Of a stretch of 64,000 nt of DNA, positions 1 through 64,000 are shown piece after piece. The notes under the pieces were generated by a model, which was not told the origin of the DNA, ran no database searches, and saw nothing but the letters and a program-made list of their open reading frames with translations. Origin of the DNA: Rhizobium sp. PP-CC-3A-592 (GTDB taxonomy: Bacteria > Pseudomonadota > Alphaproteobacteria > Rhizobiales > Rhizobiaceae); contig NZ_QJSR01000001.1 in assembly GCF_003217095.1 (NCBI RefSeq), positions 1,092,009-1,156,008 of the forward strand, read 5' to 3'. A program made the position numbers and the translations under genes. Position 1 is the stretch's first letter. Each line of letters starts with the position of its first letter.

Positions 1-276
1 GACAATCGCCGCGCAAGATGCCATAGAGCGGGTCACGCGCAGCCGCGCATGTGAGGACAACCGTTCTCCAGCGGCCGCACGGACCCTCGTCGACGCCTTC
101 GTGCCCGGCCTGCAGCGTCGAAAGACGCCGTTTTGCCGTTGCCGAACCCCGGTTGCTGACGGAAAGATCGAAAACCGGAACGCCGCTGTTCACAAACGGA
201 CGGTGATTGTGTAGTTTCCGGCAAATTTTTTAAAGAGGCCCAGTGCCTTCATGAAACTCGGAAAGACAAATCGTCA

Positions 277-495
277 ATGGCGAAAGAAGAAGTCCTCGAA
301 TTCCCGGGCGTCGTAACCGAACTGCTCCCCAATGCGACGTTCCGCGTCAAGCTGGAGAACGAACACGAGATCATCGCCCACACGGCCGGCCGCATGCGCA
401 AGAACCGCATCCGCGTTCTCGCCGGCGACAAGGTGCTGGTGGAAATGACCCCCTACGACCTGACCAAGGGCCGCATCACCTACCGCTTCAAGTAA
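277..495 (+). CDS. infA: Translation initiation factor IF-1
   Basis: This 72-residue protein is a single S1-like OB fold that binds the 30S A site and assists IF-2 and IF-3 during initiation in the cytoplasm. The sequence is canonical from start to end: [19 protein letters not shown], then the core [13 protein letters not shown] and the C-terminal [12 protein letters not shown]. Length equals that of the family. Its downstream neighbours are maf and yacG, an arrangement common in Rhizobiaceae. A 266 bp gap to maf holds nothing I can identify. The assignment is certain. Confidence 0.98.
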
Positions 496-761
496 AGCGG
501 GCAGCACGGGCAGGGCAAGCACCGCTGGCCGCGGAACGGCTGCCGTTTACGGCGGTTCGGTGGCAATCGAGCGGTCGCCCGGCTTTCCATGGCACCCGCG
601 GGAGGATGCCTCGAAGACGCACCGTTTCCTTGCGAACGCCGTTTCGACGCAAATGCGGACCCGCACCACACCGCTCCGCAACGTAACCTGCCGCAGGTGC
701 TCGTGCCTGGAAACCGGTTCCGGTCGAGATCCTTGCGGAGAGATCCGGGAAACGACAGACG

Positions 762-1382
762 ATGGCACACGATCAGACGCTTATCCTGGCATCCGGCTCG
801 CCGCGCCGCGTCGAGCTGCTCGCCCAAGTGGGCATCGAACCCAAACGCCTGATGCCGATGGATCTCGACGAGACCCCGCGGCGCACCGAGCATCCGCGCT
901 CGCTTGCCTGGCGGCTTTCCGCCGAAAAAGCCCGCGCGGCCACAGCGGCGCTGAAGGGCATGGACGAGGCACGCGGCGCTTATCTGCTGGCGGCCGATAC
1001 CGTCGTCAGCGTCGGCCGGCGTATCCTCCAGAAGCCCGAGAGCGTCAGTGAGGCCACGGCGGCGCTGACCCTTCTCTCCGGCCGCAGCCATCGCGTCTAT
1101 ACCGGCATCTGCCTCATCACGCCGGATGGTTCCGTGCGTCAGAAGGTTGTCGATACGAAGGTCCGCTTTCGCCGCCTGACTTCGCACGACATCGAAAGCT
1201 ACCTCGCCTCCGGCCAGTGGCGCGGCAAGGCGGGCGGTTATGCGATCCAGGGCATTGCCGGCAGCTTTGTCGTGAAACTCGTCGGCTCCTACACCAATGT
1301 CGTCGGCCTGCCCCTGACCGAAACCGTTGCCCTCCTCTCCGGCGAGGGCTTCAACGTGCATGACGCCTGGCTCGAAGGATGA
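762..1382 (+). CDS. maf: Maf-like nucleotide pyrophosphatase
   Basis: The 206-residue protein belongs to the Maf/YhdE family of house-cleaning nucleoside triphosphate pyrophosphatases, which hydrolyse dTTP/UTP or modified nucleotides to the monophosphate. The N-terminal [12 protein letters not shown] signature (about residues 8-19), the AADTVV segment with the catalytic Asp (about 77-82), the KP motif (about 92) and the C-terminal GGYAIQG and [11 protein letters not shown] blocks are all present. The short YhdE-type layout favours dTTP/UTP as substrate, but this is inferred from the family. It ends 4 bp before yacG, so the two are probably co-transcribed. Confidence 0.95.
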
Positions 1383-1386
1383 CACA

Positions 1387-1671
1387 ATGAGCAACGATAT
1401 CCGCAAGTCCCCCGGCGGCTCCAAGCCTGCCAACGACACCGCCAGCGCCACATCGGCCAAACCCGCCTCCAACGTTGCCCCGCTGCGCAAGACCGTGCCC
1501 TGCCCCGAATGCGGCCGCCCGTCCCACCGCGAGCACTACCCCTTCTGCTCGAACCGCTGCCGCGACCTCGACCTCAGCCGCTGGCTGACCGGCGCCTACG
1601 CCATCCCCGTCTCGCAGGACGAGGACAATCCCGACGACACGCTCCAGAACGATGCGCGCGACGACGAATAG
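1387..1671 (+). CDS. yacG: DNA gyrase inhibitor YacG
   Basis: This 94-residue protein carries the YacG zinc ribbon: CPECGRP (about residues 39-45), then FCSNRC about 14 residues on, giving the CxxC and CxxxC ligands, followed by RDLDLSRWLTGAYAIP. In E. coli YacG binds GyrB and inhibits gyrase. An upstream ATG at 1327 in the same frame lies inside maf and adds 20 residues without similarity, so the ATG at 1387, directly after the maf stop, is preferred. The N-terminal 35 residues are Ser/Thr/Ala-rich and probably disordered, and the C-terminus is acidic. Confidence 0.93.
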   Translation: MSNDIRKSPGGSKPANDTASATSAKPASNVAPLRKTVPCPECGRPSHREHYPFCSNRCRDLDLSRWLTGAYAIPVSQDEDNPDDTLQNDARDDE

Positions 1672-1919
1672 GTCGTGGCGCCTGACAGACAGGGGCGCGG
1701 CGTTGTGATCAGCCACTCAGGCGGCGATGGCCGTCATCACATTCAGAATGCCCGGCTATCATCCTTCGCGCGCCACTCTCTCCCAATGCGATCTTGCAAT
1801 ACCGCCTCCTTGGCCTTGCCGAACGGGCCCTCCGCATCCCGAAGCCCATCAAGAACCTGAATTCTATCAACACGTTGATCCCGAAACGCATTTTCTGTCA
1901 GAAAAACGCCATCTGGCGC
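1672..1919. other. Intergenic stretch before tRNA-Phe
   Basis: No coding sequence with recognisable similarity lies here. A frame opening at 1727 runs through the tRNA gene and is therefore treated as spurious. Confidence 0.6.
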
Positions 1920-1947
1920 TGGACACCTCCGAACAAGATGTTATAAC
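1920..1947 (+). promoter_or_regulatory. Probable sigma-70-type promoter of tRNA-Phe
   Basis: A TGGACA hexamer at 1920-1925 and a TATAAC hexamer at 1942-1947 are separated by 16 bp. The -10 box ends about 62 bp before the mature tRNA 5' end, a usual leader length. Seen by eye only. Confidence 0.5.
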
Positions 1948-2009
1948 CCCGCTCGCTTCCCGGGGAAAACCAAAGCCCCACGGTCTGCAAGGACCTTCGA
2001 AGCCGGTAT

Positions 2010-2085
2010 GCCCGGATAGCTCAGTTGGTAGAGCAGCGGATTGAAAATCCGCGTGTCGGTGGTTCAAATCCGCCTCCGGGCACCA
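2010..2085 (+). tRNA. tRNA-Phe (GAA)
   Basis: A full cloverleaf can be drawn. The acceptor stem pairs GCCCGGA with TCCGGGC, the D-loop contains AGCTCAGTTGGTAGAGC, the anticodon stem GCGGA/TCCGC encloses the loop TTGAAAA with anticodon GAA at 2043-2045, and the T-arm loop is TTCAAAT. The CCA end is encoded (2083-2085). This is the usual location of tRNA-Phe behind infA-maf-yacG in Rhizobiaceae. Confidence 0.97.
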
Positions 2086-2576
2086 TTAATTTGCTGAAAT
2101 TGCTTAGTTTTTAAGGTGCTCTTGATCCCGCTTGCGCTGGACATACACGAGCGCACGTCTAGCACAGCCTGCAAAATTGCTCTTTTCCTTCAAAGCCCAT
2201 CATGCCTGCTTCGGTTGCAGGTTAGCGCAGCTTTAACGCAGGCGTGCTAGCAACGTAACCGATTTTTGGTATCGGCTACATGACCGCCGAGCGCTACAAA
2301 TGGCTTGCAGAGGAGCTGATAAGTGCGAAACTGCGCAAGCCGGATCCGATTACACTGGGGCCTTCGATATCCGGTTTTCCTGCAAGGACGTGGGGCTGAG
2401 CTTGAAGACATCGTAGTCAGCGCCGAGATGCATCACAGAAGCCGGTCGCGAAACTCAAATTTTGCGACCGGATTTCACGAACAGGCATGGGGGTGTAGGT
2501 TTCCTGCAGCTACCTGGATCAGTTTATAGTCATTGAGCCGTTCCTGCGTCGTCTTTATTATCGGGACCCAATTTTA
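2086..2576. other. Lower-GC gap between tRNA-Phe and accessory genes
   Basis: This 491 bp stretch is visibly more AT-rich than the flanking core genes. It holds no gene I can support; a 68-codon frame at 2323-2529 has no recognisable motif. I looked for a second copy of the tRNA 3' end that would mark an integration event and did not see one downstream. Confidence 0.6.
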
Positions 2577-3416
2577 ATGGACAGGATACTTTTCTCTCTT
2601 CCGGTGCATGATCGGCCGGATATCGTTCGCGATCAGATCGAGAACATCAATTATTTCTGCCCCGGATCTCTAATCTGCCTGCATGTGGCCGAGGGCGCCG
2701 CTGCAAGCCGTGATGAATTCGCGCGTGCCTGCGATTTCGAAAACGTCGTTTGCAACCCTCATTCTCTTGGTTTCAGCCTGTCCGATGGGCTCATGCACAC
2801 GCATATCAGCAATTTCCTGCATATGCTCGATACGGGGCTGCCGTTCGACAAGGTCGTGCTGATCTCTTCTGATGAGATGCTCGTCAAAGACGGTCTTGGT
2901 GACTATGTTTCCAGATACCCGCTTGGCGTACATGCCGAGGTTCTCGATCTCGCCACCGACTGGGGCGTGTTCAGTCCGGAGCTCTTGCAGACTGCCGCAA
3001 TGCAGGGGTTTTTGAAGACACTCGGGCTTCCCCTTTTTTTCGGCGGTCAGGCAGAAGGGCAGTTTTTCAGCAAAAGCATCTTCGGCCTGTTGACGAAGCT
3101 CTTCATGGAAAACTTCCCGATGAAGCCTTGTGGCTTTCCAACCGAACAGGTGATCGGGCCAACCATGGCCGCCCGATATTTCGTGACCCATACCAATGGC
3201 GTACCGCCGATCACGCTCTCAAACAAGTCCAACACCCTGATCATCTCGGACGAGGTCATCGCACAGGTCCGGAGCGGCAAGGGTACCATTTTTGCGAAAC
3301 GACGCCCGGGCGCGCTGCGGTCTCCTCATATAGGTGCATCTGTGCTGAAAGGCGTTTTCAGCGTCACGCATGTTCCCGTGAGGATTGCGATCTTCGCCGA
3401 CATATTCGCAGTCTGA
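2577..3416 (+). CDS. Unrecognised glycosyltransferase-like protein, copy 1, frameshifted near 3' end
   Basis: The 279-residue product starts MDRILFSLPVHDRPDIV and is a clear paralogue of the next gene along its whole length. Shared blocks include the N-terminal SLPVH, QxENIxYFCP, GLMHTHxSNFL, FDKxVLxSSxExLVK, ATDWG, GGQAEGQF, CGFPxE and ALRSPH. The pattern of an N-terminal strand, a D/E-rich middle and a conserved GGQAEGQF loop recalls GT14/Branch-type glycosyltransferases, but only weakly, and the function is unknown. Against copy 2, one C is missing in the CCC run at 3375-3377. The frame is thus shifted, and the last 13 residues (RIAIFADIFAV end) do not match. The +1 frame continues with REDCDLRRHIRSLM and stops at 3439, overlapping the next start as ATGA. 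Confidence 0.75.
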   Translation: MDRILFSLPVHDRPDIVRDQIENINYFCPGSLICLHVAEGAAASRDEFARACDFENVVCNPHSLGFSLSDGLMHTHISNFLHMLDTGLPFDKVVLISSDEMLVKDGLGDYVSRYPLGVHAEVLDLATDWGVFSPELLQTAAMQGFLKTLGLPLFFGGQAEGQFFSKSIFGLLTKLFMENFPMKPCGFPTEQVIGPTMAARYFVTHTNGVPPITLSNKSNTLIISDEVIAQVRSGKGTIFAKRRPGALRSPHIGASVLKGVFSVTHVPVRIAIFADIFAV

Positions 3417-3435
3417 TGATCCAGGACGCAGCGCA

Positions 3436-4278
3436 ATGATATTATTTTCTCTTCCCGTCCATGAGAAGCCTGAAATCGTCCGGGATCAGGTCGAAAATAT
3501 CCGCTATTTTTGCCCTGAGGCTATCATTTGCATCCACGTTTCCTCCGGTGCAACGGTCGACAAGGATGAATTCCGCCGTCAGTGCGATCTGGAAAACGTT
3601 TTCGTCAATCCCAGTTCCTATGAGACCATCTGGTGTGAAGGACTGATGCATACGCATGTCAGTAACTTCCTCTATGCTCTCGAACAGGGACGCCGCTTCG
3701 ACAAGATCGTGCTGCTCTCCTCCAACGAATTGCTGGTGAAACCCGGACTTGCCGCTTATGTGGCAGACTATTCGATCGGCAGCCAGACCGAGATCTATGA
3801 CACAGCCACTGACTGGGGATCGTTCCGTTCGGACGTGCTCAGTGCGATCCCGATGCGCAAGTTCCTGTCAAGGCTCGATATGAAGGGTTATTTTGGCGGG
3901 CAAGCGGAAGGGCAGTTCTACGATACGAAGATCTTTGCTCATATCACCAGGATGTTCATCGATCACTTTCCAATGGCACCGTGCGGCTTCCCCAGCGAGG
4001 AAGTCATTCCGCCGACCATTGCAGCCCATTATGCCATGAATGGTATGGACGCAGCCTTACCGATAACGTTCTGCGACTACTGTACGAACCTCGTCATCTC
4101 GACTGAGATCATCGATCAGATCAGAGCGGGTGCAGGGACAGTTTACGCCCGCCGTTATCTCAAGGCCTTGCGATCCCCTCACATGGGCATCTGCTCGATG
4201 CCAAGCGTCTTCAGCGTCAAGCGCATTCCCCGTGAAGACTGCGATCTGCGCCGCTATGTGCGCAGCCTGATGGTTTGA
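3436..4278 (+). CDS. Unrecognised glycosyltransferase-like protein, copy 2
   Basis: This 280-residue intact paralogue of the preceding gene begins MILFSLPVHEKPEIV. An in-frame upstream start at 3385 would lie inside copy 1 and add 17 unrelated residues, so the ATG at 3436 is chosen. It aligns with the start of copy 1 and sits in an ATGA overlap with the shifted-frame stop of copy 1, implying translational coupling. No signal peptide or membrane segment is visible, so the protein is probably cytosolic. The GGQAEGQF and CGFPSEEV blocks are the best preserved and may form the active site. A remote relation to GT14/Branch glycosyltransferases is possible; I do not recognise the family with certainty. 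Confidence 0.8.
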   Translation: MILFSLPVHEKPEIVRDQVENIRYFCPEAIICIHVSSGATVDKDEFRRQCDLENVFVNPSSYETIWCEGLMHTHVSNFLYALEQGRRFDKIVLLSSNELLVKPGLAAYVADYSIGSQTEIYDTATDWGSFRSDVLSAIPMRKFLSRLDMKGYFGGQAEGQFYDTKIFAHITRMFIDHFPMAPCGFPSEEVIPPTIAAHYAMNGMDAALPITFCDYCTNLVISTEIIDQIRAGAGTVYARRYLKALRSPHMGICSMPSVFSVKRIPREDCDLRRYVRSLMV

Positions 4279-4390
4279 TGGCCATCTTACCAACCAGCGC
4301 CATCTGCTGCGCCGGGTTGGGCGCAAGCCGTGCAGTCCGGCCTGTAGCGCGCTGCCCACAAGTTCAACTCCGGTACCTGCGACGACGGCG

Positions 4391-4724
4391 ATGTCAAAGG
4401 AAGCTTCAACGGCCACCAAGACCGAAAAATTGAAACCGTTTGAGCCGTGTCGCGGCTACACACTGGAAGACTTGGATGCGGTCGATTTTCCCGCGTTGAC
4501 TGACGAAGAGCTTGCCAACATGCGCCCTGCAAAAGAGGTGCTGCCGCCTGAGTTTTCAAAGCCACGGAAGAGCATCGCAAATCGCGGAGCGCCCATCGCT
4601 GGAGCATCCGAAGAAGCAAGTCACCCTCCGGTTGGACGAAGACGTGATCGCCACGTTTCGGGCGAGTGGCAAAGGCTGGCAGGGCCGGATGAATGCGGTG
4701 CTACGAAAAGCTGCAGGACGATAG
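4391..4724 (+). pseudogene. Frameshifted BrnA-type antitoxin remnant
   Basis: The first half reads MSKEASTATKTEKLKPFEP through KSIANRG in one frame. The second half, RPSLEHPKKQVTLRLDED to GKGWQGRMNAVLRKAAGR, lies in the +1 frame and is the BrnA-antitoxin ribbon-helix-helix region (VTLRLD strand, then GKGWQGRMN). The break falls at about 4587-4590, where one extra G separates an expected Arg-Gly-Arg-Pro-Ser into two frames. No BrnT toxin is present in the 112 bp upstream or downstream. Family relatives of this length (about 110 residues) often occur without a toxin in Rhizobiales, so it may have been an orphan regulator. A sequencing error is possible. Confidence 0.65.
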
Positions 4725-4789
4725 AGCTTTCGCGAATTCGGGTATGTCTATCACCTCGACAAAGAGGTTCGTCGGCGCCGCCAGCCCGC

Positions 4790-5392
4790 TCACCAAGCCC
4801 CCACATGCAACGCCCCAGCTTCCTCCTCCAGGCACGGGCCCACCACCGCAATCGTCTTTTGCCCCGCGGCGAAGACGGTGCGGGAGGGGAGGTCCATGGT
4901 GGGGTTGTCGGGGTGGTCTCCGGTGAGGGTTTTCAGGGTGTGTTCGGACAGGCCGTAGACGACGCGGCCGATGCCGGTCCAGTAGATGGCGCCGGCGCAC
5001 ATGGCGCAGGGTTCGGCCGAGGAATAGAGGGTGCACGTGGCGAGGAAGGGCTCGCGATAGCGTTTGGAGGCTTCGGTCGCGAGCAGACGTTCGGCATGGG
5101 CGGTTGCGTCGAGGTCGGGGAAGTAGCCGTTTTCCATTTCGATCAGCACGTCGCCTTCGGGGCCGGTGAGAAGAGCGCCGAAGGGCATGTTCCCGTGGGT
5201 CTGGGCGCGGCGGGCGATGTCGAAGGTTTGTCGCAGGAGGCGGGCGTCGGCTTCGGTAAGAGGCGGGCTTGCAAAGGGCGGGTTGCCTGGGGCTTCTGTG
5301 GCCTGCGTGCTCGCCTCAGGTGGCCGCGAGGGAACGCGGTCGATTACGGCCGGGTTCGTCGATGTCTGGTCGGCTGTCGTCTTGTCGCTCAT
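4790..5392 (-). CDS. Nucleoside/guanine deaminase-like protein (CDA fold)
   Basis: The 200-residue zinc-dependent deaminase has the CDA signature: HAE (in TAHAERLLA) supplies the His ligand and catalytic Glu, and PCAMC (in SSAEPCAMCAGAIYW) the two Cys ligands. The NMPFGALL segment before them is typical of the guanine-deaminase/TadA-like branch. The N-terminal 50 residues are Pro/Thr-rich and probably disordered. The ATG at 5392 is chosen because an AAGGAG ribosome site lies 6 nt upstream; an ATG at 5422 is possible. It follows the amidohydrolase gene on the same strand by 65 bp, so both may act in one base or nucleoside catabolic route. Substrate is not determinable. Confidence 0.85.
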   Translation of the reverse strand: MSDKTTADQTSTNPAVIDRVPSRPPEASTQATEAPGNPPFASPPLTEADARLLRQTFDIARRAQTHGNMPFGALLTGPEGDVLIEMENGYFPDLDATAHAERLLATEASKRYREPFLATCTLYSSAEPCAMCAGAIYWTGIGRVVYGLSEHTLKTLTGDHPDNPTMDLPSRTVFAAGQKTIAVVGPCLEEEAGALHVGAW

Positions 5393-5457
5393 GGCGTGCT
5401 CCTTGTTGTCCCGTTGGGACATGGATCTCTCGTGGGACGTTTGCGCTTTCAGGGGCG

Positions 5458-6708
5458 TCAGGCTGTCGAGATATGGCGGAAGAGTTGGGGTGGCGGGCGC
5501 TCGAAGGTCTGGCGGCCAATCTTCCAGGCGGCCGTGGCCGTTGCCGGGCCGCCTATGGCCTGCGCGGCGGAGGGGGCCGACAGGAGAACGAGGGTGGCGG
5601 GATCGCCGATGGCGGGCGTGAGGGCGTTCAGGCCGAGCAGGCGTTCCGCGTTGAACGTGATCATATCGAAAACGGCTGCAAGAGCCTGCTCCGTGCCCAG
5701 TTGCGCGACATTCGCGTAGAGATTGGCCATGCGCAGCAGCGAGACGTCACCGAACGGGGTGAACGGGTTCAGCACATTGTTGGTGGAAATGGTGGTGAGC
5801 ACGCCGAAGCTTGCAAGGCGGTGAGCCGGCGTGACGCCGCGGGGAACGAGATGCGTTGCCGCGCGACCGGTGAGGAAAAGATCGGTCGCCGGGAGAACAG
5901 TGACGGCGATGCCGGCTTCCGCGATCTTCCGGGCGATCTCCGCAAAGGCCTCCGGCGGCAGCGCGGAGAGCTTGGTGACATGGCCGACGGAGACCCGGCC
6001 CTGGGACCCGCGCCGGAGCGTCTCGGCGATGACCGTCGGCAGGTTAGACCTTTCGGGGTCGAGATCGAAATCCAGATGAAAATCGACGGGCACGCCGTGG
6101 CGTTCGGCAAGGTCGAAGATCGCGGCGATATGCGCCTGCGGATCGGGGTCGGTATAGGGGCAGCCGCCGACGAGATCGGCGCCGGACCGCAGCGCCGCAT
6201 CCAGCATCTCCAGCGTGCCCGGATCGTTGGTCAGACCCTCCTGCGCGAAGGCGCAGATCTCGATGTCGATCAGGGCGCGATAGTCGGCCCGGAGCTGCTT
6301 GATGGCCTCGAAGGAACGGAAGCCGGCGCGTCCGTCGATTTCCACGAAGGTGCGGATGCGGTTCGTGCCGTTGACGATCGCCTGCTCCACGACATCCGCG
6401 GCCCTCGCGTAGACGTCCGCCTGCGTAAAGGCGGCTTTGGCGCGCGAGGTTTCGGCGACGGCTTCGGCCAGCGTGCCGGTGCAGAGCGTGCAACGGCCGA
6501 TGATGCCGGCCTTGTCGAGATGCAGGTGGGTTTCGACAAGGCCACGGCAGAGGAGATGGCCCTCGGCATCGCGTTCCGGCGCGTCGCAGACGAAGGATCG
6601 CGTTGCGCTGTCGGCGATGCCGGCTATGACGCCGTTTTCGAACGCAATATCGGTTACGCCTTCCCTTCCCTGCAGGCGGGCATTGCGGATCACGAAATCG
6701 ATGGTCAT
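5458..6708 (-). CDS. Cytosine-deaminase-like amidohydrolase
   Basis: This 416-residue metal-dependent hydrolase of the amidohydrolase superfamily resembles CodA/AtzC. Metal ligands are seen in THLHLDKA (about residues 60-67) and DFHLDFDLD (about 210), with a further His in SVGHVTKLS. The position where CodA has its last metal-binding Asp reads STNNVLNPFTPFGD, so Asn replaces Asp. It may therefore use altered chemistry or take a ligand from the following GD. It should open a six-membered cyclic amide or deaminate a base in the cytoplasm; the substrate is unknown. It is co-directional with the deaminase gene and divergent from the gamma-glutamyltranspeptidase gene. Confidence 0.82.
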   Translation of the reverse strand: MTIDFVIRNARLQGREGVTDIAFENGVIAGIADSATRSFVCDAPERDAEGHLLCRGLVETHLHLDKAGIIGRCTLCTGTLAEAVAETSRAKAAFTQADVYARAADVVEQAIVNGTNRIRTFVEIDGRAGFRSFEAIKQLRADYRALIDIEICAFAQEGLTNDPGTLEMLDAALRSGADLVGGCPYTDPDPQAHIAAIFDLAERHGVPVDFHLDFDLDPERSNLPTVIAETLRRGSQGRVSVGHVTKLSALPPEAFAEIARKIAEAGIAVTVLPATDLFLTGRAATHLVPRGVTPAHRLASFGVLTTISTNNVLNPFTPFGDVSLLRMANLYANVAQLGTEQALAAVFDMITFNAERLLGLNALTPAIGDPATLVLLSAPSAAQAIGGPATATAAWKIGRQTFERPPPQLFRHISTA

Positions 6709-6738
6709 TGTTGCCTCGCGATCGCTCGGGTGCAGACC

Positions 6739-6788
6739 CTATAGCATTTCTTGTTCAGGCCGATTCACCGGAACGAGAAATGCTATAG
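6739..6788. repeat. Palindromic intergenic element, first half
   Basis: Arms at 6739-6756 and 6771-6788 (starting CTATAGCATTTCT) pair over 18 bp with one wobble position, with a 14 bp loop. This is the style of dispersed intergenic mosaic elements in Rhizobiaceae. It lies between two divergent genes and may also act as a transcript end or RNA stem. Confidence 0.7.
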
Positions 6789-6799
6789 ATTCAAAGTGG

Positions 6800-6840
6800 A
6801 GAGCGACCTTTGCGCGTTCACATGAACGCGGTGGCGCTCT
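6800..6840. repeat. Palindromic intergenic element, second half
   Basis: The inner arms CGCGTTCA (6813-6820) and TGAACGCG (6823-6830) are perfect. The outer arms AGAGCG (6800-6805) and CGCTCT (6835-6840) also pair, giving a two-tier stem. With the palindrome just before it, this looks like a RIME-type Rhizobiaceae repeat unit of about 100 bp. Confidence 0.65.
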
Positions 6841-6903
6841 ACGGGTCGGCGAAGTTGAAACGGGTTTTCGCGGGAACGCAAGGCCGGAGATGGCGATGAA
6901 TCG

Positions 6904-8553
6904 ATGAGCAGGCAGCAATCCACGGAAACGTCTGGGATGGCGGCCAAGGAACCTGCGCGCGGGCGCGGCGGCATGGTCACCAGTCCGCATGTTCAGGCGA
7001 GCGAAGCCGGTGCACGGGTGTTGCGGGAGGGGGGCAATGCGCTGGAAGCCTGTATCGCAACCGGCGCTGCCATCGCCGTGCTCTACCCGCACTTCTGCGG
7101 TCTCGGCGGCGATGCCGTGTGGATCGTTGCAGACCCCGATGGGCGGCGGACCTGCTTTCTCGGTATCGGGCAGGCGGCGCGGCAATTGCCCGAGCGAAGT
7201 GGAAATGAGGCCGGCATTCCCCTTCGCGGTGCAGGCTCGGCGCTGACCAGCGCCTGCGTGGTGGATAGCTGGGGGCATGCGCATGCCTACTCCGTGCGGC
7301 ACTGGGGCGGAACACGGACCTTCGCCAGCCTGCTGGACGATGCCATCGGCTTTGCGAAAGACGGATTTCCGGTTACGGCGTCGCAGGCCTTCTGGCTCGA
7401 CTTCCGCGAGGCGGAGGCGGTGCGCTGGCCGGGTTTTGCCGAGGTGTTCATGCCCGGCGGTACGGCTCCGGAGGTCGGCGCGATCTTTCGCCAGCCGCAG
7501 CTCGCCCGAACGCTCGAACGGCTGGCGGCAGATGGACCGCGCGCCTTCTACGAGGGGCCGCTGGCGCAGGCGATCGCAGACGGGTTGCGCGCGGCCGGGT
7601 CTCCGCTGACAGCAGTGGATCTGGCAGAGACGCGAACGCGGGAGGAGGCACCGGCAAGCCTCGTCTATCGCGGCGTGGAGCTGCTGGCGCCACCGCCGCC
7701 GACGCAGGGCGTGACGACGCTCGCCATCATGGGCATTCTCGCGCATTTCGACCTTACAGCGCTGGACGCTGGAAGCGCCGATCATCTGCATCTTTGCGTC
7801 GAAGCAGTGAAGCAGGCCTTTCTCGACCGGCACGGGCTTGCCGATCCCGACGTCAGCGAGCAGCAGGTCGATGCGCTTCTCGATCCCGCCCATCTCGCCG
7901 CCCGGGCGCAGGCTATCGATATCGCGCAGGCGCAGGCCTGGCCGCATGTGTTTCGTACCGGCGACACCGTGTTCTTCGGCGCGACGGATGCCGAGGGACG
8001 CAGCGTCAGCGTGCTCCAGAGCACCTATTTCGACTGGGGAAGCGGTGTCGTCGTGGGCGATACCGGCATTCTCTGGCAAAACCGCGGTGCCGCCTTCTCG
8101 CTCGACCCCGGCCATCCCAATGTGCTGGCGCCGGGCAAGCGGCCCTTCTACACGCTCAACCCCGGCATGGGCCTGCGCGACGGGCGCCCGGCGCTGATCT
8201 ACGGAACGCAAGGGGCCGACGGGCAGCCGCAAACGCTGGCCATGCTTCTCACCCGGCTGATCGATTTCGGCGAAGATCCGGCACAGGCGCTTGCCGGCCC
8301 GCGGTTTCTTCTCGGCAAGACCTTTTCCGACAGCCGCGACAGCCTGAAGCTCGAAGCGGATGCAGGCGAGGCGGTTTTCGAAACGCTTGCCGAGCGCGGC
8401 CATTTGCTGTCGCCCCTGACCGCGCAAAGCCCGATCGCCGGACAGGCGGGCATCATCCGGGTGAACGCGGACGGCACGCTCGATGGTGCGCATGATCCGC
8501 GTGGGGATGGCACCGCCATCGCCGTCGACGCGGATATGTCGCCGGCTAAATAG
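6904..8553 (+). CDS. Gamma-glutamyltransferase family protein
   Basis: This 549-residue N-terminal-nucleophile hydrolase shows MVTSPHVQASEAGARVLREGGNALEA near the start, typical of the family, and a likely processing site at GDTVFFGATDAEG (about residues 356-368). The Thr after GD would become the nucleophile of the small subunit. FDWGSG and the C-terminal NPGMGLRDGRP and GTQGADGQPQT blocks fit Ggt/acylase relatives. No signal peptide is evident, unlike classic periplasmic Ggt, so it may act in the cytoplasm on a gamma-glutamyl or amide substrate. It is divergent from the deaminase-amidohydrolase pair and its end overlaps the end of cysG by 8 bp. Confidence 0.88.
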   Translation: MSRQQSTETSGMAAKEPARGRGGMVTSPHVQASEAGARVLREGGNALEACIATGAAIAVLYPHFCGLGGDAVWIVADPDGRRTCFLGIGQAARQLPERSGNEAGIPLRGAGSALTSACVVDSWGHAHAYSVRHWGGTRTFASLLDDAIGFAKDGFPVTASQAFWLDFREAEAVRWPGFAEVFMPGGTAPEVGAIFRQPQLARTLERLAADGPRAFYEGPLAQAIADGLRAAGSPLTAVDLAETRTREEAPASLVYRGVELLAPPPPTQGVTTLAIMGILAHFDLTALDAGSADHLHLCVEAVKQAFLDRHGLADPDVSEQQVDALLDPAHLAARAQAIDIAQAQAWPHVFRTGDTVFFGATDAEGRSVSVLQSTYFDWGSGVVVGDTGILWQNRGAAFSLDPGHPNVLAPGKRPFYTLNPGMGLRDGRPALIYGTQGADGQPQTLAMLLTRLIDFGEDPAQALAGPRFLLGKTFSDSRDSLKLEADAGEAVFETLAERGHLLSPLTAQSPIAGQAGIIRVNADGTLDGAHDPRGDGTAIAVDADMSPAK

Positions 8554-10108
8554 CGATCCGCTGCGGCTGGAAATCCGCACTGTCGTCCGGGGCGACCATA
8601 TGGCTCTCGGCGGAGGCCTTGGGAAAGACGCTGCCGACGCCGATGAGGACCGGATCGTCGTAGCCGACCTCGGCGATGCCGATATGCATCGTCGATACCG
8701 TGCCGTGCCAGCGCCGTTCCTCCGCGCGGCTGATGTTGGAGGCGATGACCACCGGCATGTCACCGGACATGCCTTCGGCCATCAGGCGCTCGGCAATGGC
8801 GGGGGCCGTGCGGCCGCCCATATAGAAGACGGTCGTGGTGCGCGGGTCGGCGCAGGCGCGCCAGTCGACATCGGTCGGCAGGCAGCCCTTGCGCGAATGG
8901 CCGGTGATGAAGCGGACGGCGTGGGTATGGTCGCGGTGGGTCAGGGACACGCCGAGGCGGGAGGCGAGTGCGCTGGCGGCGGTGATGCCGGGGACGACGT
9001 CCACCGGAACGCCATGCGCCTCCAGGCAGGCGATCTCTTCCCCTGCCCGACCGAACACCATGGGGTCGCCGCTCTTCAGGCGCACCACGGTCTTGCCGGC
9101 CTTGGCGAAGGTGACCATCATCGCGTTGATGTCTTCCTGCTTGCAACTGGTGCGGCCGCCCCGCTTGCCGACCAGCATGCGCTTGGCTTCCCGGCGGGCA
9201 AGCTCCAGCACGTCGCCGGAGACGAGGTCGTCGAACAGGATGACGTCTGCGGCCTGCAGCGCGCGGACGGCCTTCAAGGTCAGCAACTCCGCATCACCCG
9301 GACCGGCGCCAACCAGCGTGACCTTGCCAAGGCCCGGTCCATCGCGCGTCTCCCCGCGCCCGGCGGCCAGACGATCGGCTTCGGCCACGAGGTCAGCAGC
9401 ACTTTCGGGTGTCGGCACGCTGGTGAAAGCCTGATCAACGAAGCGCTCCCAGAACGCGCGCCGCTCTGCGCCCGGGTGCAGACGCACGGCGATAACGTCA
9501 CGCAATGATTGCGCCAGCATCGACCAGCCCTTGATGCTCTGCGGCAGCAGCGTCTCGATGCGGCGGCGGATGGCCTGCGCCAGGATCGGCGCGGCGCCAT
9601 CGGTGGAGATCGCGACAACGACCGGTGAGCGGTTGACGATGGAGCCGAACTGGAACTGGCAGAAAGCTGGCTTATCGATGACATTGACCGGCACGCCGGC
9701 AGCGACAGCGGCATCGTAAAAGGCGTGCGCCTCGTCTTCCTCGTCGCAATCGGCAATGGCGAGGGCGGCACCGGGCATGATGTCGGCCGTCCAATCCTGT
9801 GGGTGGTGGACGAAGGCGCCTCGCGCATGCCCTGCCGCGCTGTCGTCCGCATGACGCAGGAGCATATCGGTAAAGACGTCGCAAAGCGCGTCGTCGGGTG
9901 CGTAGACGTGAACCTCGGCGCCGCAGGCCGCGAGAAGTTCGGCCTTCCAGCAGGCGCCTTCCGTGCCGCCGGCGAGGACGACGCGCTTGCCTTCCAGACC
10001 CCAGAAGACGGGGAGCTTTGCCAGCGCCTCGACGCGGGCAGCCGTTCTTGAGGGCGAACCCTCGCAGGAGGCGGTGGCGTCATTCGGCAGCAGCGATACG
10101 CGTTCCAT
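8546..10108 (-). CDS. cysG: Siroheme synthase (multifunctional)
   Basis: The 520-residue protein fuses a precorrin-2 dehydrogenase/ferrochelatase domain (about residues 30-250; NAD-binding RVVLAGGTEGACWKAELL) with an S-adenosylmethionine uroporphyrinogen-III methyltransferase domain (about 265-500; VTLVGAGPGDAELLTLKA, RLKSGDPMVFGRAGEE, VVPGITAASA). It converts uroporphyrinogen III to siroheme, the cofactor of NirB. The GGTEG of the first domain departs slightly from the usual GGG pattern. The start at 10108 lies inside the nasA 3' end (29 bp overlap), so the two are translationally linked. It is the last gene of the nitrate block. Confidence 0.95.
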   Translation of the reverse strand: MERVSLLPNDATASCEGSPSRTAARVEALAKLPVFWGLEGKRVVLAGGTEGACWKAELLAACGAEVHVYAPDDALCDVFTDMLLRHADDSAAGHARGAFVHHPQDWTADIMPGAALAIADCDEEDEAHAFYDAAVAAGVPVNVIDKPAFCQFQFGSIVNRSPVVVAISTDGAAPILAQAIRRRIETLLPQSIKGWSMLAQSLRDVIAVRLHPGAERRAFWERFVDQAFTSVPTPESAADLVAEADRLAAGRGETRDGPGLGKVTLVGAGPGDAELLTLKAVRALQAADVILFDDLVSGDVLELARREAKRMLVGKRGGRTSCKQEDINAMMVTFAKAGKTVVRLKSGDPMVFGRAGEEIACLEAHGVPVDVVPGITAASALASRLGVSLTHRDHTHAVRFITGHSRKGCLPTDVDWRACADPRTTTVFYMGGRTAPAIAERLMAEGMSGDMPVVIASNISRAEERRWHGTVSTMHIGIAEVGYDDPVLIGVGSVFPKASAESHMVAPDDSADFQPQRIAI

Positions 10109-12785
10109 TGAGGATCTCCCTGATCTCTGCGCGGCAGGAGCCGCAATTGGTGCCTGCGTTAAGGGTCTTGCCGATGGCCTCGACCGTGCAGCATCCGCCG
10201 GCCGCCGCGATGACGATCTGGTTGATGCCGACGTTGAAGCAGGAACAGACTGTCGCGCCGGGATCGACCGCCTCGGCGCCCGGGCGACCCGCGACGACCG
10301 CAAAGCGACGCCGCAGATCGGCGTGGACGGCGCCGAGCTGGGCGATGGCCCAGTTTCTGGCGACGGCCACGGGGCGCGGGCTGAGGAAGACGGCGCCGAG
10401 CAGCCGCTCGCCGTCGAAGAAGGCCAGCCGGATATGGCCGGTGACGGCATCGCGGTAGCCGAGGGGTTCAAGTCCGGGGGGAATGCCGAGCGTTTCGACA
10501 CTCCACCCGGTCCAGTCGCGATCCTGCACCCCGCCCTCCTCCCCGAGAGGCAGGGGTGCAGCCGCAAACTCCATCCGCCAGCCACCGCCCGCCCGGGCAA
10601 AGGCGTGATAGGCGAGTGGATGAGAGGAGGATTTGGAGATCTCCGGCTTTTCGACCGAGATGGCAAAGCCGTAGAGCCCGACATCGAGCTTGGCGGCAGC
10701 GACGGCCACATGCTTGGAGGCGGGCTGGCCGGACACGGGATCCACCAGCCCCGGCACCAGGACATCGATGCGGGCGGCGGAGGCGAACTGGTCGTTCCAG
10801 TGCATGGGCGCAAACAGGTGCCCCGGCTTCTGCCGCGGGGTTACGAGAGCGCGCAGCACCGCCCGTCCCTGCGGGCTTTCCAGCACCACGAGGTCGGCCG
10901 GCGTCAGACCGAGCGACCGCGCGTCGTCCGGGTGGATCTCCACGAAGGGCTCTGCGAAATGGGCGGTCAGGCGCGCTGTCTTGCCGGTGCGCGTCATCGT
11001 GTGCCACTGGTCGCGGATGCGGCCGGTATTGAGCGCGAAGGGATGTGCCGCCGTTGTCCGTTGATCCCGAGCGGGAACGACGGGCACGAAGCGCGCCCGG
11101 CCATCCGGATGGTAAAAGCGACCGTCTGCGAAGAAACGGCTGTCGGCCGCATTCGGGGCCGTGCCGGCCGGCTGCGGCCACTGGAAGGGCGCGAGCGCGT
11201 CGTAGGCATCCGTCGTGATATCGGCATGGGCGCCGATGTCGAAATCGCGGTTCCCCTTGTTTTCGAAGGCGGAGAGCGCGGCGTGTTCGGCAAAGACGGC
11301 GGCCGGGCCGGCAAAATCGAAGGCTGTATCAAAGCCCATGCGTCGGGCGACCTCAGCCATCTGCCACCAGTCGGCTTTCGACTCGCCCGGTGCCCTCAGA
11401 AACGCCCGCTGGCGCGAGATGCGGCGCTCGGAATTCGTGACCGTCCCATGCTTTTCGCCCCAGCCGAGCGATGGCAGCAGGACATGGGCGTGCGCCGTCG
11501 TGTCGGTCTCGGCCATAACGTCGGAGACGACGACGAAGGGACAGGATATCAGCGCCGCCCGTACGAGATCGGCTTCGGGCATGGAGACGACGGGGTTGGT
11601 CGCCATGATCCAGATCGCCTTCACCCGACCATCCGCGACGGCGCGGAAGAGATCGACGGCTTTCAGTCCCTGCTTGTCGGCGATGGCAGGCGACTGCCAG
11701 AAGCGCTGAACCGTGTCGCGATCCTTCGTGCTTTCGATCGCCATGTGGGCGGCGAGCATGTTGGCAAGGCCCCCGACCTCGCGTCCGCCCATGGCATTTG
11801 GCTGGCCGGTCAGCGAGAACGGCCCCATGCCCGGCCTGCCGATGCGGCCGGTGGCAAGGTGACAGTTGATGATGACGTTGACCTTGTCGCTGCCGGAAGA
11901 GGACTGATTGACCCCCTGACTGTAGCAGGTGACGACGCGCTCGCTGGCCGCAAACAGCGCGTAGAAGGCTTCGATATCCGCGGCATCGAGCCCCGTGCTT
12001 TCCGCCACGTCGGCGATGCCGAGATCTGCGACGCGGGAGAGGGCCGCTTCGAAACCTTGCGTGTGATCGTCGATGAAAGCCCGGTCGAGCATGCCTCTCG
12101 TGGCAAGATCGGCGAGCAGACCGCCGAACAAGGCCGTGTCGCCATCGGGCAGGATCGACAGGTGCAGGTCGGCGATCTCGCTTGTGGCGGTGCGCCGCGG
12201 ATCGATGACGACCACCTTCATCTGCGGTCGCGCCGACTTTGCGGCGGCAAGGCGCTGGTAGATGACCGGGTGGCACCAGGCGAGATTGGAGCCGGTGAGC
12301 ACCACGAGATCGGCAAGCTCCATATCCGCATAGGTGCCCGGCACCGTATCCGACCCGAAGGCGCGTCGGTGGCCCGCAACCGAGGAGGACATGCAGAGGC
12401 GGGAATTGGTGTCGATGTTCGCCGAGCCGATGAACCCCTTCATCAGCTTGTTGGCGACGTAATAATCCTCGGTGAGGAGCTGGCCCGAGACATAGAAGGC
12501 GACCGAATCCGGTCCGTGCTGTCGGATGGTGTCGGCGAATGTCGTGGCAACGAGATTCAGCGCCACACCCCAGGACGCAGGCGCGCCTGATATGTGGGGC
12601 GTTAGCAGGCGACCGTCGAGATCAATGGTTTCGGCGAGCGCCGAGCCCTTGGAGCAGAGCCGGACGAAGTTCGCCGGATGATCGGGATCGCCGCGTACCG
12701 AAACGGCACCGGTCTCCTCGACGCGAGCGATCACGCCGCAACCGACGCCGCAATAGGGACAGGTGGTCTTCGTTTCAAAGGGCAT
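10080..12785 (-). CDS. nasA: Assimilatory nitrate reductase catalytic subunit
   Basis: This 901-residue molybdopterin oxidoreductase reduces nitrate to nitrite in the cytoplasm. The N-terminal CPYCGVGCGV with a later Cys (RLCSKGSAL) holds a [4Fe-4S] cluster. The bis-MGD binding segments follow, including VTCYSQGVNQSSSG and the MATNPVVSMPE region. The C-terminus carries a BFD-like [2Fe-2S] domain (VCSCFNVG about 845-852, NCGSCRAEI about 885-893), typical of NasA/NarB enzymes without a separate NasB. The start MPFETKTTCPYCG at 12785 is chosen over an upstream frame extension to 12866. It is divergent from hicA and overlaps cysG by 29 bp. Confidence 0.96.
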   Translation of the reverse strand: MPFETKTTCPYCGVGCGVIARVEETGAVSVRGDPDHPANFVRLCSKGSALAETIDLDGRLLTPHISGAPASWGVALNLVATTFADTIRQHGPDSVAFYVSGQLLTEDYYVANKLMKGFIGSANIDTNSRLCMSSSVAGHRRAFGSDTVPGTYADMELADLVVLTGSNLAWCHPVIYQRLAAAKSARPQMKVVVIDPRRTATSEIADLHLSILPDGDTALFGGLLADLATRGMLDRAFIDDHTQGFEAALSRVADLGIADVAESTGLDAADIEAFYALFAASERVVTCYSQGVNQSSSGSDKVNVIINCHLATGRIGRPGMGPFSLTGQPNAMGGREVGGLANMLAAHMAIESTKDRDTVQRFWQSPAIADKQGLKAVDLFRAVADGRVKAIWIMATNPVVSMPEADLVRAALISCPFVVVSDVMAETDTTAHAHVLLPSLGWGEKHGTVTNSERRISRQRAFLRAPGESKADWWQMAEVARRMGFDTAFDFAGPAAVFAEHAALSAFENKGNRDFDIGAHADITTDAYDALAPFQWPQPAGTAPNAADSRFFADGRFYHPDGRARFVPVVPARDQRTTAAHPFALNTGRIRDQWHTMTRTGKTARLTAHFAEPFVEIHPDDARSLGLTPADLVVLESPQGRAVLRALVTPRQKPGHLFAPMHWNDQFASAARIDVLVPGLVDPVSGQPASKHVAVAAAKLDVGLYGFAISVEKPEISKSSSHPLAYHAFARAGGGWRMEFAAAPLPLGEEGGVQDRDWTGWSVETLGIPPGLEPLGYRDAVTGHIRLAFFDGERLLGAVFLSPRPVAVARNWAIAQLGAVHADLRRRFAVVAGRPGAEAVDPGATVCSCFNVGINQIVIAAAGGCCTVEAIGKTLNAGTNCGSCRAEIREILNGTRIAAAE

Positions 12786-12828
12786 GAGGTGCGCTCCCCG
12801 CAACAGCCACACGACAGGGCTTGACACC

Positions 12829-12857
12829 TTGTAACGCCCGTCGAAAGTGTGTATATA
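12829..12857 (+). promoter_or_regulatory. Candidate hicAB promoter
   Basis: TTGTAA at 12829-12834 and TATATA at 12852-12857 are 17 bp apart, ending 23 bp before the hicA ATG. The -10 box sits in an alternating TATATATA run that could also be an operator for the HicB antitoxin. The nasA gene diverges from the same 95 bp gap. Confidence 0.5.
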
Positions 12858-12880
12858 TATGCGCATTGACGAGGTGACCC

Positions 12881-13066
12881 ATGGAGCGCGACAGCCGGAG
12901 GATCATCCAGCGCCTGAGGGAAGACGGTTTCGATCTTGTGAAGGTGTCGGGTTCGCACCACAAATTCCGTAAGGGCGACAGGACGGTCATCGTACCCCAT
13001 CCGAAAAAGGACCTGCCGCTGGGCACGGCGCGGAATATCGCTCGCCAGGCAGGCTGGCGCATTTGA
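12881..13066 (+). CDS. hicA: HicA-type mRNA interferase toxin
   Basis: The 61-residue protein is a complete HicA: SRRIIQRLREDGFDLVKVSGSHHKF, then VIVPHPKKDLPLGTARNIARQAGW. The conserved His in GSHHKF is the catalytic residue of this double-stranded-RNA-binding-fold ribonuclease family. Start is supported by GAGGTG 4 nt upstream of the ATG. It is directly followed by hicB and lies on the strand opposite to the nitrate genes that flank it. Confidence 0.92.
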   Translation: MERDSRRIIQRLREDGFDLVKVSGSHHKFRKGDRTVIVPHPKKDLPLGTARNIARQAGWRI

Positions 13067-13083
13067 TGAAAGGCAGATCTCCC

Positions 13084-13482
13084 ATGCGTTCTTATCTGGC
13101 GATCGTCCACAAGGATCCGGACAGCGCCTTTGGCGTGTCGTTTCCCGATATGCCGAGCGTTTTTTCGGCTGCGGATGCGGAAGAGGACCTGATCATTCAC
13201 GCCATTGAGGCTTTGCGCCTCTTTGCCGAGGACGAGCCGCTGCCTGAGCCCTCTACCGTCGAGGCGATCCTCAAACGCGAGGATATCAGGACCGAACTTG
13301 CAGAAGGCGCATTTCTCATTCGCGTGCCGCTGATTGAGGACGATACGCGGGTGGTGCGCGCCAACGTTACGTTCGAGGCGGGCACCTTGCGCGCTATCGA
13401 TGAGACGGCTGCAAGAAGAGGACTGAGCCGCTCGGCCTTTCTGGCGAGTTGCGCGCGCAAGGAGATCGAGGCTATCGGCTGA
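13084..13482 (+). CDS. hicB: HicB-type antitoxin
   Basis: The 132-residue protein has the partially degraded RNase H-like HicB domain at its start (MRSYLAIVHKDPDSAFGVSFPDMPS) and a ribbon-helix-helix-type DNA-binding tail (NVTFEAGTLRAIDETAARRGLSRSAFL). The ATG at 13084 matches the family start. An ATG at 13066, overlapping the hicA stop as TGATG, would add 6 residues and cannot be excluded. It neutralises HicA and probably autorepresses the operon. It ends 7 bp from the convergent nirD. Confidence 0.92.
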   Translation: MRSYLAIVHKDPDSAFGVSFPDMPSVFSAADAEEDLIIHAIEALRLFAEDEPLPEPSTVEAILKREDIRTELAEGAFLIRVPLIEDDTRVVRANVTFEAGTLRAIDETAARRGLSRSAFLASCARKEIEAIG

Positions 13483-13489
13483 CATCGTC

Positions 13490-13852
13490 CTACTCCGCCG
13501 CGACCATTAGCATCAGACTGTCCAGCGCGATCGAAAGCATGCCGTCGCGGTTGCGAACGGCCACGCTGCGTACCTCGCCCTCGTCGGCACCGAGCGCCCT
13601 GCCGGTTTCCAGCGAGATGACCATGTTGTGCAGTGGACAGGTAACCGAGGTACCGTGGACAATGCCTTGAGAGAGCGGGCCACCTTTGTGGGGGCAGCGG
13701 TCTTCCATGGCATAAACATGATCCTCCGCCGTGCGGAACACGGCAATGCGGCCGTGCGGGGTCTTGACGCAACGCGCGCCCCGCACCGGGATATCGTGAA
13801 TATCACCGATCTCGATCCAGTTTTTGTCCGGCCAGTTTGTTTCCATGCCCAT
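13490..13852 (-). CDS. nirD: Nitrite reductase small subunit (Rieske-type)
   Basis: This 120-residue protein is the NirD/NasE small subunit of NADH-nitrite reductase. It retains all four Rieske cluster ligands, in CPHKGG and CPLHN, which some NirD proteins have lost, so it may carry a [2Fe-2S] centre. The start ATG at 13852 shares one base with the nirB stop (TGATG), indicating translational coupling and co-assembly. Its end is convergent with hicB. Confidence 0.94.
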   Translation of the reverse strand: MGMETNWPDKNWIEIGDIHDIPVRGARCVKTPHGRIAVFRTAEDHVYAMEDRCPHKGGPLSQGIVHGTSVTCPLHNMVISLETGRALGADEGEVRSVAVRNRDGMLSIALDSLMLMVAAE

Positions 13853-16299
13853 CACTCCGCCGCTTCCGCCATGCCGACGACGGCCATGGGCTTGAACTCG
13901 TGCTTGTCCTTGCCGGAAACGCGCTCCGACCAGGGATCGACCTGTGCGAATGTCTGGGAGAAGACGAAGCGGTCGAAATAGCCCTTGCGCTTTTCCGCGT
14001 CCCCCATGATCTGGCGGCGGATTTCGTCCAGCCCGACGCGCTTTGCCCATTTGTAGATGCGCTCGAGGTAGCGGCCCTGCTCGCGGTACATCTGCGCCAG
14101 CGCCACGATGTGTTCGAGGGCTTCGTCTTCGGTGGCGACGAGGCCCAGCACTTCGGTGCCCTTGATGTCGAGGCCGGCAGCGCCTGCAAAGTGGATCTCG
14201 TAGCCGCTGTCCACACAGATGACGCCGATGTCCTTGCAGGTGGCTTCCGCGCAGTTTCGCGGACAGCCGGACACGGCAAGCTTCAGCTTGGCCGGCGTCC
14301 AGGAGCCCCACATGAATTTCTCCAGCCGGATTCCGAACCCGGTCGAATCCTGCGTGCCGAAGCGGCACCAGTCCGTGCCGACGCAGGTCTTCACCGTGCG
14401 CAGGCCCTTGGCATAAGCCTGGCCCGAAACGAAACCGGCCTTGCCGAGATCCGCCCAGACGGCCGGGAGGTCTTCCTTGTGGATGCCCAGAAGGTCGATG
14501 CGCTGGCCGCCGGTGACCTTGACCATGGGGATCTCGAACTTGTCCACCACGTCGGCGATGGCGCGCAGTTCGCCTGCATTGGTAACGCCGCCCCACATTC
14601 TGGGAACGACGGAATAGGTGCCGTCCTTCTGGATGTTGGCGTGGACGCGTTCGTTGATGAAGCGCGACTGGTAGTCGTCGGCATACTCGTCCGGCCAGTC
14701 GCAGACGAGGTAGTAGTTGAGCGCCGGCCGGCACTTGGCGCAGCCGCAGGAGGTCTTCCACTCCAGTTCCTGCATGACGGCCGGAATGGTCTTCAGCCCC
14801 TTGGCGACGATCAGGCGGCGCACGTCGTCATGGCCAAGCTCGGTGCACTTGCACATGGGCTGGACGACCGCCGGGTTGTAGCTGTCGCCGAGCGTCAGCA
14901 CCATCAGCTGCTCGACGAGGCCGGTGCAGGAGCCGCAGGAGGCGGAGGCCTTGGTGTGGGCGCGCACGTCGTCGAGCGACGTCAGGCCCTTGGCCGTGAT
15001 CTTGCCGACGATCTTGCTCTTGCAGACGCCGTTGCAGCCGCAGATTTCCGCATCATCCGGCAAGGCTGCAACGGCCGCCGTAGGGTCCAGCGGGCTGCCC
15101 CCCTGATAGGCCTGGCCGAAAATAAGGGTGTCGCGCATCTCCGAGATGTCGGTTCCCCGTTTGATCATGTCGAAGAACCAGGCTCCGTCTGCGGTCTCCC
15201 CGTAAAGCACGGCGCCGACGATGCGGTTGTCCTTCAGCACGAGCCGCTTATAGACGCCGGCGGTGGCGTCGCGCAGCACGATCTCCTCGCGGTCCTCGCC
15301 TTCGGCGAAGTCGCCGGCCGAGAACAGGTTGATACCGGTGACCTTCAGCTTGGTGTTGACGACGGAGCCCCGGTACTCCGAGGCGCCGCCGATCAGGCGA
15401 TCGGCCAGCGTCTTTGCGCTTTCGTAGAGCGGCGCGACGAGGCCGTAGCAGACGCCGCGGTGCTCGGCGCATTCGCCGAGCGCGTAGATCGAGCCGTCCG
15501 ACGTCATCATGCCGTCGTCCACCACGATGCCGCGATTGGTGACGACGCCCGCCTCCTTGGCGAGCTGGGCTGCCGGGCGAATGCCGACGGCCATCACGAC
15601 GATGGTGCCTTCGATCACCCGGCCATCTTCAAGCTCGATGCCCTCGACCTTGTCCTCGCCGACGATGCGCTTGGTGTTCGCCTTGGTGATGATCTCGATG
15701 CCGCGATCGTTGAGGGCCTTTTCGAGCAGGTAGGCCGCCGGCGGATCGAGCTGGCGCTCCATGATGGTGGGCATGATGTGGATGACGGTGACATCCATGC
15801 CCTGGCGCTTGAGGCCATAGGCAGCCTCAAGCCCGAGCAGGCCGGCGCCGATGACGATGGCCCGGCCGCCGCGTTTGGTGGCGTCGAGCATCTTCTCGAC
15901 GTCGTCCAGATCGCGATAGGCCAGCACGCCAGGCAGCGTGTGTCCCGGCACGGGGATGATGAAGGGCAGCGAGCCGGTGGCGATGACCAACTTGTCGTAA
16001 GCTTCGGTGACGCCGTTCGCCGAGGTCACGGTCTTGGCGGTGCGGTCAATGCCGGTGACCTTCGCGCCCTTGTGCAGCGTTACGCCGTGGCGGGCGTACC
16101 AGTCGTCGCCATGGATGACGATGTCTTCGTAGAGCTTCTCGCCGGAGAGGACCGGCGATAGCATGATGCGGTCGTAGTTGACGCGCGGCTCGGCGTTGAA
16201 AATCACGACGTCGTAGAGGCCGGGGGCCTGTTCGAAGAGTTCTTCCAGCATGCGGCCGGGCGCCATGCCGTTGCCGATGATGACCAGTTTCTGTTTCAT
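13852..16299 (-). CDS. nirB: NADH-dependent nitrite reductase large subunit
   Basis: The 815-residue flavo-siroheme enzyme reduces nitrite to ammonium in the cytoplasm. Domains in order are an FAD/NAD-binding oxidoreductase region (about 1-400; KLVIIGNGMAPGRMLEEL, YALGECAEH), BFD-type [2Fe-2S] segments (CGCNGVCKSKI with CGSCTG about 420-465, and CKCTELG with CGCAKCRP), and a nitrite/sulfite reductase half with siroheme-[4Fe-4S] ligands CVGTDWC and CPRNC (about 640-690). Length matches the family. It lies 13 bp downstream of nrtC and overlaps nirD by one base. Confidence 0.97.
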   Translation of the reverse strand: MKQKLVIIGNGMAPGRMLEELFEQAPGLYDVVIFNAEPRVNYDRIMLSPVLSGEKLYEDIVIHGDDWYARHGVTLHKGAKVTGIDRTAKTVTSANGVTEAYDKLVIATGSLPFIIPVPGHTLPGVLAYRDLDDVEKMLDATKRGGRAIVIGAGLLGLEAAYGLKRQGMDVTVIHIMPTIMERQLDPPAAYLLEKALNDRGIEIITKANTKRIVGEDKVEGIELEDGRVIEGTIVVMAVGIRPAAQLAKEAGVVTNRGIVVDDGMMTSDGSIYALGECAEHRGVCYGLVAPLYESAKTLADRLIGGASEYRGSVVNTKLKVTGINLFSAGDFAEGEDREEIVLRDATAGVYKRLVLKDNRIVGAVLYGETADGAWFFDMIKRGTDISEMRDTLIFGQAYQGGSPLDPTAAVAALPDDAEICGCNGVCKSKIVGKITAKGLTSLDDVRAHTKASASCGSCTGLVEQLMVLTLGDSYNPAVVQPMCKCTELGHDDVRRLIVAKGLKTIPAVMQELEWKTSCGCAKCRPALNYYLVCDWPDEYADDYQSRFINERVHANIQKDGTYSVVPRMWGGVTNAGELRAIADVVDKFEIPMVKVTGGQRIDLLGIHKEDLPAVWADLGKAGFVSGQAYAKGLRTVKTCVGTDWCRFGTQDSTGFGIRLEKFMWGSWTPAKLKLAVSGCPRNCAEATCKDIGVICVDSGYEIHFAGAAGLDIKGTEVLGLVATEDEALEHIVALAQMYREQGRYLERIYKWAKRVGLDEIRRQIMGDAEKRKGYFDRFVFSQTFAQVDPWSERVSGKDKHEFKPMAVVGMAEAAE

Positions 16300-16312
16300 G
16301 TCATCCTCTCCT

Positions 16313-17110
16313 TCAAGCGGCTTCCACGAGGCGGTGGCGCTCGTAGAGGAACTTCAGGACGGCTTCCCGGCACTTCAGGTAGCTGCGGTCGGTGGCCAGC
16401 TCGATGCGGTTGCGCGGGCGGGCGATCGGCACGTCGAGGATCTCGCCGATGCGGGCCGCCGGACCGTTGGTCATCATGACGATGCGGTCGGAGAGCAGCA
16501 CGGCCTCGTCAACGTCGTGGGTGATCATCAGCACGGTGTTGCCGAGTTTCGCATGGATCTGCATGACCTGGTCCTGCAGGTGGGCGCGGGTGAGCGCATC
16601 GAGCGCGCCGAAGGGCTCGTCGAGCAGCAGGACCTTCGGCTCCATGGCGAGCGCACGGGCGATGCCGACGCGCTGCTTCATGCCGCCGGACACTTCGGAG
16701 GGCTTCTTGTCCTTCGCGTGCGTCATCTGGACGAGATCGAGATTGCGCATGACCCAGTCATGGCGTTCCGCCTTCGACTTCTTGCGGGAGAAGACCTTGT
16801 CGACGGCGAGCGACACGTTTTCGTAGACGGTGAGCCAGGGAAGAAGCGAGTGGTTCTGGAAGACCACGGCGCGCTCCGGGCCGGGCTCGGAGACTTCCTT
16901 GTCCTCGAGCAGCACGGCGCCGCTGGTGACCTTGGTCAGGCCGGCCACGAGGTTGAGCAGCGTGGACTTGCCGCAGCCGGAATGGCCGATGATCGAGATG
17001 AACTCGCCCTTCTCGACGCCGAGCGAGACCTGCTTGAGAACTTCGGAAACCTGGCCGTTGCGCTCGAACGACTTGTCGACCAGTTCGATGGAGAGATAGC
17101 TTTTTGCCAT
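16313..17110 (-). CDS. nrtC: Nitrate ABC transporter ATP-binding protein
   Basis: This 265-residue ATPase powers nitrate/nitrite import through NrtB. Walker A is GHSGCGKST (about 42-50), the signature VSGGMKQR (about 137-144), Walker B VLLLDEPFG and the switch ITHDVDEA. It is a single-domain protein like NrtD/NasD, without the extra NrtA-like domain of cyanobacterial NrtC. The start MAKSYLSIELV at 17110 has a GGACG-type site upstream; a longer frame runs into nrtB and is not used. Neighbours nrtB and nirB are within 15 bp, so the operon is tight. Confidence 0.95.
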   Translation of the reverse strand: MAKSYLSIELVDKSFERNGQVSEVLKQVSLGVEKGEFISIIGHSGCGKSTLLNLVAGLTKVTSGAVLLEDKEVSEPGPERAVVFQNHSLLPWLTVYENVSLAVDKVFSRKKSKAERHDWVMRNLDLVQMTHAKDKKPSEVSGGMKQRVGIARALAMEPKVLLLDEPFGALDALTRAHLQDQVMQIHAKLGNTVLMITHDVDEAVLLSDRIVMMTNGPAARIGEILDVPIARPRNRIELATDRSYLKCREAVLKFLYERHRLVEAA

Positions 17111-17124
17111 GGGAACGTCCTCCT

Positions 17125-18015
17125 TCAGGCCGTTGCGGTGCCGCGGGTGACCAGGCGGCCGATGAATGCGATGAAGCGATCGAGGAAGAAGCCGACAACG
17201 CCGACGTAGATGAGGGCGACGATGATGTCGCTGATGAGCGACGAATTCCACGCATCCCAGATGAAGAAGCCGATGCCGACGCCGCCGATGAGCATTTCGG
17301 CCGCGACGATGGCAAGCCAGGAGAGGCCGATGCCGATGCGCAGGCCCGTGAAGATGTAGGGGGCGGCGGCCGGCAGCATGATCTTGGCGAAATATTCGAA
17401 CTGGTTGAGGCGCAGCACCTTGGCGACGTTCTGGTAGTCCTGCGGGATATTGCGGATGCCGACGGCGGTGTTGATGATGACCGGCCAGACCGCGGTGATG
17501 AAGATGACGAAGATCGCCGAGGGATTGCCATCCCGGAAGGCGGCGAGCGACAGCGGCAGCCAGGCAAGCGGCGGCACGGTGCGCAGGATCTGGAAGATCG
17601 GGTCGAGGCCCTTCATCGCCCACTGGCTCTGCCCGACGAGCACGCCCATGGCGATGCCGACGACGGCGGCGATGGCATAGCCGACCGCCACGCGCTGAAG
17701 GCTGGCCATGATGTGCCAGGCCATGCCCTGATCGGTGCCCTGGCCGATGTAGAAGGGATGCACGATGAGATCCCAGCTCTCGGCCATCACCCGGGTCGGG
17801 GATGGTAGGCTCGATGTCGGGGAGGAACAGATGAGCTCCCAGGCGGCCAGCAGGACGAGCAGCGTGACGAGCGGCGGCACGAGATCACCTGCAATGACCG
17901 AGAGGCGCCGCATGAGCTGCGATGGGGCCGGACGCTTGGCCGGCGCGGAGAAGGTGACGACCTGGGCGCTCGGCTTTTCCTTGGCGGTGGCCGGATTGAG
18001 ATTGGTGACGGACAT
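17125..18015 (-). CDS. nrtB: Nitrate ABC transporter permease
   Basis: The 296-residue inner-membrane protein of the BPD-transporter type has a first helix at about residues 45-65 (LVPPLVTLLVLLAAWELI) and about five more. The EAA-loop region reads NIPQDYQNVAKVLRLNQFEYF (a split stretch), followed by LPAAAPYIFTGLRIGIGLSW. It forms the channel for nitrate with NrtC on the cytoplasmic side and NrtA delivering substrate. The start MSVTNLNPATAKEK at 18015 is preceded by an AGGAGAC-like site. Confidence 0.95.
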   Translation of the reverse strand: MSVTNLNPATAKEKPSAQVVTFSAPAKRPAPSQLMRRLSVIAGDLVPPLVTLLVLLAAWELICSSPTSSLPSPTRVMAESWDLIVHPFYIGQGTDQGMAWHIMASLQRVAVGYAIAAVVGIAMGVLVGQSQWAMKGLDPIFQILRTVPPLAWLPLSLAAFRDGNPSAIFVIFITAVWPVIINTAVGIRNIPQDYQNVAKVLRLNQFEYFAKIMLPAAAPYIFTGLRIGIGLSWLAIVAAEMLIGGVGIGFFIWDAWNSSLISDIIVALIYVGVVGFFLDRFIAFIGRLVTRGTATA

Positions 18016-18076
18016 GCCGGTCTCCTGAGAATGAGGGTTGCGGCCGGAGCACAAGGCGCCGGCCGATCGGGTCCGG

Positions 18077-19369
18077 TCAGGCGAAGCGCTTGATCGAGAG
18101 GCTCTGCAGGTAGGCTTCCGGGTTGGCCGGATCGAAGGTCTTGCCGTCGAAAAAGGTCTCGACGCCACGCGATGTGGAGGCGGGTACGTCGGTGATACCG
18201 AGATCCTTGGCGGCGGCGCGCCAGATGTCTTCGCGGTTGACCTTGGAGATCAGCGCCTTGATATCCGTATCCGCCGCATACTTGCCCCAGCGCATGTCCT
18301 CGGTCAGGAACCAGGCGTCATGGCTCTGGTAGGGGTAGGAGGCGTGGTCGGCCCAGAACTTCATGAGGTGCGGGCTCTGATCGACCACCTTGCCGTTGCC
18401 GTAGTCGTACTGACCCTTCAGGCGGCCGACGATGTCCTTGGCCGGCACGTTGAACCAGGCACGCTTGCCGATGATGGCGGCCAGCTCTTCCTTGTTGGCC
18501 ATGTCGTCGCACCACTGCTGGGCTTCCATGATGGCCATGGTCAGCGCCTTCGCGGCATTCGGGTTGGCTTCGACCCAATCGCTGCGCATCGCAAAGGATT
18601 TTTCGGGGTGCTTGTCCCAGATCTCGGCCGTATTGACCGCGGTGTAGCCGATGCCCTGATTGACCAGCTGCGCATTCCACGGCTCGCCGACGCAGAAACA
18701 GTCCATGGTCCCGACCTTCATGTTGGCGACCATCTGCGGCGGGGGAACGACGATGGTTTCGACATCCGTGTCCGGATCGATGCCACCGGCCGCCAGCCAG
18801 TAGCGGATCCAGAGATCGTGTGTGCCACCGGGGAAGGTCATGGCGACCTTGGCAGCCGTGCCCTCGGCCTTCTTCTTGGCGAAGACCTCCTTCAGCGCGC
18901 CCGAGTCGATACCGACCTTCAGGTCCGCATAGGCCGAGCCGACGGAGATCGCCTGCGCATCGAGGTTTAGCCGAGCAAGGATCGACATGGGTAGCGGCTG
19001 GTTGTTCTGGGTCACCTTGCCGGCCGAGATGAGGTAGGGCATGGGGGTCAGGATATGCGCGCCGTCGATTCCGTTGCCGGCCGAGCCAAGCACCAGATTG
19101 TCGCGCGTCGTACCCCAGGACGCCTGCTTGACGACATTGACTTCGGTCATGCCGTGCTTGTCGAAGAAGCCCTTCTCCTTGGCGATGATCAGCGGCGAGC
19201 TGTCCGTCAGCGCGATGAAGCCGAGTGTTGCCTTGATGGTCTCCGGCCCTGCCCCTTGCGCAAAGGCGCCGCTGGGGAAAGCAGCCTTCATGGCCGTGAG
19301 GAGCGCTGCGGTGGCCGTGGTCTTGAGGATCGAGCGGCGGCTCAGGGACGGGGTCGGAATGCGGGTCAT
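18077..19369 (-). CDS. nrtA: Nitrate-binding periplasmic protein, Tat-exported
   Basis: The 430-residue solute-binding protein captures nitrate and feeds NrtBC. Its N-terminus has a twin-arginine signal (SLSRRSILKTTATAALLTAM, about residues 8-27) ending near GAFAQG, so export through Tat is likely. The body has NrtA family blocks: LGFIALTDSSPLIIAKEKGFF, GIDGAHILTPMPY, IRYWLAAGGIDPD, MDCFCVGEPWNAQ and HLMKFWADHASYPYQ. The start at 19369 fits the signal; a frame extension to 19444 is discarded. The gene is preceded by a structured leader and a sigma-54 promoter. Confidence 0.95.
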   Translation of the reverse strand: MTRIPTPSLSRRSILKTTATAALLTAMKAAFPSGAFAQGAGPETIKATLGFIALTDSSPLIIAKEKGFFDKHGMTEVNVVKQASWGTTRDNLVLGSAGNGIDGAHILTPMPYLISAGKVTQNNQPLPMSILARLNLDAQAISVGSAYADLKVGIDSGALKEVFAKKKAEGTAAKVAMTFPGGTHDLWIRYWLAAGGIDPDTDVETIVVPPPQMVANMKVGTMDCFCVGEPWNAQLVNQGIGYTAVNTAEIWDKHPEKSFAMRSDWVEANPNAAKALTMAIMEAQQWCDDMANKEELAAIIGKRAWFNVPAKDIVGRLKGQYDYGNGKVVDQSPHLMKFWADHASYPYQSHDAWFLTEDMRWGKYAADTDIKALISKVNREDIWRAAAKDLGITDVPASTSRGVETFFDGKTFDPANPEAYLQSLSIKRFA

Positions 19370-19544
19370 CGAAGGATATCCTCTGGTGAAACGGGCGGAA
19401 GCGGGGAAATTTCGGCACAAAAAAACGCCGCTCGGAAAATGCATCTCAAGGAGCCTGGGCTCCGGAGCAAAAACCTTGCGACGTCGGTGTCATTGGGTGA
19501 GCGCGCCTTGCGCTCTTTCGCTTCAATCGCCGTTGACTGAGCAA
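19370..19544 (-). promoter_or_regulatory. Structured leader of nrtA, candidate NasT antitermination target
   Basis: About 175 nt separate the predicted start point from the nrtA ATG. On the minus strand the leader has a 6 bp hairpin at 19499-19515, a second inverted repeat at 19450-19463 (GGAGCC/GGCTCC) and a GC-rich arm ending in seven Ts (19419-19425), 50 nt before the ATG. The sequence GCAAGG recurs in or near both upstream stems. This arrangement is what an ANTAR regulator such as NasT needs: tandem stems, the latter able to exclude a terminator. The 5' arm of the terminator is not obvious by eye. Confidence 0.45.
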
Positions 19545-19553
19545 TTCCTTACA

Positions 19554-19570
19554 AGCAAGTGGCGTGCCAA
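19554..19570 (-). promoter_or_regulatory. Sigma-54 promoter of the nrtABC-nirBD operon
   Basis: On the minus strand the sequence is TTGGCACG-N4-TTGCT, an exact match to the -24/-12 RpoN consensus. The predicted start is near 19544. A CACG-GA-CGTG palindrome at 19612-19621, about 70 bp upstream of the start, might be part of an activator (NtrC-type) site. Confidence 0.85.
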
Positions 19571-19714
19571 ATGCCGGAAACTCGGCCAATGGATTGTTTC
19601 AAATGAAAAATCACGTCCGTGCTTGAAATATAACCAATCTCCTTATTGCTTATCTTCTAGCCACATGCCCGCAATGCGGCGAAAAGCATGCATCGCAAAA
19701 CGGCATCCTCACCA

Positions 19715-21007
19715 TCAGGCATCGTCGCTGAGGGAACCTGCAACCTGCTCGTAGCGGACGGGAAAGGCGGCGACATAATCCGGGACGGCCTGGGGATCGA
19801 AGGTGAAGCCATCCATGAAGCGGTCGCCAAAGGACGTCCCTTCCGCCCGGAGATCGGCATCGGCAGGCCCTGTACCCAGAGCGGCGCGATAGAGATCGGG
19901 CCGGTAGGCCGACAGGGCCTTTTCCGCCAGCACCGGCGACCACTCGGCCTGCCCCCAGCGGAGCATCTGGCTATAGGTCCAGAGCGCGTGGCTCGGCCGG
20001 GGATAGTTCGCAAAGCCGCCATGGAAAGTGAAGTAATCCGGGATCACGCGACGCTCGCCGGTGTCATCGAGGCTGAACTCGCCGGCCAGCACCCGGCGGA
20101 TGATATCGACCGGAGCGGCGATGTAGTTCGGCTGCGCGAGAAGCGTTGCGAGTTCGTCGTGGTTTTCGCCCCTGTCGCACCAGCGGGCGGCCGCATCCAG
20201 CGCGACCAGCAGGCGCGAGACGGTTTCGGAATGGCTCTCCGCCCAGTCCGGCCGCATGCCGATGACCTTTTCGGGCGCGGACGGCCAGATATCCTGTTTG
20301 GCGGCGACGATGCGGCCGACGCCGCGTTCCGACGCCACCATATTCCACGGCGCACCGACGCAGAAGCCATCGATGGCGCCCGCAGCCAGCGCATCGGAGG
20401 TCAGCGGCGGGGGCACGACGACGAGCTTGACATCCCGATCCGGATCGATACCGCCGGCGGCGAGCCAGTAGCGGAACTCGTAATTGTGGGACGAGAACGG
20501 ATAGGTCATGCCGAAGGTCGGCGGCGCCTCGCCGGCATCCCGCATCCCGTCGAGAACGCGGCGGAGCACCCTTGCATGCGCAAGCGCATCGGCGCCCTCC
20601 GGCGCGCCTGCGTCGCGCATGCGGGCAAAAAGCCGGGTCGAGAGCGTAATCGCATTGCCGCCCCGCCCGAGCGAAAACGGCGTGATCGTCGGCGACGGAT
20701 TGGAGCCGAGCCCCAGCATCGAGGCAACGGGCATCGGCGACAGCATATGGGCAATGTCGAACTGACGGAATGCCAGGCGGTCGCGGACATTGGCCCAGGA
20801 CACGTCGCGCACGAGGTCGAGCGCCAGTCCCTCGCGGGCCGCGAAACCGAACTCGGCCGCCGCAATCAGCACGGAAGCATCGACAAGCGGAATGAAGCCG
20901 GCCCTGAGAACGCGTGCACCCTCGCTCTTCGCGCCGCGTGCCGGTGCCACAAGGGCAGCGCCGGGCGCCGCAGACGCTGCGCCGGGGGAGATCAGCGTTG
21001 TCGTCAT
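19715..21007 (-). CDS. nasS: Cytosolic nitrate sensor NasS
   Basis: The 430-residue protein is an NrtA paralogue. It shares IPLVDASVLIAAAEFGF, MLSPMPVASMLG, FRYWLAAGGIDPD, IDGFCVGAPWNM and FHGGFANYPRPSHALWTYSQ with that family, but its N-terminus is Ala/Gly-rich without a Sec or Tat signal. This is the form of NasS, which binds nitrate or nitrite in the cytoplasm and then releases the antiterminator NasT. It sits 43 bp downstream of nasT on the same strand, the standard nasTS order. The nrtA operon follows after the sigma-54 promoter region. Confidence 0.92.
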   Translation of the reverse strand: MTTTLISPGAASAAPGAALVAPARGAKSEGARVLRAGFIPLVDASVLIAAAEFGFAAREGLALDLVRDVSWANVRDRLAFRQFDIAHMLSPMPVASMLGLGSNPSPTITPFSLGRGGNAITLSTRLFARMRDAGAPEGADALAHARVLRRVLDGMRDAGEAPPTFGMTYPFSSHNYEFRYWLAAGGIDPDRDVKLVVVPPPLTSDALAAGAIDGFCVGAPWNMVASERGVGRIVAAKQDIWPSAPEKVIGMRPDWAESHSETVSRLLVALDAAARWCDRGENHDELATLLAQPNYIAAPVDIIRRVLAGEFSLDDTGERRVIPDYFTFHGGFANYPRPSHALWTYSQMLRWGQAEWSPVLAEKALSAYRPDLYRAALGTGPADADLRAEGTSFGDRFMDGFTFDPQAVPDYVAAFPVRYEQVAGSLSDDA

Positions 21008-21050
21008 GGGCGTATCCTCCGGTCTGTGGGGCGGCAGCGGAACGCAGCGA

Positions 21051-21638
21051 TCATGTCAGCAGACCTGCCGCCGTTACCACGCTTTGCGCGATATCGGCGA
21101 TCTTCTTCTTCTCGTTCATGGCGGTCTGCCGCAACAGGGTGAATGCCTCCTCCTCGGAGAGACCGCGCATCTTCATCATGATGCCCTTGGCACGTTCCAC
21201 GACCTTGCGCTCCTCAAGCGCGGATCTCGCTTCCGCCAACTCCCGCTGCAGCCTGGAGAAGGCGTTGAAGCGGCTGACGGCCATGTCGAGGATGGGCTTC
21301 ACCCGTTCCTTGCGCAGCCCATCGACGATATAGGCGGAAACGCCGGCATCGACGGCAGCCTCGATCGAGGCCGTATCGGAACGGTCGACGAACATGGCGA
21401 TCGGGCGGCTGACGGTGCGGGTCAGCTGGAAGAGATGCTCCATCATGTCGCGCCCCGGGTTTTCGAGGTCGATAATGATGACGTCCGGCTTCAGCGTCTC
21501 GATGATACGGGCGACGCCGTTCATTTCATGGATCACCGTAACCTTGAGATGCCCGGCCTCGCGCAGGCCCTCCTCGATGATCGAGGAGCGGATGGCATTT
21601 TCATCGATGACGAGGATCGTAAGATCGGCGTGGCGCAT
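21051..21638 (-). CDS. nasT: ANTAR-domain RNA-binding antiterminator NasT
   Basis: The 195-residue protein has a receiver-like domain (about 1-125; LTILVIDENAIRSSIIEEGL, DVIIIDLENPG) and a C-terminal ANTAR domain (about 130-190; ERKVVERAKGIMMKMRGLSEEEAF). NasT binds stem-loops in the leader of nitrate assimilation mRNA and prevents termination when NasS lets it go. The start MRHADLTILV at 21638 is preferred to a frame extending to 21830. It diverges from kup across 265 bp. A perfect 12 bp palindrome (GGCGCATGCGCC) covers the start codon. Confidence 0.93.
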   Translation of the reverse strand: MRHADLTILVIDENAIRSSIIEEGLREAGHLKVTVIHEMNGVARIIETLKPDVIIIDLENPGRDMMEHLFQLTRTVSRPIAMFVDRSDTASIEAAVDAGVSAYIVDGLRKERVKPILDMAVSRFNAFSRLQRELAEARSALEERKVVERAKGIMMKMRGLSEEEAFTLLRQTAMNEKKKIADIAQSVVTAAGLLT

Positions 21639-21903
21639 GCGCCTATTCTTGTGCAGCGCAACAGAATGCGCAAGCTGTCTCCTGCGGCAACATGTCAATA
21701 CACCGACGGGCGGTCCGTCTTGGGGCTTGCTCGCGACCGGGCAATGATTGTAACGGTGTGTTCGAAACGGCCACGATCCCGCATATCCGGCAGAGGCCGC
21801 AGGCGCTGGACGCCTCCCGCGAAGCGGCACTGCCCGAGGGGCTGTTCCGTGCCATCAACGTGTTTCGCCTGCGTGCGAGACGTGAAGGAAAGTCAGACCT
21901 CCC

Positions 21904-23805
21904 ATGACCGCATCCGCCGGTCCTGCCCAGCAGGACACCGCAGGCACGAAGAAGTTCCTCGTCCTGCTCATGGGATCCATCGGCGTCGTCTATGGCGATA
22001 TCGGGACCAGCCCACTTTACGCGTTCCGCGAAGCGCTCCGTCCGTTTTCGCATGACGGCATCAGCCATAACGAGGTGATCGGGCTGATATCGCTGATGGT
22101 CTGGACGCTGACGATCATCGTCACTTTCAAATACGTGCTCTTCCTCTTGCGCGCCGACAATGACGGCGAAGGCGGCACCCTGTCGCTTCTCGCCCTTCTG
22201 ATGAAGAAGACGGGCCGCTACATGCCAGTCCTGTTCTTTGCAGGCATCATCGGCGCCGCACTGTTCATCGGGGATGCCATGATCACGCCGGCGCTATCGG
22301 TGATGTCCGCCGTCGAGGGGCTGAAGCTCGTGACGCCGGCGCTGAGCGGCTACGTCCTGCCGATCTCGGCCGCCATGATGGTTGGCCTCTTCGCCGTCCA
22401 GTCGCGCGGCACCGCCGCCGTCTCCAATTTCTTCGGGCCGATCACCGTTCTCTGGTTCCTGGCCATGGCCTGGGGCGGCATCCTGCATATCGGCGACGAC
22501 TACACGATCCTCGAAGCGCTCAATCCGATCAACGCCGTCTGGTTCATCACCCATGCCGGCTTCGTCGGGCTGATCGTGCTCGGCGCCGTGTTCCTCACCG
22601 TCACCGGGGCCGAAGCGCTCTACGCCGATCTCGGCCATTTCGGCCGCAAGCCGATCCAGGTCGCGTGGTTCATCCTCGTCTTTCCGTCGCTGGCCCTCAA
22701 CTATCTTGGCCAGGGCGCCTTCGTGCTGGCGCATCCGGAGGCGGCGGAAAACCCGTTCTACCTGATGTATCCGGACTGGGCGCTGCTGCCGGTCGTGCTT
22801 CTGGCGACGGCTGCCACCATCATCGCCAGCCAGGCGGTCATCACGGGCGCCTTTTCGCTCGCGCGTCAGGCTGTCCATCTCGGCTTCCTCCCGCGCCTGC
22901 AGATCACCTTCACCTCCGAGACGAATACGGGGCAGATCTACGTTCCCGCCGTCAACACGCTGCTCTTCGTCGGCGTTCTCGTGCTTATCTTCACCTTCGG
23001 GGACTCTGAGTCGCTGGCGACCGCCTATGGCATCTCGGTCACCGGCGCCATGGTGGTGACAACGCTGATGGCGTTCCAGTTCCTCCGCTCGGTGTGGAAA
23101 TGGAGCGCCGTTGCCGCCGGTGCCGTTCTCCTGCCGCTTCTGCTTCTCGAAACGGTCTTCCTCGCCGCCAACCTCCTCAAGATCCATGATGGCGGCTGGG
23201 TGCCCGTCCTTCTGGCGGCGACCATCATGGTCATCATGTGGACATGGCGGAAGGGCTCGATGATCCTGCGCGAGAAGACAGCGCGCAACGACATCCCGCT
23301 CGAAACCTTCATCCGGTCGATTGAGAAGAAGTCCGATCACGCCCCGGTCGCCGTTCCCGGCACGGCCGTGTTCCTGACCAGCGTGCCCGACAAGACGCCG
23401 GCGGTGCTGCTGCACAATATCAAGCACAACCACGTCCTGCACGAGCAGAACGTCATCCTGACCGTTCGCACCGCCGACACGCCCTATGTGCCGCCTGCAT
23501 CGCGCATCGAACTCGTCCGGATTTCCGATCGCTTCCTCCGCCTCCAGATCACATTCGGATTCATGGACGACCAGAACGTGTCCAAGGCGCTGGGTCTCTG
23601 CAAGAAGGCAGGCTTCAAGTTCGAGATCATGCAAACATCGTTTTATGTCGGACGGCGCAACCTGATCAGCGACCCGAACTCCGGCCTGCCCAAGTGGCAG
23701 GATCGCCTCTACATCGCGCTCGCCGGCATCGGCATCGACCCTTCCGACTACTTCCGCCTGCCGGCAAACCGGGTGGTGGAGCTCGGCGAACAGGTGACGA
23801 TCTGA
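21904..23805 (+). CDS. kup: Low-affinity potassium uptake protein Kup
   Basis: The 633-residue KUP/HAK/KT family protein has about 12 membrane helices and a cytoplasmic C-terminal domain (about 460-633). The family hallmark [18 protein letters not shown] lies at residues 24-41, followed by [16 protein letters not shown] and [18 protein letters not shown]. It imports potassium, probably with protons. Length matches the family. It is divergent from nasT and not evidently part of either neighbouring locus. Confidence 0.95.
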
Positions 23806-24353
23806 TCGCGGAGCATGCGTGCCGCGCCCCGCGCTCGATCCTGCATCTCGCATTGCAGCATTTGGCTTGGGGAAGGCCTTCATCCTATGGCATTGTGGGA
23901 GGTCTTCTGCTAACCACCGCCTCGTAGAGCCTTGGCAGGGGTGCGGATTCCCGGGCCATACGTATGAGGCCCCTGTCGGTCGGCGCCATCCAGCAAGCCT
24001 TAAAACCTGCACATTTTCGGGTCATCCGCTGCCTGTTTGAAGTACATTCAGCCCCCATTCATGCAAGGAAGGTCTTTCTTCTTTTATGGCCGGTAGAAAA
24101 CGAAATGAATCACTCGACAAACGTGCTCGCTTGTTGCTGTACTCATCAAGGCGCTGGCTGTTGCGCCGTAAAGTTGAAAATTTAGACGCACATATCCGAG
24201 ATATTTGTTTTAGTTATACCTCACATAAACACAGCCATTGTGTCCAAGTCCCAAGGCAGGGACTGCCATCCAGGAGAAGTTCTGATTGATTTTTTGGGAC
24301 CCAAGTGCAATCAGCAAGTCACACCGCAGACAGTTCAGAGCGTTCGATAAAAG
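23806..24353. other. AT-rich gap upstream of the capsule operon
   Basis: These 548 bp are lower in GC than the flanks, notably 24,060-24,320, and hold no supported gene. Short frames here have no motif. The stretch presumably carries the promoter of rkpA; I could not pick a convincing -35/-10 pair. Confidence 0.5.
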
Positions 24354-27300
24354 ATGACAGCAGAAATCATAGGGCGCGCCTGCGTCGCTCCGGGAGCTGA
24401 TTCGCCTCAAGCGCTTTTCCGGCTTCTGCGGCAGGGCAAATGTGCGGTAACGCAGATTCCATCGGATCGGTGGGACCTTGCTCGCTTCTGGCATCCCGAG
24501 ATGGGCAACCCCGGCAAGACCTATTCGTTTGCCGCTGGAGTGATCGACGACATCTACGGTTTCGATCCTGCCGCCTTCGGCATGTCGCAGCGCGAAGCCA
24601 TGTATATGGATCCGCAGCAGCGCGTTCTCCTGCAGCTGGCATGGCGCGCGGTCGAAGACGCCAACATCTCGCTCACCTCGCTCCAGGGCGAAAATGTCGG
24701 CGTCTATGTCGGTGCGTCAAGCCTCGACCATGCCAACCTGACGGTCGAAGACCCGGCGGCTGCCGGCCCCTATTTCATGACCGGCAATACGCTGTCCGTC
24801 ATTTCCAACCGGATCTCCCACATCTTCGGGCTCAGCGGCCCGTCCATGACCATCGATACGGCCTGTTCGTCCTCCATCGTCGCGCTCGATCAGGCGATGC
24901 GGGCGCTGAATGCCGGAGAGATCGACACCGCCATCGTCGGCGGCATCAACATTCTCGCCCATCCCCTGCCCTTCGTCGGCTTTGCGCAGGCGCGCATGCT
25001 GTCGCCCGAAGGCCTGTGCCGCGCCTATGACAACGACGGCGCTGGCTATGTGCGTGCCGAAGGCGGCGTCGTGTTCGTCCTACGCCGCTCCGACCGGGCC
25101 CGGCAGGAAAAGGATCGCAGCTACGCGCGCATCGTCGCAACGGGTACGAACTCGGCCGGCCGCACGAACGGCATTTCGCTGCCGTCGCGCGAGTCCCAGG
25201 CAGCCCTGCTGCGGTCGATCTACGAAGGCAACAATATCGACGCCAACCAGGTCGCCTTCGTCGAGGGCCACGGGACCGGCACGAAGGTCGGCGACCCGGC
25301 GGAAGTCTGGTCGATCGGCACGGTCATCGGCACCAACCGGCGCGCGCCGGTACCGATCGGCTCAATCAAGTCGAATATCGGGCACACCGAGCCTGCATCC
25401 GGCCTCTTCGGCATGCTGAAGGCCGTCATGGCGCTCGAGAACAATTATCTCCCGGCATCGCTGCATTTCGATACGCCAAACGAGAACATCGACTTCGACG
25501 GATTGAACGTGCGCGTCACGGCGAACCCGATCGAGCTTCTGCGCGGCAAGCGCGCGCGCCTTGCCGGCATCAACTCTTTCGGCTTCGGCGGCGCCAATGC
25601 GCATGTCGTGATTTCCGATCCCGAGCCCGTATCCGAAGACCGCCAGCGCAACGCGGCTTCCGGTCATATGTTCATGGCGAGCGCCCATACGGCGAGCAGC
25701 CTCGAAGAGCTTCTGCGCGCCTATAAATCGTCCTTCGCCAAGGCCTCCCGCGAGGAGGCCCGTGCCATCATCGCCGCGTCCGGTGCCAACCGCACGGCCA
25801 TGCGCCACCGCTTTGCGGCACGCAGCGAGAACCCCGAAGACATCATCCGCGCCATTTCGAGCCATATCGAAGCTCCGGCGTCCGATCTCGGCGAGACCGG
25901 TGAGGCCGTGACGCGGGATGCGAAGGTCGCCTTCGTGTTTTCCGGAAACGGCTCTCAGTGGGCCGGCATGGGTGCGGACGCCTTCCGCGAGAACCTGCAT
26001 TTCCGCCAGTGCTTCACCTCGATCAGCGCTCTGTTCAAGTTCCATGCCGACCTCGATCTTGCAGCGCTGCTGACCGATCCGGACCTTGCCCATAAGCTGG
26101 CCGACACCAAGATCGCCCAGCCGCTGCTCTTTGCGGTGCAGGCAGCCCTGTCGGATTCGCTGGTTGCCATGGGAATCAAGCCGACGGCCGTCTTCGGCCA
26201 TTCCGTCGGCGAAATCGCTGCCGCCTATGCAGCCGGCGCCCTGTCGCTGGTCGATGCGGTGGCGATCGTCGCAAAACGCTCGCTGCATCAGGACCTGCTG
26301 GCCGGCAAGGGCACCATGGCCGCCGTCATGCTGGGCGACGAGGCCGCACAGGCCTTCGCGGAGAAGCACGGCATCGCCAATGTCTGCGTCGCCGCCATCA
26401 ATGCCCGCAACTCCGTGACCATCTCGGGGCCCGTGGCCGAAGTGACCGCGTTCCGGGATGCCGCCCGCAAGGCGAAGATCCCGGTCCAGATCCTCGACAT
26501 CAACTATCCGTTCCACCACCCGATCATCGACCAGGCCAAAAAGGCCTTCATGGGCGATATTCCGGACCTGGCGCCGCGCACCACCGAGATCGCCTATCTT
26601 TCCACCGTCACAGGCGAGCGCCTCGACGGGTCTCAGCTGGATGTCGACTACTGGTGGAAGAACGTGCGCGAGCCAGTTCGCTTCCAGGCCGCGACGGAAG
26701 CGGCCATCGCGCTCGGCTGCACGCTGTTCCTCGAGATCTCGCCACGCCCGATCCTGTCGTCCTACGTCAAGGAAACGATCAAGGCGGCGACCGCGCCGGG
26801 CATCGTGGTGCCCACATTGCTGAAGGAGATTGCGGGCAAGGGGATCGACCCGGTTTCGCGCGCCATGGCCCGCGCCATCGCGCATGGTGCCGACTGCAAT
26901 CCGGCACGCCTCTTCGGCAAACGGAACGCGTCCGTACGCCTGCCGTTGCTGCCATTCGAGCCGACTGAACTCCGGCCGGCCGTCACAAGCGACAGCGCCG
27001 ACCTCTTCGGCCGCGGCTCCCGCGTCCCCTATACGCTTGCCGGCTGGCGCGCGGATCTGAACGGTGGCAGCTGGAAGAACCATATCGACGGGCATCTTTT
27101 TCCGGATCTCGCCGAACACGTCGTCGATGGAAAATCCATCCTGCCGGGCAGCGGCTTCATCGAGATCGCGATCTCCGCAGCGCAGCAGTTCTATGGCACG
27201 AGTGAGGTCGAGATCACCAATCTTGAAATCGTGCGGCCGCTGGAACTCGGCGATACCAGGATCATGGAGCTTTCGACGATTCTGTCGCCGGAGACCGGCG

Positions 27301-30300
27301 ACATCGAGATCCGCTCGCGCGAGCGCCTGACGGAAGACGACTGGGCGGTGCATGCGGTTGCCCGCTGCCGCAAGCCGATCGCGCGCAACGACCACATCCG
27401 GCCCGACTTCAAGGGCCTTGAGAAGACGGAAACCGTTCTTGCGGCAAAGGCCTACGAGACGGCGCGGCAGTTCGGGCTGGATTACGGTCCGAGATTCCAG
27501 CTGCTGTCGAAGGCCGTCGCGTTCGGCGAGCGGTTCATCGATGTCGAGCTGAAGACGCCGTCCGAGGCCGGGCACCCCTTCGTGTCCTACAGCCTCAATC
27601 CGATCTCCGTCGATGCGACCTTCCACGGCATGGTGGCGCTGTTCGGCCGGTTTACCGGCGAAGCCGGCGGCGCGCCATACATTCCCGTTCGTTTCGGTTC
27701 GGTTCGGCTTGCAGCCTCTGGACAGGTGATCAAGCGGGCGATCGCCGAGGTGGAGCGTGTCAGCGCGAACTCGATCAAGGCGAAGTTCCGTTTTTACGGC
27801 GAGGACGGCAAGCTCGTCGCTGCGTTCGACGACTGCCGCTTCCGCCGGACCTATCTGCGCCAGCACAAGACGCTGGACATGCTGTCCTACCACTACGAGG
27901 CCGTGCCCTCCGATACGCTGGCGGCCATGCGGCCCGCGCAGCCGAAGCCGCTGCCGGCTATTCTTCTGCCGGCCGATGGCGGCGACGGGATCGACAACAC
28001 GACGCTGCTCTTCAACGCGGCCATCTACCGGGCCTGCCACGAAATCGCGCTGAAGCTTGCGCGCGGCGGCAACCAGGTGGACATGCGGCTTCTGCCCGGC
28101 GATGTCGGCTTCCGCTGCTTCCTCAGCAACTGCCTCGTCGTTCTCGGAGATGCAGGCCTTGCAGAGCATACCGACAATCGCTGGACAGTGGCGGCGGACT
28201 TCGCGCTGCCTCCGGTCAGCGAAATCCTGAAGGAACTCTACGCCGAAAATGCCGCACGTGCCGTCGAGGCCGTGCTGATCAACGATGCCTACACGGAAGC
28301 GCTCGATCGCCTGTCGGCACTCTATGCTACGGAACTCTCCGGCCAGAGCGTCGAAGAAGCCGTCGTTCGGACGACCGGTTTCATCAGCGAGGCTACGCTC
28401 GATCATCAGGCCGTCCACTCGCTGGCCACTCGCCAGCGGACCGACATGGTCTACGCGGCACTGGAACAGGCCCTCTCGTCGGCTGAAAACGGCCTTCGCA
28501 TCATCGAGCTTGGCACCGTGTCGGCCAGTTTCACGCGGCGCCTTGCGGCTCTTGCCGTGCGCCATGGCGCAAGCCTTGCCGTGATCGAGCCGCGCGACAA
28601 TGCGCAGCGCAACCTCGAAATCGCGTTCGAAGACGATGCGCGCGTATCCGTCCTGAAGAAGGACGCGTTCACGTCGGTCAAGACGGTCGATATCGTCGTC
28701 AGTGCATCCGAGATGCTGTTTGCCCTGGCGGACGAAGATCCGTCGCTTCGTGGCATTCTCGGTCACGCCCTGCGCCCGGGCGGCGCCTTCATCGCCGTGA
28801 CGACCGCGCCGACCGTGTTCAGCGATTTCGCCTATGGCCTGACGGACGGATGGTTTGCCCGAAGCCAGTCTCCGGAATTCCCGATCGGTCGGTTTGCAAC
28901 CGCACCGCAGTGGGAAAAATGTCTTTCCGACCTGAGGCTCGCCGATATCGTTGTCGATGATCGCGAAGGAGCCTATGGCGCGCTGATCACCCTGGAGGCG
29001 AGAGCCGGCCGATTTTCACTCGACGCAGCCTCGCAGGACGTTGCGGCACCCGTATCGCACCATCCGATCCTTGTGCTCGGAACAGCGGCGGCGACCGCCG
29101 CTTTGCCGGCATCCATTTCCGACTGTGCGATCGTGCCCGTGACGCTGACTGGCGAAGAGACCGACAAGGTGCAGCTCCTCGAAGCGTTCAAGGCGCTTCA
29201 GGGTCGCGCCATCCGGGCGGTCTACCTGTCGCCTGCGCCGTCCGCAGACACGCTCGAGGATTCCGAGCACCTGCAGACCATCGTCCTGTCGCTCAGTGCC
29301 TTCGGCGAAGCTGTCCGCGTGCATCATGCGGATCGTGAACCCACGGGCGACGAGCGTCCGCACCTGGCACTGGTTGCCCCGGGCGGATCGCCGGTCGCCG
29401 CAAAGTCGGCGCTGAACAGCGGCGTCTGGACCTTCTGCCGCGTTCTCCAGAACGAGTACGACCTGATCGATCTCCACGCGGTCGATGCTCCCGCTGCGAC
29501 CCTGTCCGAGGTCGAAACGGTGCTCGCTCTTGCTGCAACGCTTATCGAGAGTGAACACGAGAACCGCGAATGGGCCGTCATCGACGGTCATGCGCAGGAG
29601 ATCCGTGCCGTTCCCGGCCCGGTCGAAGGCACCCTTCGTCAGACGCAGTCGTTCGAGGCGGCGACCATCCGCCAGCGGGTGGCCTCGCAGGTCGGCAGCA
29701 TCGCATGGGAGGCCACCAGCCTGCCGGAACCCGGCCCGACGGATGTCGTTGTCGAAGTCGCGGCCACCGGCCTCAACTTCCGTGACGTGATGTGGGCCAT
29801 GGGCCTTCTTCCGGAAGAAGCGCTCGAGGACGGATTTGCCGGTGCCACGATCGGCATGGAGCTTTCCGGCCACGTGGTCGCGCTCGGAACCGAGATCACG
29901 GACCTTACCATCGGCGATCCCGTCATGGCCATGGCCTCGGCTGCCTTCTCGACGCATGCCGTGGTCGCGCGCGCCGGCATCGCCCGGCTGCCGGAAACGG
30001 TCAGCCCGGTGGCTGCAGCCACGGTTCCGGTCGCCTTCCTCACGGCCTATTACGCGATGATCGAACTCGGCCGCATCCGCGCCGGCGAGACCATCCTCAT
30101 CCATGGCGCGGCCGGCGGTGTCGGTCTTGCCGCGCTGCAGGTGGCAAAGCATGCCGGTGCCAAGGTGATCGCCACCGCCGGCACCCGCGAAAAGCGCCAC
30201 TTCCTGACGATGCTGGGTGCCGATCACGTCTTCGATTCGCGTTCGCTGTCCTTCGTGGAGGACATCCGCGCCGTGACCCATGGCGAGGGCGTCGATCTCG

Positions 30301-31886
30301 TTCTGAACTCGCTCTTTGCCGAGGCGATGGAGCAGAGCCTGTCGCTGGTCAAACCCTTCGGGCGGTTCCTGGAACTCGGTAAGCGCGACTACTTTGCCGA
30401 CAGCAAGATCGGGCTTCGCCCGTTCCGCCGCAACATCAGCTATTTCGGCATCGATGCCGACCAGCTGCTCGTCAACCAGCCGGACCTGACCAAGCGGATC
30501 TTCGCCGAAGTCGGACAGCTGTTCGAAGAGGGCAAGTTCGTGCCGCTGCCCTATCGTGCCTTCGCGCATGACGAGATCGGCAACGCCTTCCGCCTGATGC
30601 AGAATGCCGGGCATATCGGCAAGATTGTTGTGCTTCCGCCTGTTGCCGGCCGGGATTCCGTTTCGGCAGCCGCTGGCACGCGGATGACGGTGTCCGGCGA
30701 CGGCGTGCATCTGGTGGTCGGCGGTATCGGCGGCTTCGGCCTTGCAGCCGCCAACTGGCTCGTGGAGAAGGGTGCCCGCAGGATCGCGCTTACCACCCGT
30801 CGCGGTGTGGCCGATGCGGACACGCTGGATGCGATCCAGCGCTGGGAAGCCAAGGGCGTCGTTGCCAGCGTTCACGCCTGCGATATCACCAATGTCGATG
30901 CGACGGCCGCAATGCTCGCAACGCTGCGGCGCGAAGGTCCGCTGAAGGGCGTCATTCATGCTGCCATGGTGCTTGACGATGCGCTGATCTCCAATCTCGA
31001 CCGGGCGCGCAACCGCCCCGTCATCGACACCAAGGCGAAGGGCGCTGCCGTGCTCGACAGCCTGACGCGGAAGGACGATCTCGACCTCTTCCTGCTGTTC
31101 TCGTCGGCAACGACCTTGGTCGGCAATCCCGGCCAGGGCAATTACGTCGCGGCCAACGGCTATCTCGAGGGACTGGCGCGGGCGCGGCGGGCAGCGGGGC
31201 TGAAGGGTCTCGCCATCGGCTTCGGCGCGATCGCCGATACCGGCTATCTGGCTGAGAATACCGAGGTCAACGACATCCTGTCGAAGCGCATCGGCAAGAC
31301 CGCGCTGAAGGCACAGGCGGCGCTCGACCAAGTGGAAGCCTATATCGTTGCCGACCCCGGCACGGTAAATGCCGCGACCGCCATGATTGCCGAGTTCGAC
31401 TGGGCGGCCGCGCGCAATCTGCCGGTTGTTCGCCAGCCCCTGTTCGAGGTGGTGATGCGCACCGCCGACCAGCACACCGGCAGCAGCGACGGCAGCACGC
31501 TCGATCTCGTCGCCATGATCGAGGGCAAATCGCCGCAGGAGGGCGAAGATCTGCTTTATGAGCTTGTGGCCAACGAAATCGCCGCAATTCTGCGGGTTTC
31601 CAAGGATACGATCTCCCGGAACAAGGTCTTGAAGGAAATCGGGCTGGACAGTTTGATGGCCGTTGAACTCGGCATCAGCTTTCAGCAGAATACGGGCTTC
31701 GACATGCCGCTCTCGGGCGTCGCCGACAACACGACCGTCGGTGACGTCGCGCACAAGCTGTACGAAAAGGTCAGCAAGCGCGACCAGGGAAGCGACGAGG
31801 AAGAGCCGCCGACGGAAGACAAGATCCTGAGCGAACTGACCCAGCGCCATAAGGCGACGTCTCCGGAGAAAGCTGCAAGCCAATGA
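24354..31886 (+). CDS. rkpA: Type I reducing polyketide synthase of the capsule locus
   Basis: The 2510-residue multidomain synthase matches RkpA of Sinorhizobium rkp-1 in size and context. Order: ketosynthase (1-420; Cys171 in DTACSSS, His306, His344), acyltransferase (about 530-840; Ser617 in GHSVGE, PFHHP consistent with malonyl choice), dehydratase (about 900-1170; His922 in HVVDGKSILP, Asp1087), a degenerate methyltransferase-like segment (about 1350-1550), enoyl reductase (about 1770-2095; HGAAGGVGLAALQ), ketoreductase (about 2115-2310; GGIGGFGLAAAN, GNYVAAN) and acyl carrier domain (Ser2433 in GLDSLMAVELG). No thioesterase is present, so the chain should be handed over, probably to RkpG, whose gene overlaps by 4 bp. 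It probably builds a specialised saturated acyl chain. Confidence 0.93.
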   Translation: MTAEIIGRACVAPGADSPQALFRLLRQGKCAVTQIPSDRWDLARFWHPEMGNPGKTYSFAAGVIDDIYGFDPAAFGMSQREAMYMDPQQRVLLQLAWRAVEDANISLTSLQGENVGVYVGASSLDHANLTVEDPAAAGPYFMTGNTLSVISNRISHIFGLSGPSMTIDTACSSSIVALDQAMRALNAGEIDTAIVGGINILAHPLPFVGFAQARMLSPEGLCRAYDNDGAGYVRAEGGVVFVLRRSDRARQEKDRSYARIVATGTNSAGRTNGISLPSRESQAALLRSIYEGNNIDANQVAFVEGHGTGTKVGDPAEVWSIGTVIGTNRRAPVPIGSIKSNIGHTEPASGLFGMLKAVMALENNYLPASLHFDTPNENIDFDGLNVRVTANPIELLRGKRARLAGINSFGFGGANAHVVISDPEPVSEDRQRNAASGHMFMASAHTASSLEELLRAYKSSFAKASREEARAIIAASGANRTAMRHRFAARSENPEDIIRAISSHIEAPASDLGETGEAVTRDAKVAFVFSGNGSQWAGMGADAFRENLHFRQCFTSISALFKFHADLDLAALLTDPDLAHKLADTKIAQPLLFAVQAALSDSLVAMGIKPTAVFGHSVGEIAAAYAAGALSLVDAVAIVAKRSLHQDLLAGKGTMAAVMLGDEAAQAFAEKHGIANVCVAAINARNSVTISGPVAEVTAFRDAARKAKIPVQILDINYPFHHPIIDQAKKAFMGDIPDLAPRTTEIAYLSTVTGERLDGSQLDVDYWWKNVREPVRFQAATEAAIALGCTLFLEISPRPILSSYVKETIKAATAPGIVVPTLLKEIAGKGIDPVSRAMARAIAHGADCNPARLFGKRNASVRLPLLPFEPTELRPAVTSDSADLFGRGSRVPYTLAGWRADLNGGSWKNHIDGHLFPDLAEHVVDGKSILPGSGFIEIAISAAQQFYGTSEVEITNLEIVRPLELGDTRIMELSTILSPETGDIEIRSRERLTEDDWAVHAVARCRKPIARNDHIRPDFKGLEKTETVLAAKAYETARQFGLDYGPRFQLLSKAVAFGERFIDVELKTPSEAGHPFVSYSLNPISVDATFHGMVALFGRFTGEAGGAPYIPVRFGSVRLAASGQVIKRAIAEVERVSANSIKAKFRFYGEDGKLVAAFDDCRFRRTYLRQHKTLDMLSYHYEAVPSDTLAAMRPAQPKPLPAILLPADGGDGIDNTTLLFNAAIYRACHEIALKLARGGNQVDMRLLPGDVGFRCFLSNCLVVLGDAGLAEHTDNRWTVAADFALPPVSEILKELYAENAARAVEAVLINDAYTEALDRLSALYATELSGQSVEEAVVRTTGFISEATLDHQAVHSLATRQRTDMVYAALEQALSSAENGLRIIELGTVSASFTRRLAALAVRHGASLAVIEPRDNAQRNLEIAFEDDARVSVLKKDAFTSVKTVDIVVSASEMLFALADEDPSLRGILGHALRPGGAFIAVTTAPTVFSDFAYGLTDGWFARSQSPEFPIGRFATAPQWEKCLSDLRLADIVVDDREGAYGALITLEARAGRFSLDAASQDVAAPVSHHPILVLGTAAATAALPASISDCAIVPVTLTGEETDKVQLLEAFKALQGRAIRAVYLSPAPSADTLEDSEHLQTIVLSLSAFGEAVRVHHADREPTGDERPHLALVAPGGSPVAAKSALNSGVWTFCRVLQNEYDLIDLHAVDAPAATLSEVETVLALAATLIESEHENREWAVIDGHAQEIRAVPGPVEGTLRQTQSFEAATIRQRVASQVGSIAWEATSLPEPGPTDVVVEVAATGLNFRDVMWAMGLLPEEALEDGFAGATIGMELSGHVVALGTEITDLTIGDPVMAMASAAFSTHAVVARAGIARLPETVSPVAAATVPVAFLTAYYAMIELGRIRAGETILIHGAAGGVGLAALQVAKHAGAKVIATAGTREKRHFLTMLGADHVFDSRSLSFVEDIRAVTHGEGVDLVLNSLFAEAMEQSLSLVKPFGRFLELGKRDYFADSKIGLRPFRRNISYFGIDADQLLVNQPDLTKRIFAEVGQLFEEGKFVPLPYRAFAHDEIGNAFRLMQNAGHIGKIVVLPPVAGRDSVSAAAGTRMTVSGDGVHLVVGGIGGFGLAAANWLVEKGARRIALTTRRGVADADTLDAIQRWEAKGVVASVHACDITNVDATAAMLATLRREGPLKGVIHAAMVLDDALISNLDRARNRPVIDTKAKGAAVLDSLTRKDDLDLFLLFSSATTLVGNPGQGNYVAANGYLEGLARARRAAGLKGLAIGFGAIADTGYLAENTEVNDILSKRIGKTALKAQAALDQVEAYIVADPGTVNAATAMIAEFDWAAARNLPVVRQPLFEVVMRTADQHTGSSDGSTLDLVAMIEGKSPQEGEDLLYELVANEIAAILRVSKDTISRNKVLKEIGLDSLMAVELGISFQQNTGFDMPLSGVADNTTVGDVAHKLYEKVSKRDQGSDEEEPPTEDKILSELTQRHKATSPEKAASQ

Positions 31887-33295
31887 GCGACGACCGGCAA
31901 CCTGCCGCATCGAAGATGAACACCAGCATCCGGGAGAACCTGCTCGACCGGATGCGCAACACGCATCAGTCGTCCGAGCGCAACCGCATGGCCCGGTCCG
32001 AACGCGAGGTTCCGACGCCGGTGCGCCGGACGCAGATGCGGTTCGAGGACCTGCCGGAATTCAAGCAGGTGCAGACGCAGGAGGCGGCGAGCGCGCAGCT
32101 CGGCATCGACAATCCCTTCTACCGTGCCCATGCGACGGCAGCGGGCGCGACGACCATCATCAATGGTCGCGAGCTGATCAACTTCGCCTCCTACGACTAT
32201 CTCGGCCTCAACCGGCACCCGCATGTGCTGGAGAAGGCGAACCACGCCATCGGCACCTATGGCATTTCGGCGTCGGCCAGCCGCCTCGTGGCCGGGGAGC
32301 GTCCGGTGCATGGCGAGCTGGAAGAGCGGATCGCCCGCTTTTACGGCGTGGATGCCGCGGTTTGCTTTGTCAGCGGTTACCTGACCAATGTCGCGGCGAT
32401 CAGCTGCCTGCTCGGCCCGAAGGATCTCGTCGTCCATGACGAGTTCATCCACAACAGCGCTCTTGCCGGCATCAAGCTTTCGGGTGCCACGCGTCGTCTG
32501 TTCAAGCACAACGACGCGCAGGACCTCGAAACGGTGTTGCGGACGGTGTCCGGCGATTACCGGCGCATCCTCGTGGTCGTTGAAGGCATCTATTCGATGG
32601 ATGGCGATGTGGCGAACCTGCCGGCCATCCTCAAGCTCAAGGCGGAATACGGCTTCTGGCTGATGGTAGACGAGGCCCATTCCCTCGGCATTCTCGGACG
32701 CCGGGGTCGCGGTACGTTCGAGCATTACGGCATCGACCCGAAAGAGGTCGATATCTGGATGGGCACGCTGTCGAAGACGACGGCAAGCTGCGGTGGCTAT
32801 ATCGCCGGCAACGCGGCGCTCGCGTCCGTTCTCAAGGCAACGGCGGGCGGCTTCGTCTACAGCGTCGGCCTTGCACCGGCGCTGACGGCCGCGGCCATCG
32901 GCAGCCTCGATATTCTGGAAAGCGAACCGCAGCGTGCCGCAGCCCTCCGGCGCAACGGAACGCTGTTTTTGAAGCTTGCGCAGGAAGCAGGTCTCGACAC
33001 TGGGCTCAGTGCGGGTTTCTCCGTCGTACCGGTTCTCGTCGGCGACAGCCTGCGGGCGGTGCAGCTTTCGAACGACCTGCTGGCGGCCGGCGTCAATGCG
33101 CTGCCGATCATTCACCCTGCCGTGCCCGAAGGCCTGGCGCGCCTGCGCTTCTTCATCACCAGCGAGCACACCGAAGAGCAGATCCGCAAGACGGTGGCGC
33201 TGACGGCGGAGAAGCTCAAAGACCTCACCGACCGCAATTTCGGGCTGGCCTCCATCGACATCCAGCAGATGATGAAACTGCTGGCGGCCCGGTGA
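31883..33295 (+). CDS. rkpG: Alpha-oxoamine synthase of the capsule locus
   Basis: The 470-residue fold-type I PLP enzyme is related to serine palmitoyltransferase and 8-amino-7-oxononanoate synthase. Core features are INFASYDYLGLNRHP, SASRLVAGER, the PLP-ring-binding Asp in MVDEAHSLGILG, and GTLSKTTASCGG with Lys298 as Schiff-base residue. An N-terminal extension of about 85 residues, charged and probably disordered, is absent from AONS. The enzyme should condense an amino acid with an acyl thioester, losing CO2 and giving a 3-keto amine. The ATGA overlap with rkpA suggests it takes the RkpA acyl chain. Known as an acyltransferase in the rkp literature; the sphingoid-like reaction is my inference. 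Confidence 0.9.
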   Translation: MSDDRQPAASKMNTSIRENLLDRMRNTHQSSERNRMARSEREVPTPVRRTQMRFEDLPEFKQVQTQEAASAQLGIDNPFYRAHATAAGATTIINGRELINFASYDYLGLNRHPHVLEKANHAIGTYGISASASRLVAGERPVHGELEERIARFYGVDAAVCFVSGYLTNVAAISCLLGPKDLVVHDEFIHNSALAGIKLSGATRRLFKHNDAQDLETVLRTVSGDYRRILVVVEGIYSMDGDVANLPAILKLKAEYGFWLMVDEAHSLGILGRRGRGTFEHYGIDPKEVDIWMGTLSKTTASCGGYIAGNAALASVLKATAGGFVYSVGLAPALTAAAIGSLDILESEPQRAAALRRNGTLFLKLAQEAGLDTGLSAGFSVVPVLVGDSLRAVQLSNDLLAAGVNALPIIHPAVPEGLARLRFFITSEHTEEQIRKTVALTAEKLKDLTDRNFGLASIDIQQMMKLLAAR

Positions 33296-33347
33296 AACCG
33301 GCGCGACGGCCTTCGGTGACGCACGCTTCCAGAACGCTGGGCGCTGC

Positions 33348-34151
33348 ATGACACATGTGGTCATCACCGGTGGATCAAGCGGTATCGGCCTTGCCGTGGC
33401 ACGGATCTACGTGCGTCGCGGTTATCGCGTCTCTCTCATCGCGCGCGGCGCAGCAGCGCTCGAAGCGGCGCAAATCGCACTGCGCGAGGGAAACGAAGGG
33501 CGCGTTCACATCGCCGCAGCAGATGTCGCGGATGCGGACGCCGTGGGCGCGGCGATCCGCGCCTGCGAGGCGGAAGCCGGTCCCTGCGACATCCTGATCT
33601 GCTCGGCCGGTATTGTGGAGCCCTCCCCTTTCGACGACCAGACGGAGGCCGACTTCGATCGCCAGATCGCCGTCAACCTCTCCGGCTCCGTCCATGCGGT
33701 TCGTGCCGTCTATGCGCAGATGTGCGCCCGCGGACGGGGGCGTATCATGCTCGTCTCATCCGGCGCGGGGCTGATCGGCATTCCCGGATATGCCGCCTAT
33801 TGTGCATCGAAATTTGCGCTGCGGGGTTTTGCCGAAGCCTTGCGATCGGAAGCAAAGCCGAAGGGCGTCACGGTCTCCATCTGCTTCCCGCCCGATACCC
33901 ACACGCCACAACTGGAGCGGGAACGCATCGCACGTCCGGCGGAAGCCGAGGTGATCATGGGTCAGGTCAAGCCCTGGAGCGCAGAGCATGTGGCGACCCG
34001 CATGGTTCTGGCACTCGATCGCGGACGCTTCGACGTCTATTTCGGGCTGACGCTCCTCGCGCTCGGGAGGCTCGCTCCACTCGTTCGCCCCCTCATAGAC
34101 TGGCACTTCGACCGGCAGATTCGCCGCCTACAGAGAGTAACGGAACCGTGA
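33348..34151 (+). CDS. rkpH: Short-chain dehydrogenase of the capsule locus, ketosphinganine-reductase-like
   Basis: The 267-residue SDR has the cofactor motif TGGSSGIGLAVA (about 8-19), an SSG catalytic Ser segment, YAAYCASK with the Tyr/Lys pair (about 147-154), and the block CFPPDTHTPQLE. That last block is characteristic of 3-ketodihydrosphingosine reductases. The C-terminal stretch LTLLALGRLAPLVRPLIDW may associate with the membrane. It should reduce the 3-keto group formed by RkpG. It lies 52 bp after rkpG in the same operon. Confidence 0.88.
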   Translation: MTHVVITGGSSGIGLAVARIYVRRGYRVSLIARGAAALEAAQIALREGNEGRVHIAAADVADADAVGAAIRACEAEAGPCDILICSAGIVEPSPFDDQTEADFDRQIAVNLSGSVHAVRAVYAQMCARGRGRIMLVSSGAGLIGIPGYAAYCASKFALRGFAEALRSEAKPKGVTVSICFPPDTHTPQLERERIARPAEAEVIMGQVKPWSAEHVATRMVLALDRGRFDVYFGLTLLALGRLAPLVRPLIDWHFDRQIRRLQRVTEP

Positions 34152-34234
34152 CAACGCTTGTCACCCCTCGTGATTGCCTCTAGAACTCGGGCGCGACGTG
34201 ATAGCGCTCACGCCGCGATATTGAAGGGTTTCGT

Positions 34235-35839
34235 TTGCCGTCGACATCGCTCCAGCTTCACGATCATCCGGTCTCGTTGATCCTCGTCTGCTTCACGCTC
34301 TCGTTCCTCGTTGCGTGGTTCACCGACAGGTTCGCTCTGCCGGCGCGCGAGCGCCGCCGCAACATGCCGGCAAACAGGACCGTATGGCGCGCCCTGCGCG
34401 ACGGCATCGCCCGCATGCCGGTCGTCGCCATCATCTATGCGTTCTTCTTCGCCATCTCCTGGCGCCCGCTGTATGGTGCCGCTGGTTGCATGAGCTTCTT
34501 CATCATCTTCACCGCGATCTCGCGCGCCAAGTTCCGGTTCATCCGCGAACCGCTGGTGTTTTCCGACATCGCGCTGGTGGCGGATGTCTTCAAATACAAG
34601 TCGATCTTCTATGCGAACTCCCTGAACATCGTCTTCTGGTTCGTCGCCTTCGGCTATGTCTTCGGCGTGTCCGGCCTCTACATGTATTTCGAGCCGAACG
34701 TGCTCCCGAACCATGCCGAGCCGTTCTATGTCGTGGTGATGGTCATCGCCGCCGCTCTGCCCTGGATCTCGCTCTTCTGGGGCCCGGTCAACACGCCGAC
34801 GGCGGACCTCGTGCAGCGGCTCGTCGGCAAGCCGGACGCCAAGGTCAGCACCGTCCGTTTCGGTACCTTCTCCTCCGTCGTGTTCCACTTCATCATCTGG
34901 CTCGGCGTCCGCCGGGAGAAGATCGTGAACGAGCTTTCCGGCGCCTTCTTCGCCGCCGTCAACGACCTGATCGGGCATGATGCGGAGAACAAGGCGCCGC
35001 TGGTCGTCGTCTGGCAGTCGGAGTCCTTCCTCGACATGCGCCATTACGGCGTCAACTCCATCCGCCTCCCGACGATCGACCGGTTGCAGAAGCTCTCGAC
35101 GCAGTGGGGACGCATCGCGACGGTGTTCGAAGGTGGGTACACGCTGCGCACCGAATTTGCCGTTCTGAGCGGGCTGCAGCCCGACGATATTCATGTGGAT
35201 GCCAGCTACCCCTATCTCCGGGCGCGGCACTACACCGACGTCGTGTGGCCGACGAAGCTCAAGAAGGCAGGCTGGCGGACGCACTTCATCCACCCCTACG
35301 ACCGCACGTTCTTCCTGCGCCACAAGGCGATGCCGCTGCTCGGCTTCGAGGAAATGACGATGCTTGACGCGTTCGATCACGATCCGGCGCGCGACGGTCC
35401 CTATGTTTCCGACACCGCGCTGACGCGCAAGGTGATCGAGGCGGTGGACAAGCAAAAGGACGACAAGGGCAGCTTCATCTTCGTCGCCTCCATGGCCAAT
35501 CACGGCCCGTGGGAGCCCGGGCGCGTCCCCGGCTACAGCGATCCCGTCAGTATCTATCTGGAGATCCTGCAGCAGTCGGACAGGGCGCTCGGCCAGCTGG
35601 TCGATCATCTGAACAAGCTCGACCGGCCGGTCTGGCTCGTGTTCTACGGCGACCATGCGCCGCTGCTGAAATCTTTCGCCGACCCCTTCCCAGACCCGCG
35701 CACCGATTATTTCATCACGCCGCTGGCGGCGGCCCGCACGCTGCAGCAGGGGCCCGTGTTCCCGCGCAACGAAGAGCCCTGGAACCTGCTGAAGGCCATG
35801 CTGAAGCATGCGAACCTTCACAAGGACGAGCTGGACTAG
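34235..35839 (+). CDS. rkpI: LtaS-like membrane protein with sulfatase fold
   Basis: The 534-residue protein starts at a TTG, supported by GAAGGG at 34223-34228 six nt upstream; no in-frame ATG matches better. Five or so N-terminal membrane helices (about 12-30, 62-100, 125-150, 170-190) precede a periplasmic sulfatase/LtaS-type domain (about 245-525). Expected metal-site residues are visible: the Glu in WQSESFLD, the nucleophile Thr in EGGYTLRTEF, ANHGPWE and YGDHAP. Such enzymes transfer phospho-alcohol groups from phospholipids or hydrolyse them. In this operon it probably modifies or anchors the capsular glycan; the exact reaction is not known. Confidence 0.85.
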   Translation: MPSTSLQLHDHPVSLILVCFTLSFLVAWFTDRFALPARERRRNMPANRTVWRALRDGIARMPVVAIIYAFFFAISWRPLYGAAGCMSFFIIFTAISRAKFRFIREPLVFSDIALVADVFKYKSIFYANSLNIVFWFVAFGYVFGVSGLYMYFEPNVLPNHAEPFYVVVMVIAAALPWISLFWGPVNTPTADLVQRLVGKPDAKVSTVRFGTFSSVVFHFIIWLGVRREKIVNELSGAFFAAVNDLIGHDAENKAPLVVVWQSESFLDMRHYGVNSIRLPTIDRLQKLSTQWGRIATVFEGGYTLRTEFAVLSGLQPDDIHVDASYPYLRARHYTDVVWPTKLKKAGWRTHFIHPYDRTFFLRHKAMPLLGFEEMTMLDAFDHDPARDGPYVSDTALTRKVIEAVDKQKDDKGSFIFVASMANHGPWEPGRVPGYSDPVSIYLEILQQSDRALGQLVDHLNKLDRPVWLVFYGDHAPLLKSFADPFPDPRTDYFITPLAAARTLQQGPVFPRNEEPWNLLKAMLKHANLHKDELD

Positions 35840-35845
35840 GCGGCG

Positions 35846-37147
35846 ATGACCCTTGGCGGCATGCACGCATCCGGCACGGCACAGCGGGTTTTCCTGTTTC
35901 TCGAAGGGCCGTCGTCGCCGCTTTTCATGAAGATCGCCGGCCGGCTGGAAGCTGAGGGGCATGCCTGCCTCCGGGTCAACCTCAATATCGGCGACCGGAT
36001 CTTCTGGCGCCGGCGCGGCGGATGCGCGTTTCGGGGGCGCCCGGAGGCATGGGCCGGCTGGATTGCCGATTTTCTGACGCGCCACCGCGTGACCGATCTG
36101 ATCCTTCTGGGCGAGGAACGCCCCTACCACCGGGTCGCGACGCAGGCTGCGAAGCGGCTCTCGATCGACATCTACGTGATAGAGATGGGGTATCTGCGCC
36201 CGGACTGGCTGACGCTCGAGCGCGATGGCATGTCCACCAACTCGCACTTCCCGGATGATCCCGATCACATCCTGCGGGCAGCCCGCGACGTGCCCGAACC
36301 CGACTGGACGCGGAGGTATTCCCAGACGTTTCTGGCGGAAGCCGCCTACGACCTTCTCTACAATCTGCCCAATGCGTTTCTGTGGTTCCTCTACCCGCAT
36401 TATCGCCGCCACGCGCTCTACCATCCGCTGGTGGAATATGGCGGGTGGGTCCTCAGGCTCGTTCAGGAGAAGCGGCGCTTGCGGGAAGCGCAGGCGACGA
36501 TATCCGCTCTTGAGGCGGGACACGGTCCCCTGTTCGTCTTTCCCCTGCAGCTGCAGACGGATTTCCAGCTTCGGGCGCATTCGCCCTATCACGACCAGCA
36601 GCAGGCGATCGACGAGGTCCTGACGTCGTTTTCGCGTTTTGCCGCACCTGACGCGCGGCTCGTGGTGAAGATCCATCCGCTCGACAATGGCCTTGTCGAC
36701 TGGGCCGGAACGATTGCGCGAAAGGCTGCGGCCCTCGGGCTCGGTTCCCGCGTCTCGTTTCTCGATGGCGGGGATCTCGCCGCGCTGATCGGCCTCAGCG
36801 CAGGCATCGTGACCGTCAATTCCACCGTCGGGCTGCATGCGCTGCAGCAACGCATGCCGGTGAAGGTGCTAGGAGTCGCGATGTTCGACATCGACAGGCT
36901 GACGGATCAACAGCCGCTTGATGCCTTCTGGCGCGCGCCGCGCCTGCCGGATGCGGACGTCTGCACGGCCTTCTTCCGGCTCGTCGCGGCCGCCATCCAG
37001 GTTCGGGGAAATTTCTATTCGAAGACCGGGACGGATGCCGGCGCGGAGGCGATCGCCGCACGTCTTCTCGCGCGCGATGTCAACCAGCCCGATGCGTTCG
37101 TGGATCCGCCGCCGCGCAAGCGCCCAGTGAAACAACCGCGACCTTAA
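35846..37147 (+). CDS. rkpJ: KpsS-like capsular polysaccharide protein
   Basis: The 433-residue protein belongs to the capsule polysaccharide biosynthesis/export KpsS/LipB family. In group 2 capsules KpsS adds the first beta-Kdo to the lipid acceptor. Family features seen are VFLFLEGPSSPLFMKIAGRL at the start, FVFPLQLQTDFQLRAHS, KIHPLDNGLVDW and TVNSTVGLHALQ. No signal peptide or membrane helix is evident, fitting the cytosolic face of the inner membrane. The C-terminus is Pro/Arg/Lys-rich. It lies 6 bp after rkpI and is the last plus-strand gene of the operon. Confidence 0.88.
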   Translation: MTLGGMHASGTAQRVFLFLEGPSSPLFMKIAGRLEAEGHACLRVNLNIGDRIFWRRRGGCAFRGRPEAWAGWIADFLTRHRVTDLILLGEERPYHRVATQAAKRLSIDIYVIEMGYLRPDWLTLERDGMSTNSHFPDDPDHILRAARDVPEPDWTRRYSQTFLAEAAYDLLYNLPNAFLWFLYPHYRRHALYHPLVEYGGWVLRLVQEKRRLREAQATISALEAGHGPLFVFPLQLQTDFQLRAHSPYHDQQQAIDEVLTSFSRFAAPDARLVVKIHPLDNGLVDWAGTIARKAAALGLGSRVSFLDGGDLAALIGLSAGIVTVNSTVGLHALQQRMPVKVLGVAMFDIDRLTDQQPLDAFWRAPRLPDADVCTAFFRLVAAAIQVRGNFYSKTGTDAGAEAIAARLLARDVNQPDAFVDPPPRKRPVKQPRP

Positions 37148-37158
37148 TCGCGTAGCCG

Positions 37159-38169
37159 TTATGCGACGCCAGCGCGTAGCAGGTCGTGAATGTGCAGAAT
37201 GCCGACCGGCATTTCAGTTTCATCGACCAAGAAGAGCACCGTGACCTTGCTCGACTGCATGACCTGCATGGCAGCGCTCGCCAGCAGCTGCGGCGAGATC
37301 ACGCGCGGCTTGACCGACATGATCGCCTCGACCGTCTGTTGCAGGAGACCGTCCGACATATGGCGGCGCAAGTCGCCATCGGTGATGACGCCCGCAAGCT
37401 TGCCGTCCTTGCCAACGACGCCGACGACGCCGAAGCCCTTGGAGGACATCTCGATCAGGGCCTGCCCCATCTGCGCGCCGAGCGGCAGAAGCGGCATGGC
37501 ATCGCTGCGATGCGCGAGTTCGCCGACGAGCAGAAGCTGCGCGCCGAGCTTGCCGCCGGGATGGAAGGTCTTGAAATCCTCGGCCGAGAAGCCCCGACGC
37601 TCCAGGAGCGCGATCGCCAGAGCGTCTCCGACAGCGAGCTGCAGGAGCGCCGAAGTGGTTGGCGCCAGTCCGTGCGGGCAGGCTTCATTGACCTTGGGAA
37701 TGACGATCGGCACGGTGGAATGGCGGGCGAGCAGGCTGTCGCGGTTCGACGTCAGCGAGATCACCGGCACCTTGAAGCGCTGGGCATAGGCCAGCATGTT
37801 GCCGAGCTCGACCGTTTCGCCCGACCACGACAGCAGGATGAGCAGATCGTCCGAGGTGATCATGCCGAGATCACCGTGGCTGGCTTCCGTCGGATGCACG
37901 AAATAGGCTGACGTTCCCGTGGATGCCATGGTGGCTGCGATCTTGCGGCCGATATGCCCGCTCTTACCGACACCGGAGACGACGACGCGGCCGTTGCGAT
38001 CGGCAATCAGCGTCACGGCATCGGCCAGATTGCGCGCGAAGACCGCATCATTGGCAAAGCTGGTGGCGAGCGCATTGACGCCATCGACCGTGGTGGCAAG
38101 CGAGCGTCCGATGGAATCGAGAATCGCGCTGTCCTCGGTCAAGCTGGCATCGATCGATCTAAGGCTCAT
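37159..38169 (-). CDS. kpsF: Arabinose-5-phosphate isomerase (KpsF/GutQ type)
   Basis: The 336-residue enzyme interconverts ribulose 5-phosphate and arabinose 5-phosphate, the first step to Kdo. A SIS domain (about 45-185; GVGKSGHIGRKIAATMASTG, HGDLGMI, SWSGETVEL) is followed by two CBS domains (about 210-335; GVVGVVGKDGKLAGVITDGDL). The ASHGDLG and HGLAPTTSA sites are as in KpsF. It is convergent with rkpJ, 11 bp apart, and its position next to a KpsS homologue supports Kdo supply for the capsule. Confidence 0.94.
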   Translation of the reverse strand: MSLRSIDASLTEDSAILDSIGRSLATTVDGVNALATSFANDAVFARNLADAVTLIADRNGRVVVSGVGKSGHIGRKIAATMASTGTSAYFVHPTEASHGDLGMITSDDLLILLSWSGETVELGNMLAYAQRFKVPVISLTSNRDSLLARHSTVPIVIPKVNEACPHGLAPTTSALLQLAVGDALAIALLERRGFSAEDFKTFHPGGKLGAQLLLVGELAHRSDAMPLLPLGAQMGQALIEMSSKGFGVVGVVGKDGKLAGVITDGDLRRHMSDGLLQQTVEAIMSVKPRVISPQLLASAAMQVMQSSKVTVLFLVDETEMPVGILHIHDLLRAGVA

Positions 38170-38304
38170 TGTGTCTCTCCCGGCAATCTCAACGCGGGTT
38201 ACTCCCTGCGCGGGGAAAGATCAACGCGTAAACCTCAACGTACCAAGTCAGCCACACAGCTGCGTCCCGGTAAAAGCGCCCATGTCCGGCGCCGTGCAAA
38301 GAGC

Positions 38305-38772
38305 TCAGCTGACGCGCTGGACCGCCGTTTGGTCCGGCAGCGCCACGCGGTGCTTTTCGGGGTTGGCGATGAAATCCTCGAGCGTCATCGAATCCAGAAT
38401 ATCGGCCATCGCATCCCGCACGATGGTCATCGAGCGGCGCACTTCGCAGGTTTCGGGATCGTTGCAATCGTCGCAGACCTCGTAGGCCGTGCGGCTGGCA
38501 CAGCGGATCGGCGCCAGCGGACCGTCCAGCGTGCGCACCACCTGCCCGATGCGGATCTGGGCTGCGGGACGCGACAGCGAATAGCCACCACCCGGCCCCT
38601 TCTTCGACTTCAGGAAGCCGGCATTGCGCAGTTCGAGCAGGATCGCGTCGAGAAACTTCTTCGGAATATTGTTGCGGGTCGCAATTTCGGTGATGAACGC
38701 CGTCTCACCCGGATCCAGATGCGCCAGATCAACCAGCGCCTTCAATCCGTACTTACCCTTTTTCGTCAACAT
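38305..38772 (-). CDS. Rrf2-family transcriptional regulator
   Basis: The 155-residue winged-helix regulator starts MLTKKGKYGLKALVDLAHL and has the helix-turn-helix TRNNIPKKFLDAILLELRNAGF and the wing KKGPGGGYSLSRP. Four Cys residues lie in the C-terminal half: one in IRCASR, then CDDCNDPETC. An Fe-S cluster or redox thiols are therefore plausible, as in IscR, but the spacing differs from IscR and the target is unknown. The start at 38772 is the family start; a longer frame to 39051 is discarded. Confidence 0.9.
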   Translation of the reverse strand: MLTKKGKYGLKALVDLAHLDPGETAFITEIATRNNIPKKFLDAILLELRNAGFLKSKKGPGGGYSLSRPAAQIRIGQVVRTLDGPLAPIRCASRTAYEVCDDCNDPETCEVRRSMTIVRDAMADILDSMTLEDFIANPEKHRVALPDQTAVQRVS

Positions 38773-38932
38773 TCCGCGTGCTCGTCCTGAGAGGCTTACA
38801 CCCGACAATTCAGGCGTGCTGCCACGCCACACTATCACGTTTGGCGCATTCCAGACATAGGCACGGCACCCCGGAGCGAGGTTTTTACCGGGAAAGCAGC
38901 AAGAATATGGATCATGGGCATGGCAGCCCGTA

Positions 38933-39175
38933 TCAGGCTGCCATTTCCGCCAGTCGGCCGGGCCGTGTACGAGCACCGGCGAGATGGGCGACGACCGCAT
39001 GGCGTGCGGCGTCTGCGGTGGCGAAGCGCTGCGCGTCGAGTTCCCAGACATGATACTTCACGGCGACGAACTTCAGCGTGCCGGCATCGGGGACAACCAC
39101 GCCAACAGCTTCGCCGTTGATCTCGATGACCTGCCGGTTGGCGGTCGCATTCGCGTTGATGGTGTTCTTTTCCAT
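38933..39175 (-). CDS. Small conserved-looking protein of unknown function
   Basis: This 80-residue ORF reads MEKNTINANATANRQVIEIN and continues with VGVVVPDAGTLKFVAVKYHVWELDAQRF and a helical Ala-rich end. The alternating hydrophobic strands look like a folded alpha/beta domain rather than a shadow frame. GAGCG-type sequence precedes the ATG. No catalytic motif is visible and I do not recognise a family. It lies upstream of the Rrf2 gene on the same strand. Confidence 0.55.
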   Translation of the reverse strand: MEKNTINANATANRQVIEINGEAVGVVVPDAGTLKFVAVKYHVWELDAQRFATADAARHAVVAHLAGARTRPGRLAEMAA

Positions 39176-39617
39176 AGTGAACGCTCCTTCCGCGCCAAAG
39201 GCGGGAGTGTCTGTCAGTTTCGCAAGTCTTGATGGTTTATGCCGGGGTCACATTCGCGAAAGCGAACACATCCACTGGTCTGCCACTGCTTTACGACACA
39301 GGGAACGAGAGCCGCGGAGGGAAGCGGTACGGTCAATGTCGAACATGCCTTCTCCTCTGGCTCTACCCGTTCCAAACGGGCCTTCTGGAATATACCGCCG
39401 ACCTTGGTCTCTGCGGATGATTTGAAACTAATGCAGTCTACATCTGAAGTCAATTACAAAATCATGTCTGGCGCAATCTCATTCCAAAATAACTCTCAAA
39501 GGCGCCATTATCGATAGTCTCATTCCATATTTCGACATTATTCGGAAATCTATGCTGATTCGAAGACACCGGCCGAAACTCCCCGAGGGCATGACAGATC
39601 TAATGTCTTCTTCGCAC
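39176..39617. other. AT-rich intergenic stretch
   Basis: About 440 bp with no supported gene. GC falls well below the neighbours, particularly 39,420-39,600. It probably carries the promoter of the small ORF that starts at 39175. Frames on the plus strand here have no motif. Confidence 0.5.
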
Positions 39618-39646
39618 GAAAAAAGGGCGGCCCGATGGGCCGCCCT
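39618..39646 (-). terminator. Intrinsic terminator of secDF
   Basis: A perfect 10 bp stem (arms 39624-39633 and 39637-39646, GC-rich, loop GAT) is followed on the minus strand by six Ts (39619-39624). It lies about 75 bp after the secDF stop. Confidence 0.9.
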
Positions 39647-39722
39647 GTGAAATTTTCATGACATTTTCATTGCCGGGCGGACGGCCCGCAGCCGCAGCGA
39701 TCCCGCTACGGCCGGAAATGCC

Positions 39723-42257
39723 TCAGCCCTTGACCGGCTCTCCCGGGAGGCCAGCCGCGCGGGCCGTTTCCCGGTCCTTCCACCAGCGGCTGAGGAACAG
39801 CAGGATCGGGCCGCCGATATAGATCGACGAGGTGGTCGCGACGATGACGCCGAAGATCATCGGCCAGGCGAAGCTCTTCACCGCATCGCCGCCCCAGATG
39901 GCCATGGGGACCAGCGAGAAGGCCGTTGCCATGGAGGTAAAGATGCATCGCGCGAGAACCTGGTTGATCGACATGTCGATCAGCTCGGAGAACGGCATCG
40001 ACTTGTATTTGCGCAGGTTTTCTCGCATGCGGTCGTAGACCACGACCTTGTCGTTGACGGAGTAGCCGATCATCGTCAGCACGGCGGCGATGGCCGTGAG
40101 GTTGAAGTCGATCCCCGTCAGCGCGAAGAAGCCGATGGTCTTGGTGATGTCGAGCAGCAGAACCGCAATGGCGCCCACGGCGAAGTGCCATTCGAACCGC
40201 CACCAGATGTAGATCAGGATGGCGAGCATGGCGAGCGATACGGCGAGGAAGCCGGAACGTGCAAGCTCCGCACTGATCGTCGGACCCACCACTTCCGTAC
40301 GCTCGAACGAGGCATCCGGAATGGAGCTCGCGACGGCGCCCTTGATGGCGTTCAGCGCGACCGTCTGTTCCTGCTCGCCGCCCGGCTGACGCTGGACGCG
40401 GATGAGAACGGAGGTGCCCTGGCCGAATTCCTGCAGCGCGACTTCGCCGAGGTTCAGGCCTTCGAGGTTTTCGCGCAGCTTGGGCAGGTCGAGCGTCGTC
40501 TTCGACGTGGTTTCCACCTGAATACCGCCGACGAAATCGATCCCGTAGTTCAGGCCGGGCGTGAAGAACAGGATGATGGAGCTGATCGACAGGAAGGCCG
40601 ACGTCGCGATGGCGATGTAGCGGCCGCGCATGAAGGAGAAGTGCGGCAGATGCCGGACCTTGCCGAACAGCGAGGGGATTTCCAGCTTCTTCATCTTCCG
40701 GCGCACCACCACCTCGCGCATCATCAGGCGGACGACGGTAATGGAGGTGAACATGGAGATGACGATGCCGAGCATCATGGTGACGGCAAAGCCGCGCACC
40801 GGGCCGGAGCCGAAGGCAAACAGCAGCACGGTGCCCGAAAGCGTCGTGACGTTGCTGTCGATAATGGTGGCATAGGCCTTGTTGAAGCCGATATCGAGCG
40901 CCTTCATGGCGCCGGCACCAGCTGCGGTTTCTTCCCGGATACGGGCGTTGATGAGGATGTTGGCGTCGACGGCCATGCCGATGCCGAGAATGATACCGGC
41001 GATGCCGGGCAGCGTCAGCGTGGAGCCGAGCATGCCGAGCACGCCGATCGTCAGGATCGTGTGCAGCAGCAGGCCGATATTGGCGATCATGCCCCAGGAG
41101 CCGTAGAGAACGACCATGAGCGTGACGACCAGGATGAAACCGGCGACGCCGGTGTAGATGCCCATGCGGATCGAGTCGGAGCCGAGGTTCGGGCCGACGG
41201 AGCGTTCCTCGATGATGGTGAGCGGCGCCGGCAGAGCGCCCGAGCGCAGGAGTGCGGAGAGAACGGTGGCTTCCTGGGCGGTGAAGTTGCCCGAGATCTG
41301 GCCCTGTCCACCGAGGATCGGCTCGCGGATGACGGGCGCCGTCAGCACCTTGCCGTCGAGCACGATGGCGAAGGGCTTGCCGACATTGTCGCGGGTGATT
41401 TCGGCGAACTGGCGTGCGCCCTGCGCGTCGAAGGAGAAGGAGACGATCGGCTCGTTGGTCTGCTGGTTGAAGCCGGCCTTGGCGTCGGCAAGACGCTCGC
41501 CGGAAATGGCGACGCGGGTCTCGACGGCATATTTCGCCGGATCATTGGCGCCGACGAGAATATCGACGCCGCGCGGCGCGACACCGTTCGGATCGACCGT
41601 CTGGTCGACCATGTGGAAGCTCATCTGTGCCGTGGAGCCGAGAAGCTGGCGCAGGCGCGTCGGGTCCTGCAGACCCGGCAGCTGGACGAGGATGCGGTCC
41701 GAGCCAACGCGCTGGATGAGCGGTTCGGCGACGCCGACCTGGTCGACGCGGCGGCGGATGATCTCGAGGCTCTGATCGACGGCGGCGGTCATGCGCTCGT
41801 CGAGGCCGGCCTGGGTCAGGCGCACGGTGATGGCGGCGTCGGCGCTGGTGACGTCTATATCGGAGGATGACGAGCCGAAGCCGAGCGGGCTTGCCGGCGC
41901 GGCGAGCGCGTTGATTTTCGGAGCCACGCGGCCGCGGGCGTCTACATCGGCGATCGTGACGACGATGGCGTCGCCGGCGATGCGGGCGGAGGAGACGGGC
42001 ACGCGCTCCGTGCGCAGCACGCCGCGAATGTCATCCAGGAGCGTGTTCAGCCGCGCCTGCCGCAGGCCGGCGGCATCGACTTCGAGCACGAGATGAGAGC
42101 CGCCCTTGAGGTCGAGACCGAGGGTGACCGGCTTGACCGGGAGATAGGCGGCATAACGCTGCTGCGTTTCCACCGAGAGAACGTTGGGAAGCGCCGCGAT
42201 GATCCCGAAGAGGGTGATCGCGACATAGGCCAGAATGGCCCATTTCGATGTGCGCAT
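39723..42257 (-). CDS. secDF: Protein translocase subunit SecDF (fused)
   Basis: The 844-residue fusion assists Sec-dependent export using the proton gradient. The SecD half (about 1-520) starts with a helix at 7-26, then the GLDLKGGSHLVLEVD block, periplasmic P1 domain and a helix bundle with GIAGIILGIGMAVDANILINARIREE. The SecF half (about 540-840) contains FVGGIQVETTSK, TAIAAVLTMIGYSVNDKVVVYDRMRENL and a final bundle. Fused SecDF is usual in several alphaproteobacterial lineages. A small secreted protein gene lies upstream on the same strand and may be co-transcribed. Confidence 0.96.
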   Translation of the reverse strand: MRTSKWAILAYVAITLFGIIAALPNVLSVETQQRYAAYLPVKPVTLGLDLKGGSHLVLEVDAAGLRQARLNTLLDDIRGVLRTERVPVSSARIAGDAIVVTIADVDARGRVAPKINALAAPASPLGFGSSSSDIDVTSADAAITVRLTQAGLDERMTAAVDQSLEIIRRRVDQVGVAEPLIQRVGSDRILVQLPGLQDPTRLRQLLGSTAQMSFHMVDQTVDPNGVAPRGVDILVGANDPAKYAVETRVAISGERLADAKAGFNQQTNEPIVSFSFDAQGARQFAEITRDNVGKPFAIVLDGKVLTAPVIREPILGGQGQISGNFTAQEATVLSALLRSGALPAPLTIIEERSVGPNLGSDSIRMGIYTGVAGFILVVTLMVVLYGSWGMIANIGLLLHTILTIGVLGMLGSTLTLPGIAGIILGIGMAVDANILINARIREETAAGAGAMKALDIGFNKAYATIIDSNVTTLSGTVLLFAFGSGPVRGFAVTMMLGIVISMFTSITVVRLMMREVVVRRKMKKLEIPSLFGKVRHLPHFSFMRGRYIAIATSAFLSISSIILFFTPGLNYGIDFVGGIQVETTSKTTLDLPKLRENLEGLNLGEVALQEFGQGTSVLIRVQRQPGGEQEQTVALNAIKGAVASSIPDASFERTEVVGPTISAELARSGFLAVSLAMLAILIYIWWRFEWHFAVGAIAVLLLDITKTIGFFALTGIDFNLTAIAAVLTMIGYSVNDKVVVYDRMRENLRKYKSMPFSELIDMSINQVLARCIFTSMATAFSLVPMAIWGGDAVKSFAWPMIFGVIVATTSSIYIGGPILLFLSRWWKDRETARAAGLPGEPVKG

Positions 42258-42346
42258 GAAGGGTTTCCAATATCGTCCGCCCTGAACCCCTGATGGGTGC
42301 GGCGGGTCGTGAAGGCAAAGGGTATGACGCGCAAGGCGCCGGCGCG

Positions 42347-42859
42347 TCAGCGGCCGAACGACGCCCGAACCGGTGGCGCCCGGGCCTCGGCGGCCTCGGA
42401 CACACCGCCGTCAAGACGATGGCTGCGGCCTGAAGCGGCGTTGACGGTGACCGGATGGAGAAGCGTTGGCGCGCGGAAGACCGGGAGGAAGAACGGGTCG
42501 GGACCGCCGGGAACGGGCTTTGCGTCCACGCGCTCGGCGGTGAACCGGATGTCTGCCGGCTGGGCTGCCCGCAGAGCCTGACGGGAGAGCGCGGTATCGG
42601 CCGCGCGGCCATCCCTGTTCTCACGGTCGGAGACGTCACCCGGTCGCAAGGATGCGCCGGTTCCCGACGCGACGATCTGGGCAGATGCGACGAGCGGCAT
42701 CGCCAGCACGGCGGCAAACAGCCAGAGCAGCGCCAGAAGCCTGGTCGAGGCTCCCCACACTGCCCGGCGCCATTCCTGGCGGCCCTGTCGCCATGGCTGG
42801 CGGCGGCTTGTTCTGCCGATCCCGTCGTTCACGGGCCTGTCCTTCCCTGCGGGTCGCAT
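42347..42859 (-). CDS. Putative small exported protein of unknown function
   Basis: The 170-residue frame has an Arg-rich N-terminus and then a convincing export signal, RLLALLWLFAAVLAMPLVASAQ (about residues 40-61, in two halves a hydrophobic core and an Ala-x-Ala cleavage site). The mature part is Pro/Ala/Arg-rich and ends near the secDF start (89 bp gap). I see no family. The true start may be further in, because the first 39 residues are unusually long for a signal's n-region. A different reading frame covering the same DNA encodes nine-residue repeats, so coding is likely but not certain. Confidence 0.5.
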   Translation of the reverse strand: MRPAGKDRPVNDGIGRTSRRQPWRQGRQEWRRAVWGASTRLLALLWLFAAVLAMPLVASAQIVASGTGASLRPGDVSDRENRDGRAADTALSRQALRAAQPADIRFTAERVDAKPVPGGPDPFFLPVFRAPTLLHPVTVNAASGRSHRLDGGVSEAAEARAPPVRASFGR

Positions 42860-42932
42860 CCCGGCGCTTGTTCAACGTGGTCGCGTCCCGGCGCTCCGTT
42901 GATTTGGTCGCGTCGCGGCGCTCCGTCGATGC
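42852..42932. repeat. Three tandem 27 bp repeats
   Basis: Units start at 42852, 42879 and 42906, each beginning GGTCGCrTC and sharing CGGCGCT. The last two differ at few positions. The unit length is a multiple of three, and on the minus strand one frame translates as ERRDAT repeats. It lies just upstream of the small exported protein gene. Confidence 0.8.
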
Positions 42933-43019
42933 GGGCCTTACAACCATTCCCGGCAACCAAAGTCAAATCACGCTCTATCCGTGGACGTGGCCGGAAGGCC
43001 GATGGACGGCCTTTCGACC

Positions 43020-43898
43020 TTAGCCGGCGCTGCGAAGGATTGGACAAACGAGCCCGGTCGGGCCGCCTTCGCACGGCACGCAGAGCGCGTCGCCCTCGAA
43101 GATCTGAACCGTGCAGCCAGCCGCCTCGAGCGCGGCCTGCGTCTTCGGATAGCCTGAAAGCATCACCAGTTCACCCGGCTTCAGCGCGAGAACCTGCAGG
43201 CTGACACCGTTGCTGGCATGAAATTCGTCGGCGGGAGCCTCGATGAGGCTGATGCCCCACTCCTGCAGGATCTGGTAGAGCGCGACGGGAAGAAGCGGCG
43301 CGAAGACCAGCGCCAGATCGCGCCTCAAGGGGCTGACGATCGAGGACAGGTGGAAGCAGGCCTCGTCGCCAATCCAGAGCGGCAGGTCGTAGCTGAGGGC
43401 GTCGACGCCTTGTGCGGCAAGAATCGTCGCAAGCTGGGCGATGCCTTCGTCATTGGTGCGCAATCCGCGGCCGATGAGCAGCGTTTCCGCATCCAGCCAG
43501 ACGACATCGCCGCCCTCGACCGTCCCAAAGCCATCGATGCGGCCGAGAATCGCAATGCCCGCCTTCTTGCAGGCGGCTTCGTGCAGCGCGACTTCCTTGC
43601 GTCGCTCGACCTTGCCCGGCCGCAGAAGGACCACACCATGCGGCGTCATCAACAGCGGATCCCGTGTGAACATCGCATCGGCAAGACCATCGCCTCTGTC
43701 CTCGATCCAGAGGATCTCGGCGCCGGATTGCTCCACGAGGTTTGCAAAGGCACCATATTGTCGGATGGCTTTTTCAGCGTCGAAAGCCGCACCATAATGC
43801 CACGTGGCGGCGTCGGCATCGATGAGGCTTTTCGCAGGGCGGCGCATGAGGACGCGCTTGAGGGCCCCCGACATATCCCGAACGCCGAATTCCGCCAT
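43020..43898 (-). CDS. Arginine deiminase-fold hydrolase (DDAH-like)
   Basis: The 292-residue protein belongs to the amidinotransferase/dimethylarginine dimethylaminohydrolase superfamily. Active-site blocks in order are MFTRDP (about 80-85), GTVEGGDVVWLD, DEFHASNGVS with the catalytic His, and near the C-terminus GGPTGLVCPILR with the probable nucleophilic Cys. The substrate could be dimethylarginine, arginine or another guanidino compound. The start MAEFGVRDMSG at 43898 is chosen; the frame open to 44060 has no similarity. A hairpin with a T-run lies 91-123 bp upstream on the same strand. Confidence 0.8.
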   Translation of the reverse strand: MAEFGVRDMSGALKRVLMRRPAKSLIDADAATWHYGAAFDAEKAIRQYGAFANLVEQSGAEILWIEDRGDGLADAMFTRDPLLMTPHGVVLLRPGKVERRKEVALHEAACKKAGIAILGRIDGFGTVEGGDVVWLDAETLLIGRGLRTNDEGIAQLATILAAQGVDALSYDLPLWIGDEACFHLSSIVSPLRRDLALVFAPLLPVALYQILQEWGISLIEAPADEFHASNGVSLQVLALKPGELVMLSGYPKTQAALEAAGCTVQIFEGDALCVPCEGGPTGLVCPILRSAG

Positions 43899-44444
43899 GG
43901 TCTCTCCTGTCCGAGCACAGCACCCGACAGTGCGGCATGCATCATATGGCGCATCATAGGCAGGATATGGACGGCAGCAAGGCCGACGAAAAAGGGCCGC
44001 AGGACGGGACGATCCTGCGGCTCGAAATCGGGACAGTCTATCAGACGACACCGCAAGCACGGTGTCGATGGCTGACCATAGCCGGCAGCCCTCAGCATCG
44101 GCTTAAGCGGTTCGGGACAATTTTACCGATCGTGGTATTTTCATCCCTTGGTCTTTCGCTTCCCGGCTGCAGCTTCGCTCAAGATTGCGACGATATCTCT
44201 TGGCACATGCCGGCGGGCATACGGCATCCAGCATGTCCGCACCCATGCGGATCCCCGGTCCGCCCGCCGGCATTCCCCTCCCTCATCATCAGCGGCTGGC
44301 ACGCGTCGCCAGCGACGGGATCATTTTCTCCTTGCCTCGGTTCATGTGTCGGGCGACATGCGTTACTGCATTTGCGATCACGCGGTGAGACGACGGCATC
44401 CGGCGCGGCGGTCGTTTCGGCGGATGGCGAGAAGGATGGTAGGG
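43899..44444. other. Gap between divergent genes, one strong hairpin
   Basis: These 546 bp hold no supported gene; several overlapping frames lack motifs. The only clear structure is the hairpin described separately. Both the hydrolase gene (minus) and the chorismate mutase gene (plus) should start from promoters here. Confidence 0.5.
43989..44021 (-). terminator. Terminator-like hairpin upstream of the arginine deiminase-fold gene
   Basis: A 9 bp perfect stem (43996-44004 with 44013-44021, 8 nt loop) is followed on the minus strand by CC and five Ts (43989-43993). It is on the coding strand of the hydrolase gene, 91 bp before its start, so it is either a leader attenuator or the end of a short transcript. 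Confidence 0.6.
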
Positions 44445-44759
44445 ATGAAGACGGCGGCAGAATGCCAATCGATGGCGGATATCCGGACGGAGATCGACCG
44501 GCTCGACGAGACCCTCATGCAGCTTCTGGCAGAACGCTGGAGCTATATCGGCAGGGCGGGCGAGATCAAGACGAAGGCCGGCCTTCCCGCCGACATCCCA
44601 AGCCGCGTCGATGAAGTCCGCGCCAATGTCCGCCGCCATGCCGCCGATCTCGGCCTCGATCCGGCATTCTACGATGCGATCTGGGCGCAGCTGATCCGCC
44701 ACAGCATCGTGCGGGAGGAAAAGATTCTCGCGCCGCAGGGGCCCCATTCAGGGGCCTGA
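44445..44759 (+). CDS. Chorismate mutase family protein (AroQ class)
   Basis: The 104-residue all-helical protein has the AroQ pattern ADIRTEIDRLDETLMQLLAER, followed by AGEIKTKAG and FYDAIWAQLIRHSIVREEKIL. The Arg and Lys residues that bind chorismate are in the expected places. It may be a chorismate mutase or a PchB-like isochorismate lyase. ATGs at 44424 and 44436 are alternatives; 44445 is chosen for AAGGA 8 nt upstream. It is monofunctional and lies by an aminotransferase gene, which would fit aromatic amino acid supply. Confidence 0.85.
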   Translation: MKTAAECQSMADIRTEIDRLDETLMQLLAERWSYIGRAGEIKTKAGLPADIPSRVDEVRANVRRHAADLGLDPAFYDAIWAQLIRHSIVREEKILAPQGPHSGA

Positions 44760-44830
44760 CCCGACCTCGAGCCCATCCGGGGCATTCGGCTTCGCCGGAT
44801 GGCTCTGTCTCTCGTGATGGCCGTCGACGA

Positions 44831-46027
44831 TCAGAGCGCGGCGATATAGCTCGCGAGCCTGTCGGCCGCCGTACGGATGTGCAGCGGATCACGCAGGAAA
44901 CAGGCGCGCATGAAGCCCGCCCCGCCGGCACCGAACGCCGTGCCGGGCGCAAGGCCGACCAGCGTCCGATCGACGATATCGAGCGCTGCCGCGCGCACGT
45001 CGGTGATGCCGTCGATCTTCAGGAAGGCGTAGATGGCGCCATCCGGGCGCAGCGTTTCCACGCGGTTCGTCGCGATCAGCGCATCGCACAGAATATCGCG
45101 CGACATCGTTGCCTTGACGACGTTCTGCCGGGCGAATTCGTCGCCGTGATCAAGCGCCGCGCAGGCGCCGGCCTGGATGAACGGGGCGACACCGGATGTC
45201 GAATACTGGATAAGGTTCTCGAGCGCCTGACCGATCTCTGCCGGAGCGACGATCCACCCTGCCCGCCAACCGGTCATCGACCAGTTCTTGGAGAAGGAAT
45301 TGACGAAGATGATGCGGTCTTCGTCGTCCATCACGTCGAGAAAGGACGGCGCGCGGGCATCGGCGTAGAAGTAGAGCGCGTAGATTTCGTCGGCGATGAT
45401 CCACAGCCCATGGCGGCGGGCGAGATCGAGAAGGGCGACGAGATCGGACTGCGTTGCCGTCCAGCCGGTCGGGTTCGATGGCGTGTTGACGAAGATCGCC
45501 TTGGTGCGCGGCGTGATCGCAGCCTCAATACGGCCGAGGTCCAGCTGCCACTTGCCATCCGTAAACGACAGGGGCACGCCGATGGCGCGGGCGCCCGAAA
45601 GCTCGGCAGAGGCCGCGAAATTCGGCCAGGCCGGCGTGAGGTAGAGAAGCTCGTCGCCCGGAGAGGCCACGGCCTCGACCGAGAGCTTGATCGACTGCAT
45701 GCCGGAGCCGGTGACAAAGACATTGTCCATGCCGAGCGTTTTGTTGAAGTGCCGATCGTAGTAGCGGACGATCGCCTGGCGCAGCTCGGGGATGCCACGC
45801 TGCCAGGTATAGAAGGTCTCGCCGGCCGTCAGCGAAGCCCTCGCCGCCTGCGAGATGAAGTCCGGCGTCGGCAGATCGCCCTCGCCCACCCAGAGCGGAA
45901 TGAGCCCTTCGCGACCGCGCGCATAGTTCACGACCTCGACGATGCCGCTCTGCGGCGCGGCAAGCGCCCGGGCACTGAGGCCGGGTGCGGTATCGGAAGA
46001 CGGGGGAAGCGACGAGGATGACGACAT
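44831..46027 (-). CDS. Class I/II pyridoxal-phosphate aminotransferase
   Basis: The 398-residue aspartate-aminotransferase-fold enzyme contains GSGMQSIKLSVEAVASPGDE, FVNTPSNPTGW (Asn of the PLP phenolate site), WIIADEIYALYFY (Asp, Tyr), and NSFSKNWSMTGWRAGW with the Schiff-base Lys. The C-terminal GAGGAGFMRACF carries the Arg that binds substrate carboxylate. Substrate specificity cannot be read; neighbours would fit an aromatic or branched amino acid. The N-terminal 20 residues are Ser/Pro-rich and the second half of a Ser run may not be translated. Confidence 0.88.
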   Translation of the reverse strand: MSSSSSLPPSSDTAPGLSARALAAPQSGIVEVVNYARGREGLIPLWVGEGDLPTPDFISQAARASLTAGETFYTWQRGIPELRQAIVRYYDRHFNKTLGMDNVFVTGSGMQSIKLSVEAVASPGDELLYLTPAWPNFAASAELSGARAIGVPLSFTDGKWQLDLGRIEAAITPRTKAIFVNTPSNPTGWTATQSDLVALLDLARRHGLWIIADEIYALYFYADARAPSFLDVMDDEDRIIFVNSFSKNWSMTGWRAGWIVAPAEIGQALENLIQYSTSGVAPFIQAGACAALDHGDEFARQNVVKATMSRDILCDALIATNRVETLRPDGAIYAFLKIDGITDVRAAALDIVDRTLVGLAPGTAFGAGGAGFMRACFLRDPLHIRTAADRLASYIAAL

Positions 46028-46133
46028 GGCTGCTGCGGTCCGGTTGACGACGACCCGGACGTCCTAGACCCTTTCGACCGGACGATCACGCGATAATCGC
46101 TGGCCGTCCGATCGATTTTCGTGATGGATCGGC

Positions 46134-46571
46134 TTAAACGCGCGGTGCGCGCAGCAGGTCGCGGATTTCGGTCAGCAGCTGGACGTCTGCGGGCGGCGGA
46201 GCCTGCTCTTCCTTGCCCTCGCGCTTGTCGCGCTCGACGGAAGCCCGCAGCTTGTTCACGCCCTTGATCATCATGAAGATGATCCAGGCGAGGATGAGGA
46301 AGTTGATGAAAACGGTGATAAAATTGCCGTAGGCGAAGATGGCGCCCTGCTCGCGCGCCTGTGCCAGCGTCGTCGCCGTCACATTGCCGCTGAGGACGAG
46401 GAAATAGTTGGAGAAATCGAAGCCGCCGCCCGTCAGCGCGCCGACGACCGGCATGACCAGATCGTTGACGACACTATCGACGATCTTGCTGAAGGCCGCG
46501 CCGATGATCACGCCGACGGCCAGATCCATCACGTTGCCGCGGGCTATAAATTGCTTGAACTCGTTCAACAT
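46134..46571 (-). CDS. mscL: Large-conductance mechanosensitive channel
   Basis: The 145-residue MscL pentamer subunit opens under membrane tension to relieve osmotic shock. Family features are [20 protein letters not shown] with the first helix and its glycines, [19 protein letters not shown], and the second helix [20 protein letters not shown]. The C-terminal charged bundle is present. Length is as expected. Confidence 0.97.
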
Positions 46572-46784
46572 CCCAACTCTCCTTTAACGTGCACCGGACA
46601 TTCCGGACCCCGGTACACAACCTATCGCCATCTCCGCGAAAGAAAAGCCGTCACCGCACGCTTTCGTGATCCCTGTCTTTCGATCCGAGCCGGGCTTCGA
46701 CTTTAGACGAAAGCCAAGGCAATTCTCTTGAGCGTGCCTTTGGCCTATGCTCGACATGAGGGACGCAAGCAGAGGGAGGGACCC

Positions 46785-49700
46785 ATGCTATCCGGCACGG
46801 TCGTCTTTGCGGCCGCATTCACCTATCTGCTGCTTCTTTTTGCCGTTGCCACCTATGGCGACCGGAAGGCGGCGTCCAGCGGTTTTGCCGCCCGTGGCCG
46901 GCCCCTCGTCTATGCCTTCAGCCTGGCGATCTACTGCACCAGCTGGACCTATTTCGGCGGCATCGGCCTTGCAGCAGAGCGGGGGCTGGAATTCACCGGC
47001 ATCTATATCGGCCCGATCCTGATGTTCACCGTGGGCCTGCCGATCATCCGTCGCATCACCACGCTGGCCAAATCGCAGAAGCTGACATCGGTCGCCGATT
47101 TCATGGCGGCGCGCTATGGCAAGAACCCCACGGTCGCCGGCATCGTGGCGCTGATTTCGCTGGTCGGCGCCATTCCCTATATCGCCTTGCAGCTGAAGGC
47201 CGTGTCGAGCTCCATGGCGGTGCTGGTCGACACGCGGCCCTACGGGCTCGACAGCGGAACGGCGTTCATCGACCTGCCGCTGCTCGTCACGCTGTTTCTC
47301 GCCTGCTTTGCCATCGTCTTCGGCACCCGCCATACCGATGCCACGGAGCATCAGGACGGGCTGATCCTTGCCATCGCCATGGAATCGGTCGTCAAGCTCG
47401 TGGCGCTGGTCACTGTCGGGCTCTACGTCGTCTTCTTCCTGTTCGATGGCCCGGCCGACATGCTGGCCCGCGCCCGGGAAAACAGCGCCGTCATGGAGGC
47501 CCTGACCTACAGCACGCCGGTGGCACGGTGGATCGTGCTCACCCTCCTCTCGGCCATCGCCATCATCATGCTGCCGCGGCAGTTCCATGTGACGGTGGTG
47601 GAGAACCGGACGCCGGGCGAGCTGCGGATGGCGGGCATCCTGTTTCCGCTCTATCTCGTCGGCATCAATCTCTTCGTGCTGCCGGTCGCCGTCGCGGGCA
47701 TGCTGACGTTCCAGGGCAACGGCGTTGCCGATCTCTACCTGCTGACGCTGCCGCTGTCGCACGATCTGCCGGTTCTCACGCTCGTCGCCTTCATCGGTGG
47801 CTTTTCGGCCGCCACCGCCATGGTTATCGTCGCCTCGGTCGCACTGTCGATCATGCTGTCGAACGACATCGTCATGCCGATCTTCCTGCGGCGAAACCTC
47901 ACGGGGCGCGGGCGCTCCAAGGATGTCGGCGCCACGCTGCTCAACGTTCGCCGGACGGCGATCTTCGCGGTGCTGCTGCTCGGCTACGGCTATTATCGCG
48001 CCGCCGACATGAGCGCCGGTCTCGCCTCGCTCGGCCTGCTGTCCTTCGCCGCCATCGCCCAGATGGCGCCGGCCATGTTCGGCGGGCTGGTCTGGCGACA
48101 GGCGAACGCGCGCGGCGCCATTGCCGGCATGACCATCGGTTTCTTCGTCTGGGCCTACCTGCTCTTCCTGCCGAGCCTTGGCGGTCCCGACAATTCGCAG
48201 GTCGCAGCCACCATTCTCGGCTTCCTGTTTCCCTTTGCCGAGATGTTCACCGCGCAGATCGCCGATCCGCTGGTCAACGCCACGGCGCTCAGCCTCCTTT
48301 TCAACACCACGGCCTATGTGCTCTTCTCGCTGTCGCGGTCGCCGAAACCGCTGGAACGGCTGCAAGCGGGGTTCTTCATCCACCGGGCGTCGCGCACGGA
48401 ACGCGCCTTTCGCGGTCGAAAGACCAAGATCACCGTGCTCGACCTGAAAAGCACCATCGCGCGCTATCTCGGCGAGGAGCGCATGCAGCGGTCGTTCGAG
48501 ACCTATGCGAAGAAGAGCGGGCGGCGGCTCGAAGACGGGCAGCCGGCCGACATGGCGCTCATCCATTTCTCCGAGCAGATCCTCGGCAGTGCCATCGGCT
48601 CGTCCTCGGCCCGCCTCGTGCTGTCGCTCGTCCTGCAAAGGCTGGACGATACCTCGCCGGACACCGCCATCCTGCTCGATCAGGCCAGCGAAGCGCTGCA
48701 ATACAATCAGGACATGCTGCAGACGGCGCTCTCGCAGATGGACCAAGGCATCGCCGTCTTCGACAGTTCCAACCACCTGATCATTTGGAACCGACGGTTT
48801 CGCCAACTGCTCGACCTGCCGGAGGCCTCGGGACAGGTGGGCTTTCCGCTGTCGGAGATCGTCGCGATCCTGACGCAGCGGGGAGACCGGGTGCGCGATG
48901 GCGAACCGGCCTTGCTGACGAGCTTTCTGGTCCTCGACAAGCCGTTTCAATTGGTGCTTTCGGGCGGGGAGCGGATCATCGAGGTACGCAGCAATGCGAT
49001 GCCGGACAAAGGGCTGGTGACCACCTATACCGATATCACCCAGCGGGTCGCGGCCGATATGGCGTTGCTGCAGGCCAACGAAACGCTGGAAGCGCGCGTG
49101 GCCGAGCGCACGGCGGAGCTGACACGGGTGAACCGCGAGGTTGCGGAAGCGCGCGCGGCGGCCGAAGAGGCCAACAACGGCAAGACGCGCTTCTTTGCCG
49201 CGGCAGGCCACGACATCCTGCAGCCGCTAAACGCCGCACGGCTCTATTCCTCCTCGCTGGTCGAGCGGCTGGGCACGTCCGAGAACCGGCTTCTGGTTGA
49301 GAATATTGATTCCTCGCTGGAGTCCGTCGAAGCCATTCTCGGTGCCGTGCTCGATATTTCCCGGCTCGACACGGGCGCCATGAAGGCGCGGCTGCAGACC
49401 GTGCCGCTCGACGATTTCCTCCGGCGGATCGGGACGGATTTTGCGCCCGTGGCCAAGGCGAAGGGACTGACGCTCACCGTCATGCCGACCTCGCTCAGCG
49501 TTCGCACCGACCCGAATCTCCTGCGCAGGCTGGTCCAGAACCTCGTGTCGAACGCCGTGAAATACACGCCGAGCGGTCGCGTGCTGGTGGGTGTGCGACG
49601 CCGCGGCGCGGAGGCGGTGATCGAGGTCATCGACTCCGGCATCGGCATTCCCGCCTCGAAATTCCGCACGGTGTTCAAGGAGTTCGCGCGACTGGAGGAA

Positions 49701-50282
49701 GGCGCGCGGACGGCCTCCGGCCTCGGGCTCGGCCTGTCGATCGTGGACCGCATCTCGCGCGTCCTCCATCACGGTGTCGATCTGCAGTCGGTTCCCGGCA
49801 AGGGCACGCGGTTCCGGGTGACGCTGCCGATCGAGGCGGGCGCGGTGCGGCCAGTGGGGACCGTTGCGGATATCGCAGCCTCCGGTCCTGCCGCGCCGAT
49901 GAACGGGCTTACCGTTCTCTGCATCGACAACGAGCCGCGGATCCTCGAAGGGATGCGCAGCCTTCTGGAAAACTGGGGATGCCGCGTGATGACCGCGGCG
50001 TCTGCGGATGCGTGGCTCTCGGGCGATACGCGTGACATGCCGGAGACGATCATCGCCGATTACCATCTCGATCATGCGACGGGGATCGACGCCATCCGCG
50101 ACATCCGGGCTGCGTGCGGTCGCGAGGTGCCGGCGCTCCTGATCACGGCGGACCGATCGGTCGAGGTGCGGGCGGCGGCCGAGCGCGACGGGATCGCGCT
50201 GCAGAACAAGCCGGTGCGGCCGGCCGCACTACGGGCCTGGCTGACGCGCTCGGCAGCGATGCCGAAGGCGGCGGCCGAATGA
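46785..50282 (+). CDS. crbS: Symporter-fused hybrid histidine kinase, CrbS-like
   Basis: The 1165-residue protein begins with an SSS/PutP-type sodium-solute symporter domain of about 13 helices (1-560), followed by a PAS domain (about 625-760), a coiled coil (AERTAELTRVNREVAEARAA about 775-800), a histidine-kinase core with His809 in FFAAAGHDILQPL and ATP-binding G-box ASGLGLGLSIV, and a C-terminal receiver with Asp1092 in IIADYHLD. This is the layout of CrbS/MxtR-like kinases that control acetate use through acs. The ATG at 46785 with AGGGAGGG upstream is chosen over a start at 46728. Its partner regulator gene is convergent next to it. Confidence 0.9.
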   Translation: MLSGTVVFAAAFTYLLLLFAVATYGDRKAASSGFAARGRPLVYAFSLAIYCTSWTYFGGIGLAAERGLEFTGIYIGPILMFTVGLPIIRRITTLAKSQKLTSVADFMAARYGKNPTVAGIVALISLVGAIPYIALQLKAVSSSMAVLVDTRPYGLDSGTAFIDLPLLVTLFLACFAIVFGTRHTDATEHQDGLILAIAMESVVKLVALVTVGLYVVFFLFDGPADMLARARENSAVMEALTYSTPVARWIVLTLLSAIAIIMLPRQFHVTVVENRTPGELRMAGILFPLYLVGINLFVLPVAVAGMLTFQGNGVADLYLLTLPLSHDLPVLTLVAFIGGFSAATAMVIVASVALSIMLSNDIVMPIFLRRNLTGRGRSKDVGATLLNVRRTAIFAVLLLGYGYYRAADMSAGLASLGLLSFAAIAQMAPAMFGGLVWRQANARGAIAGMTIGFFVWAYLLFLPSLGGPDNSQVAATILGFLFPFAEMFTAQIADPLVNATALSLLFNTTAYVLFSLSRSPKPLERLQAGFFIHRASRTERAFRGRKTKITVLDLKSTIARYLGEERMQRSFETYAKKSGRRLEDGQPADMALIHFSEQILGSAIGSSSARLVLSLVLQRLDDTSPDTAILLDQASEALQYNQDMLQTALSQMDQGIAVFDSSNHLIIWNRRFRQLLDLPEASGQVGFPLSEIVAILTQRGDRVRDGEPALLTSFLVLDKPFQLVLSGGERIIEVRSNAMPDKGLVTTYTDITQRVAADMALLQANETLEARVAERTAELTRVNREVAEARAAAEEANNGKTRFFAAAGHDILQPLNAARLYSSSLVERLGTSENRLLVENIDSSLESVEAILGAVLDISRLDTGAMKARLQTVPLDDFLRRIGTDFAPVAKAKGLTLTVMPTSLSVRTDPNLLRRLVQNLVSNAVKYTPSGRVLVGVRRRGAEAVIEVIDSGIGIPASKFRTVFKEFARLEEGARTASGLGLGLSIVDRISRVLHHGVDLQSVPGKGTRFRVTLPIEAGAVRPVGTVADIAASGPAAPMNGLTVLCIDNEPRILEGMRSLLENWGCRVMTAASADAWLSGDTRDMPETIIADYHLDHATGIDAIRDIRAACGREVPALLITADRSVEVRAAAERDGIALQNKPVRPAALRAWLTRSAAMPKAAAE

Positions 50283-50293
50283 TCCCGCCGCCA

Positions 50294-50328
50294 CGGCGTG
50301 GTTACGCCGCGACTGCGTGGTTACGCAG
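50294..50328. repeat. Twin hairpins between convergent kinase and regulator genes
   Basis: Two copies of GCGTGGTTACGC lie 19 bp apart. Each folds as a 6 bp stem (50294-50299/50304-50309 and 50313-50318/50323-50328) with loop GGTT. The second hairpin includes the regulator stop codon. Symmetric stems between two convergent ends suggest a shared bidirectional terminator, though no T-run is present. Confidence 0.6.
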
Positions 50329-50968
50329 CGACGGCGGTAACCTTGCCGAGCTGGATGACGGCCTGGGTGCGGCTGTCGACGTTGAGCTTCAGGAGAATGG
50401 CCGAGACATGCGCCTTGATCGTCGCCTCGGACACGCTGAGCTCATAGGCGATCTGTTTGTTGAGCAACCCTTCCGCCAGCATGGCGAGCACCCGCGACTG
50501 CTGCGGTGTCAGTGTGTTCAGACGCTGGATGAGATCGGCCACATCGGGCTCGTGGCTCATGCCGCGCCGGAAACCGTCCGGCGTGTAGAGATTGCCGGCG
50601 ATCACCGTATCGATCGCGCCCCGGATATCCTCGATACCAGCCGATTTCGACAGAAAGCCGCAAGCGCCGAGATCGATCGCCCGGGTGATGGTGGCGGGCT
50701 CGTCGTGGGCGGAGACGATGAGAATCGGCAACGAGGGAAATTCCGTGCGCAGGACCATCAGGCCGGAAAAGCCGCTGACGCCGGGCATGGTGAGATCGAG
50801 CATCAGGAGATCGGCATCGGGATGACGCGCGGCGGCCTCGCGCACGGCTCCGAAGTCGCCGGCCTCGACGATATCGGGGGCGCCCGGCATGGCGGCAAGC
50901 GCCTGGCGCATCGCCCCGCGAAAGAGCGGGTGGTCGTCTGCAACGATGATGGTCATTCCCATTGCCAT
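50321..50968 (-). CDS. crbR: LuxR-type response regulator, CrbR-like
   Basis: The 215-residue regulator has a receiver domain (about 5-125; IIVADDHPLFRGAM with the acidic pair, phospho-acceptor Asp in LLMLDLTMPG, Lys in LSKSAG) and a GerE/LuxR helix-turn-helix (about 150-210; LTPQQSRVLAMLAEGLLNKQIAYELSVSEATIKAHV). It is the expected partner of the convergent CrbS-like kinase, controlling acetyl-CoA synthetase in Vibrio and Pseudomonas relatives. Start ATGs at 50968, 50962 and 50956 exist; 50968 has GGAGGGAG within 5 nt. Confidence 0.88.
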   Translation of the reverse strand: MAMGMTIIVADDHPLFRGAMRQALAAMPGAPDIVEAGDFGAVREAAARHPDADLLMLDLTMPGVSGFSGLMVLRTEFPSLPILIVSAHDEPATITRAIDLGACGFLSKSAGIEDIRGAIDTVIAGNLYTPDGFRRGMSHEPDVADLIQRLNTLTPQQSRVLAMLAEGLLNKQIAYELSVSEATIKAHVSAILLKLNVDSRTQAVIQLGKVTAVAA

Positions 50969-51053
50969 GATGCTCCCTCCTCGAGCGACCGGCCGTCAGG
51001 TCCTCCAACCCGCCAGCCGGCATCATGCCTTGTCGCTCCGGAGATCGTCCGGA

Positions 51054-51521
51054 TCACGTCTTGCGGAGATCGCCCTCGGGCTCGGTCGCCGGCGGGGTTT
51101 TCTCCTCCCCCTGCCACTCGCGCCCGAAATCTCTGGCGATCCCCATGAAGCTGCGCATCATTCTATCCATAATGCCCATGGTCTGGTCAATCTCTTCCTG
51201 CGTCGGCAGTCGCGGGGAAAAACCGGCTGGCGCGTCCTTCACGGCCTTTTCCAGCGTTTCCACACGCTTTTCGAGAAGATCGAATTCCAGATCATAGGCC
51301 GTCCGCTCATCGGCGGCCATGCGGCAGACGAGATCGCCAGCCTTTTCCTGGCAGAGCGTGACCTCGCCCGTCTGCGTGTCCAGCCGGGCGATGCCGGTAT
51401 CGGTCTTCTGCATGCTGTAGCGGCCGGGCGCCGGCTCCTGCGCGAGGGCCGGTGCGATGCCTGCCAGCATCGCGAGGACGGCAAGGGACAAGCTTTGTGG
51501 TGGAAGGCGACGGTTCGGCAT
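51054..51521 (-). CDS. Exported protein of unknown function
   Basis: The 155-residue protein has a Sec signal (SLSLAVLAMLAGIAPALAQE, about residues 11-30). The mature part has GRYSMQKTDTGIARLDTQTGEVTLC with two Cys, then a coiled coil (ADERTAYDLEFDLLEKRVETLEKAV) and a Met-rich helix. It looks like a periplasmic trimer- or dimer-forming protein. I do not recognise a family. The start at 51521 is chosen because it directly begins the signal; 51572 is possible. Divergent from the DUF952 gene. Confidence 0.75.
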   Translation of the reverse strand: MPNRRLPPQSLSLAVLAMLAGIAPALAQEPAPGRYSMQKTDTGIARLDTQTGEVTLCQEKAGDLVCRMAADERTAYDLEFDLLEKRVETLEKAVKDAPAGFSPRLPTQEEIDQTMGIMDRMMRSFMGIARDFGREWQGEEKTPPATEPEGDLRKT

Positions 51522-51733
51522 GGCGGCAAATCTCCCTTGGGCCGTTTGTTGGTCGAGCACATCCTGCGACACTTGGTATTACACGAGTGGTGGACTTTTC
51601 CGGCGCTTTGCGGCAAGTCCACGGCATCCGGGCCTGGCCGGTGTGTCCGGGCCTGCACCGTCAGTCCAGCGTCGCAGACCCCTGAGCCCGCACGACGCCA
51701 TGGGACGAACCAGAGAGACGAGGAGCGAGCACC

Positions 51734-52081
51734 ATGTCCGGCATCATCTACAAAATCGTGCCATCGTCCCTGTGGCGAAACGCGCAGGCAGCCGGAACGT
51801 TCGATGGCGCGCCGGTCGATCTTGCCGATGGCTTCATTCACTTCTCCACGTCTGAACAGGTGCAGGAAACCGCGCGGCGGCATTTTGCCGGGCAGGACGA
51901 TCTGCTGCTGGTCGCGATCGACGGCGAGGCGCTGGGTGAGGCGCTCGTCTATGAGACATCGCGCGGCGGGGCGCTGTTTCCCCATCTCTACGGCCCTCTT
52001 CCCCTGACGGCCGTGATCTCCGAGCAGCCCTTGCCGCTGTCGTCGGATGGCACCCACGTCTTTCCGGAGCTTGCCGCATGA
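51734..52081 (+). CDS. DUF952 family protein
   Basis: The 115-residue protein carries the DUF952 signature: IYKIVPSSLWRNAQAAGTFDGAPVDLADGFIHFS and HLYGPLP near the end. The role is unknown; the fold resembles ADP-ribosyl-binding or transferase domains by published speculation only. It overlaps pyrD by 4 bp (ATGA), so the two are co-translated, an arrangement that is common in Rhizobiales. Confidence 0.9.
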   Translation: MSGIIYKIVPSSLWRNAQAAGTFDGAPVDLADGFIHFSTSEQVQETARRHFAGQDDLLLVAIDGEALGEALVYETSRGGALFPHLYGPLPLTAVISEQPLPLSSDGTHVFPELAA

Positions 52082-53163
52082 GGGTCAATCTGGAAGCGCT
52101 GGCGCGACGCGCGCTGTTTCTCGCCGATCCGGAAACGGCCCATGGGCTCTCCATCAAGGCCCTGCGGTCCGGCCTCGTGCCGTCCCATGCGGCTCCGGCC
52201 GATCCGCGGCTGCGCCAGTCGGTGGCCGGCATCAGCTTTCCCAACCCGGTCGGCATGGCTGCCGGCTACGACAAGAATGCCGAAGTGCCGGAAGCGCTGC
52301 TGCGCCTCGGTTTCGGCTTCACCGAAATCGGCACCGTAACGCCGCGCCCGCAGGCGGGCAACGACCGGCCGCGCATCTTCCGGCTTGTGCGCGACGAGGC
52401 CGTCATCAACCGGCTGGGCTTCAACAATGAGGGCCATGCCGCAGCGCTGGAGCGCTTGAAGGCCTGCCGGGCCGATCAGCTGATCGGCGTCAATATCGGC
52501 GCGAACAAGGACAGCACCGACCGGGTGAACGACTATGTGCTCGGCATTCGCTGCTTTGCGCCCGTTGCCCGCTACTTCACCGCCAACATCTCCTCCCCCA
52601 ACACGCCCGGCCTGCGCGACCTGCAGGCGCGCGGAAGCCTGTCGGCGCTGCTGACCGCCGTGCTGGAGGCGCGGGATATCGAGGTGCGCAAGCTGAAGCG
52701 TAAGCTGCCGGTGTTCCTGAAGATCGCGCCAGACCTCAGCGACGAGGGCATGGACGATATCGCCGCGGAAGCGCTCGCCCATCCACTCGACGGGTTGATC
52801 GTCTCCAACACGACGCTCTCGCGCGCCGGGCTTAGCGAGGGGCCCCAAGCGGCGGAGGCCGGCGGCCTCTCCGGCAAGCCGCTCTTCGATCCCTCGACCG
52901 TCGTGCTCGCGAAAATGCGCCAGCGCGTCGGGCCCAACCTGCCGATCATCGGCGTCGGCGGCATTCATTCGGCTGAAACGGCTGCGGAGAAGATCCGGGC
53001 CGGGGCTGATCTGGTCCAGCTCTATTCCGGCATGATCTACGAGGGCCCGGCGCTGCCCGGCCGGATCGTACGCGGCCTGTCGCGCATCTGCGACCGCGAG
53101 GGCCTGGCCTCGATCCGCGACATCCGGGATTCGCGAACCGACTACTGGGCCGCGAAGGTCTGA
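52078..53163 (+). CDS. pyrD: Dihydroorotate dehydrogenase (quinone), class 2
   Basis: The 361-residue membrane-associated FMN enzyme oxidises dihydroorotate to orotate in pyrimidine synthesis and reduces ubiquinone. Class 2 features are the N-terminal helix hairpin (ALARRALFLADPETAHGLSIKAL), AGYDKNAEVPEALLRLGFGF, NRLGFNNEG, YFTANISSPNTPGLRDLQ (with the catalytic Ser after it) and FLKIAPDLSDEG. Its stop overlaps the convergent MATE gene by 22 bp. Confidence 0.97.
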   Translation: MRVNLEALARRALFLADPETAHGLSIKALRSGLVPSHAAPADPRLRQSVAGISFPNPVGMAAGYDKNAEVPEALLRLGFGFTEIGTVTPRPQAGNDRPRIFRLVRDEAVINRLGFNNEGHAAALERLKACRADQLIGVNIGANKDSTDRVNDYVLGIRCFAPVARYFTANISSPNTPGLRDLQARGSLSALLTAVLEARDIEVRKLKRKLPVFLKIAPDLSDEGMDDIAAEALAHPLDGLIVSNTTLSRAGLSEGPQAAEAGGLSGKPLFDPSTVVLAKMRQRVGPNLPIIGVGGIHSAETAAEKIRAGADLVQLYSGMIYEGPALPGRIVRGLSRICDREGLASIRDIRDSRTDYWAAKV

Positions 53164-54512
53164 GCCGACCGCTGGGGCACGCGCGACAGCAGCAGCAAGC
53201 CCCGGCAGAGCAGGAACAGGTTCAGCGCCGCCCAGAGGCCGTGATTGCCGAAAACCGGCACGAAGGCGCAGAGCGCCGCGATATAGATCGCGAACGCCGC
53301 CAGCATCATGTTTCTCATATCGCGCGACCACGTCGCGCCGATGAAGACGCCATCCATGAGGAAGGCGAGCGCGCCGGTCATCGCGGTCAGCGCCGCCCAG
53401 GGCGTGTAGTCATAAGCGATGGCGCGCACATCCGGAGCCGTGGTCAGGAGATCGACGAGGTCGTTTCCGAACAGGAAGAAGCCGAGCGTGGTCAGCGCGG
53501 CGAGCCCGAAGCACCAGAGGGCCGTCATCTTCAGCGCGCGCTCGAAGGCCGGACGGTACCCCGCGCCAATGGCGCGGCCGATCAGCTGCTCGGCCGCATT
53601 GGCAAGGCCGTCGAGGTAATAGCCGGCCACGAGGAAGATCGTCATCAGCACGGCATTGGCCGCCAATGTTACCGGGCCGAAAGCCGTGCCGACCCGCGTC
53701 ATCACCAGGAAGACCGCGAGGAGCACGAAGGACCGGATCATGATGTCGCGGTTGAGCGCGAAGAGGCGCGTCAGACCGGCGCGCTCGGCGATCCCCCGCC
53801 ACGTTGGCCGTGCCGTGGAGTCAAAACGGGAGACGACGAGCGCGAAGCCGACGAGGGCACCCACCAGTTCGCCGGTCAGCGTGGCGATGGCAACGCCCGC
53901 CACGCCCCAGCCGATGTAAAGACCGAGCGTGATCGACAGGACGATGTTGACGCCGTTGATCAGCGTCTGCAGCAGGAGGCCGAGCGTCGCTTGGCCTCGC
54001 CCGAGCACGTAGCCGAGGATGGCGTAATTGGCGAGGGATGCGGGCGCGGCGAGGATGCGCCAGAGGAAATAGGTGCGCGTGACCTCGGCCACGGCATCGC
54101 CGGGATCGAGCAGCTTCAGACCGGCCCAGAGGAGGAGCGGCGACACAGCGATGGTCGCGACGCCGGCCGTCAGCGCGATGATCATCGAGCGCCAGAACAC
54201 CGTCTGCTCTTCCCGCCGGTCGCCGCGGCCATAGGCCTGCGCCACGAGCCCGGTCGTTGCCGAGCGCAGGAAGTTGAACGTGACGAAGATGAGGTCGAAG
54301 ACGACGGCCCCGACCGCAAGGCCCGCGAGCAGCGTGGCGTCGCCAAGCCGCCCGACCACCGCGGTATCGACGAGGCCGAGAAGCGGCGTCGTGAGGAAGC
54401 CGAGCGTCATGGGGACGGCGATGGAGAGAATGAGCCGGTTGGTGACGTGGAAGGCGCCCGCCCCTTGCCGGTCGAGGCCGCTCACGTCATGATCGATGCT
54501 GCCTGCCTGCAT
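53142..54512 (-). CDS. MATE family efflux transporter
   Basis: The 456-residue inner-membrane protein has 12 helices in two homologous halves: LSIAVPMTLGFLTTPLLGLVDTAVVGRLG at the start (DTAVVGRLG is the DinF-type hallmark) and the related LNRDIMIRSFVLLAVFLVM in the middle. It is of the DinF/NorM class and probably expels cationic drugs or toxic compounds with Na+ or H+. The ATG at 54512, 8 nt after GGGAG, is chosen; 54533 is an alternative. Convergent with pyrD. Confidence 0.9.
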   Translation of the reverse strand: MQAGSIDHDVSGLDRQGAGAFHVTNRLILSIAVPMTLGFLTTPLLGLVDTAVVGRLGDATLLAGLAVGAVVFDLIFVTFNFLRSATTGLVAQAYGRGDRREEQTVFWRSMIIALTAGVATIAVSPLLLWAGLKLLDPGDAVAEVTRTYFLWRILAAPASLANYAILGYVLGRGQATLGLLLQTLINGVNIVLSITLGLYIGWGVAGVAIATLTGELVGALVGFALVVSRFDSTARPTWRGIAERAGLTRLFALNRDIMIRSFVLLAVFLVMTRVGTAFGPVTLAANAVLMTIFLVAGYYLDGLANAAEQLIGRAIGAGYRPAFERALKMTALWCFGLAALTTLGFFLFGNDLVDLLTTAPDVRAIAYDYTPWAALTAMTGALAFLMDGVFIGATWSRDMRNMMLAAFAIYIAALCAFVPVFGNHGLWAALNLFLLCRGLLLLSRVPQRSAQTFAAQ

Positions 54513-54555
54513 ATGCTCGTCTCCCGACGTCATGCAGTGGCGTTTCCCAAGGCCC

Positions 54556-55062
54556 TCAGGTGCCGGAGGAGAGCACCATCGCCCAATAGGGCCGGTTGCC
54601 GGAGGCGGGGTTGCGCATGACGGCAACGCCCAGACCTGAATAGCCGGGTCCGAGCATATTTTCGAGATGTTTCGGCGAGTTCAGCCAGGCAAGATAGGCC
54701 TTTTGCGCATCGGCCTGACCGACTGCGATGTTCTCGGCCGCCGGCAGGGAGACCGACTGGCTTTTCATGCGGCCGCCGAAGCTGTCCGTGATGCCGATCA
54801 AATGCGCCATCTTGCCCGCCTTCGCCATGCGGCCGGCCTGGGAGAGGGCGGCGCTCGCGGCTGCCGGATCGCGCGACAGAGGCCCCAGGCCACGCTCCTT
54901 GCGCAGACCGTTGATCAGGCCGAGCGTCGCCTCGGTCTGGTCGCTGCCGTCTCCGGGCGGTGCCAGCACGGCGGTGGTGCTGCAGCCGGCAAGACCGGCC
55001 AGCATAAGGATGGCCGCCGTCTTCAGGAGCGTGCGGCGGTTCTGCGCGGAGGAAACGGGCAT
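54556..55062 (-). CDS. CAP-domain lipoprotein (YkwD-like)
   Basis: The 168-residue protein has a signal peptide with a lipobox (AAILMLAGLAGC, Cys27). A twin-Arg (RR) before the core might allow Tat export. The CAP/SCP domain follows (about 45-160), with NGLRKERGLGPLSRDPA, a reduced active-site region (KMAHLIG), AENIAVG and WLNSPKHLENMLGP. Substrate is unknown. The gene lies just after a small membrane protein gene on the same strand. Confidence 0.88.
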   Translation of the reverse strand: MPVSSAQNRRTLLKTAAILMLAGLAGCSTTAVLAPPGDGSDQTEATLGLINGLRKERGLGPLSRDPAAASAALSQAGRMAKAGKMAHLIGITDSFGGRMKSQSVSLPAAENIAVGQADAQKAYLAWLNSPKHLENMLGPGYSGLGVAVMRNPASGNRPYWAMVLSSGT

Positions 55063-55063
55063 A

Positions 55064-55330
55064 TTATCGGCGGAAACTCAGGAGCCTGAGGACGATGAAG
55101 ATCGGAATGACCACGGCGGCGCCGATCAGCAGATATTCGCCGACATCGCCCAGCGCATCGAAGCCGGTGTACCAGAGCTCGACGAAGAAATCGCGGATGC
55201 TGCGGAAGATGCCATAGGGCGTCCAGCCGAAAACGGTCATGAGGAAGCCGACGACCAGCGACAGGACCAGAAGCTTTACGATCACCCGGCCGGGCGTATC
55301 GCCAAGAAACCTGTTCACACCATCCGCCAT
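55064..55330 (-). CDS. Small membrane protein (DUF6460-like)
   Basis: The 88-residue protein has two membrane helices, IVKLLVLSLVVGFLMTVFGW and YLLIGAAVVIPIFIVLRLL, with the loop WTPYGIFRSIRDFFVELW. It resembles the short integral-membrane proteins annotated as DUF6460 in Rhizobiaceae. The start MADGVNRFLG at 55330 is preferred to 55357. It sits 1 bp from the CAP gene start, so both are probably co-transcribed. Confidence 0.75.
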   Translation of the reverse strand: MADGVNRFLGDTPGRVIVKLLVLSLVVGFLMTVFGWTPYGIFRSIRDFFVELWYTGFDALGDVGEYLLIGAAVVIPIFIVLRLLSFRR

Positions 55331-55534
55331 GTCTATCCGTCTCCCTGACTGTCTCACGCATCTGCGCCGGGCTCAAACGTCCCTGCCCAGCATGTAGCGG
55401 TCACGGTCTCCTGTCGCAAGGATTGTGGGCGGAATCGCGGCGCATCCGAGCAACCCTGCGAATTTGCTTTTCACGCATCCAGCGACCGCCTATGTCATCG
55501 CTCGCCATCCGGCATCCGGCGCAGGAGCTCCGTC

Positions 55535-56494
55535 ATGAACCCGCATCAACTGTCCTCCGGCGACCTTATCGCCGACCGGCGCGCCGAATATGCCCAGATG
55601 CTGGCGGCAAGCGGCGATCATGCGGAAGCGGCGGACCTGATGCGGCAGGCGCTGGAGATTGTGCCCGACTGGGCGGCCGGCTGGTTTCGCCTTGCCGATC
55701 ACGAGGAGAAGGCGGGAGAACACGAAGCGGCCGTGGCGTCGCTTGCCCGCGTGCTCGACCTCAATCCCGAAGACATTTTCGGCGCCCGCCTGAAGCGCGC
55801 CGTTCTCGGTGCCGGTGAAGTGCCCGGACAGGCGCCCAGCGCCTATGTCGCGCGGCTGTTCAACGACTATGCGGACCGGTTCGATGCGGCTTTGGTGGAG
55901 CGGTTGGCATACACGGTGCCCGGGCGGCTGGCGGGGATGGTGGAGCGCTTTACGGGCGGCGCGACACTTGAGCACGCCATCGACCTCGGCTGCGGCACAG
56001 GCCTCTTCGGCGCGGAAATCCGGCATCGGGTGGGCACGCTGGAGGGGTATGATCTCTCGTCCAACATGCTGGCGAAAGCGGCCGAGAAGCATCTCTACGA
56101 TCACCTCGGGGAAGCCGATCTTTCCAAGTCGCTTATTGCCTCCGGCCTGATCGCTCCAGACTGCCCCAAATATCGCGCGGATCTTGCGGCTGCGGCCGAC
56201 GTGCTGATGTATCTCGGCGATCTTGTGGCCGTCTTTGCCATCGTCCCGCATCTGTTGAAGGCGAGAGGGCTCTTCGCCTTCTCCGTCGAGGACGCGGAGA
56301 ACGGCGCGGGGAACGGCTCCGGTGAGGGTTTCATCCTGCGCCCGTCGCTGCGCTATGCGCATACAGAGACCTATGTTCGCAGTCTCTGCGAGGCGGCCGG
56401 GCTCGAGGTGCTTGACGTGACGCGCGCGACCATTCGCAAAGATGGCGCGCGAGACATCGCCGGCATTCTGTTTCTTTCGCGCAAGAGCGTCTGA
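55535..56494 (+). CDS. TPR-containing class I methyltransferase
   Basis: The 319-residue protein has two TPR-like repeats at the N-terminus (about 15-85; YAQMLAASGDHAEAADLMRQAL and ADHEEKAGEHEAAVASLARVL) and a Rossmann S-adenosylmethionine domain (about 110-290) with motif I DLGCGTGLFG, then GYDLSSNMLAKA. The target, perhaps a protein or small molecule, is unknown. Several alphaproteobacterial relatives share this fusion. It stands alone with gaps on both sides. Confidence 0.88.
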   Translation: MNPHQLSSGDLIADRRAEYAQMLAASGDHAEAADLMRQALEIVPDWAAGWFRLADHEEKAGEHEAAVASLARVLDLNPEDIFGARLKRAVLGAGEVPGQAPSAYVARLFNDYADRFDAALVERLAYTVPGRLAGMVERFTGGATLEHAIDLGCGTGLFGAEIRHRVGTLEGYDLSSNMLAKAAEKHLYDHLGEADLSKSLIASGLIAPDCPKYRADLAAAADVLMYLGDLVAVFAIVPHLLKARGLFAFSVEDAENGAGNGSGEGFILRPSLRYAHTETYVRSLCEAAGLEVLDVTRATIRKDGARDIAGILFLSRKSV

Positions 56495-56696
56495 ACGACG
56501 CTTTATTGCGAAGATGAAATAGGTCAGCATTCCTTACGTATTTGCCTTGCAAAGCACCTGGAAACGCCGATGATATCCGTGTTCCCAAGGCATGCGGCCG
56601 CCTGCGCTGCTGACGTCTTGGACATCCGTATCTTCTGAGCCTTTCGGGCGCCACGCCTGTCGATATCGACCTCAACGCCTTTTCGGAGCGAATGCC

Positions 56697-57329
56697 ATGT
56701 CCTTGATTTCGGCCCTCGGCTTCTGGAACACCAATGCGGCGCGCCATACGCCGATCGAGGATGTGCAGGGTGTCTTCACCGGCAGTGTCGTCTCGGCGCT
56801 CGGGCTGTATATTCTCGCCAGTGCGGGGCTTCTCACGGGCAGCACCGCCGGCGTCGCATTTCTTCTACATTATGCGCTGGACGTGAACTTCGGCCTCGCC
56901 TTCTTCCTGCTCAACCTGCCGTTCTTCTATCTCTCGCTCAAGCGGCTGGGATGGGCCTTCACCATCAAGACCTTCATCGCCATCGGTCTGACATCCGTCA
57001 TTGCCGATATGCAGTCGCGCTTCTTCGTGATTTCGAGCATCCATCCGGCCTGGGCGGCCCTTCTTGGCGGGCTCCTGCTCGGCTATGGCCTGCTGGCGCT
57101 CTATCGCCACCGCGCCAGCCTCGGCGGCGTCGGCATTCTCGGGATCTATCTGCAAGAGCGTTTCGGCATCCGCGCCGGTCTCGTGCAGCTTGTCATCGAT
57201 CTCTGCGTGCTCACCGCGGCCTTCTTCGTCACGCTTCCCTCGGTCGTCTTCTACTCCGTCCTTGGCGCCGTCGCGCTCAATCTTTTCGTGACGATCAACC
57301 ATCGGTCCGATCGCTACATCGCCCTTTAG
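56697..57329 (+). CDS. YitT family membrane protein, copy 1
   Basis: The 210-residue protein has about five helices and the YitT pattern: DVQGVFTGSVVSALGLYILA, GLLTGSTAGVAFLLHY, FFLLNLPFFYLSLKRLGW and RHRASLGGVGILGIYLQERFGI. The C-terminal DUF2179 domain present in Bacillus YitT is missing, as is common in proteobacteria. Function is unknown. It is paralogous to the gene 750 bp downstream. Confidence 0.88.
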   Translation: MSLISALGFWNTNAARHTPIEDVQGVFTGSVVSALGLYILASAGLLTGSTAGVAFLLHYALDVNFGLAFFLLNLPFFYLSLKRLGWAFTIKTFIAIGLTSVIADMQSRFFVISSIHPAWAALLGGLLLGYGLLALYRHRASLGGVGILGIYLQERFGIRAGLVQLVIDLCVLTAAFFVTLPSVVFYSVLGAVALNLFVTINHRSDRYIAL

Positions 57330-57361
57330 GCGGGCACTGCCGAACCGGCATCCCGCGGGCG

Positions 57362-57661
57362 TCACTTCATCATATTGAAGCCTTCGATCCAGGCCTCGCG
57401 CTTTGCGCGGCTCGACACTGCATAGGGGCAGGACCTGAGTGCCCTACCCTCGAAGGCGGCATTCCGGCCCTCGCATCGCAGGCGTGCCACTTCTTCCGGC
57501 ATCAGAGGCAGCTCAACGTCGTCGAGGTCGTCGGACGACGGCGGCCTTTCCCGCTTCAGCCTCGCTTCGATGCTCCGTAACGTGGCAAGGACCGGTGCTG
57601 TCGCATCGGCGGTCCGTGCGGTGGTGTTCTCTCCTCTTTGTCCTGGCATGATGAAGGTCAT
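57362..57661 (-). CDS. Rmf/CrpP-like small protein
   Basis: The 99-residue protein ends with EGRNAAFEGRALRSCPYA then AKREAWIEGFNMM. This matches the ribosome-modulation-factor pattern of G-x-x-A-x-x-G, CPY and W-x-x-G-[WF], so it may bind ribosomes or act in a CrpP-like manner. The N-terminal 55 residues are extra and probably flexible. The ATG at 57661 has GGAGGAGA 6 nt upstream. It lies convergent to the first YitT gene. Confidence 0.65.
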   Translation of the reverse strand: MTFIMPGQRGENTTARTADATAPVLATLRSIEARLKRERPPSSDDLDDVELPLMPEEVARLRCEGRNAAFEGRALRSCPYAVSSRAKREAWIEGFNMMK

Positions 57662-57722
57662 CTGCTGTCTCCTCCTACTGTTGATCCTCTTCTATCATAA
57701 AAACATGAAATACGCTTTCGCT

Positions 57723-57932
57723 TCATGGGCCCGGACGGACGCCTGTCTGGGGTGCTGCCTCGTCCATCGCCTTGCGGACAGTCTCGTGGATGTCATGATC
57801 CTTGTCATCCTCACGGTACGCCGCATTGCCGCCGTCCTTGCGTTCCAGCTCGCGGTCGATCGTTGCGCGGTCGCCTTCGGCGGGTTCCTGAAGGATCTTG
57901 TTGTCGGTCGGTGCCGTATCTTTCTCGTCCAT
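57723..57932 (-). CDS. Small acidic hydrophilic protein
   Basis: The 69-residue protein (MDEKDTAPTDNKILQEP start) is Asp/Glu/Lys-rich, lacks hydrophobic segments, and is probably disordered. Its start is supported by AAGGACG. A longer frame to 58022 adds unlikely residues. The composition resembles small stress-linked proteins, but the function is unknown. It is upstream of the Rmf-like gene on the same strand. Confidence 0.55.
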   Translation of the reverse strand: MDEKDTAPTDNKILQEPAEGDRATIDRELERKDGGNAAYREDDKDHDIHETVRKAMDEAAPQTGVRPGP

Positions 57933-58080
57933 GATGTCGTCCTTTCGTTTTTGCGAAGACTGACTTTTACCAACGAGAGGAAACGAGCAGCCACATCGAT
58001 GGTTCCTTGAACCGTTCCACACCTTTCCGTTTCCACTGCAAAGCCCTATGCCTGTCTTTTACCGAGCAAAGAGGCAAGAC

Positions 58081-58719
58081 ATGACGGCGGTCAGGGGAGC
58101 ATTCACGGCGCTGATCCATTCGCGGGCGGAGCGGCATTCGCTGCTGGAGGATGCGCAGGGCATCGTGGCCGGCAGCATGCTGGCCGTGCTCGGCGTCGCG
58201 CTGCTGCAGGGCGCCGGTCTTTTCACAGGCGGCACGGCCGGCGCTGCGTTTCTGCTGCACTATGCGACGGGGCTATCCTTTGGTGCCTGCTTCTTCGTCA
58301 TCAACCTGCCGTTCGCCTATCTCGCCTATCGCCGGCTGGGCGTGGCCTTCACGCTGAAGACCTTTGCGGCGATCGCGCTGACGGCGCTCCTGTCCGAGCT
58401 CGTGCCGGCGCAGCTCGGTCTCGCGAGCGTCGATCCGCTCGTGGGTGGCCTTTTCGGCGGGCTGGCGATCGGGGCGGGCATGCTGGCGCTGTTCCGGCAC
58501 CGGGCCAGCCTTGGCGGCATCGGCATCCTCGCCATCTATATCCAGGATCGCTTCGGTTTTCGGGCGGGCCTCGTGCAGCTCGGCTTCGATGCCGTGATCC
58601 TCGCCTTCGCCGTTTTTCTGGCCAGCCCCTTCATCATCCTCTGCTCCATCCTCGGCGCGCTGGTGCTCAACCTCACCATCGCCGTGAACCACCGCAAGGA
58701 CCGCTACATCGCGTTTTGA
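58081..58719 (+). CDS. YitT family membrane protein, copy 2
   Basis: The 212-residue protein shares the whole YitT layout with the first copy: DAQGIVAGSMLAVLGVALL, GLFTGGTAGAAFLLHY, FFVINLPFAYLAYRRLG, RHRASLGGIGILAIYIQDRFGF and NHRKDRYIAF. There are about five helices and no DUF2179. The start MTAVRGAF at 58081 with GAGG upstream is chosen. Its stop overlaps a possible TTG start of the helicase gene. Confidence 0.88.
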   Translation: MTAVRGAFTALIHSRAERHSLLEDAQGIVAGSMLAVLGVALLQGAGLFTGGTAGAAFLLHYATGLSFGACFFVINLPFAYLAYRRLGVAFTLKTFAAIALTALLSELVPAQLGLASVDPLVGGLFGGLAIGAGMLALFRHRASLGGIGILAIYIQDRFGFRAGLVQLGFDAVILAFAVFLASPFIILCSILGALVLNLTIAVNHRKDRYIAF

Positions 58720-61427
58720 CGGCGCAAGCCGCGCGTCGATTTGCAAGGCTTGCGCGCCCCGGCGTCTGGAAAGAGCAGGGTCTGCGTTCTACATTCGTAC
58801 CCGTGAAACAGATCCCGTCCGTTCAGCCCGCATCGCCGGCCTTCGCCCTGCCCGAACCGTTCCTGCGCTGGTTCTCGCGCAAGGGCTGGCAGCCGCGTGC
58901 ACATCAACTCGATCTGCTTGCGCGGATTCGCGGGGATGAGAGCATGTTGCTGATCGCGCCGACCGGGGCCGGCAAGACGCTCGCGGGCTTCCTGCCCTCG
59001 CTAGTGTCGCTTACCGAGCGCGGCCGGATACCGCCCGGCACCGGGTTCCACGGCATCCACACCCTCTACATCTCGCCGCTGAAGGCACTGGCCGTCGATA
59101 TCGAGCGCAACCTGATGACGCCTGTCGGCGAGATGGGGCTGCCGATCCGGGTGGAGAACCGCACCGGTGACACCCCCCAATCCAAGCGCCAGCGCCAGAA
59201 GCTCGATCCGCCGGATATTCTCCTGACGACGCCGGAGCAAGTGGCGCTGCTGATCGCCAACGGCGAAGCCGAGCGCTTCTTCAAGAACCTTGAATATGTC
59301 ATCTTCGACGAGCTGCACTCGCTGGTCACCTCCAAGCGCGGTCATCTGCTGGCGCTCGGGCTTGCGCGCCTGAGGCGGCTTGCGCCCGGGCTGAAGACCA
59401 TCGGCCTTTCCGCGACGGTCGCCGACCCCATGGACCTTCAGCGCTGGCTGGTGGCGCAAGCGCCGGATCAGGATCAGGCTGCTGGCCTCATCACGGTTTC
59501 GGGCGGGGCAAAGCCCGACATCTCCATTCTCGCCAGCGAAGTTCGCGTGCCCTGGTCCGGGCATACGGCGAGCTATGCCATGCCGGAGGTCTACGAGGCG
59601 ATCAAGCGGCACCGCACCGCCCTCCTTTTCGTCAATACGCGCAATCAGGCGGAGCGGCTGTTCCAGGCGCTCTGGACCATCAACGACGACAACCTGCCGA
59701 TCGCCCTGCATCACGGCTCGCTCGACGTGGGTCAGCGGCGAAAGGTGGAGGCGGCCATGGCGGAAAACCGCCTGCGCGCCGTGGTCGCGACCTCCACGCT
59801 CGATCTCGGCATCGACTGGGGCGATGTCGATCTCGTCATCCATGTCGGCGCGCCGAAGGGGGCGAGCCGCCTCGCCCAGCGCATCGGCCGCTCCAACCAC
59901 CGCATGGACGAGCCGAGCCAGGCGATCCTCGTGCCGGCGAACCGCTTCGAGGTGATGGAATGCCAGGCGGCGCTCGATGCCAATTATCTCGGGGCGCAGG
60001 ACACCCCGCCGGTCGGCCGGGGTGCGCTCGACGTGCTTGCCCAGCACGTGCTCGGCATGGCCTGCGCCGCACCGTTCGATCCGCTCGCGCTTTACGACGA
60101 GATCACCAGCGCCTCGCCCTATGCCGAGCTGACGTGGGAAACCTTCGAGCGCATCGTCGATTTCGTGGCGACAGGCGGCTATGCGCTGCGCACCTACGAG
60201 CGATATGCCCGTATCCGCAAGACGGAGGACGGGCTGTGGCGCGTGTCGAACGGCAAGGTCGCGCAGCAGTACCGGCTGAACATCGGCACCATCATCGAAT
60301 CGCCGACGCTGAACGTGCGGCTGGTCGGCAAGATGGCCAGCAAGGTGCGCATGGGGCGCGGCGGCCTGTCGCTCGGCAAGGTGGAGGAGTTCTTCCTGGA
60401 GATGCTGTCGCCCGGCGATACGTTTCTTTTCGGCGGCAAGGTCATCCGCTTCGAGGGCATCCATGAGAACGAGTGTCTGGTGACGCAGGGGTATAAGCTC
60501 GATCCGAAGATCCCTTCCTATGCCGGCGGCAAGTTCCCGCTCTCGACCTATCTCGCGGCACAGGTGCGCCGGATGCTCGCCGACCCCGAGGCTCATGCCG
60601 ACCTGCCGGAGCAGGTGCGCGACTGGCTGGCGATCCAGCGTGACCTGTCCATGCTGCCGCGCGAGGACGAGCTGCTGATCGAGACGTTCCCCTATGGCAA
60701 CCGCCACTTCATGGTTGCCTATGCCTTCGAGGGGCGGCTTGCCCACCAGACACTCGGCATGCTGCTGACGCGCCGGCTCGACCGGGCAGGACTGAACCCG
60801 ATGGGCTTCGTCGCCACCGATTACTCGCTGGCCATCTGGGGCATGGAGGACATGACGCAGGCGTTCGAAGCCGGCCACCCGTCGCTTGCCGAGCTTTTCG
60901 ACGAGGACATGCTGGGCGACGATCTTGAGGCATGGCTGGACGAGAGCTATCTCCTGAAACGCACCTTCCGCAACTGCGCCATCATCGCCGGGCTCATCGA
61001 GCCCCGGCATCCCGGCAAGGAGAAGACGGGCCGGCAAGTCACGGTCTCCAGCGACCTGATCTACGACGTGCTGCGCAGCCACGAGCCGGACCACATCCTG
61101 CTCGAGGCGACACGCAACGATGCGGCAACGGGGCTTTTGGATATCGGGCGCCTTGGCGATATGCTGGTGCGAATCAAGAGCCACATCGTCCACCGGCCGC
61201 TCGAAAAGGTTTCGCCGCTCGCCGTCCCGATCATGCTGGAAATCGGCCGGGAATCCGTGCCGGGTCAGGCACCGGACGCGCTGCTGGCGGAAGCCGCCGA
61301 CGAGCTGATCTTCGAGGCGATGGGCGAACACGCCGACATGCCGGGCTTTTCGCAAGGGCATGGCGTGCAGGCTCTTTCGGAAGACTCTGACAAGCCGGTG
61401 GATCGACCGGTGGGAATAACGCGCTGA
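58716..61427 (+). CDS. Lhr-type ligase-associated DEXH helicase
   Basis: The 903-residue superfamily 2 helicase has Walker A APTGAGKT (about 81-88), LYISPLKALAVDIERNL, motif II DELHSL, motif III LSATVADP, and motif VI region QRIGRSNH, followed by the winged-helix and Lhr-core domains. It unwinds DNA or RNA-DNA hybrids and belongs to the ligase-associated group that occurs with PdeM. TTG at 58716 overlaps the YitT stop (TTGA). A GTG at 58803 would shorten it by 29 residues and is a real alternative because the extra segment is not conserved. Confidence 0.9.
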   Translation: MTAQAARRFARLARPGVWKEQGLRSTFVPVKQIPSVQPASPAFALPEPFLRWFSRKGWQPRAHQLDLLARIRGDESMLLIAPTGAGKTLAGFLPSLVSLTERGRIPPGTGFHGIHTLYISPLKALAVDIERNLMTPVGEMGLPIRVENRTGDTPQSKRQRQKLDPPDILLTTPEQVALLIANGEAERFFKNLEYVIFDELHSLVTSKRGHLLALGLARLRRLAPGLKTIGLSATVADPMDLQRWLVAQAPDQDQAAGLITVSGGAKPDISILASEVRVPWSGHTASYAMPEVYEAIKRHRTALLFVNTRNQAERLFQALWTINDDNLPIALHHGSLDVGQRRKVEAAMAENRLRAVVATSTLDLGIDWGDVDLVIHVGAPKGASRLAQRIGRSNHRMDEPSQAILVPANRFEVMECQAALDANYLGAQDTPPVGRGALDVLAQHVLGMACAAPFDPLALYDEITSASPYAELTWETFERIVDFVATGGYALRTYERYARIRKTEDGLWRVSNGKVAQQYRLNIGTIIESPTLNVRLVGKMASKVRMGRGGLSLGKVEEFFLEMLSPGDTFLFGGKVIRFEGIHENECLVTQGYKLDPKIPSYAGGKFPLSTYLAAQVRRMLADPEAHADLPEQVRDWLAIQRDLSMLPREDELLIETFPYGNRHFMVAYAFEGRLAHQTLGMLLTRRLDRAGLNPMGFVATDYSLAIWGMEDMTQAFEAGHPSLAELFDEDMLGDDLEAWLDESYLLKRTFRNCAIIAGLIEPRHPGKEKTGRQVTVSSDLIYDVLRSHEPDHILLEATRNDAATGLLDIGRLGDMLVRIKSHIVHRPLEKVSPLAVPIMLEIGRESVPGQAPDALLAEAADELIFEAMGEHADMPGFSQGHGVQALSEDSDKPVDRPVGITR

Positions 61428-62155
61428 TGCACCGCCTCTACCATGCCAGCCGCACCGCGGCCGATGCCTACCCTGCCCTCTCCGAGCGCATCGCCGTCAA
61501 CGGTGTCGCCGCCGTCTGCGATCCGCTCGGCGGCCTGCACCTGCCGGATCACGACGTGCTCGTCGTCTCCGATCTGCACCTTGAAAAAGGCTCGGCCTTC
61601 GCCCGGCGCGGCATGATGCTGCCGCCCTACGACACCCTCTCGACGCTGAAGATCCTGCAGGCCATCATCGCCCGCCATAACCCGAAGACCGTCATCAGCC
61701 TCGGCGACAATTTCCACGATCGCGTCGGCTCCGCTTTGATGCCGGAGATGTTTCGCCAGATGATCGTCGATATGGCGCGCGGCCGCGAATGGATCTGGAT
61801 CAACGGTAACCACGACCCGGATGGTGCCGCGACCCTGCCGGGCGCCTCTCTCGACGAGCTGCGGCTCGGCGGCCTCACCTTCCGGCACGAGCCGAGCGTC
61901 GATGCAATCCCCGGCGAGATCGCCGGCCACCTTCACCCCGCCGCCATCGTCCGCCGCCGCGAGAAGTCCGTGCGCCGCGCCTGTTTCGCCACCGACGGCA
62001 CCCGCCTCGTCATGCCCGCCTTCGGCGTCACCACCGGCGGCATGGACCTCGCCCACCCCAACATCTGCCGCCTGTTCGACCAGACGAGACTGACCGCCCA
62101 CATGCTGGGCCGGGATCGGATCTATTCGGTGCGGTTTGCGAATTTGCGGGGGTAA
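61427..62155 (+). CDS. pdeM: Ligase-associated metallophosphoesterase PdeM
   Basis: The 242-residue calcineurin-like phosphoesterase has metal-ligand blocks VVSDLHLEKGS (about 45-55), SLGDNFHD (about 84-91), INGNHDPDG (about 123-131) and GEIAGHLHPA (about 162-171). PdeM is a DNA-damage endonuclease that accompanies the Lhr-type helicase, here overlapping it by one base (TGATG). An ATP-dependent ligase gene, the third member of this set in other genomes, is not in the window next to them. Confidence 0.9.
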   Translation: MHRLYHASRTAADAYPALSERIAVNGVAAVCDPLGGLHLPDHDVLVVSDLHLEKGSAFARRGMMLPPYDTLSTLKILQAIIARHNPKTVISLGDNFHDRVGSALMPEMFRQMIVDMARGREWIWINGNHDPDGAATLPGASLDELRLGGLTFRHEPSVDAIPGEIAGHLHPAAIVRRREKSVRRACFATDGTRLVMPAFGVTTGGMDLAHPNICRLFDQTRLTAHMLGRDRIYSVRFANLRG

Positions 62156-62184
62156 GTGGGGTGGCTGCGCGGCGGGTGTCGCCT

Positions 62185-62337
62185 CCCCTCATCCCGCTGC
62201 CGCGACCTTCTCCCCGCGAGCGGGGCGAAGGGACGCGTTGTACCCTTTGCACGCCAACAAAAGTCAGATCGAGCGGTTGCCACGTGTCTCTTCTCCCCGT
62301 CAAAACGGGAAGCAGATGCCGGTAGGCAAATGAGGGG
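62185..62337. repeat. Rhizobiaceae intergenic mosaic element
   Basis: Ends CCCCTCAT (62185) and ATGAGGGG (62330-62337) are inverted. Inside, hairpins TTCTCCCCGCGAGCGGGG (62209-62226) and TTCTCCCCGTCAAAACGGGA (62291-62310) point toward each other. This is the composition of the dispersed repeat found downstream of many Rhizobiaceae genes; it follows pdeM. Confidence 0.75.
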
Positions 62338-62354
62338 CCGCTCCAGGGTACAAT

Positions 62355-62591
62355 CTAGAACGCGTTGAACGTCAGCGTGGTCAGCGAGCGGGTGATGCCG
62401 GGAACGGTGGCGATGTGGTCGTTGATGAACTTGCCGATATCCTGGCCCTCCTCGATGTAGACCTTGATGATCAGGTCGTAATCGCCGGAGGTGGAGTACA
62501 TTTCCGAGACGATTTCCTTGCGGTAGATCGCGTCGGCGACCTCATAGGTCTTGCCGGGGGCGCATTGGAGCTGAACGAAGATCGGCTTCAT
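62355..62591 (-). CDS. Stand-alone Lrp/AsnC ligand-binding (RAM) domain protein
   Basis: The 78-residue protein has only the RAM domain of Lrp/AsnC regulators, without a DNA-binding helix-turn-helix. Typical segments are FVQLQCAPGKTYEVADAI, SEMYSTSGDYDLIIKVYI and PGITRSLTTLTF. It may bind an amino acid and oligomerise with full-length Lrp-like regulators. It is convergent with pdeM across the repeat. Confidence 0.92.
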   Translation of the reverse strand: MKPIFVQLQCAPGKTYEVADAIYRKEIVSEMYSTSGDYDLIIKVYIEEGQDIGKFINDHIATVPGITRSLTTLTFNAF

Positions 62592-62682
62592 GACGGTTGG
62601 TCCTTATATGTTTCCGCACGACATAGGGCAGAATTGCGGTCTGTGGAACCGTACCGTTCTGGAAGATAACGGGGCTTTTCCT

Positions 62683-63483
62683 CTAGTCGCGTCGGAAAGC
62701 AACGCTGGCGGCCCACCCGGTGATGACGGCGAGGAGGACGGCGAAGAGGCCGTAGAAGAAGGGGTGCTTGTGGGCGGCCTCGGTGATGGCGGCTTCGAGG
62801 CCGGTCTTGATGACCCGGAGCGGCAGGGCCTTGGCGGCCACGAACACGCCATCGCGGAAGAGATAGGCGCGCACGACATGGACGCCGTTGGGCACGTCGG
62901 CCGGCAGGCGCACGGAGGCCTTGAAGAGGCTGGCGGAGATGAACTGCACCCCGCCGGGATCGCGCTGATAGACGCCGCTCGTTTCGCGCAGGCGCCGGAA
63001 GGCGCTGCGAAACTCGGTAACGCTGCTGCCATCGCCGATATAACCGATCGGGCTCAGCGTCATGTGCGCGACGCCGATGCCCATATTGTTCATCTCGTTG
63101 GCAGGGGCGATGGCATCGATGTCGCGCGTGCTCGACAGGGAATAGGATTCCGGCACGAGTTCGAACGTCATCGACTGGGTGTTGACCCAGATGCCGAACA
63201 CGCGGCGCTTCTTGCGCACGGTGGCACTTTCCTTCGGGCCTTCCAGCGACACGACGATGTTGTATTTGCCCTGCGCCAGAAGGTCGGGCGCGAAACCGTC
63301 GATCGCGCCGAAAATCGTGAGGTCGGCGCCGCGGAAGTCGGAGGTGATGGCGATTTCGTCGGTGGAGATGCCGATGTCGAGCTTTTCGGTGAACTCGTCC
63401 ACGCGGCTCTGTGCCGCGGCGGAAGCCGCGAGAGCGAGAACCACGAGGAGGCTTGCGAGAAGGCTGGGTACAAGACGGGGCAT
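62683..63483 (-). CDS. TIGR02186 family exported membrane protein
   Basis: The 266-residue protein has a signal peptide (LLASLLVVLALAASAAAQ, about 8-25), a periplasmic beta-rich domain, and one C-terminal helix (FFYGLFAVLLAVITGWAASVAF about 238-259). Segments such as DEIAITSDFRGADLTIFGAI and VSLEGPKESATVRKKRRVFGIWVN match the TIGR02186 family, which is almost always next to a TauE/SafE exporter. Its ATG shares one base with the exporter stop (TGATG), so the two should be made together and may form one transport unit for sulfur compounds. Confidence 0.88.
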   Translation of the reverse strand: MPRLVPSLLASLLVVLALAASAAAQSRVDEFTEKLDIGISTDEIAITSDFRGADLTIFGAIDGFAPDLLAQGKYNIVVSLEGPKESATVRKKRRVFGIWVNTQSMTFELVPESYSLSSTRDIDAIAPANEMNNMGIGVAHMTLSPIGYIGDGSSVTEFRSAFRRLRETSGVYQRDPGGVQFISASLFKASVRLPADVPNGVHVVRAYLFRDGVFVAAKALPLRVIKTGLEAAITEAAHKHPFFYGLFAVLLAVITGWAASVAFRRD

Positions 63484-64000
63484 CAGAAGCCGGACCCCGA
63501 CGAGATGACCGAATAGATGTCGGCGGGCGGCAGCACGAGCTCGACCGCAAGCCGAATGCCGACGGCGAGCACCAGCAGGGCCAGCAGCGCCCGCAATTGC
63601 TCGCCGCGCAGCTTCTGCCCGACGCGTACGCCATATTGCGCCCCGATGACGCCGGCGATCATCAGCACGAAGGCAAGGACGATATCGACGGTGTAATTCG
63701 CCGTCGCCTGGACGATGACGGTGTAGGCGGAGACGAAGATGATCTGAAACAGCGACGTCCCCACGACGACATTGGTGGGGATGCGCAGGAGATAGATCAT
63801 GGCGGGCACCATGATGAAGCCGCCGCCGACCCCCATGACGGAGGTGAGGATGCCGATGCAGAAGCCGAGGCCTGCGACCGGGATGACGCTGAGATAGATC
63901 TTCGACTTCTTGAATCGCACCTTGAGCGGCAGGCGGTGGATCCAGCCGTGATGGCCGGGACGGCGCAACGGCATGGTCTCATTGCGCTTGGCACGCCGCA
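63483..64000 (-). CDS. TauE/SafE sulfite exporter family protein (partial, 5' end outside window)
   Basis: At least 172 residues of a multi-helix TauE/SafE permease are present. The frame is open to the edge of the window, and an internal Met at 63974 is not the true start. The visible part includes SVIPVAGLGFCIGILTSVMGVGGGFIMVPAMIYLL, with the conserved GxGGGF motif, GTSLFQIIFVSAYTVIVQA, and GVIGAQYGVRVGQKLRGEQL. This corresponds to the C-terminal half. The adjacent TIGR02186 gene is coupled to it. Confidence 0.88.
   Translation of the reverse strand, partial: RRAKRNETMPLRRPGHHGWIHRLPLKVRFKKSKIYLSVIPVAGLGFCIGILTSVMGVGGGFIMVPAMIYLLRIPTNVVVGTSLFQIIFVSAYTVIVQATANYTVDIVLAFVLMIAGVIGAQYGVRVGQKLRGEQLRALLALLVLAVGIRLAVELVLPPADIYSVISSGSGF

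Follow-up and report, generated by a model that had tools for sequence, protein, structure and literature searches.

Probable assembly of a sphingoid capsule anchor by the products of rkpA-G-H-I-J in Rhizobium sp. PP-CC-3A-592

The genes rkpA-G-H-I-J of Rhizobium sp. PP-CC-3A-592 probably encode the enzymes that together build a sphingoid anchor for the capsule. In the window (the whole 64,000-nucleotide stretch of DNA that was analysed), rkpA, rkpG and rkpH are followed by rkpI and rkpJ, and by a convergent kpsF/kdsD-like gene, the product of which we take to be a Kdo precursor enzyme:

24354..31886, + strand: rkpA, 2510 aa; iterative-type fully reducing type I polyketide synthase (PKS)/FAS, KS-AT-DH-ER-KR-ACP
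31883..33295, + strand: rkpG, 470 aa; PLP-dependent alpha-oxoamine synthase, proposed serine acyltransferase off-loading RkpA
33348..34151, + strand: rkpH, 267 aa; SDR, proposed 3-ketosphinganine reductase
34235..35839, + strand: rkpI; PF00884, membrane-anchored and phosphoglycerol-transferase-like (LtaS/LtaP/GacH group), proposed sphinganine phosphoglycerol transferase
35846..37147, + strand: rkpJ; PF05159, KpsS-type capsule synthesis protein, proposed initial Kdo transferase acting on the lipid
37159..38169, - strand: kpsF/kdsD-like sugar-phosphate isomerase (TIGR00393, 288.5 bits against a cut-off of 203.7)

The sequence shows the enzyme families, the intactness of the catalytic residues, and the linkage and co-occurrence of the genes. 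From these, we infer each of five steps in this strain, including the serine substrate, the headgroup role of RkpI and the function of the lipid in anchoring the capsule. RkpA, working iteratively, would assemble a long saturated acyl chain on the ACP that it carries but could not release this chain by itself; RkpG would dock on RkpA and off-load the chain through a decarboxylative condensation, for which L-serine is the most likely amino acid, to give 3-ketosphinganine; and RkpH would convert 3-ketosphinganine to sphinganine. RkpI would then transfer sn-glycerol-1-phosphate from phosphatidylglycerol to the 1-hydroxyl of sphinganine, and the resulting sphinganine-1-phosphoglycerol would be a single-chain mimic of lyso-phosphatidylglycerol, the base of the Kdo linker made by KpsS/KpsC in E. 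coli. Finally, RkpJ (KpsS type) would begin the Kdo linker on sphinganine-1-phosphoglycerol, and the capsule would be exported on that anchor. Judged from homology, the formation of sphinganine by RkpA, RkpG and RkpH is very likely and the addition of phosphoglycerol by RkpI is rather likely, while for the Kdo linker and the use as anchor the chances are about even.

In a relative, the first two steps have been shown experimentally, and a mass was found that would fit the product of the fourth (PMC12134224). In Pseudomonas, the iterative PKS and oxoamine synthase PfSgaAB make C24-C28 sphinganines, which are missing from sgaA and sgaB deletion mutants; in vitro, SgaB condensed L-serine with acyl-CoAs and hardly used Ala or Gly, and a reduction step by SgaC was proposed (2025; PMC12134224). 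The features of an SgaAB-type pathway are found here: a monomodular fully reducing PKS without thioesterase, an adjoining oxoamine-synthase gene, and a place for its product in the PKS-linked clade described below.

A Pfam scan (E <= 0.001) identified KS, AT, two-part DH, ER, KR and ACP domains in RkpA, and no thioesterase domain:

24366..25811, + strand: ketosynthase, residues 5-486 (PF00109/PF02801/PF16197; DTACS, HGTGT, KSNIGH)
25932..26834, + strand: acyltransferase, residues 527-827 (PF00698; GHSVGE ... YPFH)
27063..27851, + strand: dehydratase, residues 904-1166 (PF21089/PF14765)
29733..30632, + strand: enoylreductase, residues 1794-2093 (PF08240/PF00107/PF13602)
30702..31235, + strand: ketoreductase, residues 2117-2294 (PF08659)
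31563..31754, + strand: acyl carrier domain, residues 2404-2467 (PF00550; GLDSL)

Together with the catalytic motifs, whose roles we assume, these domains bear out the description of RkpA in an earlier note on this DNA as a fully reducing synthase without thioesterase. The motifs are DTACS (168), HGTGT (306), GHSVGE (615), HVVDGKSILP (922) and DATFH (1087) in the first half of the protein, and GGVGLAA (1921), GIGGFG (2124), YVAAN (2264) and GLDSL (2430) in the second; with GHSVGE ... YPFH, the acyltransferase is presumably of the malonyl type. RkpF, a separately named ACP of S. meliloti, is by name now part of rkpA; expressed in E. coli, S. meliloti RkpF takes a phosphopantetheine label (PMC9386255).

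The 4-bp overlap of rkpA and rkpG, also claimed in the earlier note, is confirmed by the ORF coordinates (31883 versus 31886, junction ATGA). In 77 of 80 named loci, the gene immediately upstream of the oxoamine synthase encodes a PKS; 76 of these loci could be measured, and 51 show an overlap of exactly 4 bp. The rkpA-rkpG arrangement is thus not due to chance. The PKS tail is acidic in 73/76 loci and the oxoamine-synthase N-terminus basic in 73/76, and the two could form a docking pair.

RkpG matches the alpha-oxoamine synthase superfamily, a family of decarboxylating enzymes, over the whole catalytic domain, with the PLP motifs GTLSK (K298) and DEAHS (D263) intact, as had been noted earlier; an alignment of RkpG with PKS-linked relatives, 16 rows in total, shows K298, D263, H190 and H266 without a single substitution. 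As a canonical SPT, RkpG was ruled out by curated cut-offs (280.6, 305.8 and 208.4 bits against 500, 640 and 670 for NF047599, NF047600 and NF047603) and by tree placement. RkpG and two Pseudomonas homologues, L146 and L157, which stand in for SgaB in this comparison, share one 38-row clade (99/96), separate from SPT, ALAS, KBL and BioF-like rows, and 37 of the 38 rows have a PKS alongside. The tree drew on 19 of the 80 named loci, with L105 counted among these; L069 (in-frame stop) and L105 were excluded from it. Greedy ORF listing, which is unreliable in GC-rich DNA, served solely to choose frames for L146 and L114. The oxoamine synthase of genome G157 (locus L072), adjoined by a 451-residue KS-like stretch, falls just outside the PKS-linked clade.

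The intact PLP-enzyme residues checked in RkpG, in a decarboxylating family, argue against an older view in which RkpA makes a fatty acid, and RkpG and RkpH are an acyltransferase and a dehydrogenase that modify a conventional anchor, either fatty acyl or phospholipid. This view accords with published descriptions of a lipophilic molecule, a lipid carrier or "probably fatty acids", and with the "phospholipid anchor" reported for S. meliloti 1021 KPS (Fraysse 2005, from its title), which may be an ordinary phosphatidyl group. We nevertheless consider it very improbable, given the SPT activity shown for the related SgaB (PMC12134224) and the three RkpI genomes that lack RkpG and carry a canonical SPT, which a simple acyl anchor leaves unexplained. 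The use of glycine, alanine or another amino acid by RkpG, which would yield an amino ketone or a 1-deoxy-type amine instead of sphinganine, is also improbable, if slightly less so. It would suit an enzyme that falls below all three SPT cut-offs and scores best with bioF (357.5 bits, under the cut-off of 426.45); however, L146 of the same clade scores like RkpG with the SPT and bioF models, yet PfSgaB is nearly exclusive for L-serine (PMC12134224), and a 1-deoxy base would offer RkpI no 1-hydroxyl.

RkpH has an intact cofactor motif (TGGSSGIG) and YxxxK motif (YCASK), as expected of an SDR. The PPDTHTP block (181-187) mentioned in the earlier note is present, but calling it typical of ketodihydrosphingosine reductases was too strong, as TSC10, a 3-ketodihydrosphingosine reductase, differs there. 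We therefore rejected PPDTxTP as a general mark of ketosphinganine reductases: TSC10 and 29 of 55 collected SDRs are without it, and among the 15 named loci outside the Rhizobiaceae type that have an SDR, 14 lack it. Its codon pattern occurs once in the 5.12-Mb genome, inside rkpH. Against solved structures, the RkpH-family profile matched TSC10 first (166.9 bits; next 156.4), and TSC10 is also the closest solved relative of the SDR of locus L068; with RkpH as a single sequence, TSC10 was not among the best 60 of 625 matches, nor was it among the best 60 of 143 for the SDR of the Pseudomonas cluster. The SDR alignment held 23 of the 55 collected sequences and alignment A2 nine rows; at E <= 1e-40, just 5 of the 398 genomes encode an RkpH-like protein. 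The Sga system, the RkpG clade and the match of the RkpH family to TSC10 support the order predicted earlier (acyl-ACP, 3-keto amine, 3-hydroxy amine), and homology and gene distribution likewise favor the proposed amino-alcohol (sphingoid-like) lipid, whose link to the capsule is likewise a proposal.

For RkpI, the suggestion of an LtaS-like phospho-headgroup enzyme can be sharpened to phosphoglycerol, because its nearest solved relatives are phosphoglycerol transferases. Seven of the eight PDB matches of the RkpI-family profile (E <= 0.001) are GacH (E = 7.4e-38), LtaP or LtaS-type glycerol-phosphate enzymes, and the eighth is uncharacterised. A model of RkpI predicted with 28 alignment rows (mean pLDDT 86.7) matched GacH (Z 28.2), LtaP (24.3) and LtaS (23.5) ahead of sulfatases (<= 21.2) and phosphoethanolamine transferases (<= 20.4) among the 50 entries shown; Foldseek matches also include sulfatases, MCR/EptA-type and BcsG enzymes, which in the second structural comparison score about Z 19-21 against 28.2 for GacH, but a shared fold does not establish the reaction. 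A model folded without an alignment was discarded (mean pLDDT 39.2). E263, T303, D473 and H474 are conserved in 36/36 aligned sequences; we take T303 to be the catalytic threonine and the Glu, Asp and His residues to bind metal. A further alignment, A3, contains 27 of 35 relatives. Five to six predicted membrane segments precede the catalytic domain, which presumably faces the periplasm, as in LtaS. The similarity to glycerol-phosphate transferases fits the "+154 Da" sphinganines of the Pseudomonas system, assigned by exact mass as phosphoglycerol-sphinganines (PMC12134224).

RkpI was found in 13 of 398 genomes, all among the 52 that have a PKS-linked RkpG or a canonical SPT at the set thresholds. 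Within the 58 KpsS genomes, it is present in 12 of the 18 with such a synthase and in none of the 40 without (Fisher 2e-8, which overstates independence, as a single family contributes 26 of the 40 KpsS-only genomes); counting G067, which is among the 40 and has an uncounted, PKS-free oxoamine synthase, as a synthase genome gives 12/19 and 0/39. Fourteen of the 40 were also re-scanned with an HMM. RkpI is likewise found in 0 of 29 SPT genomes without KpsS; the one RkpI-bearing genome without KpsS is G324, and no KpsS was found near its cluster in the 19.5 kb upstream. We took 19 of the 25 RkpG genomes to be PKS-linked (excluded: G187, G191, G067, G345 and G394 (no PKS), and G157, which has neither RkpI nor KpsS at thresholds); nine of the 19 are without RkpI at threshold, three of these having a diverged RkpI (G041, G395 and G185).

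This distribution bears on a further alternative, in which RkpA, RkpG and RkpH make a sphingoid base that serves separately from the capsule, as a membrane lipid or a signal, and RkpI puts glycerol phosphate on the polysaccharide. GacH, the nearest solved relative, is an enzyme that we take to modify a streptococcal polysaccharide. A reference title in PMC11766843 fits this role; the authors of that paper suggest such a function for WcbQ, and the printed repeat contains "Manp6PGro", read here as phosphoglycerol on mannose. Sphinganines are moreover regarded as secondary metabolites in PMC12134224. We judge this alternative unlikely, in view of the absence of RkpI from the 40 KpsS genomes without a counted synthase and from the 29 SPT genomes without KpsS (G324 being the exception), the phosphoglycerol-sphinganines reported in the related Pseudomonas system (PMC12134224), and the published account of rkp-1, whose products are described as synthesising and altering a carrier lipid used in KPS secretion (PMC4881576).

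RkpJ, which would start the Kdo linker on the proposed sphinganine-1-phosphoglycerol anchor, matches PF05159 with 317.3 bits and NF050054 with only 200.5 bits against a cut-off of 600. No two-domain KpsC was found in the 27-contig assembly, in which the PF05159 matches are RkpJ and one partial Capsule_synth ORF only; therefore, the system was not classed as a standard KpsS/KpsC capsule. Of 22 Rhizobiaceae-type loci, 11 have a kpsF/kdsD-like homologue no more than 10 kb from rkpG. Against the anchor, the RkpI domain should face the periplasm whereas KpsS acts at the cytoplasm-membrane interface, so the lipid would need flipping back. That location of KpsS, and the action of KpsS/KpsC on (lyso-)PG, are described in PMC7694667.

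Among the matches listed in the open-licence PMC literature (CC0/CC BY/CC BY-SA), no entry or passage linked capsule, kps or wcb to sphingolipid or sphinganine, and none named rkpA, rkpG and rkpH together; within this literature, the rkp-1 lipid is described only as a lipophilic molecule or carrier. We tentatively extend the proposal, at slightly less than even odds, to rkp/wcb-type ABC-transporter capsules from rhizobia to beta- and gamma-proteobacteria: these would be anchored on sphinganine-1-phosphoglycerol and not on lyso-phosphatidylglycerol, the Pseudomonas sphingolipids would be anchor precursors, and in SPT genomes the RkpI-type transferase would use canonical bases. If the rkp-1 lipid is sphinganine-phosphoglycerol, the fatty foot of this capsule would be a look-alike of the usual one made by a different route, the sphingolipids that Pseudomonas makes with a PKS would acquire a function in the cell, and sphingolipid makers would include many proteobacteria now unlisted as such. 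Mass spectrometry could then directly address a question in rhizobial symbiosis and in wcb-type capsules.

Among known systems, GacH, LtaP and LtaS share with RkpI the fold, conserved Thr, metal-type motifs and membrane-anchor plan, although we take their acceptors to be polysaccharide or glycolipid, whereas that of RkpI would be a sphingoid base. In the wcbPQRT operon, wcbP presumably encodes an SDR and wcbT an oxoamine synthase. wcbR encodes a PKS (PMC3908369), and WcbQ is LTA-synthase-like, as is RkpI; the operon is labelled "capsular polysaccharide lipid biosynthesis", with a product called little known, "probably fatty acids" (PMC11766843). Its gene order differs from rkpA-G-H-I-J, whereas the H-I-A-G order of L059, L061 and L063 would match it. 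In the fungal fumonisin and sphingofungin clusters, the PKS is, as we understand it, likewise off-loaded by an oxoamine synthase, but the products are toxins, with no capsule and no phosphoglycerol head. These clusters also contain a KDSR homologue (PMC12134224). The canonical bacterial SPT pathway (NF047599) has the superfamily and predicted 3-keto product of RkpG but a separate clade, and Caulobacter SPT uses a specialised free-standing ACP (PMC9386255), in contrast to the type I PKS of rkp. The E. coli K5 capsule, with its (lyso-)PG-Kdo terminus, has in common with the rkp locus a KpsS-type enzyme and a nearby Kdo precursor gene; the proposed acceptor shares the lysolipid-phosphoglycerol shape, on a sphinganine instead of an acyl-glycerol backbone (PMC7694667). 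Closest is PfSgaA/B/C of P. fluorescens MYb115, which, like rkp, combines a monomodular iterative PKS with an SDR in the cluster and has phosphoglycerol-sphinganines as proposed end products, but is presented, unlike rkp, as a secondary-metabolite cluster without capsule context (PMC12134224). MYb115 SgaB belongs to the same PKS-linked clade as RkpG, judged via L146 and L157, and the Pseudomonas cluster examined here, the SDR of which is of another type than RkpH, is itself a capsule cluster with rkpI-, SDR- and kpsS-like genes; the main text of PMC12134224 nowhere contains "capsul".

The window, itself unannotated, contains five co-directional genes (24354-37147), whose rkp names follow the earlier note and the Sinorhizobium literature. 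The genome comprises 5.12 Mb in 27 contigs, and the closest named loci are those of Rhizobium, Ensifer and related rhizobia (RkpG identity 80-86% over the best segment).

rkpA, 2510 aa, polyketide synthase (PKS)
rkpG, 470 aa, alpha-oxoamine synthase
rkpH, 267 aa, short-chain dehydrogenase (SDR)
rkpI, 534 aa, TTG start as listed, phosphoglycerol-transferase-like enzyme
rkpJ, 433 aa, putatively KpsS type
37159-38169, minus strand, kpsF/kdsD-like gene, convergent with the rkp genes

Upstream of rkpA lies a potassium transporter gene (K_trans, Kup type; 21904-23805). Elsewhere in the genome, a second capsule-type region (L248:7079-14899) has a Capsule_synth ORF flanked by two polysaccharide pyruvyl transferase genes; an ORF of the RuBisCO-large-chain family is also in the vicinity.

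RkpA matched KS, AT, DH, ER, KR and ACP families and no thioesterase family (Pfam, E <= 0.001), and the catalytic motifs of its domains are present, which bears out its earlier description as a fully reducing synthase without thioesterase. RkpG is, as the earlier note held, an alpha-oxoamine synthase, complete by family matches, and the 4-bp overlap of rkpA and rkpG is real. Between DH and ER, ~630 RkpA residues (27852-29732) have no Pfam match; part of this stretch looks, by eye, like a degenerate methyltransferase fold, which also occurs in fungal reducing synthases.

RkpG scored below the curated cut-offs of every named oxoamine synthase model that it matched, as did one Pseudomonas and one Nitrosomonas relative. 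A maximum-likelihood tree was built from 70 enzymes. Canonical serine palmitoyltransferases (SPTs; 13), ALAS (6), KBL (2) and BioF-like rows (5; weaker, 93/65) each grouped separately, and RkpG shared a clade of 38 rows (support 99/96) with the enzymes of two Pseudomonas loci, L146 and L157. A PKS adjoins 37 of the 38, none being found at the exception, L162 (Nitrospira); L072, with a KS-like stretch alongside, falls outside the clade.

One genome per species (84,980 species) was scanned with an alignment (A1) of 16 PKS-linked RkpG, and the best 80 loci of at least 583 confirmed RkpG relatives were taken. At 77 of these 80, the oxoamine synthase gene is immediately preceded by a co-oriented PKS gene (the others being L162 and, near a contig end, L137 and L147), although the loci are not independent, because the most RkpG-like were chosen and 22 are of Rhizobiaceae type. 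Within 10 kb, contig permitting (near-full flanks in 54/80), an SDR of the RkpH set was found at 36/80 loci, RkpI at 25/80 and RkpJ at 36/80; where RkpI was present, it was accompanied by the SDR in 23 and by RkpJ in 22 of 25 cases. With start codons picked by rule, the PKS and oxoamine synthase genes overlap by 4 bp in 51/76 loci; the PKS ends in an acidic tail in 73/76, and the N-terminal 49 residues of its partner synthase are basic in 73/76 (mean +4.1, against an average of about -0.8 in 13 printed canonical SPTs). These opposite charges suggest that the two termini may form a docking pair.

We found one studied system of the same make-up, the PfSgaAB pair from P. fluorescens MYb115 (PMC12134224). 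In this strain, C24, C26 and C28 sphinganines are lost on mutation of the PKS or the oxoamine synthase; the purified oxoamine synthase, SgaB, forms an external aldimine with L-serine and condenses it with acyl-CoAs, alanine and glycine being barely used; and an SDR, SgaC, was proposed as the reductase (PMC12134224). Compounds of +154 Da were proposed to be phosphoglycerol sphingolipids, and the authors counted 6,101 homologous clusters (PMC12134224). The terms 'capsul' and 'rhizob' are absent from its main text, and no headgroup enzyme was found named in the accessible parts of that paper. We infer that SgaB corresponds to the L146 and L157 enzymes on the basis of the genus, the paired genes and their arrangement, rather than of the SgaB sequence. 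The L146 cluster (P. putida 31753) includes:

2241-9830, PKS gene
9827-11194, oxoamine synthase gene, overlapping the PKS gene by 4 bp
12605-13648, opposite strand, phytanoyl-CoA-dioxygenase (PhyH) family gene

The opposite strand carries, in order, PhyH, two Capsule_synth genes, GNAT, an RkpI-like gene (Sulfatase family), an SDR and two more Capsule_synth genes. L146 is a capsule cluster, and the RkpI-like gene adjoining the SDR fits the role of a headgroup enzyme. The PhyH protein is a candidate hydroxylase of the sphinganine chain.

RkpH carries the SDR cofactor motif, YxxxK and PPDTHTP, the codon pattern for the latter block occurring once in the genome. Against solved structures, a profile built from nine relatives, of which eight have PPDTxTP and one has PSDTDTP, placed the 3-ketodihydrosphingosine reductase TSC10 (8jat) first, with 166.9 bits, followed by 156.4 and 140.7; TSC10 was not among the best 60 of 625 matches to RkpH alone, nor among the best 60 of 143 to a Pseudomonas SDR. 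At E <= 1e-40, just 5 of the 398 genomes searched in this phylum encode an RkpH-like protein. Among named loci with an SDR, PPDTxTP is present in 21/21 of Rhizobiaceae type and missing in 14/15 others, which have another SDR type; our reading is that one ketone reductase has taken the place of another. The SDR of L068 also has TSC10 first (99.9 vs 75.3 bits). In L068 (6329-11822) and L067 (9023-14851), a PKS-free sister-clade oxoamine synthase lies beside a TSC10-like SDR and myo-inositol-1-phosphate synthase; L067 further has DUF4833, CTP_transf_1 and an LptF/LptG permease, and these are possibly inositol-phospho-sphingoid lipid clusters with their own export.

RkpI alone matched four PDB sequences: two GacH entries, LtaP and an uncharacterised Vibrio protein. 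A 28-row profile matched eight, led by GacH (7.4e-38) and continuing with LtaP, enzymes of LtaS type and the Vibrio protein. E263, T303, D473 and H474 are invariant (36/36 aligned). A model built from the 28-row alignment (mean pLDDT 86.7) aligned best with GacH (Z 28.2, rmsd 2.7, 264 residues), followed by LtaP (Z 24.3) and LtaS (Z 23.5); among the 50 entries listed, sulfatases reached at most 21.2 and phosphoethanolamine transferases 20.4. The GacH/LtaP/LtaS group transfers glycerol phosphate, in agreement with the +154 Da head.

The same 398 genomes were searched with all queries, yielding RkpI in 13 (E <= 1e-30), RkpG in 25 (E <= 1e-80; 19 PKS-linked as judged by inspection), canonical SPT in 35 (above model cut-off) and KpsS/RkpJ in 58 (E <= 1e-30). 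All 13 RkpI genomes have PKS-linked RkpG (10) or canonical SPT (5), two having both; the three lacking RkpG (G303, G317 and G327), all with SPT, were spotted first and their SPTs looked for afterwards. Among the 58 KpsS genomes, RkpI occurs in 12/18 with a counted synthase vs 0/40 without (Fisher 2e-8, a guide only, because a single family supplies 26 of the 40 negatives and the window itself supplied the queries). RkpI is found in 0/29 SPT genomes without KpsS, and a single genome, G324, combines RkpI and RkpG without a KpsS match at threshold. With a profile HMM, RkpI was also recognised in G185 and G395, which brings the count to 14/18, and in none of the 14 KpsS-only neighbourhoods examined. 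Within the window's own family, G307 and G392 have KpsS without a synthase and no RkpI, and G265 has KpsS and a synthase with RkpI absent. RkpI thus tends to occur where KpsS-type enzymes and sphingoid bases are found together. In G095 and G315, which have both canonical SPT and PKS-linked RkpG, RkpI is on a different contig from rkpA-G.

PKS-made sphinganines have been known since 2025 (PMC12134224), and the rkp and wcb genes have already been termed lipid-carrier genes, with the remarks 'little is known' and 'probably fatty acids' (PMC11766843). No paper joining the two was found in the accessible, openly licensed PMC literature, and by term count 'sphing' and 'polyketide' are absent from the available text of a 2025 capsule attachment review (PMC12220298). 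What is new here is the proposed link between PKS-made sphinganines and the rkp/wcb lipid carrier, together with the naming of RkpI as candidate headgroup enzyme and the test of co-occurrence.

We propose that the product of rkpA-G-H-I-J would be sphinganine-1-phosphoglycerol, which would act as the acceptor for RkpJ. Weak points are the 'phospholipid anchor' reportedly present in S. meliloti strain 1021, the mismatch between RkpI, expected to act in the periplasm, and KpsS, which works on the cytoplasmic side, and the failure to find a two-domain KpsC in the window's 27-contig genome. The proposal derives from the described function of rhizobial rkp-1, the production and modification of a specific lipid carrier by which capsule polysaccharide (KPS) is secreted (PMC4881576; PMC3557214), from the reported poly-Kdo KPS of S. 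meliloti on a lipid anchor (PMC5539429), and from a shared plan with the (lyso-)phosphatidylglycerol that KpsS and KpsC of E. coli extend with the Kdo linker (PMC7694667): like the lyso-phosphatidylglycerol acceptor of E. coli, sphinganine-1-phosphoglycerol has one long chain, a phosphate and a free glycerol.
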